Below are positions 1 through 64,000 of a stretch of 64,000 nucleotides of DNA, one piece after another. A model generated the notes under the pieces. The model had not been told where the DNA came from, ran no database searches, and saw nothing but the letters and a program-made list of their open reading frames with translations. Each line of letters begins with the position of its first letter. Position 1 is the stretch's first letter. The stretch comes from Plumapathes pennacea (lineage: Eukaryota; Cnidaria; Anthozoa; Antipatharia; Myriopathidae): positions 25,059,863 to 25,123,862 of the forward strand of contig OZ038462.1 of the NCBI GenBank assembly GCA_964036295.1. The letters run 5' to 3'. A program made the position numbers and the translations under genes.

Positions 1-613
1 CGATAAGCTGTGTACCAGACGCAAAATATCTTAAAACACAATCAGAAAGAAAGGCAAACACACAAACATGTAAAAAAAAAAAAAACAAAAAAAAAAAAAC
101 AACAACATTGCAACAGAGAGAAGACGACAGTACAACTTTATACACACCCTTGTCAGGCGGAGTTGATCCTTCATTCCTGGTAGATCTATATCCTTCGCTT
201 CGTCCTGTAACTTTGGATCTTGTGTTGTGAGCCATTCATCTACGTCGTTACAATCCGCTCTCCATCGCTTCACTCGCGCGCGGCTTTCATCGTCAAAGAC
301 GGAAAAGTAGTCGTCATCCGGAGCGCTGTACACCTGGACATCCTGCTGAACCAACTCTACCGCGGGCTCAGGCATCATGATACTTGCCTACAAGTCATCA
401 GAAACAAAAGATCAACAAATTTGTTGTGTTGACTGTTAAAGTAGATATTTGTTCCATCTTACGTCTGGCTGATCCATTGCACGCCTCCTTTCTTCTCTCT
501 CCCGCTCCTCTTCTTCCTCGCGTCTCCTTCGTTCCTCTTCTTCCTGTTCTTTCCGTTTTTCTTCTGCCCTTCTGTACTCTTCTTTCTCCAGAGCTGCCAG
601 GGTTTCTTCCAAC
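1..613 (-). CDS. Start of rod super-repeat unit 6 (type B), cut by window edge
   Basis: Exons 463-613 (151 nt) and 148-387 (240 nt) repeat the two-exon start of unit 4. The first gives the Glu/Arg-rich helix, the second the acidic insert (QVYSAPDDDYFSVFDDE) and WRADCNDVDEWLTTQDPK. Bases 1-7 are the first seven nucleotides of the next exon (coding CTTATCG), recognised by matching 8,561-8,567 and the following CTG acceptor. A few substitutions separate 148-387 from 8,706-8,945, and flanking intron sequence is also conserved. The rest of the unit and the protein C-terminus lie outside the window. Confidence 0.85.
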
Positions 614-2437
614 CTGGCGTGGTAGACAAAAACCGACGAGTTAAAATTTAAGAAAAACTAATAAATAAACTTTCAGCAAAAGATCCGCTCACTTGTCTTG
701 ACGTTCGTTCAAATGCTTGTTCACCGCATCCCATCGCTGTGACAGCGCGTTTGTTGTCTTATCGACTCCGTCTATGTCTACTTTGTCCAGATGACCTTCA
801 TCAACCAGAACTTTCCTGTCCACGAACAAAGATTGCACTGTGGGCTCACATTTCTTAACGTCATTGAGGAATTTCTGCAAAAAGAAAATACACAGCAAAG
901 ACATTATACGATGTCCATCAGTGGTCGCGTGATAGATACAATTGCCTATACAGTTTCTTTTCCCCACCACCAAATAAATGAAAAAAAAAAAAAAAAAAAA
1001 AAAAGAAAGAAAAAGAAAGAAAGAAAGGGAACAAGTAAATGAGCAGATATAACTACAGTCAAAGCTTTAAAGTATAATAAAAAAGGTCGTGGGAGAAAGT
1101 GCAACAGACTTCGGCTTCAATCAAGCCCACTCGATAAAGCAAGATATGAATTTTGAAAAAGCTATAGCTACTGTTACTGTAATAAAATGTGAGGCCGGAC
1201 TAGTTATACTGGTAATAGCCCCTAATATATCAATAGTAAGGTATTAATATTGCCAAGTAGTAAAATCTAATAATGCTAAAATAACTAGTACCTATTTTAG
1301 CATTTGGTAGTATTAGTAAAACCTAACATGCTAACTCTGACGACGATATAAATCACATTAAAGTTCACAGCTTCAATTCAAATTTGAGTCGTTTCTCACC
1401 TGGTTATCCTCTAGCTGCAGCTTGACGAAAGGAATGTCCGTGCTGATTTTATCCTCATTCTTCATGTGAGTTTCAAACTCGACCAAGTCTCGATCGACTT
1501 TCTCCGCCTTCTCGCGCCACTCATCAAATTTGGTGTACTCTCCCTGTATACTGCGTGCAAGGCTCTCCAACCTATAAATCACAATTTCAGATTTGTCAGA
1601 AGAAAGTCTGGATTTTAGAACTTAAAAAAATCGAAAAGCAGCTTCAGAGAACACAGGCGAAAGATCTGAGACAGAGAAGATATTTATAGTCCACTGGGAA
1701 ATCAGACGTTTTACACTGCCCCGTTAATTTAGTTGGAACTGGCGTTGTTTGCACCGCGGAAATACGTTCTTGACGTCACTTCCGTTGTTCAGGGTTTGTC
1801 GCCACGGCTATCTAACTTTTCTAACTCGAGGTGTAATTTCACATCGTGTGCATGCCTCGTTTTTCTTATGCACAACTTATGATACAAAAAATGCATTGAA
1901 CTAACTTATGGCTGAAAATCAAGTATATTTAGTATTGAGTCTCTTGGGTAATTCTTGAGTTTTACGAGCGTTACAATGAACTATAAAATCTACACTTGAA
2001 TCCACAGCTTTTTGTGCAATGACCGCTGACTCAAAAGCGTGGTGGCCGCACGGCCATGTCGGTGTTGTTTCAAATTTTAAATATTTAAACAATTCTGATA
2101 GCTAATCTTACATGCTATTACAAAATCTGAAAGGTAGCTATAACATACTCTATAATCAATCAAATTATTTGGAAGATACGACTAACCTCAATTCTTTTTC
2201 GATCACTTCGATATTCAGTGTGTTCCAGCGACCGTTCAGTCCATGCATTCCGTCCTCGACTTTCTTAGTTTGATTGGCATCCAGAAGTCCACTGCGGAGG
2301 GCCTGGTCACCAACTGACATGACGTCATCAGCGGGTGGTTGTTTTGCAGAAACTTCTGCCATCAGTTCCTGAGAAAGACAACAAATGTGTTTACAAGTTT
2401 GTTTCACATTTTACAAACAGACATAAGTTCTTATAAT

Positions 2438-2472
<35 letters not shown>

Positions 2473-5400
2473 ACCTCGTGGTCCACCATCTGATCAACAA
2501 GTTTCTCCAGATTCACTCCGGGTTTGGCTCCTTGTCGGAATCTGGAACCAATCGATGCCACGACGTCTTTTATGGCGTCCAATATAGACCACTTCCTGTT
2601 CTTTTTTTCCCTTAAAATTTCTTGAAGTCGTTCTCTTTCCCTGAATCAAATACAGCAGCAAAAGTGTCGAAAACAGTCCCCCAACAAACTTGATCAAGAG
2701 CCTACATGAACATTGCTCGTGTGTGCAAAACAATTTTGACTATATTGCCGAACACTCTCATCAAACAAAAACAACTTTACCTTACCCTGTCCAACCTCAG
2801 CTAAACTTATATTAATTATGGTTACCATTGGTTACTTTAAGTTTATTGTGGTTACTTAATTTACCTTTGGTTACCATTAGTCACCCCTGCTAACATTGGA
2901 TTACCTATGGTTACTGCAAATCACTTGTAGTTACAGTAGTTAAGGCCACTAAGTCTTAAAAAGCGAAGATGAAGCTTAAATCCTGATGGACATAGCGACA
3001 GCGTTCGAAAACCTGCGAGAGTTTGACAGGTGAGGATAGTTAAGGACAGGTCTGGCGCATGAGCGCAGGTGAGTACCACATGACTGCTGACCCTACCTCC
3101 TGAGCCGTTCATGGGCTTCATCAACCGACGGTGACCACGTGATAGTCTCGTCTTGATTGGCCTTTTCTTTCACGTCAGCAGAAATCTCTGGTCGAACAGT
3201 GAGCTCTACCCCAATCTGTTGAAATACGAGCAATGAACTTGTGAAGAAAGCATTTTAGCAACACGGCAGTAACATGAAATGAACAGACGCTTTTTACATG
3301 TGCCAATACAAAGGCAGTTTATCAATATCGTCGAACTCACTTCTTTCTCATTTGCAGTTTGATCCTTCAACTTGTCTTCCGATTTTTTCAGGGACTTGTC
3401 AAACCTGTTTGACTTGTCTTTCCATTGGTCTAGCAAACCTTTCTGCTTTCTCTGGTTGTCCTGCGTCTTTTGCAAAATACTGAAAAAAAAAATTAAAACG
3501 CCTCAGAGGATAATTATTTGTTTAAACCTTGTAACGGAATTAGTTCAAGTACGTCACTTGATAAAAATCTGGCAGGCTTTTCCAACTCCCACATGCCAGA
3601 CTTATTAAAGGTCCCAGATGTTGCACGTAATGACACTCATTCACCTGTCTGCACGTTGCTTGATTTTGTCATTCAAGCTGTCCCATCGTTCCTCGCAGTC
3701 GTGTGCCTCCGTCTGGAGCGTCATTTTCTCATCCGGGGTAATGACAGGATCTTTGATCAGGTTATAAGCATCTCCGGTGGCCGATTTCAATGTTGGCTCG
3801 TAATCCAGTACAATCTTGGCAAAGTCCTGGACAAAGCGATACACAGTTAGTTTTTCATATACAAGAACACGTATACATAAGACATTTAAAGCACTCCTTG
3901 CCTTGAGCTCTTCTCTTTGCGAGTCTATTGTCTTCGGATCATCGCCGACCTCATCAAAGGCTTCAACTTCTTGATCCTTCACGTCGATCCAGTGCCTCAC
4001 GTCCGCCAAGCGGGAGCGGCACTGGGACAAGTCATCAGAGGTCTTTCTTTCTTTGTCTCGGATTTTCTCGTTTAGCCTGAGTGGAAGAAGAATGTGCTCA
4101 CATTCTTTATTGTCCCAGGTGGAGCAATATGCGCTTTCAAAACTATTTACTGTGTGGAAGATGTGCACATTTACTGCAGTCCTGTTTTGAATTATACGTT
4201 TTACTAAATGAAATGTCTTGTGTTATGCTACGATTTGATGAGATTCTGTACGTAAAAAAGCAGGTGGTGTAGAACGCTATTATATCTTAGTTACCTGTCC
4301 CTCTTTGCAATCAAAGTGGCGGTGTCTCTGACCCATCGGGTCTTCAAATCATCCAGTTTGTCAGTGACGTCTTGTTTGTCACCTTCACTGATGTGCGGAT
4401 CATTAGTAATTTCGTCGTGCTTTTGTTCCAGATGTTCGACCTTTCGCTCGTACGTTGGCAGCTCCACTTCAATTTTCTGTTCATAAACAAACAAAAAATA
4501 AAACAAAAAATAAAACAAAAAAATTCCAAAAAAATGAGGTCTGTCGTATCCTTCAACTTGATTCGCTTACAAATCCTTTTTGTCTTCATTCTTAATTCTA
4601 CGTCATCTTCCATACTTTCAACCAAGTCCAATGCCCACCGCAAAGCTGTGTTGCAACAACACTTGATGTATTACTCACCCAAATCAGCTTCTGCTCTTCC
4701 TTCAACGCGAGAAGGTCTAAATCATCTGCTTCCGGCTGTAACTTTGGTTCCACTTTCTTCATCCACGAATTTACATCATTCAAGTCATTTCTCCAATTGA
4801 TCAACATTTCCCGACCCGCCGCTTCGCCTTTCGCTCGTTCTTCGTCTTCTTTCTGTTTTAGCGCTCGTCTCCTTTTCTCGTCTTCTTCTTCTTCTCGTCT
4901 CTTCTCTTCCTCTTGTTTATCCAGCTCTGCTTTTCTAAGAGCTCTCAGCTTTTGTTCCAGTCTTTAGAGTAAAAATTAAGAACACAAATCAGGCGACTAC
5001 TTGGGCAAGAATGTACAAGAGATACGGGCCATGTAAGCTACTATCATGGTCAAAATCGTTGGGACGATTTCAAGTTAACCCCCTCTCCCTCATTCAATGT
5101 TGGGTAGCTGCGCATGGTTCGGATTATTGTTGCAGCACGGGCCAACATTAAATGGAGGGGAGGAGGAGGGACTTGAAGACAAGAAATGTAAGACCCCAAA
5201 AGGTTATACGGATTTACAGTGTGCTCCGGATTTGCATAAGGTAAGCGTCCCAGTGACTTTTGACCATTATTGTAGTTCACGGGTAAAAGCAAGTTTAACC
5301 CAAAGGTTTTTTCTTCTGCAGTCACTTCAGTTGATAGTCTTATACACATGTTTATACTCTGACCTCTTCTTTCTTTCCTTGAGATGATCATTGATTGCAT

Positions 5401-8400
5401 TCCACCTCTGCGATAGTGCGTTTGTAGTCTTCTCGATTCCATCTGCGTCCGTTTTATCCAAACGCCCTCCGTCAACAAGAGGTTTGCCTTCGTCAAACAA
5501 GATGTTCACTTGATCGTTGTAAGCATTAACCTCATTCGTGAAATCCTAAAAAAACAAACCAGGGATCATTAAAGTAAGTAACTCACAAGTTATTGTCTAC
5601 TTCTTGTCGACCGACAATTCAACGCGATTTTCCTGCCTCTTTTGTTTTTGACAGGGGGAGGTTGTTCCCAATTAGCAGCTAGATTGACGTGTCAGTGCCT
5701 TTTCTTTGATCACCCCTATAACCATTTACAACTTCCTTTCATAGCTCCATGAAAAAGTCACATGTTTCCTCCAAGGTCATTGGACCTTACCCTTTATAAA
5801 CTCTCTTCTACCCAATAATTTTCTACCTTGCCCCGACGAAAGGTTTGACTCTCGAACGTCAACTAGTACTGCACGGCGGCAGATTTCCCACATTAACTTC
5901 TGCTCCGCCTCGCCCCCAGCCCTCCGCCACCCGTGGTTTCGCCCCCAGCCCAACGCGGCCGCATCGGAGCTTCCGAGAGCAAGAAACCTCTGGCACCCAG
6001 GGTATTGTAAAAATGAGCTTAGGTCAGATCACAACACCGGAGAAATCCCCTGCTCTTTTAAAGAAGCGAGGTCTTTTAAATCCCCCACATATTGGGTTAG
6101 CGAAGGTTTGAGAGACTAGGTCAACGGTTTAACGTCCCCACCAAGGACGGTGGTAATTCAGACAAGATAGTAATCTTTCTCACAGATCCCCAGGCCGGGA
6201 AACGGGCTGCATTGGTGAAAGACCGGTGTGCTAACCATTCGGCCACCTGAATACAAGTACTAGCATTTCATTGAAAGCAGCACAACTCAACTTACATCAT
6301 TGTCTTCAATCTGTTTCGTGACTGTATCGATGTCTTCGCCGATTTTCTCCTCCGTTTTTATCAGTCTCTCAGCCTCCACCACAAACTTGCTGACGCCATC
6401 GCATTTACTTTGCCATTCATCAAAATTGGTGTATTCTCCTTTGATGTCCCAAGCGAGTCGTTCAAGTCTGAAAAGGCATTGTTTGGCAAGGTTTGTCTCA
6501 AACTGCCTCTATCTGTCTGTCTTGTGTATCATATGTACTCGTGTGTGCTTACAGTTGCCAGAGTGAAATGAGGGGTTGGGGGAGGAGGGAGGGGGGATGT
6601 CTTCTTAGAGTATTTACGGTATGTTTGTCGATTTCTTTTATATATGGTATGCATATTTCGCATGTGTGCGTATGCTTGTACACTTTGAATGGCATTTTTA
6701 AAAGATAATCTGTTTACCTCATTTCTTTTTCAATGACATCGACGTTAAGAGCGTTCCAGCGGTCGCTCAGCGCGAACGTTTTGTCTTCAATCGTCCGGGT
6801 CTGATCGGCATTCAGAAGTCCACTCTGGACGGCCTGGTCACCAGTGAACATGACGTCATCAGCTGGCGGTTGCTTTGCTGACACGTCTGCCATTAAGTCC
6901 TGAGAAAAAAACGGAAACAAGGCAAAAAAATTCAGAAAAACGTCCTACAAAATCTGACTTGATGATGCTAAGTCTAGAAAATGTAACTAAAAAAATGTTT
7001 TCAACTTTTTTCACATGTACCTCGTGGTTCTCCATCTGTTCGATCAATTTCTCGAGATTCACGCCGGGTTTGGCCTCTCGTCGAAATCTGGAACTGATCG
7101 ATGACAAGACGTCTTTCAAGGATTCCAATATGGACCACTTCCTGTTCTTTTTGTCCCTCAAGATGTCTTGCAACGCTTCCCTCTCCCTAAAATGGAACAA
7201 AAAGTGAATAATGTGGATCTCGCGTTGGTCACAAGAAAAGTCAATGCCTGAATTCCTGGTGAAGTGAGCCAATCAAAGTGACTAATTACCCAAGACGAAT
7301 TCCAGTTGATCACAGATGCAACTATCAAGCTTCTAAAACTATTTTCTATCACACATCCAACAATAAAATACACTTAAATTCAAGAATTGTGCTAGTATTT
7401 CACTTTATGTGCCCCTGTATCCCGTTATACCTCCCGAGCCGCTCATTAGCTTCATCAACGGACGGAGACCACGTGACTTTTTCGTGTTGATCCGCCTTTT
7501 CTCTCAGTTCAGTCGAAACTTCGGGCCGACTCGGGAAGTCCAGACCAATCTGCGGGATAGACAAAAGAAGTGAAAAAGACGTGATGACGATATGGAAAAG
7601 TATAAGTTGCCAAAGTAGAGCGCATTAAGCTATGGAAGTTAAAGTACAAGAACAGCAGACAAAAATCTAGATAGAGCCTACTCACCGCCTTCTCAGCAAT
7701 CACCTCATCCTTCAGTTTGTCTTCAGACGCTTTCACGGACTTCTCAAACTTGTTTGACTTTAATTTCCACTCGTCAAACAAGTTTTTCTGCTTCTTTTGG
7801 AGGTCCTGAGTTCCACTCAAAATGCTGCAAGGACAAGCAAGATGTATAGATTTAATTTTAACGCAGTCAAACTTAGAACAACACTTTGCCTCTTACCTGT
7901 CAACTCGCAACTTCATCTTGTCGTTCAAATCGTCCCAGCGGTCCTCGCAGTCTTCGACCTCTGTCTGTAGCGTCATCTTTACATCCGGGGTAATGAGAGG
8001 TTCCTTCATCAGTTTGTAGACGCCATCCGTAGCATCCTTGTAAGTTGGCTCGTAATCAGCAATACGTTTAGAAAGGTCCTTGAGTCTTTCTTTCTGTTCT
8101 AAGGCTGTTTTCAGATCGTCTGATGCTGGACCAACTGCCTCCAGTTCATCGTTTCTCAGCTCGATCCAGTGTTTCACGTCCCTCAGTTGATCCCTTGCGT
8201 CGACCACAGAGCTCGCCCTTCTCTTGTCTTCTGCTCGAATCTTATCCTCCAGTCTATAAAAACAACAACAACGAAAAAAGGATCGGGTAATGACTCGCCT
8301 GTCATTTGTATAAATGCTAACTTAACAGTAACCAAATATCTGGCAATGACAGGTGAACATGTGATAACCTTTATGTATACAGTACCTTTCTCTCTTCGCC

Positions 8401-11400
8401 TTGATCGCATCATTAACACGGAACCAATGATCATTTAGGTTGTCCATCTCATCCTTGATAGTCTTTTTCTCGTTGTCATCAAGGCATGGTTCGTTTACAA
8501 CTTCATCGTATTCTTGCGCCACGTGTTGGTATCTTGGTTCCCAGATGGACATATCCTTGTCGATAAGCTGTGTGACAAAATTAGCAATAATGAAACAAGA
8601 TCAGACAGAGAGACAGAAGCGGATAATATCCAAAATAAACAAACAAACAAACAAACAAACAAACATTGCAACAGAGAGAAGACGACAGTACGACTTTATA
8701 CACACCCTTGTCAGGCGGAGTTGATCCTTCAGTCCTGGTAGATCTATATCCTTCGCTTCGTCCTGTAACTTTGGATCTTGTGTTGTGAGCCATTCATCCA
8801 CGTCGTTACAATCCGCTCTCCATCGCTTCACTCGCGCGCGGCTTTCATCGTCAAAGACGGAAAAGTAGTCGTCATCCGGAGCGCTGTACACCTGGACATC
8901 CTGCTGGACCAACTCTACCGCGGGCTCAGGCATCATGATGCTTGCCTGCAAGTCATCAGAATCAACAAAGATCAACAACTCTGCTGTGCTGACTGTTAAA
9001 GTAGATATTTGTTCCATCTTACGTCTGGCTGATCCATTGCCCGTCTCCTCTCTTCTCTCTCCCGCTCCTCTTCTTCCTCGCGTCTTCTTCGTTCCTCTTC
9101 TTCCTGTTCCTTCCGTTTTTCTTCTTCCCTTTTGTACTCTTCTTCCTCCAGGGCTGCTAGGGTTTCCTCCAACCTGACGTAAAAGACAAAAGGAGATTGT
9201 TAAAATGAACAAACCGCAGCCTTTCAGCGCACAACGTTCTTACTTTTGTTGACGTTCGTTGAGATGCTTGGTGAGCGCGTTCCATCTCTGTGCCACTGCG
9301 TTTGTTGTCTTGGCAGCTCCGTCAATGTCTGCCTTGTCCAGGTATCCGTCGTCTGTTAGCTCTTTAGTGTGAGTCAGTAGAGAATCCTTCATCGGCTCGC
9401 AAGCTTTGACATCTCTGATCAGGGTCTGGTGGCCATCAAACAAATGCACGAAGTAGTTGATCAATTCGCCGGATAGCTGGCTCTAACGGTAGTTTGGATT
9501 AGAAAGCAGTATAGCCACAACAACAACAACAAAATTTAGCAGAAGTACATATGTAATGTACTAGTGGTCTTGGGAGGTTGAACTCTCAGACGTACAAGCA
9601 AAGTCATATCTCATCACCGTAAAAAGGCGGGATTGGGAGAGGGGGAGTTGTATAACCGACCCCCTTTCCGTAAAAAATTCGAACAGCAGGGGGAGGGGGG
9701 GGGAGGGTTCGGGTATACATGCACGGGGGTAGTGTGGGTGTACATAGCACAGTAATGCATAAGACTCTGACCTCATTATCTGCCAGCTGCAGCTTCACAA
9801 ATGGGATGTCTGCGCCAATCTTGTCCTCGTGTTTCACGCGGTTTTCAAACTCAACCAGTTTGCCGTTGGTGTTGTCCGCCAAGACGCGCCACTCTTCAAA
9901 CTTGGTATATTGGCCTTCAACTTCATCAGCAAGCCCAACCAACCTGCCGTGAAATGAGAGCAGCATTAGAGCAACGTGAAGTGCCGATATTTCAACCGAA
10001 CGCAAAGCGGGAAGGGGTAACCACCGAGAACAAAACTTCAGTGAACGAACCTCATTTCTTTCTCAATCACATCGATATTGAGTGTGTTCCAACGACCGTT
10101 CAATCCGTGCAGTCTGTCCTGGATTTTCTTGGTTTGATTGACATCCAGAAGTCCACTGCGAAGGGCCTGGTCACCAGCGAACATGACGTCGTCAGCGGGC
10201 GGTTGGAGGGAGGCCACATCCGCCATTAGAACCTGCAAGATATGAAAATGGCGTCGAGTTAGATGGGGACAGTGATGCCTTACATTCACTTGTACACACT
10301 CTTGATTCTCTTTCGGCCATTTTTCCGACGTGCTTATCTTTTTTTCCTTTATATCCTCGTTCTTTTCTCGTGCTCGAAACGCCGATGCAAGGACTAGTAT
10401 TCCGTTGTCTATTCTCTCCGTTTAATTTAACCTTCAATAATTTTCAATCATCTATTTCCTGTTTATACTTTATGTCGCCTTTCTTTCCCTACCTCGTGGT
10501 CTTGCATTTGTTGAACAAGTTTTTCCAGATTCAATCCAGTTTTGGAGTCTCGTCGGAACCTGGAGCTGATGGATGCCATGACGTCTTTCAAGGCAAGCAG
10601 TATGGACCACTTCCTGTTCTTATTCTCCGAAAGTATGACTTCAAGCCTTTCCCTCTTCCTGTTGTCGACAATCAATATAAACCCTACGTTAATTAAAAGA
10701 ACATAGTACAATGAATTCCCTCTCAACGGACACCCCTCTAAGACAGACACCTCTAAGATGGACACCTGGTAGGAGCGGTCTCTGCCATTTCTTCAGTCAT
10801 TTACTCTAACTGAACACCTCTCAGACACCTCTCTAAAACGGACAGTTGGAATTGGTCCCGAGGGTGTCTGTCGTAGAGGGAGTTGACCATCCACCAACAC
10901 ACCATACCTTGCCAAAACGTCATTGGCTTCGTCAACGGATGGCTGCCACTCAATTTGCTCATTCCGTTCGGCTCTTTCCTTAACCTCAGTAGGCAGCTTG
11001 GGTTGATTGATGAACTCTAAACCAATCTGTACGGTGCAACAAACCAATCCTTGTTTTAATAAACGTCTGGGTTTGCCTGTTGGGCTCATCTCAAACGTAT
11101 CATATTTTTAGTCTACTGAACCACCCACGAATTCGTTCTTTAGAATATACATAATAAAAATCAAAGTATACAATCGCAACTGCGTTTGACATGCGGTGCA
11201 ATCTCTGTTAGCAAGAATAATTATCCGTTTGAAACGCACCTCCTTTTCCGATAGAACTTGATTCCTCAGTTTATCCTCAGATCTCTTCAATGACTTCTCG
11301 AACTTGCTAGACTTGTCTTTCCAGTCACCGAGAAGTCCTCTCTGCTTGCTTTGCTGGTCTTGCGTCTTGGCCAGGATACTAAACCATAAAAAGCCGGATA

Positions 11401-14400
11401 AATAATTTTGCTTTATTAACTATAACCTTCATTAGACGGATAAAAGATATTAGTCTTTCCTTTTACCTTTCTGTCCGTTGTTTGATTTTGTCATTCAGGT
11501 TATCCCAGCGTTCCACGCAGTCGTGAATCTCCCTTTGCAGCGATAATTTCTCGTCGGGTTTTATGACCGGGTCTTTGATCAGTTCATAGGCACCCTCTGT
11601 GGCTGAATCGTAAGTTCCCTTGTATTCCAAGACGCCTTTGTTAAAGATCTTTGGAAAAACATAAATATGCATTTTGAGTACGTTTCGTAAACTACAGAGC
11701 TGTTTTCAAATGACTGTTGAAAGAAATTGTGTGATAGTGTGCAACGCTTCGGATTGGTCCAAACAAGTTCAGCATTATTCTTGGCCAATCAAGAGCAAAA
11801 GCAAAACCTGACTGCGATCTTCTCAAGCAAGCAAAAGCATGTAGTGATGGTGTTTCTTCTCACTGCTGATTGGCTTATTCTTCAAAGTAAAACAAAACGC
11901 GAATTACTTTGGTTTCTGATTGGTTGAACGTGTTTCATACAGCTTCTGTGATTGGCGGTGTAATTACTTGGTTTTGGTTTTCGACAGCCATCCGAAAACG
12001 CTCTAAATAAGAAGTTGCCTCACTGAAAGAAATTAACTTTATTCTCTTGTTACCTTCAATTCTTCTGCTTGCACCTGAATGGTTTTTGGGTCGTCGCTGA
12101 CCGGATCTAAACTATCAAGCTCTTCCTCTTTGCGGTCGATCCAGTGGATAACTGTCTCTAAGAGAGAGCGGTATCCAGACATGTCATCGCTCAACTTCAT
12201 TTCTTTCCGCAGGATTTTCATATTCAGTCTGAGATAAAAAAAACATGCCCAATTAATAGTGAATAATAGCTTTTGTTGCGTAAACTAGAGGATTGATATG
12301 TTCTACGCACCGCGTGATCAGGCCCTCCTTTCCCTCCGCGGTGGCGAAAATACGAAAAATATAACTGGCCGTGCATGAGAGCATGGAGAGGGGATTGTCG
12401 GGAAAGGAGGGCCCTCCTTTCCAGACAAACCATCACATTATTCTGGGGGGAGGGGGAGGGGAAGCAGGGCCTGATCGCAGGTTATGTTTTTCGTGGTTGC
12501 TTTGTGCAACAATTTTGTTTGGTAAAAACAAACCTGGAAAAAGTAAAGCTGCTGACTCTGGGGTCTGTAAAATATGTGGTACGTATTTGTTTATTTGTTT
12601 GGTCGTGAACATATTTCTTACCTGTCCTTCTTGCCGGTCAGTGTGGTGGTGAACACGAACCAGTGGGACTTCAAATCTCCCATTTCGCTGGTGATTGCCT
12701 CTTTGTCTTCTTCCTTTACATACGGATTATCAAAAATCTCTGTATGTTTTCGTTCCAGATTCTGGAACTTTCGCTCGTAGGTTGGCAAATCCAGCTCAAT
12801 GTCCTGAGAATGATACAAAAATCATTTTACAAAAGCAAACCAGGTTTTTACTGACTATTAGATTAGCCAAACATATTAGGTTTTTACTCCAGAAATTCCT
12901 GATAATTGCTGAGAAATTCCTGGAGCTCAATAGAGCCCTTTCACGTCCGAGGAATTATATTGGCGGTTATCATAATAGCATCGTTCGACACAAGGACACA
13001 TCTCTTTCTTTTGGTTCGACGTCGAAATTGCTTGCATTTCTTTGACGTAAAGTGCTGCATGCACAAGAAAACTGCATTCTTGGGAAGTTACTGAAGACCA
13101 AGAATTCTGATGAAATTAATCTTTGCAAATATCCAGGGATTTGGGGGGGGGGGGGGGGGGGGGGGATTCGACAAGAGTACAAGTTAATTCCTAGCTCCAA
13201 CCGTCAGAATACGGTAAGTGTTTCTCCAATGAAGAATCAGGCAAAAACTCACCTTGATCTGCCTCAGCTCCTCCTTCAGCTCGATGAGGTCCAAATCGTC
13301 GGCTTCTTGTTGCAGCTTAGGCTCCTCCTTCGTAAGCCAGCGTTCCACATCATTTCGTTCGTTCCTCCAGTTGATCAGCAACTCCTTGGCCGCCGCGTCG
13401 CCCTTGGCTTTCTCATCTTCCTCCCTGCGTTTGCGTTGCTCCTCTTCCTCACGCCGCCTTCTCTCTTCCTCTTCTTGCTCTCGGCGCAGTCTGTCTTCTT
13501 CTCTGTCGCGCTCCGCTTGTTGGAGAAGTTTTAGCTTTCTGAGTAACCTTCAAGAGTTAAGCAATAATGTTCAGTCTTCGTCATATCTTACAATCTATCA
13601 ACGCTCTGCTGATAACTTTCTGTACGAACTTCGCGTAGTACAAAGCTTAACTTCATAAATGGCATGTGTTTCCAATGCAAAAGAATATTCATCAAATTAT
13701 CACCAAGTTGACGTGGATGCGGCTAGCCGCTGCAAAGGGTTTAAGTAAAAGGGTAGAACGAGATCATAGACTAAACGAGAGCATATGTTGCGAGGACCTC
13801 ACTCTGTACAACTCGATCTCCCTCGATCTATAATTCTCTCTTTCCTGTAATAAAGCGGGCTATCGCTCGAAACGTCAGCCAACACTCCTTGTTTACGGCG
13901 TTCATTTCCCACTATATCTCCCGCCACTAATAACAATATCTCTCCCAAGAAACAAATATTTTCCGTACTGTTCACGTCTGTCCTTTAGATGGTCATCAAC
14001 AGCCTTCCATCTCTGCGTAAGAACATTTGTCGTCTTCTCTATCCCTTCGATGTCGACTTTATCGAGTTGACCTCCATCTGTGAGAGCTTTGCCGTCTTCG
14101 AACACGCGACCAACTTTAGTCGAGTAGGCTTCAACCTCGGCTCTGAAATCCTGCGAACAAGCGCCGAAATTATCAAACGATATAAACTCCCGATTATAAA
14201 CACCAATTCCCAAACTCATTCCAGGCTAAAATGTTACAAAGTATACAAAGCTTTAAAACGCTTCGATCGGAGGAGTGTATGCTTCAAAGATTTGATTATT
14301 AGCATGAATGTAATAGTACAGATGTCTGGAGTTCACGGTACAAACCTTGTTGTCTTCAAGTTGCTCTTTAACTGTGTCGATGTCATCGCCAATCGTGTCC

Positions 14401-17400
14401 TCTGTCTTGATCAGTCTCTCGGACTCCATCAGGAACGCGCTCACATTTTCACAATTCTCCTGCCATTCTTCAAACTTGGTGTACTCGTCTGTAATGTCCA
14501 ACGCAACTCGTTCCAGCCTAAAAAAAAGGTTAATAAGTGTACCCCCACAACATCATTAAACATCATCACCTAAGGCTGGTTAACACGAGTAAAGCAAGCG
14601 CAAACGGAAACGCAAGCGACCGGTTAACAGGGTAAAATTTGTGAAGCAAGCGCATTCTCGTGCGCTTCTTTTACCGGGCAAACCAGCCTTTAAACTTTAA
14701 CATGAACGGAATACGGCAATCTTAAACTCTCTATTTGTGAAGCAAGCTCAAATGCAAGGGCAAGAAAGTGGAAACTGATCCATATTCTCTTGTGCTTGCT
14801 TTACCGTGCGAACCAGGGCCCGGTTTTTCAAAGCACGATTAGGCTAATCCTGGATTAAGTCTAAACTTTCTTGTCATTTATAAGCCTGAAAACGTGAAAA
14901 TTTCGTCCACAACGACTTTCTTGCTGACGTTTTAAGCTGGGACAAGCTTTCTAATCCATCTGTGAACAAAACCTGCAGTTTACTGGGAGAGAGGTCGCGA
15001 GAAAGAATTTCGTTAATCCTGGATTAGCTTAATCGACTTTCGAAAAACTGGGCCCAGCCTTTAAACTTTAACATGAATGCTTGGGGTGATGACATGTCTT
15101 GTACTTAACTTGTTACCAACAAACTGGAGAGACTGAAAATTAGATGCAAAATGGACGCCATTTCACCAACCTTAATTCTTTCTCGATTACATCGATGTTA
15201 AGCGTGTTCCAGCGACCGTTCAGTCCGCGCATTCTGTCCTCAATTTTTTGCGTCTGCTCGGTGCTCAGTAGTCCGCTGCGGAGGGCCTGGTCACCAACTG
15301 TCATTACGTCATCGGCAGGTGGTTGCAGGAACGATACTTCCTCCATTAAATTCTGAATGAAAGAGATCGTGACGTCAGATTCTCATTTAACGTGCAACAA
15401 TAATTGTTGTTGTTAGTACCTCATGATCCTCCATCTGTTCGATTAGTTTTTCCAGATTCACGCCAGGTTTGGATCCTCGGCGGAACCTGGAGCCAATCGA
15501 CGCCATGACATCTTTCAAGGATTCCAGTATGGACCACTTCCTGTTCTTTTTGTCTCTCAGTATCTCTTGCAGCCTTTCCCTTTCCCTGTAATCAAGTAAA
15601 TATACCATTTTACCAATATTACCTTTTTGTGGTATATTAAAAAAAACAACTTACAAACCTCACTGTTAGAAACAGAGGCAGCGAAACTATAGGCTCACTC
15701 ATCAATCACATAGCATAAAGAAGGTTCAGTGCTTGTCATTCCAATTATAGTAAGAGCACATCATAAGCCAAGTACTCTGGCTCCCAATAGCTTTTACAGC
15801 ATGTAACGTGACCACATGATGTGACCACGTGACCATACCTCTTCAATCGGTCGTTAGCCTCATCCACAGATGGTTGCCAGGTGACAATCTCATTCTGACT
15901 GGCCTTCTGTTTGACCTCCGAGGGGACTTCTGGACGAGTGTTGAACTCCACACCAATCTGTAAGACAGTGCAACACAGTAACTCGTTTAAAATTGTTACA
16001 AGGTCGAACTCAAAGCATGCGGGCTCTTGACGAGGAAAGCAGTAATGGCTGCAGCGTCAAAAGCACAACCACAACTGTTTAATTGCCCAACTGACCTCTT
16101 TTTCAGCAGGAATTCGTTGCAGCAGTTTGTCTTCAGATTTCTTCAGAGATTTTTCAAACTTGCCAAATTTGTCCTTCCATTCCTCGAGCAAGCCACTCTG
16201 CTTATTCTGCAGATCAAGATTCCTGCCAAGTAAAATTACAACGAGCATGATAATAGTAAAGCAAACATCGTGCAGCGATAATATAGCAATGAAATTATAG
16301 CATGAAAATATTCTGGGCCCGATTGTTTAAACCCCGATTAAGTTAACCCAGGATTAACCAAATTCTTTCTCCCGATTTCTTGGCCATCACACTTCAAAGT
16401 TTCGAGAAAAGACCAACTAAAATGCTTGTTCTTGTTCAAAACATATCGAGGAAGCCGTGTCGTGAGTAAGATCATCTCCTTATTTCCAAATAATGACAGC
16501 AAAGCTTAGACCTAATCCAGGATTAGCTTAATCGTTCTTCGAACAACTGGGCCCTGATAACCCAGAGGGCACGTTGCCCGGCAACGGTAATTAGCCATAC
16601 AACGCATCAGCAACCCAACTCCATACCTGTCTACGTGCAGTTTGATTTTGTCATTCAAGCTATCCCATCGTTCCTCGCAGTCCTGTGCTTCTGTTCGCAA
16701 CGTCAGTTTTTCATCCGGGGTAACGACAGGATCTTTCATCAGCTCATAGGCGTTTTCAGTGGCGTTATTGAAGGTTGGTTTGTAGTCGGCCACTTGTTTA
16801 GAGAATTCCTGAGAAGGACCATTTGAAATTTATGATTTTATAAAAATAAAAATGATAATGCGATAATGCGAACTGTGATAGAAATAGATTTGTGAAAAAT
16901 GTACAAACCTTGAGCTGAGCTGTCTGTTCCACTGCTGCTTTTAGGTCATCTTCAGCTGGACTCATACTTTCTAGTTCAGCATCTTTGGCTTCGATCCAGT
17001 CCTTCACTTCTTCCAAGTTGTCTCGGCACTCGCCTACAGCTTTCGACTTTTTGTCTTCCTCGCTGTTGATCTTATCGTCCAGCCTATGTAAAGTACATAA
17101 TTAGACGCCGTGACACAAGTCTATGCAGTGGGGCGCGTCATGCCGTGTCACGTCATATCGTAATCGAGTCGTGCCGTGCCGTGCCGTGCCGTGCCGTGTC
17201 GTTCCTTGTCGTGTCGTGTCGTGTCGTGTCGTGTTGTACCATGTCATGTCATGTCGTGTCGTGTCGTGTTGTACCGTGTCGTTCCTTGTTGTGTCGTGTC
17301 GTGTCGTGCCGTGCCGCACCTTGTCGTGTCGTGTCGTATCCTGCCGTGTCGTGCCTGCGTACCTGTCTCTCTTGTCATCTAGTGCGGCGACAAAAGCATT

Positions 17401-20400
17401 CCAGCGATCCTTCAGACCATCTGTGTCCTCGGCAACCGTCTTCTTGTCTCCGTCCTCAATGTATGGATCGTCTTGAATTGCATCACACGCACTCTCGACA
17501 TCATGAAACTTTTCTTTATAGATCGGTAACTCCACGTCTATTTCCTATAGAATAATATATTTTAATGGATTAGGGGTATGGCTAACTAACCCTTTTTCAG
17601 GGCAGAGGACGTTCAAGCAAGGGAATGAAACTTACCCGAATTTGTCTCTGCTGTTCCTTGAGACTCTTCAAGTCTTCATCGTCACCTTCTCGCTGTAATT
17701 TTGGTTCCTTTTTCTTGAGCCACAAATCAACTTCGTCTAACCCTGCTCTCCAGTTAATTATTCGTTCGCGGCCCTCCGCCTCGCCTTTCGCTCTCTCGGC
17801 CTCCTCTCTTCTCTTTCGCTCTTCATCTTCGCGTTCCTGCAGCTTCTTTTTTGCTGCCTCGCGCGCTTTCTCTTCTTCTTCAAGAGCATCCAGTTTGTCT
17901 TCCAGTCTTAAAAAAAAAAATAGAATAAAATTATAGCTCTGAGGAGAACGCGAGGTAATTCACTAACAAATCCAAGATTAAGTTTGCTAAATCGGGTTTT
18001 TGTCAAAGGAGTCCATCTTACTTCTCTTGGCGCTCATTGAAATGGTTCTTCACCGCATCCCATCTCTGAGACAATGCATTCTTTGTTTTGTCGACTCCTT
18101 CAAGGTCAGTTTTGTCCAGGCGGCCTCCATCAACAAGTTCCTTGCTGGCTTTGAACACTGCGTCCACGCGGGGCCGGTTACTTTTCAATGTCTCTATGAC
18201 ACCCTTGGGACAGAAAAGCTACGTCACACTGCTTGCCATTTGTATAACATAGAGTCAGAGAGACTGCCTAGTCTCAATACTCTAGTGCAGGTGAGTCGCA
18301 ATAGTGTTGAGAATGACACTTACCCCTTTCATTCCTAAGATCAAAACTCATATTCTCGCAACCTTTTATGAGGAAAATGTATGAGTGATGTGGTGAGAAT
18401 TGATAGTTCAATCTACTGTAGTATGAGCACGGTATCAAAAGCAAAGTTCTCCTTACTGTATAATAAATTTCTGGTGAGAAACTAAAGGAGAAAATTGAAG
18501 TTGATCACTCTTGGGAGTAACCCTTTCACTCCTAAACTCAAAATATGCAGATTCTCCCAATTTTTAAGAAGAAATTGTGTAGGTGATGCAGCAGGAATTG
18601 AAAATTCAATCAGCTTTAATCTGAGCAAGTTATCAAAAGCAAAGTTCTCCTTTCAGTATGGTACATTTCTGAACTGAGGAAGAAAAGTGAGGTTGGTCAG
18701 TCCTGGGAGTGAAAGGGTCAAAGCATTTTAAACACAGCAACAGAACGGCAGAAGGTCTATATTGTTTAGATTCAGTTATATGATAATAATGTTTATTTAC
18801 CTCGTTTTCTTCAAGTTGTCTTTCCACGGTGTCAATGTCGTTCCCGATAGGCTCTTCGTTCTTGATAAGACCCTCGGATTGTGTTAACCCTTGGTTCATT
18901 GTTTCACAATCCTCTTGCCATTCATCAAACTTAGCGTAGTCTCGTGTGATTTCGTGTGCCATGCCTTCCAGCCTAGCAAAAACAAAAACATGCATAGATT
19001 CAAATGAGCTAGATATAACAGAAACCTTCGTAGAAGACTCGAAGCCGCTGATCCAGGGATAACAGGGGCGTCACGTGGTTCTACCCAAGTAATGTAAGCA
19101 GCAACGAAAGAATGATAGTTGACGAGAAGAAAATGGAAGAGAAATGAGAGGAACAAACAGTTCGTTGTATACACCCAGTAAACACTGACTCATAGCAAAT
19201 GACTATCTTTCAAATGCATCTATCACACGAATTTTACCACTATGAAATATTTTAAAAAAGCCCTTTAGATTCCGAAATTAAATAAAAGTGAACCAACCTC
19301 ATTTCTCTCTCGATCACATCGATGTTAAGCGTGTTCCAGCGACCATTGAGCCCTTGCATTCCGTCCCGGATATTTTGAGTCTGCTCGGCATCCAGAACTC
19401 CACTGCGGAGGGCCTGGTCACCAACTGACATGACGTTATCAGCAGATGGTTGTTTAGCTGAAACTTGTGCCATTAAGTCCTACAAAACCAACAACAAATC
19501 GAATTAACTCCAAGTACAACTGAACATTACTTATCTCTTTTCTCTTTCGCGATTACCGAGCCCCGTGTCCTGTTGTTCTAACCCATGTGCATCCTCCGCT
19601 GACCCAATTCGTGCTGTATAATCCTTACCTCGTGGTTGGCCATCTGTTCGATCAGTTTTTCAAGGGTCACGCCGGGTTTGGTTCCTCGACGGAACCTGGA
19701 GCTGATGGAAGCCATGACGTCTTTCAAGGCGTCCAGTATGGACCACTTCCTGTTCTTTTTCTCCTTCAGGATGACTTGAAGTCGCTCTCTCTCCCTTGTA
19801 TATAACGATGAAACAATTAGTAAGCAATTCAGTTTTTCGTCCACAGTGCCTGTAGGCGCTCGAGAGTGAAAACTGCACGCTTATTTACCATAAACCGAGA
19901 GAAATTGAAAACGAGTATGAAGTAGTAACGGCTAGATCACGTGACCCCACCTCTTAAGCTGCTCATTGGCTGCATCAACAGACGACGGCCACGTGATATT
20001 CTCGTTTTTCTCTGCTTTCTCTTTTAGTTCGGGAGGAACTTCGACACTGGTTGTGAGCTCCAGGCCAATCTGTGGAGCCAGAGTTGGACGACAGTTGTCA
20101 ATCAACATGATGGTTACGTCATGACAGTTATAACGTCATCACGGGGGGGGGGTACACCCATATATGAGCCATATAGGTATGTGCCGCGCAAAGGGTATCA
20201 TTTTCAGCATTTTAGTCTGAAATAGGGTATCGATTTTTTTTTTAGCCTTTGGTCTGAAATGGGGTAAAATATTTTGATATTTGGTTCGAAGTAGGGTCAA
20301 AAACGGTTAAAAATCGCATTTTTTGGTCTGAAGTAGGGTGAGGGCTTTCAGTCCCGGGCGGCGCACTCCCACCCAAAATTTTATCCCCTAATCACAGCCA

Positions 20401-23400
20401 TGTCTGCGTCGTTTCGTGTTCTATGTGACATGATAAGCTGGTCGACACTGTCCATCATCTTCTAACCTACCTCTTGCTCAGCGTCGGCTTCATCCTTCAA
20501 TTTGTTTTCTGATTTTTGTAACGACTTGGCAAACTTGCTCGACACTTCTTTCCATTCGTCCACGTATTCATTTTGCCGCTTCTGCTGATCTCGTATCTTG
20601 CTCAGATTACTAAAGGAAAAATATTTTGAAAGTTCAAACCTCTAACAGATATTCCTCACAAAATCAGAACGGCATGTTTAATATTTTCATAAATAAGCAT
20701 GCAATTAGAAACCTCGCACGTGTACAAATCTATCATTCTGGCTACTTTAACTGCAGTCCACTTCCCAGCATTCCATTTTTCATACCTGTCCATGCGCTGT
20801 CTGATCTTGCTATTCAAAGCATCCCACAGTTCCTCGCAGACGTGGGCTTCCGTCTGCAGGGACACTTTATCTTCCGGGGAGGTGAGAGGATCTTTGACAA
20901 GTTTGTAAGCTCCATTCGTGGCAGCAGCGAACGTGGGCTCATATTCAGTGACGTCACTGGATAACAGCTAAGGCAGGTGAAAAAAAAAAAGAGGGAAAGA
21001 AAGAAAAAGACGTCATTAATATTGGAAGTAGTTTCCTGCGTATGGTAGGGTACATCTTATCATCAGTTGACACTATTGTTAAATTTTCACCTTCAACTGT
21101 TCTCTGTCCTTTGTCAAGGTCTCCATGTCCTCTGGAGTCTGATCAATTGAATCCAACTCGCCATTCTTGTCGTCGATCCAGTCCTTCACGGCTTGAAGAT
21201 TGGCGTGGCACGTTGCAAGCTCTTGCGCCTTCTTTTCTTCTTCGTCCAAAATCTTTACATTTAGTCTGAGAAAGGACAGCAGCAAAGATAATTAGTCTCC
21301 CATAATCTTTACAACGCTTAGCTTCTGTTTAGCTTTGTGGTTCCGGGATCGGCAACTTTGTACTTGGACGGAGCTCTCAGTTCTTGTTTATTCTTATGTA
21401 ATGCAAATTAACATCTGGGCCCGGTTCTTCAGAGTCGATAGCGCTCTTCACCGGATAAGTCGCTATCCAGCGGATACGCCCTTTTAAAGGGGCAGTGTTA
21501 TGAGATGCGCATGCCCACGAGTTTGATTGAATCTTGAAAACGTTCGCCCAGTGTTTGAAATCCAACCAAAGGATAGCGCTATCCACTCTTTCAGCAACTA
21601 GGCTCAGTTAACTTAGTACGTAACACAATTTGTGGCATTCTAAACTAACGGAGATACAAGTGATGACCTGTTATTCTTTTCCTTCAGTAAGATCATGAAG
21701 TTATCCCAGTTGTCTTTCAAGTCTTCCATGTCCCCACTTGCGGTCTTTTTATCTTCTTCCGTCACGTTTGGGTCAGCGGCGATATTGTCGAATGCCTCCG
21801 CCACGTTCTGATATCGAGGCTCATAGACGGGTAACTCCCTCTCGATTTCCTGCGAACCAAGTGCGGATTTGAGTTGAATGGAATTGTTTGGAAAATTAAA
21901 ATACCCGGAAAGCAGTTTTTCTGACAAAAAGTTTCGTCTTCTCTGTTTGAAAAGCCACTGATCTTATTATATAGTGCTTCAAATTCAATGAAGAAACTCT
22001 TCAGGGAAAGAACGGAATGTATAGTTCCTGTAAGAACGTTTTAATCTGCATCGGCGTAGAGAAAAAAACGCGATTGTTCATGCAGATAAGCTTAGCGCTT
22101 AGCGCCCATCGCGTGTACCTTTATCTGGCATCGTTGTTCCTTCAGCTCGCTAATGCCTGCGTCATCAGGCTCCCTCCTCAACTTTGGTTCATTTGTTTCA
22201 AGCCACTCTTCTACGTCATCGTAATCTTGTCTCCAAGTGTCCAGTGAGTCGCTAGGTACACCGGCTTCAAGAGAGCTATCCTCCACTACAGCCACCACCT
22301 CTACTGCGCGCCTTTGCTCTTCTTCCTCCTCAAGTCGTTTCAACTTCTCCTGGAGCCTTAAAGAGAATAATGTACTCCATATTACTCTATATTCTCTGTG
22401 ATAGGTTCAACAGAAGGAAATAGAGAAAAACACTTAGATATTGATGAGGCGGCATGCACCAGAGCTGGTCCGTTCCACGATTGGCACACTTCGGAGCTTA
22501 TATCATTGTAAATAATCATACTTTTATATCAATAAAACTATTAGTGATATACACCGTCCTTATGCCCTCTTGATAAACTCTCTCTTGACCAAATTGTGTC
22601 TGTGAGATTTTTAGCGCTCGTTTGTATGTGTTTTCAGTTTTTTTTTTTTTTTTTTTTTTTGCTTTTTTGCTTTTTTGCTTTTTTGCTTTTTTGCTTTTGT
22701 TGCATCGAGCTTACCGAAGTTTTCGTAGCGCAACATAATCCTTGATTCTGTCCCAGCGATTTATTAACAAGGTCAACTCTCCATTGACTTCGTCTCGCTT
22801 GCTCTTGGATAGTTTGTCGTCATGAGTAATGCTTTCACCCAGAGAGAACGTCTCGGCCATTTCAGGTGCTTGGACGTCCACTTCCTTTTCAAACACCTGT
22901 AAAGTACACACAGAGTAATTACACACAAAAAAAGTAAGGTTTCTTTACTTAAACCGGCCGTAAGTAATTCAGCACAGCTGGTGGGGCAGTGTTTCAAACT
23001 GAACGTAAATTTCTTAAAAATCCCAACTGGTCGGAGGCTAATAAGTTGACTATTTATATAGCGTGGCCAGAGATTTGAACTCGGGGATATCGTGTTGCAA
23101 ATTCAGCTAATAGTCAGAGCGAGACTTGAACCTGGGGCTGCTGGATTTTAAGCTTGTTGCCCTAAACCACTCGGCGTCTAAATCCGGCTCCCTAACTACT
23201 CGACCACACTGCCTCCACATTGAGATTAAACTCCTTCCCTGTGGCTTTTTCTCTCACCTCGAGTTTTTCTTGTTGATATTTCACCCCTTCTAATGAAGTC
23301 TCCAATGGATCATCCAAAGCGGAACGTTGCATCTCCAGACTATCCAACGCAAGATTTGCGCGTTCAGAGGAAATGCGCCATTTGTCCAGTGTATCCGTCT

Positions 23401-26400
23401 GCAGACGCTCCAGAGCGCTCAGGTTGTCTTCCAACCTTACACCAAGAAAAAAAAAAGAACTTTTTACTGTATGCAAACTAACAACACTCCCCCCAAAAGA
23501 CGTAAAACACCGACCCTCTTTCTGAGCTGGTTGTGTTGTTTCGTGTGGAGTGAAGTAAGTTTGATGTGGGCAGATGTTGTCAGTGTGTTATTTATTTTAG
23601 ACATGTTCAGTATCGAATCGTTCTTCTTTCAGTTGTTGATCGCTATTACCTCACGTTACGTGCGTTGGCAAAGTTCACAAGATCATTCCAGTTTTCGTTG
23701 CAATCTCGCATTTCCTTTCGCACTTGCTGTCTCTCCTCTTCTCCGAGGCACGGGTCTGTGACAAGGTTGGAGCTGAACTCGTTCAAATCCGTTACTTTCT
23801 CCTGATACACTGGAGCATCCTTGGTCAGCTCCTGAAAGCGTAATTTTAGCAAAAGTAAAAATAAGTATTCATACGTATTCAATTGCGAATTACATAACGT
23901 GACTGCAGTAACTGTAATTGACGAACCGTGGTCCTTTTCCATCGTTGAAAACAATGCGAACAAGAGATAAAAGACACGTTTCGGAGATTTGGCATTTGGT
24001 ATATATAGACAAGGTTCTTCGCTTTTCATCCTTTTTTCTGGCAAATACGTTATAATCTTCTGCTACCGCTACAAAAATACCAACTAAAGGCAACCTGTCA
24101 AACCAGTTGACAAACTGCTATGTTTATAAATGCGTATAGATACTGCACCTGAAATGCGTTTGCTTGTTCCAGAGCCCCTTCAACATCCTGTGCAAGTTCT
24201 GGCTCTTGTTCTATCTTGGGTCTTGTCTCCTCAACCCAGTCATTCACTTCGCCCAGTCCTTCTTGCCACTTTTTCAGCTTATCTCTCTGCTGCGCCTCCA
24301 GTTCGCCAATGGTGTCATCAATTCTGAAAACAAAAAACAATAAATCATCTTTGTAAATCGTGTTTTCATTCTTCCATCTCCGCCACTATCTTCCCAGCAA
24401 ATGTGTTGTGGATCAGTTTGTTACTGTCTTCCTGGTAAGTGTACTATGAACCACTTTGCACTTTTGTGCCTCGTAAGTGTATTGTGAACCACTTTGTAAG
24501 TTTCTGCCTCGTCATTGCATTGTGAACCACTTTGTAATTTTCTACCTGGTCATTGCATTGTGAACCACTTTGTAATTTTCTGCCTGGTAAGTGCATTGTG
24601 AACCACTTTGTAATTTCTGCCTGGTAAGTGTATTGTAGACCAGTTTCTTATTGTCTGCCCAAAGTGTATTGTGGGCCGTCAGACTAGTTCCAACAGACAG
24701 TGCTCTAACAGTGCGAAGTACAGTTGAAAGGATCAGATGGCGCATGCGTACTTGTCTCGTTTCCAGCTGACCAGTTCTTGTAGTTCTTGCCACTTTTGTT
24801 TCAACTCCCGTTGTTCTTTCTGCACGTCGCTGCGGTCTTCCTCTGCCAGGTCTGGGTCCTGTAGTAACTCCTGCCCCATGTCCACTGTATTATTCACATC
24901 TGGTTCATGAGACAGAACTTCTGTATTGAACACCTTAAAATGAGAAAAAAATGTTGTTTTAACTTCAACAATCAATATTATAAAACATCGTCCAAACAAT
25001 TCGCCTTCATTAACAGTGCATGTGCCAACTGCATAAATTAGTTAAAATCTTATTACCTCGATTTCAACTTTTTGCTTTTTGACCGAGTCGAGGTCTGGGG
25101 CGATAGCAAATTGGGTGTTAAGTCTTTCCCGGGCCTGCGATATCCACAGCATCAGCGACTTGTATTTCTTCATCCAACCGTCCAACAGATCATGCTGTTT
25201 TTGTTCGAGCTCCACCATTGTCTGTTGAATGCTGTATAATGGATTGTAGAAAATTAGCTTTTCTCTGCTATTTAACCCTTTCATTCCTAAGCTCAAAATG
25301 CAGATTCTCCCAACCTTTTAGACTAAAAAAAGAGTAATGTAGTGAGGAATATTGATAGTTTAATCAACTTTCATCTCAGCCAGGTATCAAAAGCCAAGTT
25401 CTCCCTATTGTATCATATATATTTCTGGTGAGAAACTGAAGGAGAAAGTCGAAGTGGATCACTACTGGGAGTGAAAGGGTTAACGTTGTCCTCAAATTCC
25501 CTTCCAGAAAATGCAACTTCACTTCTATTCGAGTGATTTTTCTAAAAACTGAATTTTGTGATTCAAGCTGTGTTTTTTGCTCTGGATTTGGATTTGGACA
25601 CTATCGTAACATAGTACTGCAAACAACACAAAGACTCATTACACGCTAAAATACAGACATAGATTTTCAATCAGTAGCATTGCTTACCTCTCTTGTCTGA
25701 AATTGACTTTGACGCATAACTTTTGCCATTCATCGTGGAGAACCATCATTTTATCGTGGACTTCAGAACGAGACTTGACAGCCAGGTAGTCGTCCTCTAA
25801 AAATGTATTCCCCTCGTCAATGATTTCATTTACCTGGAGTTGTCTCTGCATCATGTCCTGGACAACAACCTACGAAGGAGAAATAAACATTTTCAGTATT
25901 TTTACATATTATTTCATAACTGGCTGATGAGTCTTCTGAAATAACCAAGGTCACTTCACCCTGTACATAATGAAACTCAAAACCGAAACCGGACAGCACT
26001 AAAGTTCACAAGACATACATGCACGCATTATGAAACGCGCCTGTGAACACACATTGTATTTGACTGTACACATGTCTGTACCTCAGTCACCGTCTGCTGC
26101 CTTTTCATGACACCAAATGAAGACTCGGGGGACACCGGTCTTTCTTGCATATTGTCAAGCTTTTCCTCCACCCAGGCAAGCAGTTCGTCACATTTCTTGT
26201 GCCACAGAGCAATGTCCTCCTCTTTGTTGTGCGACTTATTTTGGATGTCTTCAAGCCTGCCACAAACAAACAAATAAATAAATAAACAAACAAAACAAAC
26301 AAGCAAACACGAGTCAGTCCTTCTTTCTTTATTCAACCCTTATCTTGTTTTACCACCTTTTCGTTTCCATTCAACTTCTTTTCTGACTTTCTTTTGTGTG

Positions 26401-29400
26401 TTTCTCGTACATCTTCCCTCTTCTCGTGTCCACTTTTATCTTCCTTACGGTTTTGTTTTAGCAATGCACTGGTATACCTTTTTGCTTTGCATGGGGAGCA
26501 AAGCATACTACTAACTTATGCGCTTTTTTTCCCCTTCTGATTACTCTATATACAGCCAACTCTCTATTAACGGACACCCCTCTAAGACGCCGGACACCTA
26601 ACCTTTCTTCAGTCATTTACTCTGAACTGAACTCTCTTAAGACGGACACCTCTCTAAAACGGACAGTTGAAGCTGATCTCGAGGGCGTCCGTCTTGGAGG
26701 GAGTTGACTGTATTACTCTATTTTTGTTGTAACTATGGAGACCATACGCCATAACACACCTTGCTTCTTCTTCGTCAAGTCTTAGCAAAAAAGCGTCCCA
26801 TCTTCCCTGCAGCAAGTCAACATCGTCCTTGACCGCGTTCCTTTTGTCCTTGCCAATAGAATCATCAACAGCCAGATCGTTACCAAACTGCATGGTGTCC
26901 TTAAAAACAGGCTCCATTCGTGCAAACCCAGACTTCAAATCCTAAAAACATAAATGATTAAAAGACTTGAGATGAAGCATTTTGGCAAACAAGCTCCAAA
27001 TGTGGAGCGGAAGCAGGGCATTAGCTTTTATCTCGTTGGGTCTGAGTCAAACTCAGACCTACATTCACTCAAAACTATTTGCAGACAAACTTTCCATTTC
27101 ATAATTCCCATAGCGGATGATAATCTTGGCACTTCCTTATGATGAACGTTCTAGCTAGCCTGAGATAAGACGGCGCTGCGCTCTTCCGTTTTTTCTTGCA
27201 CCCTGTCATTTTTCCCCAGCGCCTTTAAATTTCCAAGTGCTTTTCGGCATAATGCGAACTTGAAATTATGGAAAAGCTTCAAAGTAAGAGCCGGGTGGGT
27301 CGAATGAAAATCTGGTAGTGTTTTACGTACCTTGACAGTCTTGAGTCTGAATTCAACCTCCTCCAGTGTCTCGGGGTTCTCACTTTGGTCCAGCTTTGTA
27401 CCCGCCCCATCAAGACCCCTGTGGATAGCGAGAGTCCGGTTCTCCCACTCCGCCAGTTTTTCTTCACCAATCTGGGATTGTTGTTGTGCTGAAAGAGCAT
27501 CCAATCTAACGCACACAACCAGAAAGACAACAATTCAACATGCGGTTACTTAAACCTTCGCACAATCAACCGCTATACATACGAATGATGATACCAAACG
27601 ACGCATCACAGAAACAAATTAACTGATGCATGATGGGACGTAATGATTGAGTATACAACGATTGCAGGTAGTGACGTCATCACAAACCTGTCCATCAATT
27701 GTTGTGTACTTTCTTCCAGACTTTTGTGTTCCTGTTCCATTTGGTCCACTTCTTTCTCCACCATGGCCTTTTCACCTTCATTCAACAAATCGTCTTCGTG
27801 CAGTTGGTGGCCAAATTCTATTGCGTCCTGAATTTCAGGCTCTGACTGCTGCAGGGTATCGCGACATTCCTAATACAAACGAGCGAAAATTATGAGAAAT
27901 CTTGATCTTTACTAAGATGCCACGTAGCTACCAAATATGGACATTTTATATCACAGTGCACACGAGCCTCTATAAATACGACCGAGTTCGAGAAAATATA
28001 ATTTCATACATGAGGATCTGCAAATAACGAAATGAAGCCTTGCCAAAGTCTGTAAAAGTTAATGAACAATTACAGCCAATCTGATATTCTTAGACCACGT
28101 TTACACTAGAGCAAATGCTTCCGGATTCATCCGCATTCAAAGTATTCAGATTCGTAAACGTCACATTACATGGGTAATTCGGATTTGTAGTATCCGAATA
28201 CAGTGTTTCACTTTAGATTCCGGAAACAAAAGTTTCCGAAGTCGTGAAAAAACCGGAGTATTTTGCTTACGGATTCTTGCGTGTAAACAGGAAGAAGGAA
28301 TCCGGGACCAAAACTTTTGCTCCATTGTAAACGTAGTCTGATCATCGAGAAGCACTAATACCTTCACTTGTTCTACACGATCTTCCAGTTCCTCTTGGTC
28401 CATTGGCGTTGGTTTGGATTTTTCCTCATTGACCTTGACTCGGATCTTGATCAAAATAATGTACACAGCATCCTTCTTTACTGTCCACTGCTCAAGTTTT
28501 TCGATCTTGTCTTTTCGGCACTGTTCATCCAACTTGTAAAGCCTTCAGAAGGACAAAAGACGTTTCAACACGAAAACAAACTTAGTGTCATGTGACTGAT
28601 AAAATAACTGCCTGTATAATAGATCATTCACATCCTGGGGTTTATATGGAGGGCATACGGGGGGGGGGGGGGGGGGGGGGTCGTAAAGCGGACATTGTTA
28701 CCAGTTTTCCTCTAATCCAACAATGTAAACTTTGTTCTTATCATAAAGCGGTTTTCGGATGACCGAAAGTAATCGTGTGATTACTCTGGTTTTACGTTTC
28801 TCAATTGGCCCAAACAAGCTTGGCTGCATTCTCGGCCAATCAGTAACAAAACCAAAACCCGATTTCGATTTCCTCCCAAAAGCAAATGGATTACGTTTTA
28901 TCACAGTGCTGATTGGCTTCTTCTTCAAATAAAACCAAACGCAGGTTACTGATGACTTCTGATTGGTTGAAAATGTTCTCTAACTTACAGTCTGTGATTG
29001 GTGGCATAATTACTTTGGGTGTGGTTTTCAAAGGTTTTCGGAAAGCCGCTCTAAGGCAAAGAATTTAACCCTTTTACTCCTGAGAACGATCAACTTCAAT
29101 TTTCTCCTTCAGTTTTTCAGGAGAGATATATCATATATCATACTGTATGGAGAATTTGCTACTTGATAGTTTGCTCAGATGAAAGCTGATTGGTCTATCA
29201 ATTCTCACTACATCACTCATACATTTTCTTCTTGAATGGTTGGGAGAATTCTTATTATGGGCTCAGGAGTGAAAGGGTTAAGATGGCAATCTGGTACTTT
29301 TAGGTCCTCGCGACGCTATAAGTTTCTGTCTTAGCCACATCGGATCAAACACAACATTTGACTAGTCAGCATTTTGTAATCTTAAGCAGAACACTTACAC

Positions 29401-32400
29401 ATCTTGATGCTCCCCGATGGCAATCTTTAGATTCCCAAACCCATCACGGAGTTCTATGATATCTTTCCGTACGAGATCTTTATCATGTTTTGGAAGCTGA
29501 TCGTCTCCCACCAAATTTTCCCCGAACGAGAAACCCTCTTGGAGGTCCGGTACGCAGTCAGTAATAGCGTCTGAACATTCCTATTAAGAAAAAGAACCGG
29601 GATAAACACATCACATATTTTTGTTCTCACAGTGTACAAACGTAGAATGCATTAACGCCGGAAAAATGTGTCGGCTTATTTACATATCACTTTCTGTGGA
29701 CAGCCTTTCTTAGTAGCATGAGCGGTAGGAAGAAGTGGCTCTTTTTGTAACTCAAGTTTTGATTTCTTAGTTATATCAAGCTTACATGCAGTTATAACGT
29801 TTTGGTGTTAATGTCACTCTATATCACGACCTGTTCTCTCACCTTTGCCATTTTACGATGTTCTTTGATGTCGTTGGGTTTTTTGGGCAAGTCCTGTTTT
29901 TTGAGTTTGTTGAACTTTCCTTGAATTTCTTTTAGTGCTGCGCCGAGTTTTTCATGTGTTTTATTCCAGTCATCCATTTTTTCTTTCCTTGCAAATTCCT
30001 TTTCCAGGGCTCGGAGGCTGCCAATAAAGGAGAATGTGTGAGCCAAAACAAACAACAACAAAAGCTCCAGCAGTAATCCAAAAGCTGAGCAAGCGTTTCC
30101 GTAGGTTTCTGAGCACGAACAAGGACTTTCGATTTTTGACTGAGCAAAAATTGAGGAGAGCACAAAACGGACGCCAAGGGGGAGGGGGGGGGAGGGGGGA
30201 GGGGGGAGGAGAGTTTCCTTTTCCTCTCCCCCTTCTCCGCTCGCCCCAATTTTCGCGTGGCCGAAAATCGGAAAAAATCGTCGAATGCTCTTCGTATCGA
30301 GGGAAAACGCTTGCTACGCAGCCCATCCAAAGTTCAAGTTACCGCTCTTGCTCGTCATCTATGTCATCCTTGACTTTGTCATGTTCCTCCTGCAGACTCG
30401 CCAATCCCCGACTAATCTGATCTTTCTCCTCTTCATCAAAGATGTCATCGTCCATGATTTCACGACCGAACAGCAGAGCATCTTTCATAAGGGGATCCGC
30501 CGCCTTCAGATCGCTAGAGCATTCCTGAGAAAGATGCAACAAATCACGCGGATCAGTCACAGCTGGTAACCGTGTAAATACGTTTATGACGTCACTTCCG
30601 GTCAGCGTTTGTCGCCATTGCTATGTAACTCGAAGTAAAATTTCGCCTCGTGTGCAACCCGCATTTTCCTTGTGCAAAACTTAAGTAAGAGAGAATGCAA
30701 TCACCTAACTTATAGTTGAGTATTGAGGCCTGGTATTGAGTTTCTTGGCTACGTCTCGAGGTTTTACGAGCGTTACACTGAACTACACTTCACATTTTTG
30801 ACAATGACCATTGGCTCATTAATAAGCTGACCGCACGGCCGAAAAATGTATTTCCGTGGTGTCGTTACAGCTGTAAATTAATAATTAGCTGCTTAGAGTG
30901 CAGCCGTACCTCCACAGCGTCTTGCTGTTCCTTGAGTTCGTCGGAGTCATTTGGAGACCCCTTGGCCGTCACATCGTTTAGTTTTGATGAACAGGCCGAA
31001 AGTATGTCATTAATTGCCTCTCTTTTCTCTTTCAACGGACGAAGTTTCTCCTCTTTTTCCTCCTCCCTGGTAAATGGATCACAAATGTGTAAAACATATT
31101 ACACTCCTCGCCTTATTACAAACAGAATAGCAGCAGTACCCATATATAATGACAGACATAGTATAATATTGAAGTTCGCTATAAGATTTATACGTTTCAA
31201 GATTTGGCAGACAAAGTTATTTGGCTGTATTGCCAAATTGTAAACGATGAAAAAGTTCACTAGAAATTCTCGGCCAGTGGTGGTCACTCCTGGTAATGTT
31301 TCATTATCCTAATACTGGTCAATGAATTTTAAATTTCTCAAGAACAGCAGGATTACCGAAAGGTGAGCCTACCTATTTTGATTAGCTCTGAAAAATTTAG
31401 TCGGACGAATTCATAGACTATGTATGTACATGTAGTATCTAAATTACCCAGCATGCAATTAGGTCTCACCTGTCTAAGTCGCTGGAATCGAGATGGTACA
31501 CGTCAGGTACAGACTGAACAGTTTCTGTTTCAGCCGCCTGGAGCGGAGACATAATAACAAAGACGCATGAGTGATACTAATAACAGCTTCAACATATAAC
31601 GCCGGCACTACTACCACTCCCATCATTCTCCGTTGCCACGACCACAACTGCTGTTGCTAGTTCTATCAGGCCACAACTACAGGAATACGGGAAGAAGCAA
31701 AGTACACCCTCACAAAAGCCACCGTTGCTGCTAAAATCATATCGGACAACTAGAGGTAAATCGGCAGAAGCAAAGCTGTAGCAGCATCACTTCCACTGTT
31801 GTTGCTGCCGTTGCGGCTATGACCTGCACTACAGTTGTCAATAAATCCGTCCCGCTCAACTCTCGAAACTCACTTGAATTACCACAGGAGGCTCAACTGG
31901 ATCCACGGTGCCTTCGCCTGCCAAATTCTCCAACCTGAGTAGAAACGAATCGGCCATAATATTTCAAAAAATACATTTCATCTGCTAGGATCAGTGCACC
32001 GACAAATGCTTAACGATACAAGAGATACAGAAAAAATGAGAGATGATGATTTTAATCTGTGAAAATTAAAGCAATGTTTAATGACTTGGAGTAACGTACT
32101 AGGTTGTACGTATATGGTTTATCCATAAGCACCAACATATCAAGTCACTCCAGCCAACACTTACTCTATTTGCTTCTCAAATGCTTTGCTGCGCAGGTCG
32201 TTCCACTCACGGTGCAGCTCTTGCAGCGTGTCCTCCAGCATCATAGCGTCATCTTCCTCTACAGATTCGTACGCGCACAAGTCATTTACACCTTTTACTG
32301 CGTCGTTCACTTCGTCTTGTTTATCCTCCAGTTCACGCATGGTTTGCTGCAAATGGTTTACAATTAATTTATTAACAGACAAGTAAAACAAAAAGTGTAA

Positions 32401-35400
32401 ACGGGGATCCTCTAGGAAAAAAATTGAGAACACTTGCTGGGATCACCTGCCAATATCTTGCTATGTAAAAATGAGAATTGCAAAAAAGAAATGGGGCAAA
32501 TAAAGAAAGGCTATACAATACACAGTCAATATTTTCCCTTTTAATGCAAATCTTAGCGACCTAATGCTAACCTGACTAGATATTTTCAGCACAGTGCGGG
32601 AAAGAATTAGTTATGACAAGTATGTTAACCCACCTGATGGCCTTGCAGTTCTCTCTTGGCCACAGCACGATTCTTCACCCGACCTCTTGCCTGTACCTCT
32701 TCTCGTACCCTTCTGATCCACTCCAAGAGATGTATCATTTGCTGCTCACGCGGTGAAACCAGGGCACGGCGACACCTGTAATGAATACTCACACTTAGAT
32801 ATCCAGAGATTATCAACTACTGACAGTTAGATATCCTGAGATTATCAACCACTGATACTTTGGTATCCAGATGTTCCCGGAATGTCAGTTCTTACTCCAC
32901 TGAAGGGCTAACGCTCGGATCGTCAACTTAAACCACACTTACGGCATTAAGCTTACCCACAACAACCTTTAGTTGATACATGATACCGGCATATGAATAA
33001 GAAATACAATTTAGCTGTACCTTTTGTTAAACCTCTCGGCAAAAACGCTGAGTTTCTCCCATCGCTCTTTCAGAGCCACCAACTCGTTCTGCACTTCCGC
33101 GCGCTGCAACTCGTCCACGCGGTTGCTCGCAAGGATGGCGCGCCCCTTGTCCGCCACGCCCTGCACGTCATCATGGTGATTTGCAATGTCTTCCATCAGT
33201 TTCTACATGACGTCAAACGAAAGGGTCGAAACTGTTTAGAGGTGTTCACAAATACTAATCCGTTGTCAATTGAGTTTATTTCAAAACGAAGTCTAAGGCA
33301 AATCCTTTCTTTCGAAAATTAGTTTTCACATTCATGCGAAATCAAACTCATTTTCATAAGAAAAGTTTCGCAATAGGGCCTCGTTTTAAAACAAAGGCAA
33401 CAGCCATTTCCGACGGAAATTGCCTATAGATCCTGTTGTTGCAACGTTAAAAACAACAATTACAACAACAACAGCAAAGAAAATAACAGTATCACGTAGC
33501 TTAGCAACAAAGCAAGGACAATTGTTTGCAGAACTTTTGAGGCAAAGCACTTTTTCACTGATTGGATTACCTCGGATGTTTTGAGGTCTTCCGACGGGTT
33601 GTCATAGCGACCGGAAGTGTCCAGTTTACTGGAGATCACGCTCTCATTCTGAGCAATGTACATGTTGACGTCATGAAGAGCCAGACGATACTCAGCCAGA
33701 TCATCCAGTTGCTAAAAAAGTAAACAAATACAAAATAGGCAAATATAAATAGTTATATATACAGAAAACTTAAGCAATGAGTAAAAAAAGGGGGGGGGGG
33801 GGGGGAAGTGACAGAGAAGAAAAGGTTTGCAACCACAAACGTAAAAGAAGAGGTTCTACTCACATCAAGTTTCCTCCTTTTGAATCTGCCTTGTGGTTTG
33901 TAGCCTTGCAATCCGTGAAACAGACCAGCAAGGTACATGATGATCAGCTTCTTATCAGGCTTGGGAACATCCACGTCTAAAGAAAGACAAAATTACAGAT
34001 TTGGTGACAGATCCAGGAAAACGACAGCGCCCTTTCTTAATGTTCCTAATTCTCTCGTCGCCTGACATTTTTGCTCTTTATTTACGGTTTTGCCTACTGT
34101 GGCTTGCGTAGCAAGCGTTCCCCTCGGTACGAAAAGCATACGACAATTTTTCCAATTTTGGGCGCGCAAAACTCGGAGCGAGCGCAAAAATTGGGGTAAG
34201 GGGGGGGGGGGGGGGGGGGGGAGGAGGCGAAGGAAGCGCGTTTCCTTCTCACCTCCCCGCCCCCTCCCCGCCCCCTCCCCGCCCCCTCCCCTTGCGTCCT
34301 TTTTGCGTTCGCCCCAATTTTCGCGCGGCTGAAGATCGAAAAAGTCGTCGTATGCGCTCAGAAGCCTACGCAAACGCTTGCTTCGCAGGCCAGGTTTTGC
34401 TCAGCTTGCTATTCTGTGGTTGTTACTGTTTCTCACTCACCCACAGGGTCCAGCAGTCGCGCCACGTTGAATTCCGCTTCAGCCGCTGCAAACGCGTGTT
34501 CAAGATTTGTACGGTTGTCGTTTTGCAGCAAGTCATCGAAATTAAAGAGGTCAGGCCTGCAACAAGAACGAGTAAATTTTATCAACAAATAAAGACCAAC
34601 TGAGGAAAACGTATATGTGTATGTACTGGTAAGGAAATAGCTTACTTGTGTGAATGTATGATGGCATTGAAGCCAAGACCATCTCTCCAGCTTGTGGTGA
34701 AATCCTTTAGCTTGACGACATCTTCATACCTAATTAGTGACAATGAAAATATGAATTTCTATAAACTAAGAGGTGGGCTACTGTAGTGACATCTTTTGCT
34801 TACCCTTCCATGACATTCTCACACCAGTTAAGAAGCTTCTTCTCCACTTCATAACTCTGGGAGCCTTTCTTGGTATCTGGAGCGTCAGGCTCCTGTATGA
34901 TGTGTTGCACCTACCAACGAAACAACCCAAAGCATGTACTTCACTTCAATAAATTTAAGGATAGCAATTGCCATTTTTAGAGCTACATACTTGGAAGCGA
35001 AGGATTATACTCCAGACTAAACCGAGTATTGAGGTGGTTTTCCCATCCACAATGTCGTGCTGATTGATTCCAACAATCTTTACCTGTATAAAAGTACAAA
35101 CAATAACGTAAAGGCAAACATGCTAAGGGTGCGCATGCGTCAGGTTGGATCTATTCCGGAATAGGAGTAGCGACACTGATTAATAAAATATTTTGCTTTG
35201 GAGCTGAATTATGTCGAGATGTATCAGGAGCTGTTCGAAATGTCCGCTTGAAGGTTTTGAAAACAATCCCGAAAAAAAAAATGTCCCCAGAGCAAGCAAA
35301 ACTTTGGATCATTTTAGCTATTCCTATTCCGGAATACGATCACTCGAACGCGCCCTAAATCAACAAAATGTCGATGTGGGGCAGCTAAACGTCGTTAAAG

Positions 35401-38400
35401 AAGTTTAGGCTGACGTGATAAAGAATGCGCCGACAGAAAGAGGAAAGTTTATACGTACCCCGTTCTTGTTCAACACGTCGAGTGCAGTGCTCACATTATT
35501 CAGCTTGTGCAGACGCATTTTCCCTTTCTCTCGCCTCTGAGAAGACACGTTTTTGTTTTTTTCAAAAATTAAAAGGGGTCTACAGACGTTATGAAACATT
35601 ACGAGAAAGAAAAGAGGAGAAACAAGGGATATAACAATAGAGGGAAACTTTTCCAGACACAAACAGACAGATATCACAAAAAGGAAATTTGTGGCAGAAA
35701 TACAGAAACACGAAAAGTCAGGAAATAGAAAGACAAAACAGTCAGAGGGAACAAATGAAAAAATAGTAAAGGCGGGAGGGGAAAAAGGTGATTGAATGGC
35801 AAGAAAAGCAAAGGTAAGGAAGAACGGGAATATAATTTAAAGTTAAGAAAGAAAACGCGGCTGGGAATATCTAAAGAAGACAAAGTGCGATTTACATGCA
35901 GGAATCAAGGCAGCTCAGTGAAGCGAATCAAAGACTGATTGATGGGTTATTTACCATAGGAACTCCCAACATAACTTCCAGCAGCGACAAAAGCACGTGA
36001 CCATCCTGCAGGTCGTGAATCAGATCTTTGATCTCCGCGGGGGGCACCGCCTTGAAATAAATAATAACTCATTAACTTATATTATGCTAATTTTATGGTT
36101 CACGGCCAAAGGCTAAGACCTAAATAATAAATTTATGCGAAGTTAATTATGCATGACGTCATAGCGCGAGCATTTGGCCGTAAAGCGGTCAATATTTTCA
36201 CGCTAAATAGCGTCACGGAGACAAATTAAAGCATCGTTTCGATTGATGATATGTAAAGTAAGTCTTGTTTGAAAGAAAGTTATCGTTTCTGTTTTCAGAA
36301 TTTTGGTTTGAAAAGGTGCAAAATGAAGTGTCGTGTTGTTAAACGGCAAAATTTTAGTGGCAGACTTTAGAATTTTGTAATTATGGAACGACAGTCTTGA
36401 TAAATTTATCCAGTTTGCTTCTGGTGGTGAAAGTAACACAGTGAATAGTTTCCTCTACCTTCCATTTCGATTTACGTTCAACTGGTTTGTGCCGCACGAA
36501 CGGTTTCTTCGACGTGAATCCGAAACATGCAGCATCGAAAGACGACAAGAAGAATCGAAACCACAACACCACACAAGATATTGAAAAGTTTACTTTTTAT
36601 ATTTCGCGCGGAGCAATTTGTTGCCATAGTTACTATACTGGCAGCCGCGGCCAAATCGCGGGCGCGAACTTTCATGACGTCATGTACAAATTCAAGACTG
36701 CTTCCGATTTGCCGACAGGCCGTGAACCATAAATTTAAAGTTAGGATCAATAGCATATACTGCGAATGATCTAATAAGCCCCGCCTCCCCTTTACAAGGT
36801 CGTTTCTTTTAAAATAAACGCCCCTCTCTAATAACCCCCACCCCCAAAGTTCAGAGAGAAACAAGACAAACGACGCAGCGTTAGATTCTTGGTGATGCAT
36901 ATTTGAACTTTACATTTTGTTGTAATCTCATCTTTTTAAGGCCCTCCCCATTTATGCCTGCTGACTTGAAAAACCACAACTATATAAACAAGGTTTTGCC
37001 TGCGTAAAACTTGTAAAGCCGGTTTTACTTAAAACTTGTGCTGATCAAATGCAAATTTACGGACTCAAGAAACCACAACTGTATACAAGGTTTGATAACC
37101 TGCGCTGTGTGTGAAACTTGTAAAGTGTTCTTTATTTGAATCCATCTTATCCAGTGAGACTTTGTGAATTCTCCGCCAGCAAGCTACCTAGACCTGAAAA
37201 CCGGTGGTAAAACTTGCATACAACACAATCTCCTAACTAAAATAAAATAGCTGATAGCTAGTACTCTACCGGACTCACCTTTGCAAGTTGTGCGTTTATC
37301 CATTTTGTGAAGGTCTTCTTGTGAATTTCTTCTCTTTCTCCTGTTAAAGAAAAAATGTTAGCAGTTTGTTCACACAAGGATCAGGCGACGAAAAAAATCA
37401 TTGAAATTGTTGTTGTTGTTGTTGTTGTTGTTGTTTTTAATTGCAAATTGGGCAAAACTTAAGCAAGGGCTAACTTTGAATGACAGAACTCCTAAAATGT
37501 GTCCGAGTTGAATACGCACCCGTGTTTATATGAAATGCAATAAGGACAATGCTTGCCGCATATAATAGCTTGTTAGAAAGCGGACTTCTTTATTCCAAGG
37601 CCCACTTAAGGCCCTGGTCGTATTTGTGACTTTGACGGCAATAATGTTGGCATTTACAACTTCTTAAGTGCAAATGGCAAAAATTTGTCGCCGGCGAATA
37701 TATCGGTGAGTCGCTACTAAGCTTCGTCCTAAGTCGGCGTTTTTTGAATCTGGATGTTTAGTCTAATGCGACTGGGCCCATACTGTGATGTAAGTTTTAA
37801 ATAATTATTGTCAGAATTTGTATCAAAAACCACACGTGAATCATCTGACAAAAGTCCTCCTGGTAATTGCTCGTAAGGCCGAGTTGGCGTTATGATAGAC
37901 CGCGGAATTGATTACTGAAAAAAACACATTTCCGATAATTAATTGTAAATTCCTCCTGGGTAGTTGCGTGTGCATGAAACAAATATATGCAAAGCCGCAC
38001 TGAAAGAAAAGAAACGCGACAAACTACCACAAATAGAAACTGACTAAACACGCAGATAAACAATAATTTATAAATTAAACAAATTACCGCAATGTATCCG
38101 ACAGTTTATTCATAGCTGTGCCGAATGATAGAACATTACTATGCAGTTGCTAGGTACTAGTTAGACACTGTTTGTCATCCCCCCCCCCCCCCCCCCCCCC
38201 GCACAGGTTTGTCGCACAACCGCCAAGATTCGAAAGGCTGTTGTTGTGTTCAGAATTCTAAGCCGAATCACTGGACCGTCCCTCGAACAAAAACGAATGC
38301 AAATGAAAATTCCCCACAAAATATTTCATTATTGTAAAATTGCATGTAGTTTGTTCTGGAAGTTTTTTTTAACTCTCGCGAAATGACGCTGTGTAAGTCC

Positions 38401-39565
38401 GACTTTGTACTTTTGTGGCTCAATTTGATTTATACATGTCTATCCATTAATGATATGTCAGTCAACTAATTCGTTATATAGACATTAATCAGTCAGTCAA
38501 ACAGTATTTAACAAATTTGCATGAGTTCAAAATCTTGATGCGTCATTTGCTGGCAACGGAGCGCAACACCCCACGGACCATCTGACCGCAATGCGCATCG
38601 GACATAATAGACTGTTGTGGAAGTTTCGAATTGCACTGCGGGAGTGTGACGACAATGTGAAGAACGCACTTGTTCATTAATATAAACACAAATTCTTAAA
38701 TACAAAATAATTAATTAGCAAAAAAAGATACGGCAGAGTGTGGTGAGAAATCCAAACACCAAATAAAATAATCCTAGATGGGTTGGTTTACAGTGAAAGC
38801 AATCAACATTGTGCAAACTGAGCAGGGCAACTAAATAACACAACGGTATTCATCACTGTTCCAAATAGTTCCAGTAACTTTAGCAACATTGCGGCAACAC
38901 CCTACCCAGTCTCTCGGTTGTACCATGAATGCTGACCTGGATATTCCCAGGTGCTAATGCCAAAGGGTCAGTTTCGACTGACGAAGTTTATACCTTAACT
39001 CTTCGTGGACTAATTGCATGAATTTAGCATCAATTCACTTTGCTTCTTACTTCGATATCAGGTATTATTATTGAGAGGTAGTAGCTGTCGTCTCATGTTA
39101 CGCAAACCTGTCTGTCACCCCAAGTTACCTTCAGTTACTCTCGGAAACTTTTGCTTATCAATAAAGCAGCAAGCCTGATCTTGTAAGCTGATACACCAAG
39201 AACTTTGTAATGCTAAAGTTTTGACGGTGTGCTCGGTTTTGAAGTGATCTTGCAGAACAAAAATGCCAAATATGCAGCGGACATTTAATAAACACAAACA
39301 GCGCCCCTGCTTTTCACCACACAAAACGATACACATGTACTACAAAAAAACAGAGTTGAACTTCGGTGAAGACGAATCGTCCGTACAAACCACAGCAGAG
39401 TTTGTGCGCGGTTCAAATCAACACGCATGTACAGTTAAAGAATGCAGCAGAAAAGCTTTGAAGTGAAGCACTGTTTTCTTTACCTGCTCTTGCTTTTATG
39501 ATCTCCCTGTATCCCGCCGAATCTCGGGCCCCAGAGCGCCTTTTGAAGGAGCCTCCTTCGGCCAT
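1..39565 (-). CDS. Giant dystrophin/utrophin-like protein, N-terminal ~4,600 residues (84 exons, 3' end outside window)
   Basis: Whole-gene entry; segments follow separately. The protein starts at ATG 39,565 (reverse strand), has tandem CH actin-binding domains and then a long spectrin-repeat rod, and is still open at position 1. In-window exon lengths sum to about 13,814 nt and stay in frame: CH part 831 nt, early rod 3,624 nt, five super-units 8,961 nt. The CH2 end reads LLDPVDVDV then PDKKLIIMYLAGLF, closer to dystrophin/utrophin than to nesprin or plakins as I recall those families. CH1 exon lengths of 62, 96, 78 and 93 nt nearly match vertebrate DMD exons 2-5 (62, 93, 78, 93 from memory). 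The family links cortical F-actin to the membrane dystroglycan complex. WW, EF-hand and ZZ domains would lie left of position 1 and are not seen, so the family call rests on the N-terminus. Automatic pipelines might instead call it nesprin-, MSP-300- or dystonin-like. Confidence 0.72.
693..4961 (-). CDS. Rod super-repeat unit 5 (type A, GC-AG intron)
   Basis: Ten exons: 4,679-4,961 (283 nt); 4,295-4,476 (182); 3,902-4,076 (175); 3,645-3,826 (182); 3,341-3,479 (139); 3,097-3,215 (119); 2,475-2,640 (166); 2,187-2,368 (182); 1,400-1,571 (172); 693-874 (182). They total 1,782 nt, 594 residues. It opens with a Glu/Arg-rich helix, then LINWRNDLNDVNSWM and VELPTYERKVEH, closest to unit 3. The exon ending at 3,902 has AAG followed by GCAAGG in coding sense, a GC donor where all other copies use GT. 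Other landmarks are RSRLADVRHWID, HDCEERWDSLNDKIK, LLDQWKDKSNRFDK, NRKWSILDAIKDVV, FRQGAKPGVNLEKL and LNGRWNTLNIEVIE. Confidence 0.85.
875..2186 (-). other. Introns around the 172-nt exon of unit 5
   Basis: Outside the exon 1,400-1,571, the stretch 875-1,399 holds an A-rich run (980-1,025) and AT-rich sequence. 1,572-2,186 holds a segment (about 1,745-2,060) that recurs at 30,575-30,850 (shared CGTCACTTCCG, GTTTGTCGCCA, CCGCACGGCC). Confidence 0.5.
2439..2469. repeat. (CT)n microsatellite
   Basis: About fifteen CT units immediately before the exon 2,475-2,640. It creates a false Glu-Arg open frame on the minus strand. Confidence 0.9.
5364..9173 (-). CDS. Rod super-repeat unit 4 (type B, one intron missing)
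   Basis: Ten exons: 9,023-9,173 (151 nt); 8,706-8,945 (240); 8,386-8,567 (182); 7,897-8,253 (357); 7,686-7,824 (139); 7,431-7,549 (119); 7,021-7,186 (166); 6,718-6,899 (182); 6,296-6,467 (172); 5,364-5,545 (182). They total 1,890 nt, 630 residues. The leading Glu/Arg helix (KRKEQEEEERRRREEEE) and the WRADCNDVDEWL segment are split by an intron and separated by an acidic insert (QVYSAPDDDYFSVFDDE) absent from units 1, 2, 3 and 5. The 357-nt exon equals the 175- and 182-nt exons of other units joined with no intron. The 240-nt exon is almost identical to 148-387 of unit 6. Confidence 0.86.
5860..6255 (-). mobile_element. Possible second tRNA-related SINE
   Basis: On the minus strand 6,250-6,200 reads GGTGGCCGAATGGTTAGCAC, an A-box resembling Leu/Ser tRNAs. 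It is followed by GC-rich sequence and a 300-base body that includes CCACCCGTGGTTTCG-type sequence on the plus strand. No clean B-box is seen. It fills most of the intron 5,546-6,295. Confidence 0.4.
9244..13547 (-). CDS. Rod super-repeat unit 3 (type A)
   Basis: Ten exons: 13,253-13,547 (295 nt); 12,622-12,803 (182); 12,054-12,228 (175); 11,467-11,648 (182); 11,240-11,378 (139); 10,908-11,026 (119); 10,493-10,658 (166); 10,051-10,232 (182); 9,772-9,943 (172); 9,244-9,425 (182). They total 1,794 nt, 598 residues. The first exon opens with a long Arg/Glu-rich stretch (RREREEEERRRREEEEQ type) and then LINWRNERNDVERWL. The second reads LDLPTYERKFQN. These two exons are closer to unit 5 than to neighbouring unit 4. 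The last exon could be extended to 9,482 by a second acceptor, but 9,425 gives the 182 nt seen in every other copy and keeps the frame. Confidence 0.84.
10712..10889. mobile_element. GGACACC repeat family, copy 1
   Basis: Multiple GGACACCTCTAAGA-like words plus CTTCAGTCATTTACTCT and a terminal AGAGGGAGTTGAC, shared with 26,553-26,712. Confidence 0.55.
11696..12006. mobile_element. CCAAT-rich MITE-like repeat, copy 1
   Basis: Ends resemble AGAGCTGTTTTCAAATGAC and CATCCGAAAACGCTCT as degenerate inverted repeats. The body holds several ATTGG/CCAAT words (GATTGGTCC, GGCCAATC, GATTGGCTT, GATTGGTTG). Confidence 0.55.
13969..17906 (-). CDS. Rod super-repeat unit 2
   Basis: Ten exons: 17,636-17,906 (271 nt); 17,363-17,544 (182); 16,909-17,083 (175); 16,627-16,808 (182); 16,096-16,222 (127); 15,839-15,957 (119); 15,420-15,585 (166); 15,171-15,352 (182); 14,346-14,517 (172); 13,969-14,150 (182). 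They total 1,758 nt, 586 residues. The first exon starts with a Lys/Glu/Arg-rich segment (ALEEEEKAREAAKKK) and then INWRAGLDEVDLWLK. The fifth exon is 12 nt shorter than its 139-nt counterparts, an in-frame loss of four residues. Shared landmarks include LPIYKEKFHD, AQDCEERWDSLNDKI, VTWQPSVDEAND, NRKWSILESLKDVM, FRRGSKPGVNLEKL and LNGRWNTLNIDVIE. This is cytoskeletal rod sequence; I see no catalytic motif. Confidence 0.85.
14573..14695. mobile_element. Small inverted-repeat element
   Basis: AAGGCTGGTT at the left and AACCAGCCTT at the right enclose about 100 bases rich in AAGCAAGCGCA. It lies just before the GGGCCC element at 14,816. Confidence 0.5.
14816..15055. mobile_element. GGGCCC-ended MITE family, copy 1
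   Basis: It begins GGGCCCGGTTTTTC, ends CGAAAAACTGGGCCC, and carries sub-terminal CTAATCCTGGATTA and its complement. Length about 240 bases, intronic. Confidence 0.65.
16315..16554. mobile_element. GGGCCC-ended MITE family, copy 2
   Basis: GGGCCCGATTGTTT at the left and CGAACAACTGGGCCC at the right, with the same inner GGATTA motifs as copy 1. Confidence 0.65.
17165..17362. repeat. Pentanucleotide GTGTC/GTGCC satellite
   Basis: About forty units of CGTGT/CGTGC with TTGTC variants fill the intron 17,084-17,362 and end directly at the donor side of the exon starting at 17,363. Confidence 0.85.
18022..22356 (-). CDS. Rod super-repeat unit 1 of the dystrophin-like protein
   Basis: Ten exons in protein order: 22,119-22,356 (238 nt); 21,668-21,849 (182); 21,091-21,265 (175); 20,786-20,967 (182); 20,471-20,609 (139); 19,951-20,069 (119); 19,629-19,794 (166); 19,298-19,479 (182); 18,801-18,972 (172); 18,022-18,203 (182). 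They total 1,737 nt, 579 residues. The first exon holds a short Glu/Arg-rich helix (LEEEEEQRR) followed by WRQDYDDVEEWLE. Later landmarks are LPVYEPRY, WIDDKNGELDS, LVKDPLTSPEDKV, ITWPSSVDAANE, NRKWSILDALKDVM and LNGRWNTLNIDVIE. The unit reads as about five spectrin repeats. It is the most divergent of the set and borders the ordinary rod, so it may be the oldest copy or the edge of the expansion. Confidence 0.82.
18323..18719. mobile_element. Two tandem copies of the TTAA/CCCTTT MITE family
   Basis: Copies at about 18,323-18,517 and 18,519-18,719. Each starts near CCCTTTCACTCCTAA and ends GGGAGTGAAAGGGT, with internal CAAAGTTCTCC. They share one boundary and sit in the intron between the last two exons of unit 1. 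Confidence 0.65.
20120..20400. repeat. GGTCTGAAATAGGGTA-containing dispersed-repeat candidate
   Basis: Four imperfect internal copies of TTGGTCTGAAGTAGGGT run from a G run at 20,144 to CCCGGGCGGCGCACTCCC at about 20,355. It lies in the intron 20,070-20,470. Confidence 0.5.
21418..21602. mobile_element. Inverted-repeat element with GGATAGCGCTATCC core
   Basis: It starts GGGCCCGGTTCTTCAGAG and ends GGATAGCGCTATCCACTC then CAACTAGGC, with GATAGCGCTC near the left end. Intronic, about 185 bases. Confidence 0.5.
22636..22700. repeat. Poly-T tract and (TTTTTTGC)n repeat
   Basis: About 22 T followed by five GCTTTTTT units, directly before the exon 22,715-22,896 on its donor side. Confidence 0.85.
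22715..33711 (-). CDS. Dystrophin-like proximal rod: about ten spectrin repeats
   Basis: Twenty-two exons: 33,571-33,711; 33,021-33,202; 32,634-32,775; 32,165-32,346; 31,874-31,934; 31,470-31,537; 30,910-31,066; 30,343-30,524; 29,843-30,018; 29,399-29,580; 28,362-28,542; 27,688-27,869; 27,331-27,505; 26,760-26,941; 26,082-26,256; 25,688-25,869; 25,057-25,231; 24,752-24,933; 24,149-24,323; 23,650-23,831; 23,258-23,435; 22,715-22,896. From 30,524 leftward each ~119-residue spectrin repeat is coded by a 182-nt plus a ~175-nt exon. The 175-nt exon carries the helix-A Trp (for example LAEWENR, LKKWQEGL, LDKWRISS) and the 182-nt exon ends with a helix-C RWD/EWQ-type motif (LQGRWDAF, LHDEWQKL, INRWDRIK). 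Two very short exons (61 and 68 nt) near 31.5-31.9 kb look like a hinge or linker rich in E, V and P (VDPVEPPVV). Start and end phases are both 0 (3,624 nt). Confidence 0.8.
23090..23215 (-). mobile_element. tRNA-derived SINE-like fragment
   Basis: On the minus strand the element begins GGCAGTGTGGTCGAGTAGTT (A-box-like, about 23,213-23,194) and about 60 bases later contains GGTTCAAGTCTCGC (B-box-like, about 23,136-23,122). A longer insert than in a real tRNA separates the boxes and no cloverleaf closes, so I call it a tRNA-derived retroposon, not a tRNA gene. It sits in the intron before the exon at 23,258-23,435. Confidence 0.55.
24400..24670. repeat. ~57-60-bp tandem repeat
   Basis: Five copies around TGCCTGGTAAGTGCATTGTG and AACCACTTTGTAATTTTC in the intron 24,324-24,751. 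Several copies contain GGTAAGTG, a perfect splice-donor look-alike on the plus strand only. Confidence 0.7.
25272..25483. mobile_element. TTAA-flanked piggyBac-like MITE
   Basis: TTAACCCTTTCATTCC at the left and GGGAGTGAAAGGGTTAA at the right give terminal inverted repeats beginning CCCTTT inside TTAA target sites, the piggyBac superfamily pattern. It is about 210 bases long and has no coding capacity. Confidence 0.7.
26553..26712. mobile_element. GGACACC repeat family, copy 2
   Basis: ACGGACACCCCTCTAAGAC, CTTCAGTCATTTACTCT and TGGAGGGAGTTGACTG match copy 1. CAGCCAACTCTC and GAGTTGACTG form the ends. Confidence 0.55.
28092..28340. mobile_element. MITE with TTTACACT/GTAAACG ends
   Basis: AGACCACGTTTACACTAGAG at the left mirrors CATTGTAAACGTAGTCTG at the right, and GAGCAAATGCTTCCGGA mirrors AACTTTTGCTCC. 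About 250 bases in the intron 27,870-28,361. Confidence 0.6.
28743..29054. mobile_element. CCAAT-rich MITE-like repeat, copy 2
   Basis: Same layout as 11,696-12,006: AAAGCGGTTTTCGGATGACC at the left, GTTTTCGGAAAGCCGCTCT at the right, and the same ordered ATTGG words inside. It directly abuts the TTAA MITE at 29,065. Confidence 0.6.
29065..29281. mobile_element. TTAA-flanked piggyBac-like MITE (inverted copy)
   Basis: Same family as 25,272-25,483, in the opposite orientation (CAACTTCAATTTTCTCC precedes ATGGTTGGGAGAATT). TTAA is present at both ends. Confidence 0.7.
30098..30325. mobile_element. GC-rich fold-back element, copy 1
   Basis: GCAAGCGTTTCCGTAGG at the left is mirrored by GAAAACGCTTGCTACGCAG at the right, with AAAATTG/CAATTTT words and G-rich then C-rich centres. 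A longer relative is at 34,100-34,400. Confidence 0.5.
33864..39565 (-). CDS. Dystrophin-like N-terminus: start codon and CH1-CH2 actin-binding domain
   Basis: Nine exons: 39,484-39,565; 37,279-37,340; 35,955-36,050; 35,459-35,536; 34,991-35,083; 34,804-34,910; 34,646-34,729; 34,441-34,556; 33,864-33,976. All have AC...CT borders on the plus strand (GT-AG when reversed), and the phases join without a break. The protein starts MAEGGSFKRRSGARD, a basic leader of about 28 residues. CH1 begins EREEIHKKTFTKWINAQ, the actinin-type actin-binding signature, and continues through DLIHDLQDGHVLLSLLE, KMRLHKLNNV, HDIVDGKTTSILGLVW. CH2 contains NWCENVMEG, DFTTSWRDGLGFNAIIH, SHKPDLFNF, LEHAF and LLDPVDVDV. 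This would bind F-actin at the cell cortex. The ATG is chosen because it opens the only exon whose 82 nt join in phase to the 62-nt exon. The split of one DMD-like exon into 107 + 84 nt is a difference from vertebrates. Confidence 0.85.
34100..34400. mobile_element. GC-rich fold-back element, copy 2
   Basis: GCTTGCGTAGCAAGCGTT at the left and AACGCTTGCTTCGCAGGC at the right form arms. Inside are AAAATTGGGG, a 20-base G run (34,201-34,221) and CCCCGCCCCCTC repeats, then CCCCAATTTTCGCG. Confidence 0.5.
36051..37278 (-). other. Second intron of the dystrophin-like gene (1.2 kb)
   Basis: Mostly unique sequence. ORFs at 36,478-36,900 (minus) and 36,487-36,769 (plus) lack domains. Two related stretches, AAACCACAACTATATAAACAAGG at about 36,971 and AAACCACAACTGTATACAAGG at about 37,069, suggest a small local duplication. 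Confidence 0.45.
37341..39483 (-). other. First intron of the dystrophin-like gene (2.1 kb)
   Basis: It contains the TTG repeat at 37,408 and a 22-base C run at 38,179-38,200. I see no exon-like open frame or repeat family otherwise. It may hold regulatory sequence, but nothing specific can be named. Confidence 0.5.
37408..37437. repeat. (TTG)n microsatellite
   Basis: About ten TTG units in the first intron of the dystrophin-like gene. Confidence 0.85.
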
Positions 39566-40971
39566 TTCGGCCCCAATTCAGCCGATAGCGACGTCTGTTA
39601 GAACTTGATAACCTTCGCTCTCCGCAATCAGATGCGTATGGTAGGTTGTGTTCACGCACCGCCTGCTTGCCACAGTGTTATGTAAATTTAAACCAAACAT
39701 TTGAATGACGGAGTTCCGCAATTGTTTAGCTTCGTGTTGTTCAATACTGGAAGAGCTGTAACGACACGCTAGAGTGAACTACAAGAATTTATTTTAGTCC
39801 CAGAGGTAACGCCACGTTTTGGGTCTTGAACGACGGTCATCTTTGAGTCTGCCTTGGAGCAGCTCCGAGTCAATTGATGTTCCATTAATTATACAGTCTA
39901 ATAATTTGTCGTCATTGCTCAGCAACAAGTTATTTTAGGGCACTCATGGCGTGATCACAAACCAGTAGGCGTGTTTGTCTTTTCACGAAGCCCTACTAAG
40001 CTTCAAGAATCAGCCCGGATTCAAACATGCAACAAGGTGCGATATAAATAGTGTATAAGAGGGAAGCCTGCCACGAATTATGTTCGATCGGACTGAAAAA
40101 TAATGGTGAAAAATTAGACACGATACCACAACAAAAAAATCGGCAAAAGCACTGCCCTAGTTTTCTCGGAAAAGTTAACAGCTTCTCATTATTTCGACAT
40201 TGTCGCGACAGTAAGTGTTGTTTGCTTGCAGATCCATTTTCGAGCGAGTGACAACGTATAAATACGAGATATCAAGTGGCAAGGCAACACCCACGCGCGG
40301 GCGGAAACTTGTCACGCAACATCTGGCTGCGGTAGTACTTGGTGTAAGCCTTCTTGAAACGTCCCGAAATATTTCAACTGTTCTGTGTGAAGTCGATATT
40401 ATTTTGTGCATGTCGAAATGTACCCTGGCACGGCAGGATTCGTGCGCGACGAAACCATAATTCTCTATCAATTCAGCGATTTATATTGTGATCAAGAAAT
40501 CATCAAGTCAAAGAGAAAAAAATCTCCGACGAAGACTTGCTCATGCCCGTGGATGATGGAACTATTAAAATTTAAAGAGCAATGTGTAACGAGCCAGCAA
40601 CACAAAGGAACTGTGCTAGCGTTTAACCTCGCTCCGAACAAACCTCAAGCGAATAAACCTGCATGTATTTCTACTACTGCCTCTAGCCTCTGTCTCGAAA
40701 CTAGAGTGTGCGAATCTCTCACGAAAATTGGTTTACTCGTATGTTCGTTTTCATGCAAATCAAACTCACTGAAGGAAAGGTTTCGCACTGGAGCACAACA
40801 GGCATCTCGGAAATGGCCTATTGTTTACACTTTCCGGAGTGTCCGGACACTACTTGTAAACGAGATAAACGAGATACGTTCCCTGTAATTCTCCCCAGGC
40901 CTTCTCGACCCCAAGGCCAGCCGTGAAGGCCTGGGCCAGAAGGGAAGAAGGCCCGGTTACTCAGAACAAAA
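39566..40971. promoter_or_regulatory. 1.4-kb divergent intergenic region between the dystrophin-like gene and UBE3D
   Basis: The two start codons (39,565 minus, 40,972 plus) face away from each other, so both promoters must lie here or just inside the first exons. I see no convincing TATA box at a fixed distance from either ATG and no CpG-island-like stretch longer than about 100 bases. The ORFs in this interval (for example 40,406-40,888 plus) have no recognisable domains and are probably chance. The dystrophin-like 5' UTR may include further non-coding exons that sequence alone cannot show. Confidence 0.5.
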
Positions 40972-43900
40972 ATGGCGGATCGAACTGAAGATTTACCTGC
41001 TTGGTGTGACATCCAGCGGAACATCGGTGCAGTTCACATTATGCTCGGCTTGCACGGGCTCAGGGGAGGTGAAGCGGCAGCTGTGTCGACCAACAGGAAA
41101 GTGCGCATCCTGCCTGGTAAGGTTGTTGCAACCAGCACAAATGACACTCTTGGTTGTAGAGAATTTGACCCGTGTGACGCGAAGGACTCAGTTTGTGTTC
41201 AACTGCCAGGTGAGAATGAAATGTGGTGAAATCACAAAGTTTCATACAAATCACATGCATCACAAAGTTTCATACAAATCACATGCATACTGTGGCTATG
41301 TATCTGGATCTTCCACTTCTTTACTCATTTACGGTATGTATGTACTGTTTGGATTTTTCAAAGTCTTCAAAACCAAGGTCAGTCTCCTACTGTGTACTAC
41401 CAGGATTTCACCATTATGATCGTTATTATTGTTACATATGTAAATAATGTCACAAGATATGCAGTACAGCCACAGGAAGCACAATCGTGGTTGAAGTTTG
41501 AAAATAAAAGAAATTTGATTCACCTTGCCCCTCAGTGTCTTTATTCCTTGTGACATTTTGGGGTGGTTCCGGGTCATTTTGAGCGATTTTTTGTTCGGTG
41601 GTGTCCTCCCTGTAAGAAAAGATGTGAGCTGCCTGTGGTACAGCTTTTGAGTTTGAAATTAAAATACATAGTTATTATTCTCGGTGTTAGGTGTGAGAGT
41701 TATTCCAGAGTCCTGCAATGGACTTCAGGTGATCCAAGGGAGAGAGCTGCACATACGCTTCCAGCTCCTAAAGCATGATGGAGACGAAGAATGCACAAGA
41801 TTGGTGAGGAAAGAGCAGCAACAGCTAAGACATGGAGCACACACAGTCTGCTGCAGAAACTGCGGCAACACCATCCTATCTGACAAGATGTGAGTTCATG
41901 CACACAATACAGCCTGGGGTGGATTCAGGATTCTGTGAAGGGGGGGGGGGGGGGTTCATAGATTCAATGAAAGGTACTTTTGAGCTGAAGTATACATTCT
42001 GATCAGTATTTTTTATACTAATTTTTCATGCTAATGAGTATAGAGCCAAAGAGGTTCAAACTATAAAGCCCTGAACCCCCCCCCCCCCCCCCCCCCCCAC
42101 CACATCGATGCACAGTCCTGTGAGTTAATATCCTACATGAATCCATATACACCATGCTGACGAGGAAAGGAGGGGCAGATTGGGGCTATCAGAGGAATAA
42201 CATACAGTTACATTTTTTTAGCGAAAAAGTATTTGTTTGCACTGGGCTAATTTAGGTCAATTCAAACACGAGACTATACAATCGTGTAATCAAGCACCAT
42301 TACTGACTGACAACAAGGTGGACATCTTTACATACACACTCACCAAATACCTTTCAAATTTGATATCCATATGTTTAGCCAGCTCAAACGTGTGCTGGAG
42401 CTGCCAACTGAAAACTGGCAAGAGCTGGCTAAAGATTGGTGTTGTCATACTAACAGTCTCCCCAACATGGCAATGGGCCCCCTTAAGCCAATTCCTGGTG
42501 ACTGCTTAGTGGGAGATCACTATGTCTTGTTGCACCCATCTTCTATGGAGCCCAATAGTGTAGCAATTACATTGGTAAGTATTCTCACAGCCATATTGTG
42601 TAAACATTTCATTCTATTTGGATGACATGTGAGTAAACTACCTTACCTATCTCAACGTAGGAACCAAATTCTCCAGGTGTCAAGTGCACCCGCTGCAGGT
42701 CAATTTTAGGCGATGCGATGATAGAGGAGCAAGCAAACCTAGACGAGCTTGGCTGTAACAACATCACTGCAGTGCAGATATATAAACACAGCATCCATGT
42801 CACAGGGGAGACACTTTTCAGGTTCAGTTTTCTATTCTGATCATTATTTCTGTTAATTTCTTGTTATATCAGTTAAATTGTTATGGTATTATTAACAAAA
42901 TCCATTATTTCAGATCCTATTCCACGGAGGGTTTCATTTCAAGAAGTTTGCTATCAAGAACTAGGGGTGCAATAAACTTTAAATTTCTCATCCAAGGACC
43001 ATCAAAACACAAAACAGTGAAAACATTTGTGTTGGTGAGTCCCTTAAAATTATTAGTAGTACTTTTGTTGACTGTTGTATGCCACCAAATTTGGAACTGA
43101 ATATGTTATTTTTATCTTTGGGGAATATAGGGAATAATACATTTTATTACATAAACTCTGGTGTGATATAGAGATTTCCACCACTGAGAAATGTCGTATC
43201 TGAACATACGTAAAAATACGATATTTTTAGGTGTGTTAATATCAGCCAAGCAGTGATCTTGCATGTTTTTGCATTTCTTAGTGGCAGAAATCTCTGTATC
43301 ACACCAGAGTTTATGAAATAAATAGAATAATACACAGACACTTGGAGATATGAAATTTATCTTCTTGTGTTCATGAGACTCGTGAGATATCGAGATGAAC
43401 ACGAGAAGATAAATTTCATATCTCCAAGCGTCTGTGTATTATTCTATTTATTTCATAAACTCTGGTGTGATTCAGAGACTTCCGCCACTAAGAAATGCAA
43501 AAACATGCAAGATCACTGCTTGGCTGATATTAACACACGTAAAAATATCGTATTTTTACGTGTGTTCAGATATGACATTCCTCAGTGGTGGAAATCTCTA
43601 TGTCACACCAGAGTTTGTGTAATAAAATAAAGTTAATGAGGTATTTCATTTGAGTGGCCACAACTTTGGGGTTCATTTGAGTTTTCTAGGTCGAGTCAAA
43701 TTCTCAATGCGAAATGAAGTTTCTGCTTCCTCTTTTAGTTGTGGCTTTTGAATCCTGCGGCAACAATTGTTACAAATGTTGAGAGCTGGTTCCCTGATGA
43801 CTGTTGTTACCTCTCTGAATCTGACACCAGTTCCAATACAGGTGATAATATGATTAAACACCAGCTGTGATCGAAACCAGGGCTACAGTCTTGTTGTTGT

Positions 43901-46900
43901 GGTGTGTAGAGTACATCAGTGTTAGTGTAGTCACTCATGATGTTTTGCTGTTGTAAGTTGGTATATGTTGTCACACTTGATGTGCTTGATGTGAATGGTA
44001 ATGTTTCTAGACCTCACCATGAACATAAAACAAAAAACCAACTTGTTCTTCAAAATAGTTTATATAATAATACACTAAGCATCCATGTGTCTGTGTGTAA
44101 CGCTATTTCCATGGCCTCATAGAAAAAATCCAATATGGTGGAGACTTGGAGTGAAAGAAAGTACAAATAGTGGCCTTGTATACCAACCACTGTTTAGAAA
44201 TCAGAAATGAGTTCAGAAAGATAAGTTGAGCTGTCAGGTTACTGGATATGGGGCTGTCAGGTTAAGTTGAGATAAGTTGAGCTGTCAGGTTACTGGATAT
44301 GCTTTTGATCGCTGATTTGCCAAGTGGTACACGCACTACAGAGAAGTTTGTACTTTGACACTGTAAACTTGAAATGGACTTCAAAAAGAAAAAATTATAA
44401 AAAAAAAATACAATGTCACCATATTTTATGGGGCTCCTGCTAGTAATATTATTGCTTGTGACGTCACAAGCTATAAAATGCAGCGATTTTTTTTTTTTTC
44501 ATTTTTCTGGGTTAGAGATCTGCATGCGATGATTGGTTGATATTATCATGTGATTTGTGATGACGTTGTGATCACGTGACTTGTTGAGCAAGCAGTTTCG
44601 CCATTTTGAAGACAGCAAGTTGCTTGCCTTAGTTGGCTCTGTGGATTATTTTATGGACCGCTCATCTTACTTACAAACGCATACGCCGGCTGCGGTAGAC
44701 CCATACTAAATTTCATTGAGCGGTTTTGGCTTGGGTCGGTCCGTTCAGCCTCAAAAGCCACATTGAAAGCCATGAAAGCAAATGCAATGAATTTATCAAT
44801 GAACTGCATAACTATGCACAACTGTACAGAAATGTACGAAGAATCTAATATCCAGAACCTTGAGAACTTGAAGGAACAAGCTGAACGAAGGCGCTCGAGA
44901 TACAAAGACGAGAACCTGTGTAAAGACGGCGATTCTTGACAAGCGCTTGATAGCGGATTATATGGAACTGTTTAGTATGAGGGTGAACTTGAAGGTACTT
45001 TGTATTCTTTTACTTTGTATTATTCTTGCTGATACAAGTAAAGCGTCAGAAAATCTGACTTTTGTTTGGAATCAAAATTTCACTCTGCGTGCATTTATGT
45101 TGTTGTTGCGAGATTTTGGCTCGGTGCCATGAAGGTCAAACAATCAGTGGAACAGATGGCGTTATTATTTGAAAATTAGGAAATGGCTGAGGAAAAAGTG
45201 ACCGTTGGTAGATCTTGCTTCGCTCAGTTTTATTGTATTCCCATAAATGTTTATGTGAAAGAAAACCGAAGTCCTCCAAGACGAAGTCGTGAGCCAAGCC
45301 ACGTACCATTGAATTACCTTTCACGCATTTTGAACAAGAGTAGAAAAAGCAGGCGACTAATACAAGAATACATTTCAAAGAATGTCCCAAAGTCGTCAAA
45401 AGTTCATGATTATACCCGAGCTTACGTACTTCACAATGCTAATGCGTTCCGTGAACGTGCATGTAAACAACATGGAAACAATAAAAATCCACAGATGGAA
45501 ATGGAAAGAGAAAATTAGGATCAATAAACCATCGCTGCGAGAAAGCTAGAAGCTCAAAAACAAGATTGCCAAAAGTAACCGAGGTGCTAAGATACGTTTG
45601 TATTTTAAAATGTGTTAAAACACAGGCATTGCAAGATCAGACGTATTCAGAGATCAAAATCACAGAACCAAGTACAATGGGTTTTCTCTGTCAAGGGATA
45701 TAGAAAAAAATTCCGGTCCTTCAGTTGTTGATCCAAACAAAACGATCATCGGTTGGCTTTCTGGATGCACGGAAGCCATACTTTAGGAGCGATTTTGGCT
45801 TGCATTGTTTTTAAGCGTCGGAAGACTTGAAAATAGCCGTACCCAAATGCTTGATGTGTTACCAGCGGGACCCCCGTAAAGTACGAAGGGTTGTGTTTTG
45901 CAAATGCTCGATTATAGATACCGCTTCAACCAATGTATCTGTGTTCTGAGCAATATTTGTGTGAAAGAACATCGAATAAGTAGTAGAAGACGTGTCGAAA
46001 CTTGATAGAACTTGAACTTTTCCCTGCGGGCAGAGCGTCTCCCTTTGTCGGAAACTCTGCGGCTTTGTGTAACGCGCGGCGTATACAAACAGTCGGCGTT
46101 TAACTTCGTTTTGCGTGCAGTAAAGGTTCTTTGTTTATTGTCTGAGGATATTGAATTACTAATAGGATTGAGGCAAATATCACGCGAGATTAAGATACAA
46201 GATCTGTCAATGAAATGTCACGAGCATAATATCATAGAACGGGGAATCCCGAATCATCAGCTACTTAGCTTTCACTCACGCCGCTTTAACAAAAGCAGGA
46301 AAGACCGGCATTTCTTGCGTTTTCAGAGTGAAAGTTGCGTTTTCAAATTTATCCGGCGTAGTGTGGACGGGGCCTTAATGTGCTACAGCTACTTGAACAT
46401 GATGCACACGCTGGGAAGATGAGATAAGGCTATTACGCTGTCTTACAGCTACTTAAGATGTCGGGTATTCCCCAGTCAATCCCATTACAAAATGACAACA
46501 CAGTTCCTCCACAAAACATGTCAGCTTGAAAATTCACTCAACAAGGTTGCCAGGTTGTATAGAAAGCGTCACACAAGTACTGTCACGTGCATCGGAAAGC
46601 AATGAAAACTGGGTTGTTGCAAACGAAGAATATTCCTACGGGGCCTTCGATAATTGTTTTCTCTCAATTATTATAATACACTTTTTCGTGAATATCTGTT
46701 TGACCAAAATTAGAAGAAAAGAGGGCAAGAAAAATAAAGGGAGCTCTTGGATCCGTCATTTGCAAAAACTGACTCGGCTATAATATCTTTTGCATATAAA
46801 CGCACGACAAAAGTTCCTCTCCCGGGACCCCGCGTGTCTCTATTCATTGTACTAATGACGTCACAAGCGCACTGGCCACGGGCCTGTCTTGTTGTGCTTA

Positions 46901-47411
46901 AAGTACATGATTGCAACAACCAACTACTGGAACTTTTCAGTCTTCACAACCAATCACAACACAACCAAACTGACCAATTACAGCAACAGCCAAACTGACC
47001 AATCATAACAAAACCAAACTGACCAACCACAAACCAATCACACAAGCAACCATCATTGACTCAGAAGATGAATAGTGCTCAGGCAGTCAAAACATCAGTC
47101 ACCAACAAGTCTACTAGTACTTTCTAGAAGACCAACCTTGACAACATGGAATTTTCTGCCATTTTTGCCTGATAGCTCGACCACTGCAAGTTCTCAAGGT
47201 ACTGTACAAGATGTGCTCCCAAGACACTGTCACAGAACAACAGGAGTGGCGGAACAACTCAGCAGTGCAGCCGGTCACCTTATCAACAGAGCTGTGTCTT
47301 CAGCTGTTGGTCATATTAACAGCAAATACCTGCACACTTCCATCAACAGCCAGGACTATGGATGGATTTCAGGTACACATACAGGGCAGCACTATATCAC
47401 ACCACACATGA
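40972..47411 (+). CDS. UBE3D: UBE3D-like HECT-like E3 ubiquitin ligase (E2-binding protein), complete
   Basis: Seven exons: 40,972-41,209; 41,691-41,889; 42,379-42,574; 42,661-42,821; 42,914-43,034; 43,739-43,841; 47,191-47,411. They total 1,239 nt, 412 residues plus stop, against about 389 in human. Every junction is GT-AG and in phase. The start MADRTEDLPAWCD is the first ATG of the only open frame entering exon 1. Family landmarks are the Cys pair in CCRNCGNTIL (exon 2), LPTENWQELAKDWCCH (exon 3), a second Cys pair in VKCTRCRSIL (exon 4), INFKFLIQG (exon 5), LWLLNPAATIV (exon 6) and VLKVLYK...VQPVTLSTELCLQLL (exon 7). Known members bind the E2 UBE2C, act as HECT-like E3s, and in yeast and human are tied to the CPSF cleavage/polyadenylation factor. 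The last intron is 3.35 kb. The final residues (GSTISHHT) do not match the human end, so the exact stop is slightly less certain than the rest. Confidence 0.9.
41225..41288 (+). repeat. Direct duplicate in UBE3D intron 1
   Basis: ATCACAAAGTTTCATACAAA followed by TCACATGC occurs twice back to back. Confidence 0.8.
43137..43625. repeat. ~490-bp near-perfect palindrome (fold-back element) in UBE3D intron 5
   Basis: Two arms of about 240 bases run from ATAAACTCTGGTGTGATA at the left to TCACACCAGAGTTTGTG at the right and meet near 43,385 (CATGAGACTCGTGAG). Each arm contains CACTTGGAGATATGAAA-type and AAAAATACGATATTTTT sub-palindromes. Flanks carry TTTTATTA and TAATAAAA. The look-alike ORFs on the two strands (43,112-43,402 minus, 43,367-43,630 plus) are a by-product of the symmetry. 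Confidence 0.8.
43842..47190 (+). other. UBE3D last intron, 3.35 kb
   Basis: This lies between exon 6 (ending G) and exon 7 (starting TT), which join to a Val codon and restore the conserved VLKVLY segment, so no exon needs to be placed inside. It holds a direct duplicate of about 31 bases (GATAAGTTGAGCTG... at about 44,222 and 44,270). At 46,330-46,380 there is sequence ending TGTGGACGGGGCC, reminiscent of a MITE terminus, and at 46,920-47,045 a short CCAAT/AACCAA-rich tandem array. Two open frames (45,183-45,518 and 46,012-46,422 plus) have no recognisable domain. Confidence 0.6.
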
Positions 47412-47645
47412 CAAGAAAGTCACACCAACCTACAGAAAACCAAACTGCAGCTCAGCACAGACCACAAAAAAACACCGACATGACATCACAGGAACTCACA
47501 ATCTTCCACAGATTTGCTTGGTCAGTTATTCTCACATATTATTTTGCTGTCTTCCTGAAGGTTGGGTACCTGAGAATGTGAGCACCATGTTTGTCAAGCG
47601 GACGTTCAGCAAGAAGGCCTGACAGACAAGAAGATCTCGACAGCT

Positions 47646-47660
47646 TTTATTATCTTTATT
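47646..47660 (-). terminator. Two candidate poly(A) signals of MDN1
   Basis: TTTATT at 47,646-47,651 and 47,655-47,660 reads AATAAA on the minus strand, about 225-240 bases past the MDN1 stop. They lie upstream (in plus coordinates) of the UBE3D signal, so the two transcripts would overlap tail to tail. Confidence 0.5.
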
Positions 47661-47714
47661 CTTCTGTACAAATGGTCACTATGCAGTGCAAGCCAAAAAG
47701 TTAAGATTCATTAC

Positions 47715-47720
47715 AATAAA
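47715..47720 (+). terminator. Candidate poly(A) signal of UBE3D
   Basis: AATAAA on the plus strand, about 300 bases after the UBE3D stop codon. It is the nearest canonical hexamer downstream. Confidence 0.5.
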
Positions 47721-47883
47721 ACTCTGCTATTTTGGTGGTAACGTCATACGCCGTCTCAATATTTAATTTAGGATTAGAACCCGGGATGGTCAAGGTCATG
47801 TTGGAGTGAAGAGACGAACAATGAATGACGTCATTGTTCAAGATGACGGGTGGTGTGCTTCATGGGTGGCGTCATGCGTGACG

Positions 47884-50417
47884 TCACGTGTCCAGAGTCG
47901 TGACCAGTTCAAACCACTGCCGAAGAGCGTCACTAAGTGTGACGGGCAGTGCATTTATGTCACGGAGAATAATATAGAACGGGAAAGGGAACTGCTCCAT
48001 GTAGGACTTGATCTCGGGAAGTTTTCCCGGTCGAAAGAGCGGAACTTTGATATCCAGAATAGAGTCTCTATTCACAGGATTGTCCAGAATCACGAACACC
48101 AGGAACACATTTGCCTGTCGGGCTGCCCGCACTGCTTGATGGACCGTCTGCAAAATTCACAGAATTTGCGTTGCATTATTTTCCTCCGGGCCTTTTGTCA
48201 CGTGCTCTGCCTGTTTGTTTACGTGCTCTGCCTGTCTGTCCACGTGCCCTGCCTGTTTGTTCACGTGCTCTGCCTGTTTGTTCACGTGCTCTGCCTGTCT
48301 GTCCACGTGCTGTGCCTCCCTGCTTTTCACATGTGCATCAGGATGGTTCACGTGCCGTAACGAAAAGCGCAAGAGAAGAGAAACTTTTCCATTCTCTTGC
48401 ACTTTATTACTTTACACATGAACCAGCCTTTAGTGTGCTGCTATCGGACTTGTTCTACATTTTCTGTCTGTAATTAGTGTTCCTTGCGCTTTCGTCAAAC
48501 CATTCAGCAATTCAAAAAGCACAAATGGCAGCCAAGACATGCTTCAGAGTGAAAAATGGCTGGCAAAGAACTAACCAGGATGAAAAATGGTCGAATGCAA
48601 CATTCATCTACACTACACAAAACAAAGTCCAGACTTCGCCAACAAAATAAATGACCGGGTGAAATCTAGAACCAAGTGCAAAACACGATGAACAAAACAA
48701 AACATTACTAACACCAGATGTCAGACTCACCTCCATGCCCTCCAGAAAAATGCCCCTGCCATCAGAAACAACAAGAAGCAACTGAGATACATCCTGTCTC
48801 ATTGCACTGCCTTGAAGCCGTGAACGAGCAGACATCATCAAGCTAGTGGACGTCCGCAGTAGCTGAAACGGCACAAAAACAGGCAAAAGTGAGCCAATCC
48901 GACAGCGTAGCAAACGCAAAACTAAAGCAATCACACGATTACTTCCGACAGTCATCCGAAAATTGCTCTATGCTGCTTGTACGTATGAATTGGTTGATCG
49001 ATGAGAGCATGGGTCACAAATCGTACGACCACAAGGAAAGAAGTGAACCCTACCTCAGCTATTCGTGTTTTTTTCTGGTCAAAAGAGAACTGCTGTAAGA
49101 TCCTCGCGCCTGATTGGTCCGTAAACTGCTCGTGGAATGGGTGTAAAAGCTGGACAGACTCCCCAAAGCTAAAACAAAGCGTGGAAAAGATTAACAGAGC
49201 ATCTACAGTGGAAAGCGACCACCTCTCTTAAGCGACCACTTACCAAATCACCAATTGTTCCCTCGGTCAAATTACTATTTATAATGAAACCTCTCGTAAG
49301 CAACCGCGACCACCTTTGAGGCTCACCTTTTGAGTTTTTCTATTGTCTTTTGTTTTTTTGTTTTTTGTTTAATTTTTGAGCTAACTTACTTGCAGAAAAC
49401 AGAAAAATCGGACCGGACAAACCACTAACACATGTAATGTAAACTTTCAACAGGACACAAGGTTGATTTCTTAAATTCAAAGTGATATTCCCTCACTAAA
49501 GCTGCATTAACTGACACTGGTTGTGGCTCAAGGCTGGATCTCACGTAGGCCTCCTATGATGAGAAATTCCCGCGAGCGAACACCTCCTGTAAGCGACCAC
49601 TTAAAGCAAAACGAAGGCACTGTACTTAACCCTGTCACTCCCAAGAGTGATCAACTTCGATTTCTCCTTCAGTTTCTCACCAGAAATATATCATGTAGTA
49701 AGGAGAACGTGGCTTTTGATACCTTGCTTAGATGAAAGCTGATTAAACTACCAATTCTCACTACACCACTCATACATTTTCCTCTTAAAAAGTTGGGAGA
49801 ATCTGCATTTTGAACTTGGGAGTGAAAAGCTCAACAGTTGAAGTGGAAGGTTTTCATACCTGCACACTGCCAGGTCTCCTGACTCAAGTCGTGTTAGCGC
49901 ATTACTTATCAAAGCGAGAGACTCGAAAGCAAGCTGAAAATATGTCACAAGAAACGTTAAAGAGAGCAACACGAAAATGAGAAGACAAACAAACCAGAAA
50001 ACGAGAAGTAACAAAAGCGCACACACCAAACAACTAACAACGCGACGAACCGAGTATTACACGGCACGATAAAGTCGACGAGCTGTATAGACAGTAATGA
50101 GTGTGAGAAAAAAACGTTACAGAAACAGAGCACACTAAAGTACAAAAAATAAACCTCGCAGAAAAAGCACATACAACACAGAAAGGACACAAAGTGCATT
50201 AGAGCAAACGCGGAGAAGAAAACCACGAATTAATGAACACACCTGTTTGGAATGATTGTCGGCCATGCTGGAGGAGTCATCAACGGCCAGCATGATCTGG
50301 TATTGACGCTTGCTTGGTTTTGTTCTCCTCAGCCAGATCTTGTCCTTTCTAAACTGACTTGCGATGTACGGGATGATTTTTCTCATGTTCAGCCGTTTAC
50401 CCGAACGATAATCACCT
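47884..50417 (-). CDS. MDN1: MDN1 C-terminal MIDAS/VWA domain
   Basis: Exons in protein order: 50,243-50,417; 49,860-49,933; 49,054-49,168; 48,731-48,862; 47,884-48,147. The first gives RMNL-type IIPYIASQFRKDKIWL, then QYQIMLAVDDSSSMADN, whose D-x-S-x-S is the metal-ion-dependent adhesion motif (about 50,265-50,285). Next come LAFESLALISNALTRLE, GESVQLLHPFHEQF, LLLVVSDGRGIFLEG and the C-terminal ILDNPVNRDSILDIKVP...SDALRQWFELVT. In the family this domain grips the UBL domains of Rsa4/NLE1 and Ytm1/WDR12. The end, DALRQWFELVTTLDT, is close to the known family C-terminus, so the stop is secure. Confidence 0.95.
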
Positions 50418-53400
50418 CTATCGAGAAAACACAACAAAGTGTGCCACTTCTGTAGAGGAACTGTTCTTTTCTGACAAGTCGAAAAACGAAGTGACTTGGT
50501 GTATGTCGGTTGACTTATACCGTGTATGTTCGTAAGTATAACAGTTTCTAGGATTGTAATTGATGCCCACTTTCATTCATAACTTTTACATAATTAATCG
50601 GTTGGGTCGGCACTTACTTCAACTTGGTCGCAAGTGACGGCTCTAGTACCAGTCTCAACTGTTCACAGAGTTCGTGCGAGAGACTGGAGGTGAGTAGCTC
50701 GTACTTGCCCCAGGTCGCTTGTGCCGCGCGCTGCTCTTCCACTGTCCCGCGATTTAAGCCACTCCATACTGACAGTTGGTGTTCTAAGTCAGAACGAAGT
50801 TTCTCAGGATCGAAAGAGCTCAGCTTCTGTAAAAACAAAATGTCTCCTTTGAAAACCAGACATTTCACCATTCAGTCAATGTTCATTTGTGATAGCTGAA
50901 TAGATTTTAGATGTCGCTTACCATCCTTTCAAAGTCGAGCGCCACTTCTGATGAATGAAAGGTGCTTTCGCGAGCGAGCTCTGGCACATCCACATCGGTA
51001 GCCTCATTCTCATGCTTATTATCAGCGGGTACGTCATTCTCTGCGGGGATGACGTCACCACTGACGTCAGACTTGGCAGGTGGTGCGCGGCTCTGCTGAT
51101 TGTTGTCGCTTGTCTGTTCGGAGCACAGTACACATAAATAAACCTTCCTTGTTTCTAACTGCAGGCGACACCGATAAAGCGATGTACATACCTTCAGTTC
51201 CTCCATTTCTTTCCACAAAGCGTTCAGATCTTCATTCTGAGTTTCCTCCTCGTTTTCGCTGAGCATTTCAGGAAAAGCTGCGCCTTCCTGTTCTTTGGCT
51301 TGGTCAGCAGTTGCACTGTCTAAAGTCTGCGCATCATGGACCGAGACGTCGTCATCGCGCATGTGCTGGTAGTAGTCAGCAGTTTTCTTCTCACCATCCT
51401 GTCATTTGATTGGTAAAAGAACACGTGACGTCACAAAGGATGCGAACACCGCCCATAAGAATTTCCCTATTAATGAAGCACCACTGACCTCTGCACCAGT
51501 CCTCTGCTCAGACTCGTCCACAGTCCTCAGCCGTTTGTGTGTTCTCTCTTCCATGGAACCCAGACTCCGGTCAGAACGTGCACGATTCATTAGTTTACGC
51601 TGACGAGACTGAAACAGATAAAGGCGAGAAAATGACAAGTTCACTCACGGGGAGAAGTGACTTTAATTCTTATGTAGATATTGAAGAGATAAGAGCAAAG
51701 CTTGAATGGTTGTTGTAGATTGACAAGGAGACCTTTATACCTGTTCTGTGGTATCGCTAGCAACTTGGGTGCTTCCATCCGCCATTTCTCCAGCATGACC
51801 GCTTTGGGACGCCTCCGCTCGTCCCAATCCATTTTCGTCGCCACCGTCTTGGGGCTCAGACGGTCCAGTGGATTCCTCCTGCAAGTTGCCAACCTGGTGC
51901 TCTTGAGTGCCATCGGTACCAAGATCCTCTGCGGCCTCAACAGCGTCACTTTCCTGAGGGAAAAAAGCGTTTTAGTTCTAAAATATATCAGGATTTTATG
52001 AAAAAACAGAAACAAAAGTCACGACTTGATAGCAATCGATAAGCAAGCACGGACGAGTCGAAAGGAGAGACCTGCCGAAAAACAATCGACTGACTGTTTG
52101 TGATATATCCCCTAAGCTCATTTTACAAACCTTTGTTTTGTCATGAGTTCTCCAGTCTTCTTGTTCTTCACTACACTCCTCATCCTACAGTACAACACAA
52201 ACAACATAAGTACAACACACATAAGTACAACACAAACAACATAAGTATAACACAAATAACATAAGTACAACACAAACAACATAAGTACAACACAAACAAC
52301 ATAAGTACAACACAAACAACATAAGTACAACACAAACAACATAAGTATAACACAAATATCATAAGTACAACACACATAAGTACAACACAAACAACATAAG
52401 TACAACACAAACAACTTAAGTATAACACAAATAACATAAGTACAACACAAACAACATAAGTACAACACAAACAACATAAGTACAACACAAACAACATAAG
52501 TATAACACAAATAACATAAGTACAACACACACAAGTACAACACAAACAACATAAGTACAACACAAACAACATAAGTACAACACAAACAACATAAGTACAA
52601 CACAAACAACATAAGTATAACACAAACAACATAAGTACAACACACACAAGTACAACACAAACAACATAAGTACAACACAAACAACATAAGTACAACACAA
52701 ACAACATACGTGCAATACAAACAACATACGTATAACACAAATAACATAAGTACAACACACATAAGTGCAACACAAACAACATAAGTACAACACAAACAAC
52801 TTAAGTATAACACAAATAGCATAAGTGCAATAGCTAAATTTCTATGCTGATCAAATAACTTGTGGCACATGAAAAACGACGGTCTCACCTGTGGATTCAG
52901 CCCAGTCCCATCGTGCGCTTCCTCGTCCCCTTGTTCTTCTTCCTTGTTTTCAACTTCTTCTTCTTCTTGGTTTTGTTGCATCGTGTCGGCATCTGGTGAC
53001 GTTACGTCCAGCTTGTCGTCCTCCTCTATTTCCATGCTCTCTTCCTCTGTCGGCATTCCTCCCTCCATGTTCTCTTCTTCGCCTGTAGATACACAACAAC
53101 AACAATGACAACAACAAAAAATAAGCAAGGGTCAAAAAGCGCTTTCGAGATCACCAACTTCAGTTACTTTCCTTCAACAAGTGAACAAGAAAGGTTATGA
53201 AGACCGTTAAGTACAATATTGAAAAAAATACCATAGAACATAGCAGTACCTTCTGTTTCTTTTCCCTCTTCGTCTTCCTCGTCCAGTTGAATGTCGTCTG
53301 GCAGATCCAGATGTTCGTCTTCAGGCTTTTCAGCCTGCTGACCACCAGTGGGCTCAGGTTGCGTGACGTCATCCTGGTCGGACAGGTTGCCAGTGTCTTC

Positions 53401-56400
53401 GTCTTGCGCCATTTCGTGAACCGCGTCTTTCTGTTCCTCCTCTTGGTCCATGTTGTCCTCATCGTCTTTGTTCTTGCTTTCATCTGCAGCACCTGAAAGT
53501 AAAACACAATGCATCTGAAACAGTTTGCTCGCTCAAGCTTTGCGTAGTCTCATTGGAGAGCTTTCAACAGCAATGTCACTCAGCAGGAAAACAAGAGTTA
53601 TAAATTTAATTAAAGAAATATTCATAAAATAATCACCTTTGTTTTCTTCTTTGGCGACCATTTCTGATTCAGCTATCGCCTCAGCTCCAGTCCCCTTCTC
53701 GTCCATTTGATCTTTCTCCTACAATTTATCAGATGGTTTGACAACAGTTCAAATAAGATAACTCCTGCAAAACCACCTTCCCTCAGTATCAAAGCAAGTA
53801 ACTGGGGGGGGAGGGGGGGTGTAAAGTGGGTATTTTCCAGGAGCGGCTGTACTTATAGATGTGCGAGTGCGGAAGCGGTCTGCATCTGAAAACTATGATG
53901 ACAATTATTATAAGATCGGTTTCGGGTGGGACTTGTGATGCTGTTCTGTGAACATAAATGCGGTGCAAGAGAGAGCATGAGCGTCACAGTTGTGGAATTT
54001 TTTTTTACCTCTTGGTCGTCTTCATCGTCTGAATCCCCCCATAATTTCTGATCAAGTTTCTCAGATTCCTGGCCGTCCACCTCGCCCATCTTTTTGTCCA
54101 AGTCTGCTTCTTCTTCCTCCTCTTTGTCGCTTTCTTTTTCGGCCTCATCGTCCTCTGCCTCAAGATCGTGCATAGCGCCATCAAAATCTTCACTCATTTC
54201 AATGGCATTTTCCTCATCAGGTATTTCTTCCTTGTTGCCCTCGTTTGTCTCTTGATCTTCACCTTGCTGCTTTGTATCGTCCAACTGAAAACAAGAAATC
54301 ATCCAATCAGGCAAACCTATTGACCAATCAAACCCTGAAGGGTCACAATCACCAACCTAACACCACCACAAACAGATAAGCACAACATCGACATACAGAA
54401 CAGGAGGCTAACTCGTCACCAACCCACCTGGTCCTCACTCTCGATTTGATCACTGACATCCTTCATACCGTCACCCTGCCCCAGTCCACCTCCTTCGATG
54501 TCCTCAAATTCGGTAGCTCCGTCGCCTTCAGCTTCCTCGTCAATCTCTGGTGGAAGGCAGAAGCCCTTAGTGGTAAGCTCCGTGAATATCGACAGAAGAA
54601 CTGATAACAGCTTGCACGTGCCCCTATGCAGTGACAACAGTCGATACAGATAGTTCTGTACCATGCCCCGGTACTGGTGAACAAACGGGGTGATCTGGGT
54701 AACAGTCTGTGCCATTCCCCCCGCCGCATGAGACTTGCCATCACTGGAGTCTGCCATCACTCGAACTTTTGAAATTATGGAGGAGACGAGTTTTATCGTT
54801 TCCGGCAACCGAAGCTTTGCAACGTCCTCCAGGATTTTTTTGTGCAACAGTGTAACGAGGAGTCCGTCTGGGAGTTGCTGGGCATCATCTGAAATGAGAC
54901 AGCCACGTGGTTACAAAGCATTATGTGACATCCTACTCACACACTCAATCAAACAGACAGACAGACGTGTGTACGTCATGACGTCACTTCATGTTAGCGG
55001 TCCGAGAGTTCCCTTACACGAAACCTCCTCTGTCTTCTAATGCACTTTCTTTCTTCTCGTTCGCTTTACTGTCTGCTGTTTTGTTGTCTACTCCCATGGC
55101 GTCACTCTATTAACCTTCTGTCAGGGTTCCTTTACCTAAAACCTCCTCTGTGTCTTCTAATGCACTTTCTCTCTTTCCTCGTTCACTTTACTGCCTGCTG
55201 TTTTGTTGTCTACTGTCATGACGTCGCTCCATATTAACCGCCCTGTCAGAGTTCTCTTACCTGAAACCTCCTCTGTGTCTTCTAATGTACTTTCTCTCTC
55301 CTCGTTCGATTTGCTGTCTGCTTTGTTACTGAGCCGCTGCACCGCCAGGAGAAGAGACGTGACAGCTCCATCAACATCAACCAACAAAGACGGACCGTCA
55401 CATACTGAAGACGTACACAAACAAAATCAAGTAACAATGACAACAGAAACAAACAAAGATATTTTTACCACAACTCACTGGTTTCTCGCTCTCTGATTGG
55501 TAAATTTAACGTGGTAAATAAGAGTCCAGACAACGATGCTGACGCCAGCAGTCATGCTTTGCAACGAAATCAACGAAACTTTCTTGTATGTTTTCTAAAT
55601 ATTGTGGTAAAAAACAAATTTCCACTGGTTTGCCAAAGTTGTCAAGTATAGCACTAACCACAATGTTACATTGAACTATTAGTCATAACGACTCGTGTTA
55701 AACTCACAGGGTTCGGTTTTACCCGTCGTGTCCTGTATCTCTGTCTCAAGACGTAACTTCCATTGCTCAAGCTCGCCACACACTTCAATCATCTTCTGTT
55801 TCAATCCAAACAGCGCACCACCAAGACCAGCAGCCTCTGAACAGCTGAAGTAACAAATGTTAAGAAAGTGGTCATCTCTGAAACGCTGAACAACAAACGA
55901 GGGAGTCAAAGTTACGTACCACTCCGAGCGGAAGGCAGGCAGAATGGCGTCCATGCGTCCAGCTACTCTTTTTAGTTTCTCGTTGATCCCACAAACTTCC
56001 GCGAATGTGTTCCTTAATAAAGTTAGAACGTGTTATAGGATCGATACCACATCTGGGTAAAAATGTGCTAACAAGTAAAAACAAAAAATGTACGCACGGG
56101 AGAGGAGAGGGGATATGACTGAAATACAATATTGATTGTCAAGAAGACCTTTTAGGTTTCTCTACCAGGAGGAAATAAAATGTCTCCGGCACCAAGATTA
56201 TTTAAGGAGATCAAGCACTGCAGAACACAACGACATAATAACCGAAAGTACTTACCATGTTGCCAAAACAGGAATCGGGTCTTCGCTATCGCCATAATCA
56301 AGAAAATCTTCGAAAGTTGCTGCATGAGGTCTGAGTCTGTTAGATAACTGCTGCACTTCATGTAAACACGCCTGACATTCATAAATAAAATTACATCAAT

Positions 56401-59400
56401 AAACAGGACAAACAAGGGAACGAAAGGCACGAAAGAATGACTGAAGGAACTAAAAAGACGATTCTCATACGATTCGGAACTTAGATAAGAATTTGATAAG
56501 ATCTCGCATCATACCTGAATCTGACCTCTGACCTCTGACACAACTGATTCAGATGCTGAGGTGGTAGCGAGTGAAGACAGGGCAACGCAGGGGACTGGGG
56601 AAGAGGCTGGTGTGAACTCTTTATCTGGACAGCACTTCAGCAACACAGTAAACTGTCGCAGGGTTTGCGCTGAATACGTTAGTAGTCTCATCAAACGAAC
56701 CTGATAATAGACAAGATTACCAATTACTATAGGTCTAAGACTAACTAATTCTAATTAGAGATCCAATTCTTGAAATTTCTAACAAACTTTACTCTATATT
56801 CCTCTTCTTTTCTTCATACACAACATCATCCTTGTATGAACATGTAAATATACGTACGTAGATATACTGAAATACAACATGAACTATCAAAAGTATATAA
56901 ATACAGTTATGTAGACATTTAAAAATAGAAACATATTTATTTATCTTTCCTCTCTTTCTTCGCTCTCATATTAATTACTTTCGTGTGAAACAACATATAG
57001 ATTAACCTAGTTTAACCCGCCTCGATTAGCTTTTGCTACCTGCGGGTAAATGAATTTGTATAAATTATATTTCCTGAATAAAAGTTCAGTTCAGTTCAAG
57101 TTCACCTGAACGGAATATCAGAAAAACTTATGATTGCTAACCAGGCTGAAAAACGTCTAACTAGTAACTAACCTACATTGCTAAACTCAAGCTCTGTCTT
57201 CCCGCGTCTGTCTCAATCTCCGTCTGTGTGTGTCCGTGTCTATTCGTCTGGGCTCGGTTTTTCGAAAGCCGATTAAGCTAATTCAGGATTAACGAAATTC
57301 TTTCTCTCGACCCCGCTGCCAATAAACTGCAGAGTTTTGTTCGGAGATGGATTAAAAAGCTTGTTCCAGCTTAAAAACGCATAAAGGAAGTTGGTGTGGA
57401 CGAAACCTTCGCATTTTCAGGCACATAAATGACATGAAACTTTAGACCTAATCCAGGATTAGCCTAATCGTGCTTTGAAAAACCGGGCCCTGGTTTTTAT
57501 TTGTCGTCCCTTCATTTGTTCAAGTTTGTTTGTTTCATTAATTGATTGTTTCATTAATTGACGCAATTATGAAAAGGGGCACTTCTTTTTTTTTTTCACT
57601 TTATTAGGTTGTTATTACTTACGCTCCACTGCATAAGGTCCTTCTGTGGAGGTAGGGACGGAGCCTTGTTCTGTTTGTTTTCCGAAGTACCAGGTCTGGC
57701 AGACATTAGGTTTTCTAAGGACAAGCTGCAGATGAACATGGTTCAGTTATGTGTTGATCCCTTGTTTGCGGAAGCTCGCTCATTTGCAGAGACGGAAAGT
57801 GTCAGCTTTACTTGCACAACTGAGACTTTCAGTAAAGGCAAATTTAAGACTTGCAACAAGTTTCAAACAATAATGTAAATGAATGATACGGTTTCTTTGT
57901 TCGACCAACCTTGGCTAATGAGAAGATTACGTCAAATGACTTTGCTGATTCTTGGATGAATAATTATAGGGTTCAAACTCTTTCAAATTATTTCGATCTT
58001 AGACATAAAATTTGAAATGGTAATTACTGCTCATAACTAGATGTAATTAAAGACAGAAAACACAGAATGATATTCGCATACCTCAGCTGTGCCGCATTCT
58101 GCAAAACAGTTCCTATTTCTCTTCGCTGCACGTGCGCCATGTGAAGCAAGTGATGAGTAATTCCTTTACAGCGATCAACGTCACGAACACTCAGTTCCTG
58201 GAAAAAAATGACAAGAAAAGTTACAAGAATCGTCAGCACTCACGTGACACACGCATGCGCACTTTCAAAATGCACAAACCTTAGAAGGCGTTGCCATAGC
58301 ATTCGAGAAGGCAGCCGCGCGTGCAAGGCAGCGGAAGTAGTAGCCCAGGCCCTCGCTCCACAATGCGTTGGTCAGGTCAGACAAAGCGCTAAAACGAGGC
58401 AGCAAATGTCAGCTCAAAAAGGGACCTAAATTTCCTAATATGGATTCAGTTAAAGACCAAACGATAACCCACCTAGCCCCAGACCCCAGCAGAGCGGCGC
58501 TAAGGTGGCTGTTGTCGACAGCTGGAAGCAACATCGCCTCTTCTTTTGAAGTGCGCTGATTTAAGTTCAGTCCTTTTCTGTACGACAAACCTGAAATATA
58601 ACAAAACTCTATTAACGGCAGTTCCCGAGTAAGAAACAGTAAAGAAATAGATAGCTTCAAACTGAAGATACCATGTATCAGTGGTTGCTAAGGAATCTGA
58701 TTTAGCATACCAGTGGTTGCTAGGGCTTTGAAAAGGTCCGCCAATGCTTTGCGCTTGCGAAGGTGAATGTGCTTTCTGGTTACTGCTCGCTTTTCTGCGG
58801 GCTGAAGATAAGGAGCAAAAGTTACACTCCATACCAAACACGGCCAAATAAAATGATCACAAGAAACCGTCTGGGAATTGATGATTTTAACAAACCTGGC
58901 TGGACACATCCAATGCTTGAAGCTTGTGAACAGTAGCTATGACGTCACCTAAAAATAAAAATCAATGTCAGCCCTGAGTCAGTTTCGTGGAAGAAACTCT
59001 GTCCAAACAAATGTTTCTCCTTGTAAATCAATGGCTTCACATCTTTTTATACTATCCAAGTGCTTTAGTTTTACTACATATTTCCCCAATACCTCAGGGG
59101 TCCCTGCCTTCTTTCTAAAGTGATACTGTGTTGTGCGTTACATTGTTAATGTAATACTGTAAAAAGTATAACAAACAAAAGCAGTTCGGGTTTTTCTCAC
59201 CTGTAAATTCGTTCAACGACGTCACCAGCTGCGCAAACCTTTGTGTTCTCAGGATTTTCTGGCAGAGCTGCCTCGTTTTGAAGAACAGTTTTGGAAAGCG
59301 ATGCACGGTCTCTTGGTAGAACGTTGAATGTGACGTCACAGGACCGGCGTCAGGAAACACAAGCCCGCGTTCCTCAAAGTACATCTGCAGCGGAAACAGG

Positions 59401-60199
59401 AAAGTTGACACTAGCACGAAAAAACTAAACGCAGATTTACCACAGAGAACATATCTATAATAATGATACTGACGTATTCTTGTTTCAACCAACCTGCAAA
59501 CTCTCAGGCGAAATAAACCAGTTGACTTGCTCTTGATCAGCTCCTGTTTTAGATTGCTCTTGTTCAGTCGGGCTCAGCGTCTTCATGTCAGCCAGGACTT
59601 TCTGTACAGGTTCATTCAAGCAAGTCTGCCAACAAGCGCAAATAAAAGAACACGTCTCAAACGTTATCCTGTTGAAATACTTAATCAAGTAAAAGAAAAG
59701 CGAGTTCCAAACTCACAACTTTTTTGTGCTATTAAAATTCTCTTTTTTGTTCCTGGTCCATCAGAGACAAAAGTCTTCTCTCGCACCCTACGAATTGCGT
59801 TGCTAACTTAAAAATTGCGTTACCAACCTGAAACTTGCGTACGAACTTATGAAGTGTGCGGTGCGACTTTTCAGCGGCTTGCTTCATGGCCCAGAAGTTG
59901 GCATCGTTCCATTTGGCAATCTTCACATAATCCTGCATTAAAAAAGAAACATGAATCGTGAGTTGTGAGTTGTGCGTTCATCAGAACATTGTAGGTCACA
60001 CACCTTGAGCTCTTTCTCGATTGGCTGCCTCCTCTGCTGCAGAAGTTGTCCCACTACAGGCGCAAACTGTTGATAGTACTTGTGCAGATTCCACAAAAGA
60101 TCTGAAGCTTTTACGTAAAGGGAAAGAAAAAACGACTTTATGCTTTCTTATATAGTGTATTCATTAGAAACACTGCTTCAAGAAGACGTCAGCAATTAA

Positions 60200-60235
<36 letters not shown>

Positions 60236-63200
60236 AGACGATAGGTTTCAAAAGGACAAATCATTAAACACAAAATCACCGACAACAGACACTCACCATG
60301 CTCATCCCGACCAGTGACTTGGTGCTCAGTTGACAGTTGATGGTAGAATACATCAAGCATCTTAACGCGTGTGCAGTATTCGCCTAAAGTTGACGTCTCT
60401 ACAAAACGTTGCAGGAGTTCGATCAGCTCTTCGATGCTGGGTGCAGAACCTACGGGAAGAAAACATGTGTGCAGTTGATGAGTGGATTCGGGAATTCTGG
60501 TACCGGAGAATGCATCGCGGACTGCGGAACACTTTTCCCCTTCCAAACTAGGTTCAAAATTGTAAGTGGCGTAATTTACAGCAATGCTAACCTTGGTCAG
60601 CGGCCGGTTCATCAACTGTGAACTGATGCATCACGTGATACAAATGGAACCACCAGTCCTTGGCTTTGTCAGCTGCTCTAGCGGCAGCCACATCGAGTAA
60701 AGATGTCCAACACCTGATAAACAAACCAAGAGGGACCAGTAAACTAATGAATACCCACGCTAAAGTCCTCTTAATCCTGTGTCAACAGTGAAGATCAGTA
60801 CCTAAGCTCCAGTCTCCTCCACTGAATGATCATCTGTGTGATCTTGTCAAGGTGCTCCTTCAAGGAGACCTGACTGCTGGCATTTGACTCCCATTCCTAC
60901 AAAGGGCAAGGAAAATCACTCAACCACAAATACTTTCAGACGTTTCAATAAATCTATCAGTTCGAATACCTCACTTGTTGTGCACACTTATTAACTCACT
61001 TGCGTCCTTTTGAGTTCCTTACTTGTACACACTTCACTCACTCGCGTCCTTTTGAGTTCCTTACTTGTTCACACTTCACTCACCTGCGCCTTTCGGAGCA
61101 ACAGCTCTGAACCGGTCAGAACTTTCATCAACGGACTCGTGACGGGTAAAGACAACAACCGCTTGATGAGCAACTCAAGCTAAAGACAAGACGAATAACA
61201 ACATGTAAAAAGAAGAATTCGTATCAGTATGATCAAGTTTTTCTGGCTGAACACTCTTCATTTTAGAAAATATGTTGCTAATAAGACGCTAAAGAAGATC
61301 TTGTCAAAACAGGGAGAAAGAGTCACTCAGAGACAGAAGCCGTTCCTGTGTTGTTTCTGTTTCGGTTCAAGTTCCATTTCTCAGCAAAATGTGTTACCTC
61401 GCCCAGCGTCGGATGGCCAGGCCACTCAGCCAACAGCTCCTTTATTCGGACCATCAGACCTTCCAGAATTGGTCGCACTTTGACCGCCTCTTCAATGTTA
61501 GAGTCGTGGTAGAAATCGTACTGCTCGGACCTGAAGGGCCGGCAGATGAACAACTGTTGTATTAAAGCTTCTTGTCCTATATTAAGATATTGCAGTCTAC
61601 GGCCGCGGTAATAGACCATCACTATGAATTATAAGTGTTTTGACAAAAGCAAAAGTATCGATACTAATTAAATCCGTACATATCAAAGCAACTGGCTCTT
61701 CAGGTTACCTTTTCGAGTCAAATGCGCCTTTGAAGTATTCGTCTGTTCCCTGTAAAAGAACAAATATTTGACAAAAAAACTATGTACAGAGAAGTCAACA
61801 GATGCCACGACAAGGTTCAAAATCATTTTCCATGTCAACCAAACAACAATAACGACAACAACAACAACACAAATACGAAGGTGCACTCAGCTACTCCAAC
61901 GACATAACTGAAAGGCATAAATGCTGTTAGATAATTACCTGGTATGTGTCCTGATGTACAGACAAGGTTTGTTGCATGAAACAAGCCTGTAGCATATGAC
62001 ATGTGCAGAACGGAACTTCCTCTGCCGACCCTGACACAACGCAAACTTGTTAGTAACTCGGTTTTACAGGAACTGTTTTTTTTTTTTTTTTCGGTTGAAC
62101 CCACCCCTATTACGTAATCTACTATATCATAAGTGACATAAATGTCAATCAAACGTTTAATCGACTTACATGGGCAAAGCCTGTAGATCAGACTCGCAGC
62201 TTGGTAGCCACTCGCAAAAGCCTTCAGGTCCTCTGTACCACGTGGTATAGAGGAATCGTTTCCAGTCTGCGCATGAGACCAGGCGACCACTCGGCATGGC
62301 ATGGTGCAGAAGAAGTGCTCATGAATTCTGCTTAGCTCGACAACATCAATATTCGCGACGAACTTCTCGGCATCGGATACAGCATCGTGCGAGAGGTGTT
62401 GCTGCTGAACTGTCTCCGGTCCCACCAGCTTCTCATCGTCCAGATCCTCAGCTGGTAACAAGTCGCCGAACTCAGCATCAAAGCAAGGGAAGGCTTCGCG
62501 TAATGCTTTTTCGTTTTGTGCCTCTTCATCGAGGTCTGCAGCGTGCGTCTTGGTCCTGAAACAGTACAAGCTGGATTTGTCCTGTTCGCGCTCTCGCTCC
62601 TTCTCCTTGGCCAATTGCCACATGTTCAAGTAAGTTGCAAGGACGCGCGACAATTCTGTCCGCACTTGTCGGTTTACGTAGCCCTGTTGAGCGGCGCGGC
62701 TTTGAAGACGGAGAAGGGAGGTCTTCAACACCCTGGAAAAAAGTGATGTGTTAAAGAAATGTGTAGTTCCGATACGGCATATTGTTTTATTTCAATCAGT
62801 TAACAAGGCTTTTGTTTGTCCTTGCTTGATATTCAAGGACTGCAGCTCTATTTTGGCAACGTGAATAGTCAAAATGTCAGAATGTCAGCAGAAGCAAAAT
62901 ACATGAAATAAACAGGACGTTCTCCGTCTTTTCTTAAACTACTGCGATACCTCGATGTCAGGACGGCTCCATACTCTGCATAACCCTCAGCTACAGAGTC
63001 GACTTCATTTAGACCTAAATGGAGAATCAAGGAACAGTCAGTTGCCAAACATTTCTCCTTCACTTCCTGAAAACATCCCTACTTCCAAGATCCATTCCAG
63101 ATCCTGAGTAAAGTCAACTCACCCTGTAAGCAAGCCCACGCCGGAGGGGACATTAGCGTGTCACTGTCATCTGAGAACGCTGTATTGCTGGGCACTGGAA

Positions 63201-64000
63201 ACGCACACAAAGCCACGGCCAGTTGACCTGGTGTCCATGCCTACGGAGAACAGTGAACAGGATTGCGCTAGTTAACGCCAAATCTACGTTAACTTCCCGT
63301 AAGTTCTTTGTGTCTCATTCCCACCCTGGTCAAACCTGCTGCCAAACTGGTCTAACCTGCTGCCAAATTGATTTAATCTGCTGCCAAACTGATTTAATCT
63401 GCTGCCAAATTGATCTAACCCGCTACCAAACTGATCTAACCTGCTGCCAAATTGATTTAATCTGCTGCCAAACTGATTTAATCTGCTGCCAAACTGATTT
63501 AATCTGCTGCCAAATTGATCTAACCCGCTACCAAACTGATCTAACCTGCTGCCAAATTGATCTAACCCGCTACCAAACTGATCTAACCTGCTGCCAAACT
63601 TGGGTACGCGCTTGTCGAGCTTCTCGCGTCACTCACCTTACAAGGTTCCTCCGCAGGGCATTTCAACAAGAAAGTCTGCTGTTTAAACCACGTGCGCAAG
63701 CAACAAGCTACTTCCTCCATTCCATACAGCACCTGTGTAGTAACGTTTAACCCTTTCACTACTGAGCTCACACTACAAATTCTCCCAACCATTCAAGAAG
63801 AAAATGTATGAGCGATGTAGTGAGAATTGATAGGCCAATCTACTTTTATCTAAGCAAACTATCAAGTAGCAAATTCTCCATACTGTGTGATACATCTCTG
63901 GTGAGAGACTGAAGGAGAAAATTGAAGTTGATCACTTTCAGGAGTGAAAGGGTTAAGAGAGAAAACAACCATTTTCAAACCTTCCCCTTCATGAGCGGGA
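47884..64000 (-). CDS. MDN1: Midasin (MDN1), C-terminal ~2,100 residues in 43 exons; 5' part outside window
   Basis: Whole-gene entry. Midasin (Rea1/Mdn1 in yeast) is the giant dynein-like AAA ATPase that strips assembly factors from pre-60S ribosomes in the nucleolus and nucleoplasm. Seen in order from the N-terminal side: helical tail-region exons (63,981-55,261), a highly conserved block at 54,428-54,888, the Asp/Glu-rich linker (54,284-50,922), and a C-terminal VWA/MIDAS domain ending at TGA 47,884. Exon borders are GT-AG. About 6.4 kb of coding sequence is present, against roughly 5,600 residues for the full human protein, so the six-AAA ring lies to the right of the window. It is convergent with UBE3D. 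Confidence 0.95.
48195..48335. repeat. 21-bp tandem repeat carrying CACGTG
   Basis: Six to seven copies of CACGTGCTCTGCCTGTTTGTT with TGTC variants, each holding an E-box palindrome. It lies in the MDN1 intron 48,148-48,730. Confidence 0.8.
49626..49833. mobile_element. Degraded copy of the TTAA/CCCTTT MITE family
   Basis: TTAACCCTGTCACTCC at the left and GGGAGTGAAAAGCTCAA at the right. The right end has mutated. It lies in an MDN1 intron. Confidence 0.6.
50618..54888 (-). CDS. MDN1: MDN1 conserved block and Asp/Glu-rich linker
   Basis: Exons in protein order: 54,428-54,888; 54,009-54,284; 53,637-53,718; 53,250-53,492; 52,889-53,082; 52,131-52,184; 51,741-51,953; 51,489-51,608; 51,192-51,398; 50,922-51,108 (right border less certain); 50,618-50,826. 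The first exon carries LLSLHRGTCKLLSVLLS, IFTELTTKGFCLPPEID and DVSDQIESEDQ, among the most conserved stretches of midasin outside the ring. The next exons are strongly acidic (KESDKEEEEEADLDKK, DEEDEEGKETEG) and low in complexity. This is the flexible arm that lets the MIDAS domain swing. The 54-nt exon 52,131-52,184 is read as DEECSEEQEDWRTHDK by phase, not in the alternative basic frame. Confidence 0.88.
52185..52840. repeat. 20-bp satellite in an MDN1 intron
   Basis: About thirty imperfect copies of CATAAGTACAACACAAACAA, some shortened to about 13 bases (CACACATAAGTAC). It is open in the minus-strand frames as a Leu/Cys/Val-rich string only because stop codons are missing from the unit. 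Confidence 0.85.
55010..55404 (-). repeat. Triplicated ~120-bp segment covering the 3' half and donor of an MDN1 exon
   Basis: CCTCCTCTGTGTCTTCTAATG recurs (with small changes) at about 55,022, 55,142 and 55,268, each followed by a CTCGTTCG/CTTTACTG block. The first two copies lack the rest of the exon. Only the third belongs to the in-frame exon 55,261-55,404. Confidence 0.75.
55261..64000 (-). CDS. MDN1: MDN1 helical region before the acidic linker, 5' end cut by window
   Basis: Exons right to left: 63,981-64,000 (partial); 63,637-63,732; 63,123-63,240; 62,951-63,014; 62,169-62,732; 61,939-62,030; 61,709-61,749; 61,398-61,530; 61,084-61,179; 60,802-60,896; 60,592-60,713; 60,297-60,449; 60,004-60,101; 59,828-59,932; 59,494-59,625; 59,201-59,394; 58,896-58,948; 58,711-58,801; 58,473-58,590; 58,280-58,388; 58,082-58,197; 57,623-57,725; 56,515-56,700; 56,256-56,371; 55,920-56,012; 55,708-55,838; 55,261-55,404. 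The 564-nt exon gives ATYLNMWQLAKEKERE, FPCFDAEFGDLLP and VELSRIHEHFF, typical of midasin. Others give FYQETVHRFPKLFFKTRQ, WNDANFWAMKQAAEKSH, AKDWWFHLYHV and VLATW. A few borders in the shortest exons may be off by one to three bases. Confidence 0.85.
57249..57490. mobile_element. GGGCCC-ended MITE family, copy 3
   Basis: TGGGCTCGGTTTTTCG to TTTGAAAAACCGGGCCC in the MDN1 intron 56,701-57,622, with CTAATCCAGGATTAGCC inside. Confidence 0.65.
60198..60234. repeat. (CAA)n microsatellite
   Basis: About twelve AAC/CAA units in an MDN1 intron. Confidence 0.9.
60985..61090 (-). repeat. ~46-bp tandem repeat over an MDN1 splice donor
   Basis: ACTTGCGTCCTTTTGAG and TTCCTTACTTGT recur two to three times, with CACTTCACTCAC leading into the exon at 61,084. 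Confidence 0.65.
63325..63605. repeat. 21-bp satellite in an MDN1 intron
   Basis: About thirteen copies of CTGCCAAACTGATCTAACCTG, with an alternating TTTAATCTG variant. Confidence 0.85.
63747..63956. mobile_element. TTAA-flanked piggyBac-like MITE
   Basis: TTAACCCTTTCACTAC to GGAGTGAAAGGGTTAA with the shared internal core (GTATGAGCGATGTAGTGAG). It sits in the last MDN1 intron of the window. Confidence 0.7.

What the first reader, a model, noticed from the sequence alone, without database searches (positions are those of the whole stretch)
1..22356. Five-fold tandem super-repeat with base-exact exon lengths in a dystrophin-like rod
Seen: units 1-5 repeat the exon series [variable first part], 182, 175, 182, 139, 119, 166, 182, 172, 182 nt. 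The only departures are 127 for 139 in unit 2, and a joined 357 (175 + 182) in unit 4. Known dystrophin and utrophin rods have single spectrin repeats without this ~590-residue, ten-exon period, as far as I recall. Inference: whole blocks of about 4 kb were duplicated after the intron pattern was set, giving a rod far longer than vertebrate dystrophin.
Basis: partly seen in the sequence, partly recalled or inferred. Interest (0 to 1): 0.85.

Follow-up and report, generated by a model that had tools for sequence, protein, structure and literature searches.

The report
Giant actin-binding rod, block-duplicated
A gene that resembles the front half of dystrophin carries about 67 rod repeats, against dystrophin's 24, because blocks of ten exons and then pairs of such blocks were copied in tandem.

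Summary
The exon series is real and runs past the window. The gene is on the minus strand; the genome holds ten units, not five. My model has 145 exons in one open frame, 8,297 residues without exon 1, and 67 spectrin repeats. Exons 2-10 total 1,499 nt in 9 of 10 units. Repeats at each of the five unit positions form one clade, so whole blocks were copied. Units 3-10 alternate between two types, A and B: a third, dimeric tier.

It is not this species' dystrophin, which lies about 10.9 Mb away. It belongs to a five-gene family: tandem CH domains, a dystrophin-type rod start and, in 4 of 5, a shared tail. No WW/EF/ZZ region was found. In the giant, 129 exons (7,607 codons) lie between R1 and the R2-like repeat; 122 of them follow a strict phase pattern.

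Function is inferred: an actin tether with a stiff charged helix in nine of ten units. Whether the family predates dystrophin's proposed gene fusion is unresolved.

The parts
33864..37340 (-). Tandem CH actin-binding domain, 8 exons (62, 96, 78, 93, 107, 84, 116, 113 nt); exon 1 not found
   Evidence: Pfam CH, 2 stretches; exons read
33033..33711 (-). R1, first spectrin repeat after the ABD (exons 141 + 170 nt)
   Evidence: weak match to recalled human dystrophin R1, E 0.02; exon ends
32174..32775 (-). X1, single repeat (exons 142 + 173 nt; GC donor)
31470..31934 (-). Hinge-like segment without a repeat (exons 61 + 68 nt)
22715..31066 (-). X2-X9, eight single two-exon repeats (mostly 175 + 182 nt)
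18022..22356 (-). Unit 1 (10 exons, five repeats; no strong charged helix)
13969..17906 (-). Unit 2 (10 exons; 127 nt for 139)
9244..13547 (-). Unit 3, type A (10 exons; first exon 286 or 295 nt)
5364..9173 (-). Unit 4, type B (first part 151 + 240 nt; exons 3+4 fused, 357 nt)
693..4961 (-). Unit 5, type A (10 exons; GC donor after exon 3)
1..613 (-). Start of unit 6, type B (exons 613-463 and 387-148, and the first 7 nt of the next); the array and gene continue outside the window to coordinate -31397
17636..17906 (-). First exon of unit 2, coding a charged single-helix-like stretch
13253..13547 (-). First exon of unit 3, charged stretch
9023..9173 (-). First exon of unit 4, charged stretch
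4679..4961 (-). First exon of unit 5, charged stretch
463..613 (-). First exon of unit 6, charged stretch

Best explanation
This is one very large gene of a small family that resembles the N-terminal half of dystrophin: two CH domains that should bind F-actin, a repeat R1, dystrophin-type repeats R2 and R3, one more repeat, and in most members a short shared tail. In the sister gene that I could read through, the rod has about four repeats. In this gene 129 exons lie between R1 and the R2-like repeat. Two-exon repeats that begin and end in phase 2 multiplied, a block of five repeats (ten exons) with a charged helix at its head multiplied as a whole, and then pairs of blocks (types A and B) multiplied, most plausibly by unequal crossing-over between similar copies. 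Because the modules have the same phase at both ends, each duplication kept the reading frame. Shown here: anatomy, phases, block-wise descent, dimer tier, constraint on the units, a separate dystrophin gene. Inferred: the crossing-over, and that the protein is a very long tether from actin filaments to a membrane or other partner at its C-terminal tail (two adjacent cysteines and basic residues in 3 of the 4 tails read, one cysteine at that place in the fourth), with the charged helices as stiff spacers between five-repeat springs.
For: Ten units, 0 stops in each; one open frame through 145 modelled exons. Classes r1-r5 each one clade; five changes in all, the least possible, reached in 0 of 200 shuffles. 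Type A (u3,u5,u7,u9) and type B (u4,u6,u8,u10); u4-u6 94.6% and u5-u7 93.4% identical, dS 0.18 and 0.12; u4-u8 dS 0.53, u5-u9 dS 0.62; dN/dS 0.11-0.32 in the 43 of 45 unit pairs where dS could be computed. Introns align over 59% (u4/u6) and 74% (u5/u7), 22% and 12% in the next pairs, 0-10% in the rest. Of 129 inserted exons 61 run phase 1 to 0 and 61 run 0 to 2; the 7 others are fused or split exons. Distal repeats: dystrophin is the top PDB hit, window E 4.1e-16, paralog P1 E 2.2e-14, best stretches 452-657 and 456-660. Own dystrophin R1b 182 nt (0 to 2), R2a 145 (1 to 0), R3b 183 (0 to 0); giant R1b 170 (0 to 2), Y5a 145 (1 to 0), Y6b 183 (0 to 0). Family clade 99/99 on the ABD and 100/100 on the repeats. 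Sister genes and shared tail.
Against: No transcript was available; isoforms that skip whole repeats would stay in frame. Exon 1 and the start codon were not found. Sister-gene models are partial, and no tail was found for P4. The best single PDB hit of the ABD is plectin (218 bits against 205 for dystrophin), and by identity the ABD is as close to plectin (51.9%) as to own or human dystrophin (51.3, 50.2%); family plus dystrophins is only 81/92. Y7 matches beta-spectrin (E 1.1e-6). R2b and R3a differ in phase from own dystrophin (Y5b ends in phase 0). The R1 match is weak (E 0.02), and unit exons 7-8 find own dystrophin only at E 0.033, so the origin of the unit repeats from R1 or R2 is not shown. 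Membrane attachment and mechanics rest on sequence features alone.
Confidence: 0.8

Rival explanations
1. It is simply this species' dystrophin with an enlarged rod.
For: Distal repeats match dystrophin R2-R3; similar exon phases at R1/R2.
Against: A canonical dystrophin with its own CH domains, R1-R3 and an EF-hand_2 match lies at C1:14.14-14.20 Mb. The giant groups with four short paralogs (99/99, 100/100). No EF-hand_2 match at this locus.
Confidence: 0.04
2. It is the nesprin (KASH) giant of this species, comparable to ANC-1.
For: CH domains plus a giant helical rod with long internal repeats, as in ANC-1 (PMC8139857, passages); a sub-threshold Pfam Spectrin_SYNE1 match, 16.1 bits against a cut-off of 35.
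Against: Another CH locus (C9:9.716-9.719 Mb) reads like nesprin by eye. Distal repeats find dystrophin, not nesprin, in the PDB, though I did not check which nesprin repeats the PDB holds. The model ends in a tail shared with short sister genes. KASH searches did not complete.
Confidence: 0.04
3. The units were homogenised or built repeat by repeat (single-repeat duplication and gene conversion) rather than copied as blocks.
For: The single repeats X1-X9 show that repeats also multiplied outside the block; local conversion between u4/u6 or u5/u7 cannot be excluded.
Against: All five position classes are clades with five changes in total, the least possible. Fused and split exons and the GC donor follow unit types. 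Introns of u4/u6 and u5/u7 align over most of their length.
Confidence: 0.08
4. Part of the array is an assembly artefact (unmerged haplotypes or a mis-joined contig).
For: u4-u5 and u6-u7 are closely alike; no reads were available.
Against: dS 0.12-0.18 and 26-41% of intron bases without alignment in even the closest pairs are more than I would expect of two haplotypes; the open frame runs through all ten units.
Confidence: 0.05
5. The family is a recent partial copy of this lineage's own dystrophin (5' half only), not an older gene.
For: Same chromosome; matching phases at R1/R2; family plus own dystrophin is not rejected (p-AU 0.36) and is even joined in the combined best tree at 63/23.
Against: Own dystrophin is closer to human dystrophin and utrophin (41-43%) than to the giant (30%) on R1b-R3, and shares with them a short R2 insert that the family lacks; fast change in the family could also give this.
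Confidence: 0.45

Closest known systems
Dystrophin / utrophin, N-terminal half (ABD, R1-R3)
   Same: Tandem CH ABD; R1b and R2a exon phases; dystrophin as best PDB match of the distal repeats
   Different: No WW/EF/ZZ found; separate clade; about 60 extra repeats after R1; own C-terminal tail; lacks the R2 insert shared by own and human dystrophin
ANC-1 / nesprin giants
   Same: CH domains plus giant helical rod; ANC-1 has six tandem repeats of 903 residues (PMC8139857, passages read)
   Different: ANC-1 repeats are almost 100% alike in DNA and no spectrin-like repeats were identified in them (same passages); here units are mostly 48-62% alike, repeats are recognised by Pfam, there is a dimer tier, and the model has no KASH (not tested by search)
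Titin/connectin super-repeats
   Same: Multi-domain blocks duplicated as wholes within one gene (PMC12241362, passages read)
   Different: Ig/Fn3 domains in a sarcomeric protein; there one exon codes one middle-Ig domain, here a repeat takes two exons in a phase-2 symmetric module
Spectraplakins (plectin, MACF1)
   Same: The ABD scores highest with plectin in the PDB
   Different: Clade with plectins rejected (p-AU 1.5e-5); only CH and Spectrin pass the cut-off in Pfam scans of the parts outside the array; another plectin-like ABD locus exists on C6

Membership tests
Dystrophin family | Signature region of EF-hands and ZZ domain (plus WW in dystrophins) | tested here: not met
   EF-hand_2 search of the whole genome: 5 matches at 3 places, none at this locus; recalled human R23-ZZ gave nothing better than E 0.025 (to a spectrin repeat) in the 183.5 kb read. 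ZZ and WW models were not searched.
Dystrophin family | Tandem CH actin-binding domain at the N-terminus | tested here: met
   Pfam CH, 2 stretches, E 3e-44; actin binding itself not tested
Dystrophin family | Rod repeats homologous to dystrophin R1-R3 | tested here: met
   R2-R3: dystrophin top PDB hit in register; R1 alone weak (E 0.02); exon phases partly alike
Dystrophin family | Groups with dystrophins in phylogeny | tested here: inconclusive
   family + dystrophins 81/92 (ABD) and 83/95 (combined), not starred; the family is its own clade
Nesprin (KASH) family | C-terminal KASH domain with transmembrane segment | tested here: inconclusive
   Model ends in a tail shared with sister genes; all seven KASH searches did not complete
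Spectraplakin family | Plakin domain with SH3; GAS2 domain | tested here: not met
   Pfam scans of the proximal 1,449 and distal 783 residues and of 1 of 10 units: no plakin, SH3 or GAS2 match
Spectrin-repeat proteins | Tandem three-helix spectrin repeats | tested here: met
   Pfam Spectrin: 4 stretches in unit 2, E 2.1e-31; 7 and 6 stretches in the proximal and distal parts; the fold was not modelled

The most novel reading that the evidence does not exclude
The five-gene family descends from the ABD-plus-short-rod gene that supplied dystrophin's N-terminal half before its fusion with the dystroglycan-binding half. One paper proposes such a fusion (PMC10293626), another says no extant protein of that architecture was known to hint at its source (PMC1790709). 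In one descendant the R1/R2 boundary later became a growth point for a three-tier repeat array, a natural experiment in how long an actin tether can become.
Probability: 0.2. Interest if true: 0.85.

Novelty: new variant of a known kind. Interest (0 to 1): 0.66.

Why it matters
It is a clear, readable case of how giant rod proteins grow: single repeats, then five-repeat blocks, then pairs of blocks, in modules with the same intron phase at both ends, while neighbouring repeats stay at or below 34.1% identity (66 pairs). The family also supplies present-day proteins with a dystrophin-type N-terminal half and no dystroglycan-binding half that I could find, which makes the proposed fusion origin of dystrophin (PMC10293626, PMC1790709; passages read) testable by phylogeny. 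If the tether reading holds, the animal makes an actin linker with 2.8 times the repeat number of dystrophin for an unknown mechanical task.

Tried and rejected
Repeats exchanged one by one: not supported, every position class is one clade. Clade with plectins: rejected, although plectin is the best ABD hit. Decaying pseudogene array: not supported; no stops and low dN/dS in the 43 of 45 pairs with a computable dS. My first gene-finder runs gave broken or wrong chains because of splice thresholds and chaining; lower thresholds and a limited range gave the series. The first exon of unit 3 (286 or 295 nt) and exon X6b (170 or 182 nt) stayed ambiguous; I chose the forms that fit the series. Age of the family relative to the dystrophins: not resolved. 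The organism was not identified; the GFP-family search meant to bear on 'anthozoan' did not complete. Five Pfam scans of ORF pieces of the neighbour gene found nothing; the PDB then named midasin.
Full report
What was checked. The window's gene lies on the minus strand. For units 1-5 the nine fixed slots agree in 86 of 90 cases, against a mean of 22.9 and a maximum of 48 in 20,000 within-unit shuffles. The two stated departures are correct.

The array is longer than the window. The window is C1:25,059,863-25,123,862 of a 290 Mb, 24-contig genome. I fetched the 119.5 kb below it and ran the same gene finder. Five more units follow. All ten have open frames and AG/GT splice sites, apart from a GC donor after exon 3 shared by units 5, 7 and 9. 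Exons 2-10 total 1,499 nt in nine units and 1,487 in unit 2. The curated model has 145 exons, 24,896 nt of coding sequence and 8,297 residues without exon 1; its only stop is the last codon. It spans 68,738 bp, C1:25,028,465-25,097,202; 82 exons lie fully inside the window. I count 67 repeats: R1, X1-X9, 50 in units, and Y1-Y7. Some exon boundaries outside the units rest on my choice among acceptors.

How the array grew. In a tree of all 67 repeats, the ten copies at each of the five unit positions form one clade; all six groups together need five changes, the least possible, and 0 of 200 shuffles reach that. The tool warned that few columns serve many rows and that the single repeats have long branches, so I use only the class result. 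Core identity between units is 47.7-62.5% for most pairs, but u4-u6 94.6, u5-u7 93.4, u4-u8 82.8, u6-u8 83.2, u5-u9 76.6, u7-u9 75.8. The unit tree gives type A (u3,(u9,(u5,u7))) and type B (u10,(u8,(u4,u6))), with some forks below the star. All four type B units have the split first exon, three of the four the fused exon 3+4; units 5, 7 and 9 share the GC donor. So units 3-10 alternate A and B, and the youngest copies are neighbouring pairs. Introns align over 59% (u4/u6) and 74% (u5/u7), 22% and 12% for the next pairs, 0-10% elsewhere. NG86 gave dS for 43 of 45 unit pairs, with dN/dS 0.11-0.32; for pairs 3-4 and 3-8 it could not be computed, and most older pairs are saturated, so those ratios are rough.

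One growth point. Of the 129 exons between R1 and Y5, 61 run from phase 1 to 0 and 61 from phase 0 to 2; the seven others are fused or split exons. The inserted length is 22,821 nt, exactly 7,607 codons. The canonical dystrophin of the same genome has R1b of 182 nt (0 to 2) followed by R2a of 145 nt (1 to 0), and R3b of 183 nt (0 to 0). The giant has R1b 170 (0 to 2), Y5a 145 (1 to 0) and Y6b 183 (0 to 0), but its Y5b ends in phase 0 where the dystrophin model has phase 2. I read this as growth within the phase-2 intron between R1 and R2. Which repeat the units came from is not shown; unit exons 7-8 find own dystrophin only at E 0.033.

What gene it is. The ABD alone does not settle it: plectin scores 218 bits, beta-spectrin 207, utrophin and dystrophin 205, MACF1 198, and identities to plectin and to dystrophins are alike. 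The distal repeats are clearer. Against all PDB chains, window Y5-Y7 give dystrophin as the top hit (E 4.1e-16, best stretch 452-657, R2-R3 by recalled numbering), followed by beta-spectrin (E 1.1e-6), mainly through Y7. Sister gene P1 gives dystrophin at E 2.2e-14 and nothing else better than E 0.037. Recalled human dystrophin also finds the ABD, R1 and the distal repeats, in order but weakly.

It is not the dystrophin gene. EF-hand_2 matches lie at C1:14.195 Mb, C9:5.97 Mb and C5:18.65 Mb only. CH domains and dystrophin R1-R3 lie before the first of these. Further CH loci lie on C9:9.72, C6:5.64, C9:10.85 and C9:2.49 Mb; I call them nesprin, spectraplakin, beta-spectrin and heavy beta-spectrin by eye. 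Four short genes on C1:7.57-7.64 Mb are the closest relatives. P1 has about four repeats; the models of P2 and P3 are similar but partial, that of P4 more so. P1, P2 and P3 end like the giant after the motif S(F/Y)SDKGY: two adjacent cysteines in the giant, P1 and P3, one cysteine at that place in P2, then basic residues. No tail was found for P4. The five ABDs form one clade (99/99); giant plus plectins is rejected (p-AU 1.5e-5); family plus own dystrophin is not rejected (p-AU 0.36), nor is a dystrophin clade (p-AU 0.22). On R1b-R3 family and dystrophins are each one side of a branch at 100/100 in an unrooted eight-row tree; own dystrophin is 41-43% identical to the human pair and 30% to the giant. 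With both data sets joined the best tree puts family with own dystrophin at 63/23, and a dystrophin clade is not rejected (p-AU 0.31).

A charged helix in nine of ten units. A scan of the whole protein for E-K/R pairs four residues apart found nine strong stretches (12-20 pairs in 42 residues), one at the head of each of units 2-10; the next windows have 8 or fewer. Such sequences usually form single alpha helices (recalled). In the type B units read, a stretch rich in acidic residues and proline follows.

How it may work (inferred). CH domains bind F-actin; a rod of 67 repeats at about 5 nm each (recalled figure) would reach some 300-350 nm; the tail could be lipidated. Neighbouring repeats never exceed 34.1% identity (66 pairs), while repeats of one class reach 98.3% (225 pairs, median 53.8). 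A paper on titin argues that similar neighbouring domains tend to co-aggregate, so that multi-domain duplications may be favoured (PMC12241362, passages read). Block duplication here would have the same effect.

What is in print. Cnidarian dystrophin is said to have the complete structure already, probably after fusion with a spectrin gene (PMC10293626, passages read). Another paper found no extant proteins with the N-terminal architecture that might hint at its source (PMC1790709, passages read). ANC-1 has six 903-residue repeats (PMC8139857, passages read). PMC9145010 (passages read) treats spectraplakins in cnidarians. I saw nothing on a giant like this one in the listings of eight searches of open-licence papers.

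Limits. No transcripts, no reads, no second species; organism not identified; structure predictions not available; KASH and GFP-family searches unanswered.

Noticed in passing
about 50000-62600, minus strand: The neighbouring gene is midasin (MDN1): three joined predicted exons match midasin chains in the PDB, best E 1.7e-11.
   Followed up: yes
52189-52830, 63326-63600, 48190-48317, 24406-24659: Minisatellite arrays with periods of about 20, 21, 21 and 38 nt; the last lies in an intron of the giant.
   Followed up: no
18319-18710, 25272-25483, 29065-29282: A dispersed repeat of about 150 nt and more, mostly 66-88% alike, in introns on both strands; perhaps a small transposable element.
   Followed up: no
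G000:C1:22029691-22029891 and 22079977-22080177 (minus): Two places 50 kb apart match exons 7-8 of the unit weakly (30% identity, E 0.016 and 0.018); perhaps a duplicated spectrin-repeat gene.
   Followed up: no
L037, L040-L046 (G000:C1:7.57-7.64 Mb): Four short sister genes close together, three on the plus and one on the minus strand; three end in a tail like the giant's.
   Followed up: partly
34100-34400 and 30020-30338: G/C-rich intron stretches whose translations contain similar odd peptides on both strands; perhaps a mobile element family.
   Followed up: no
window coordinates -51617 to -51853 (outside the window, C1 about 25.008 Mb): A predicted exon on the same strand that reads like alkaline phosphatase (recalled, no search made).
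   Followed up: no
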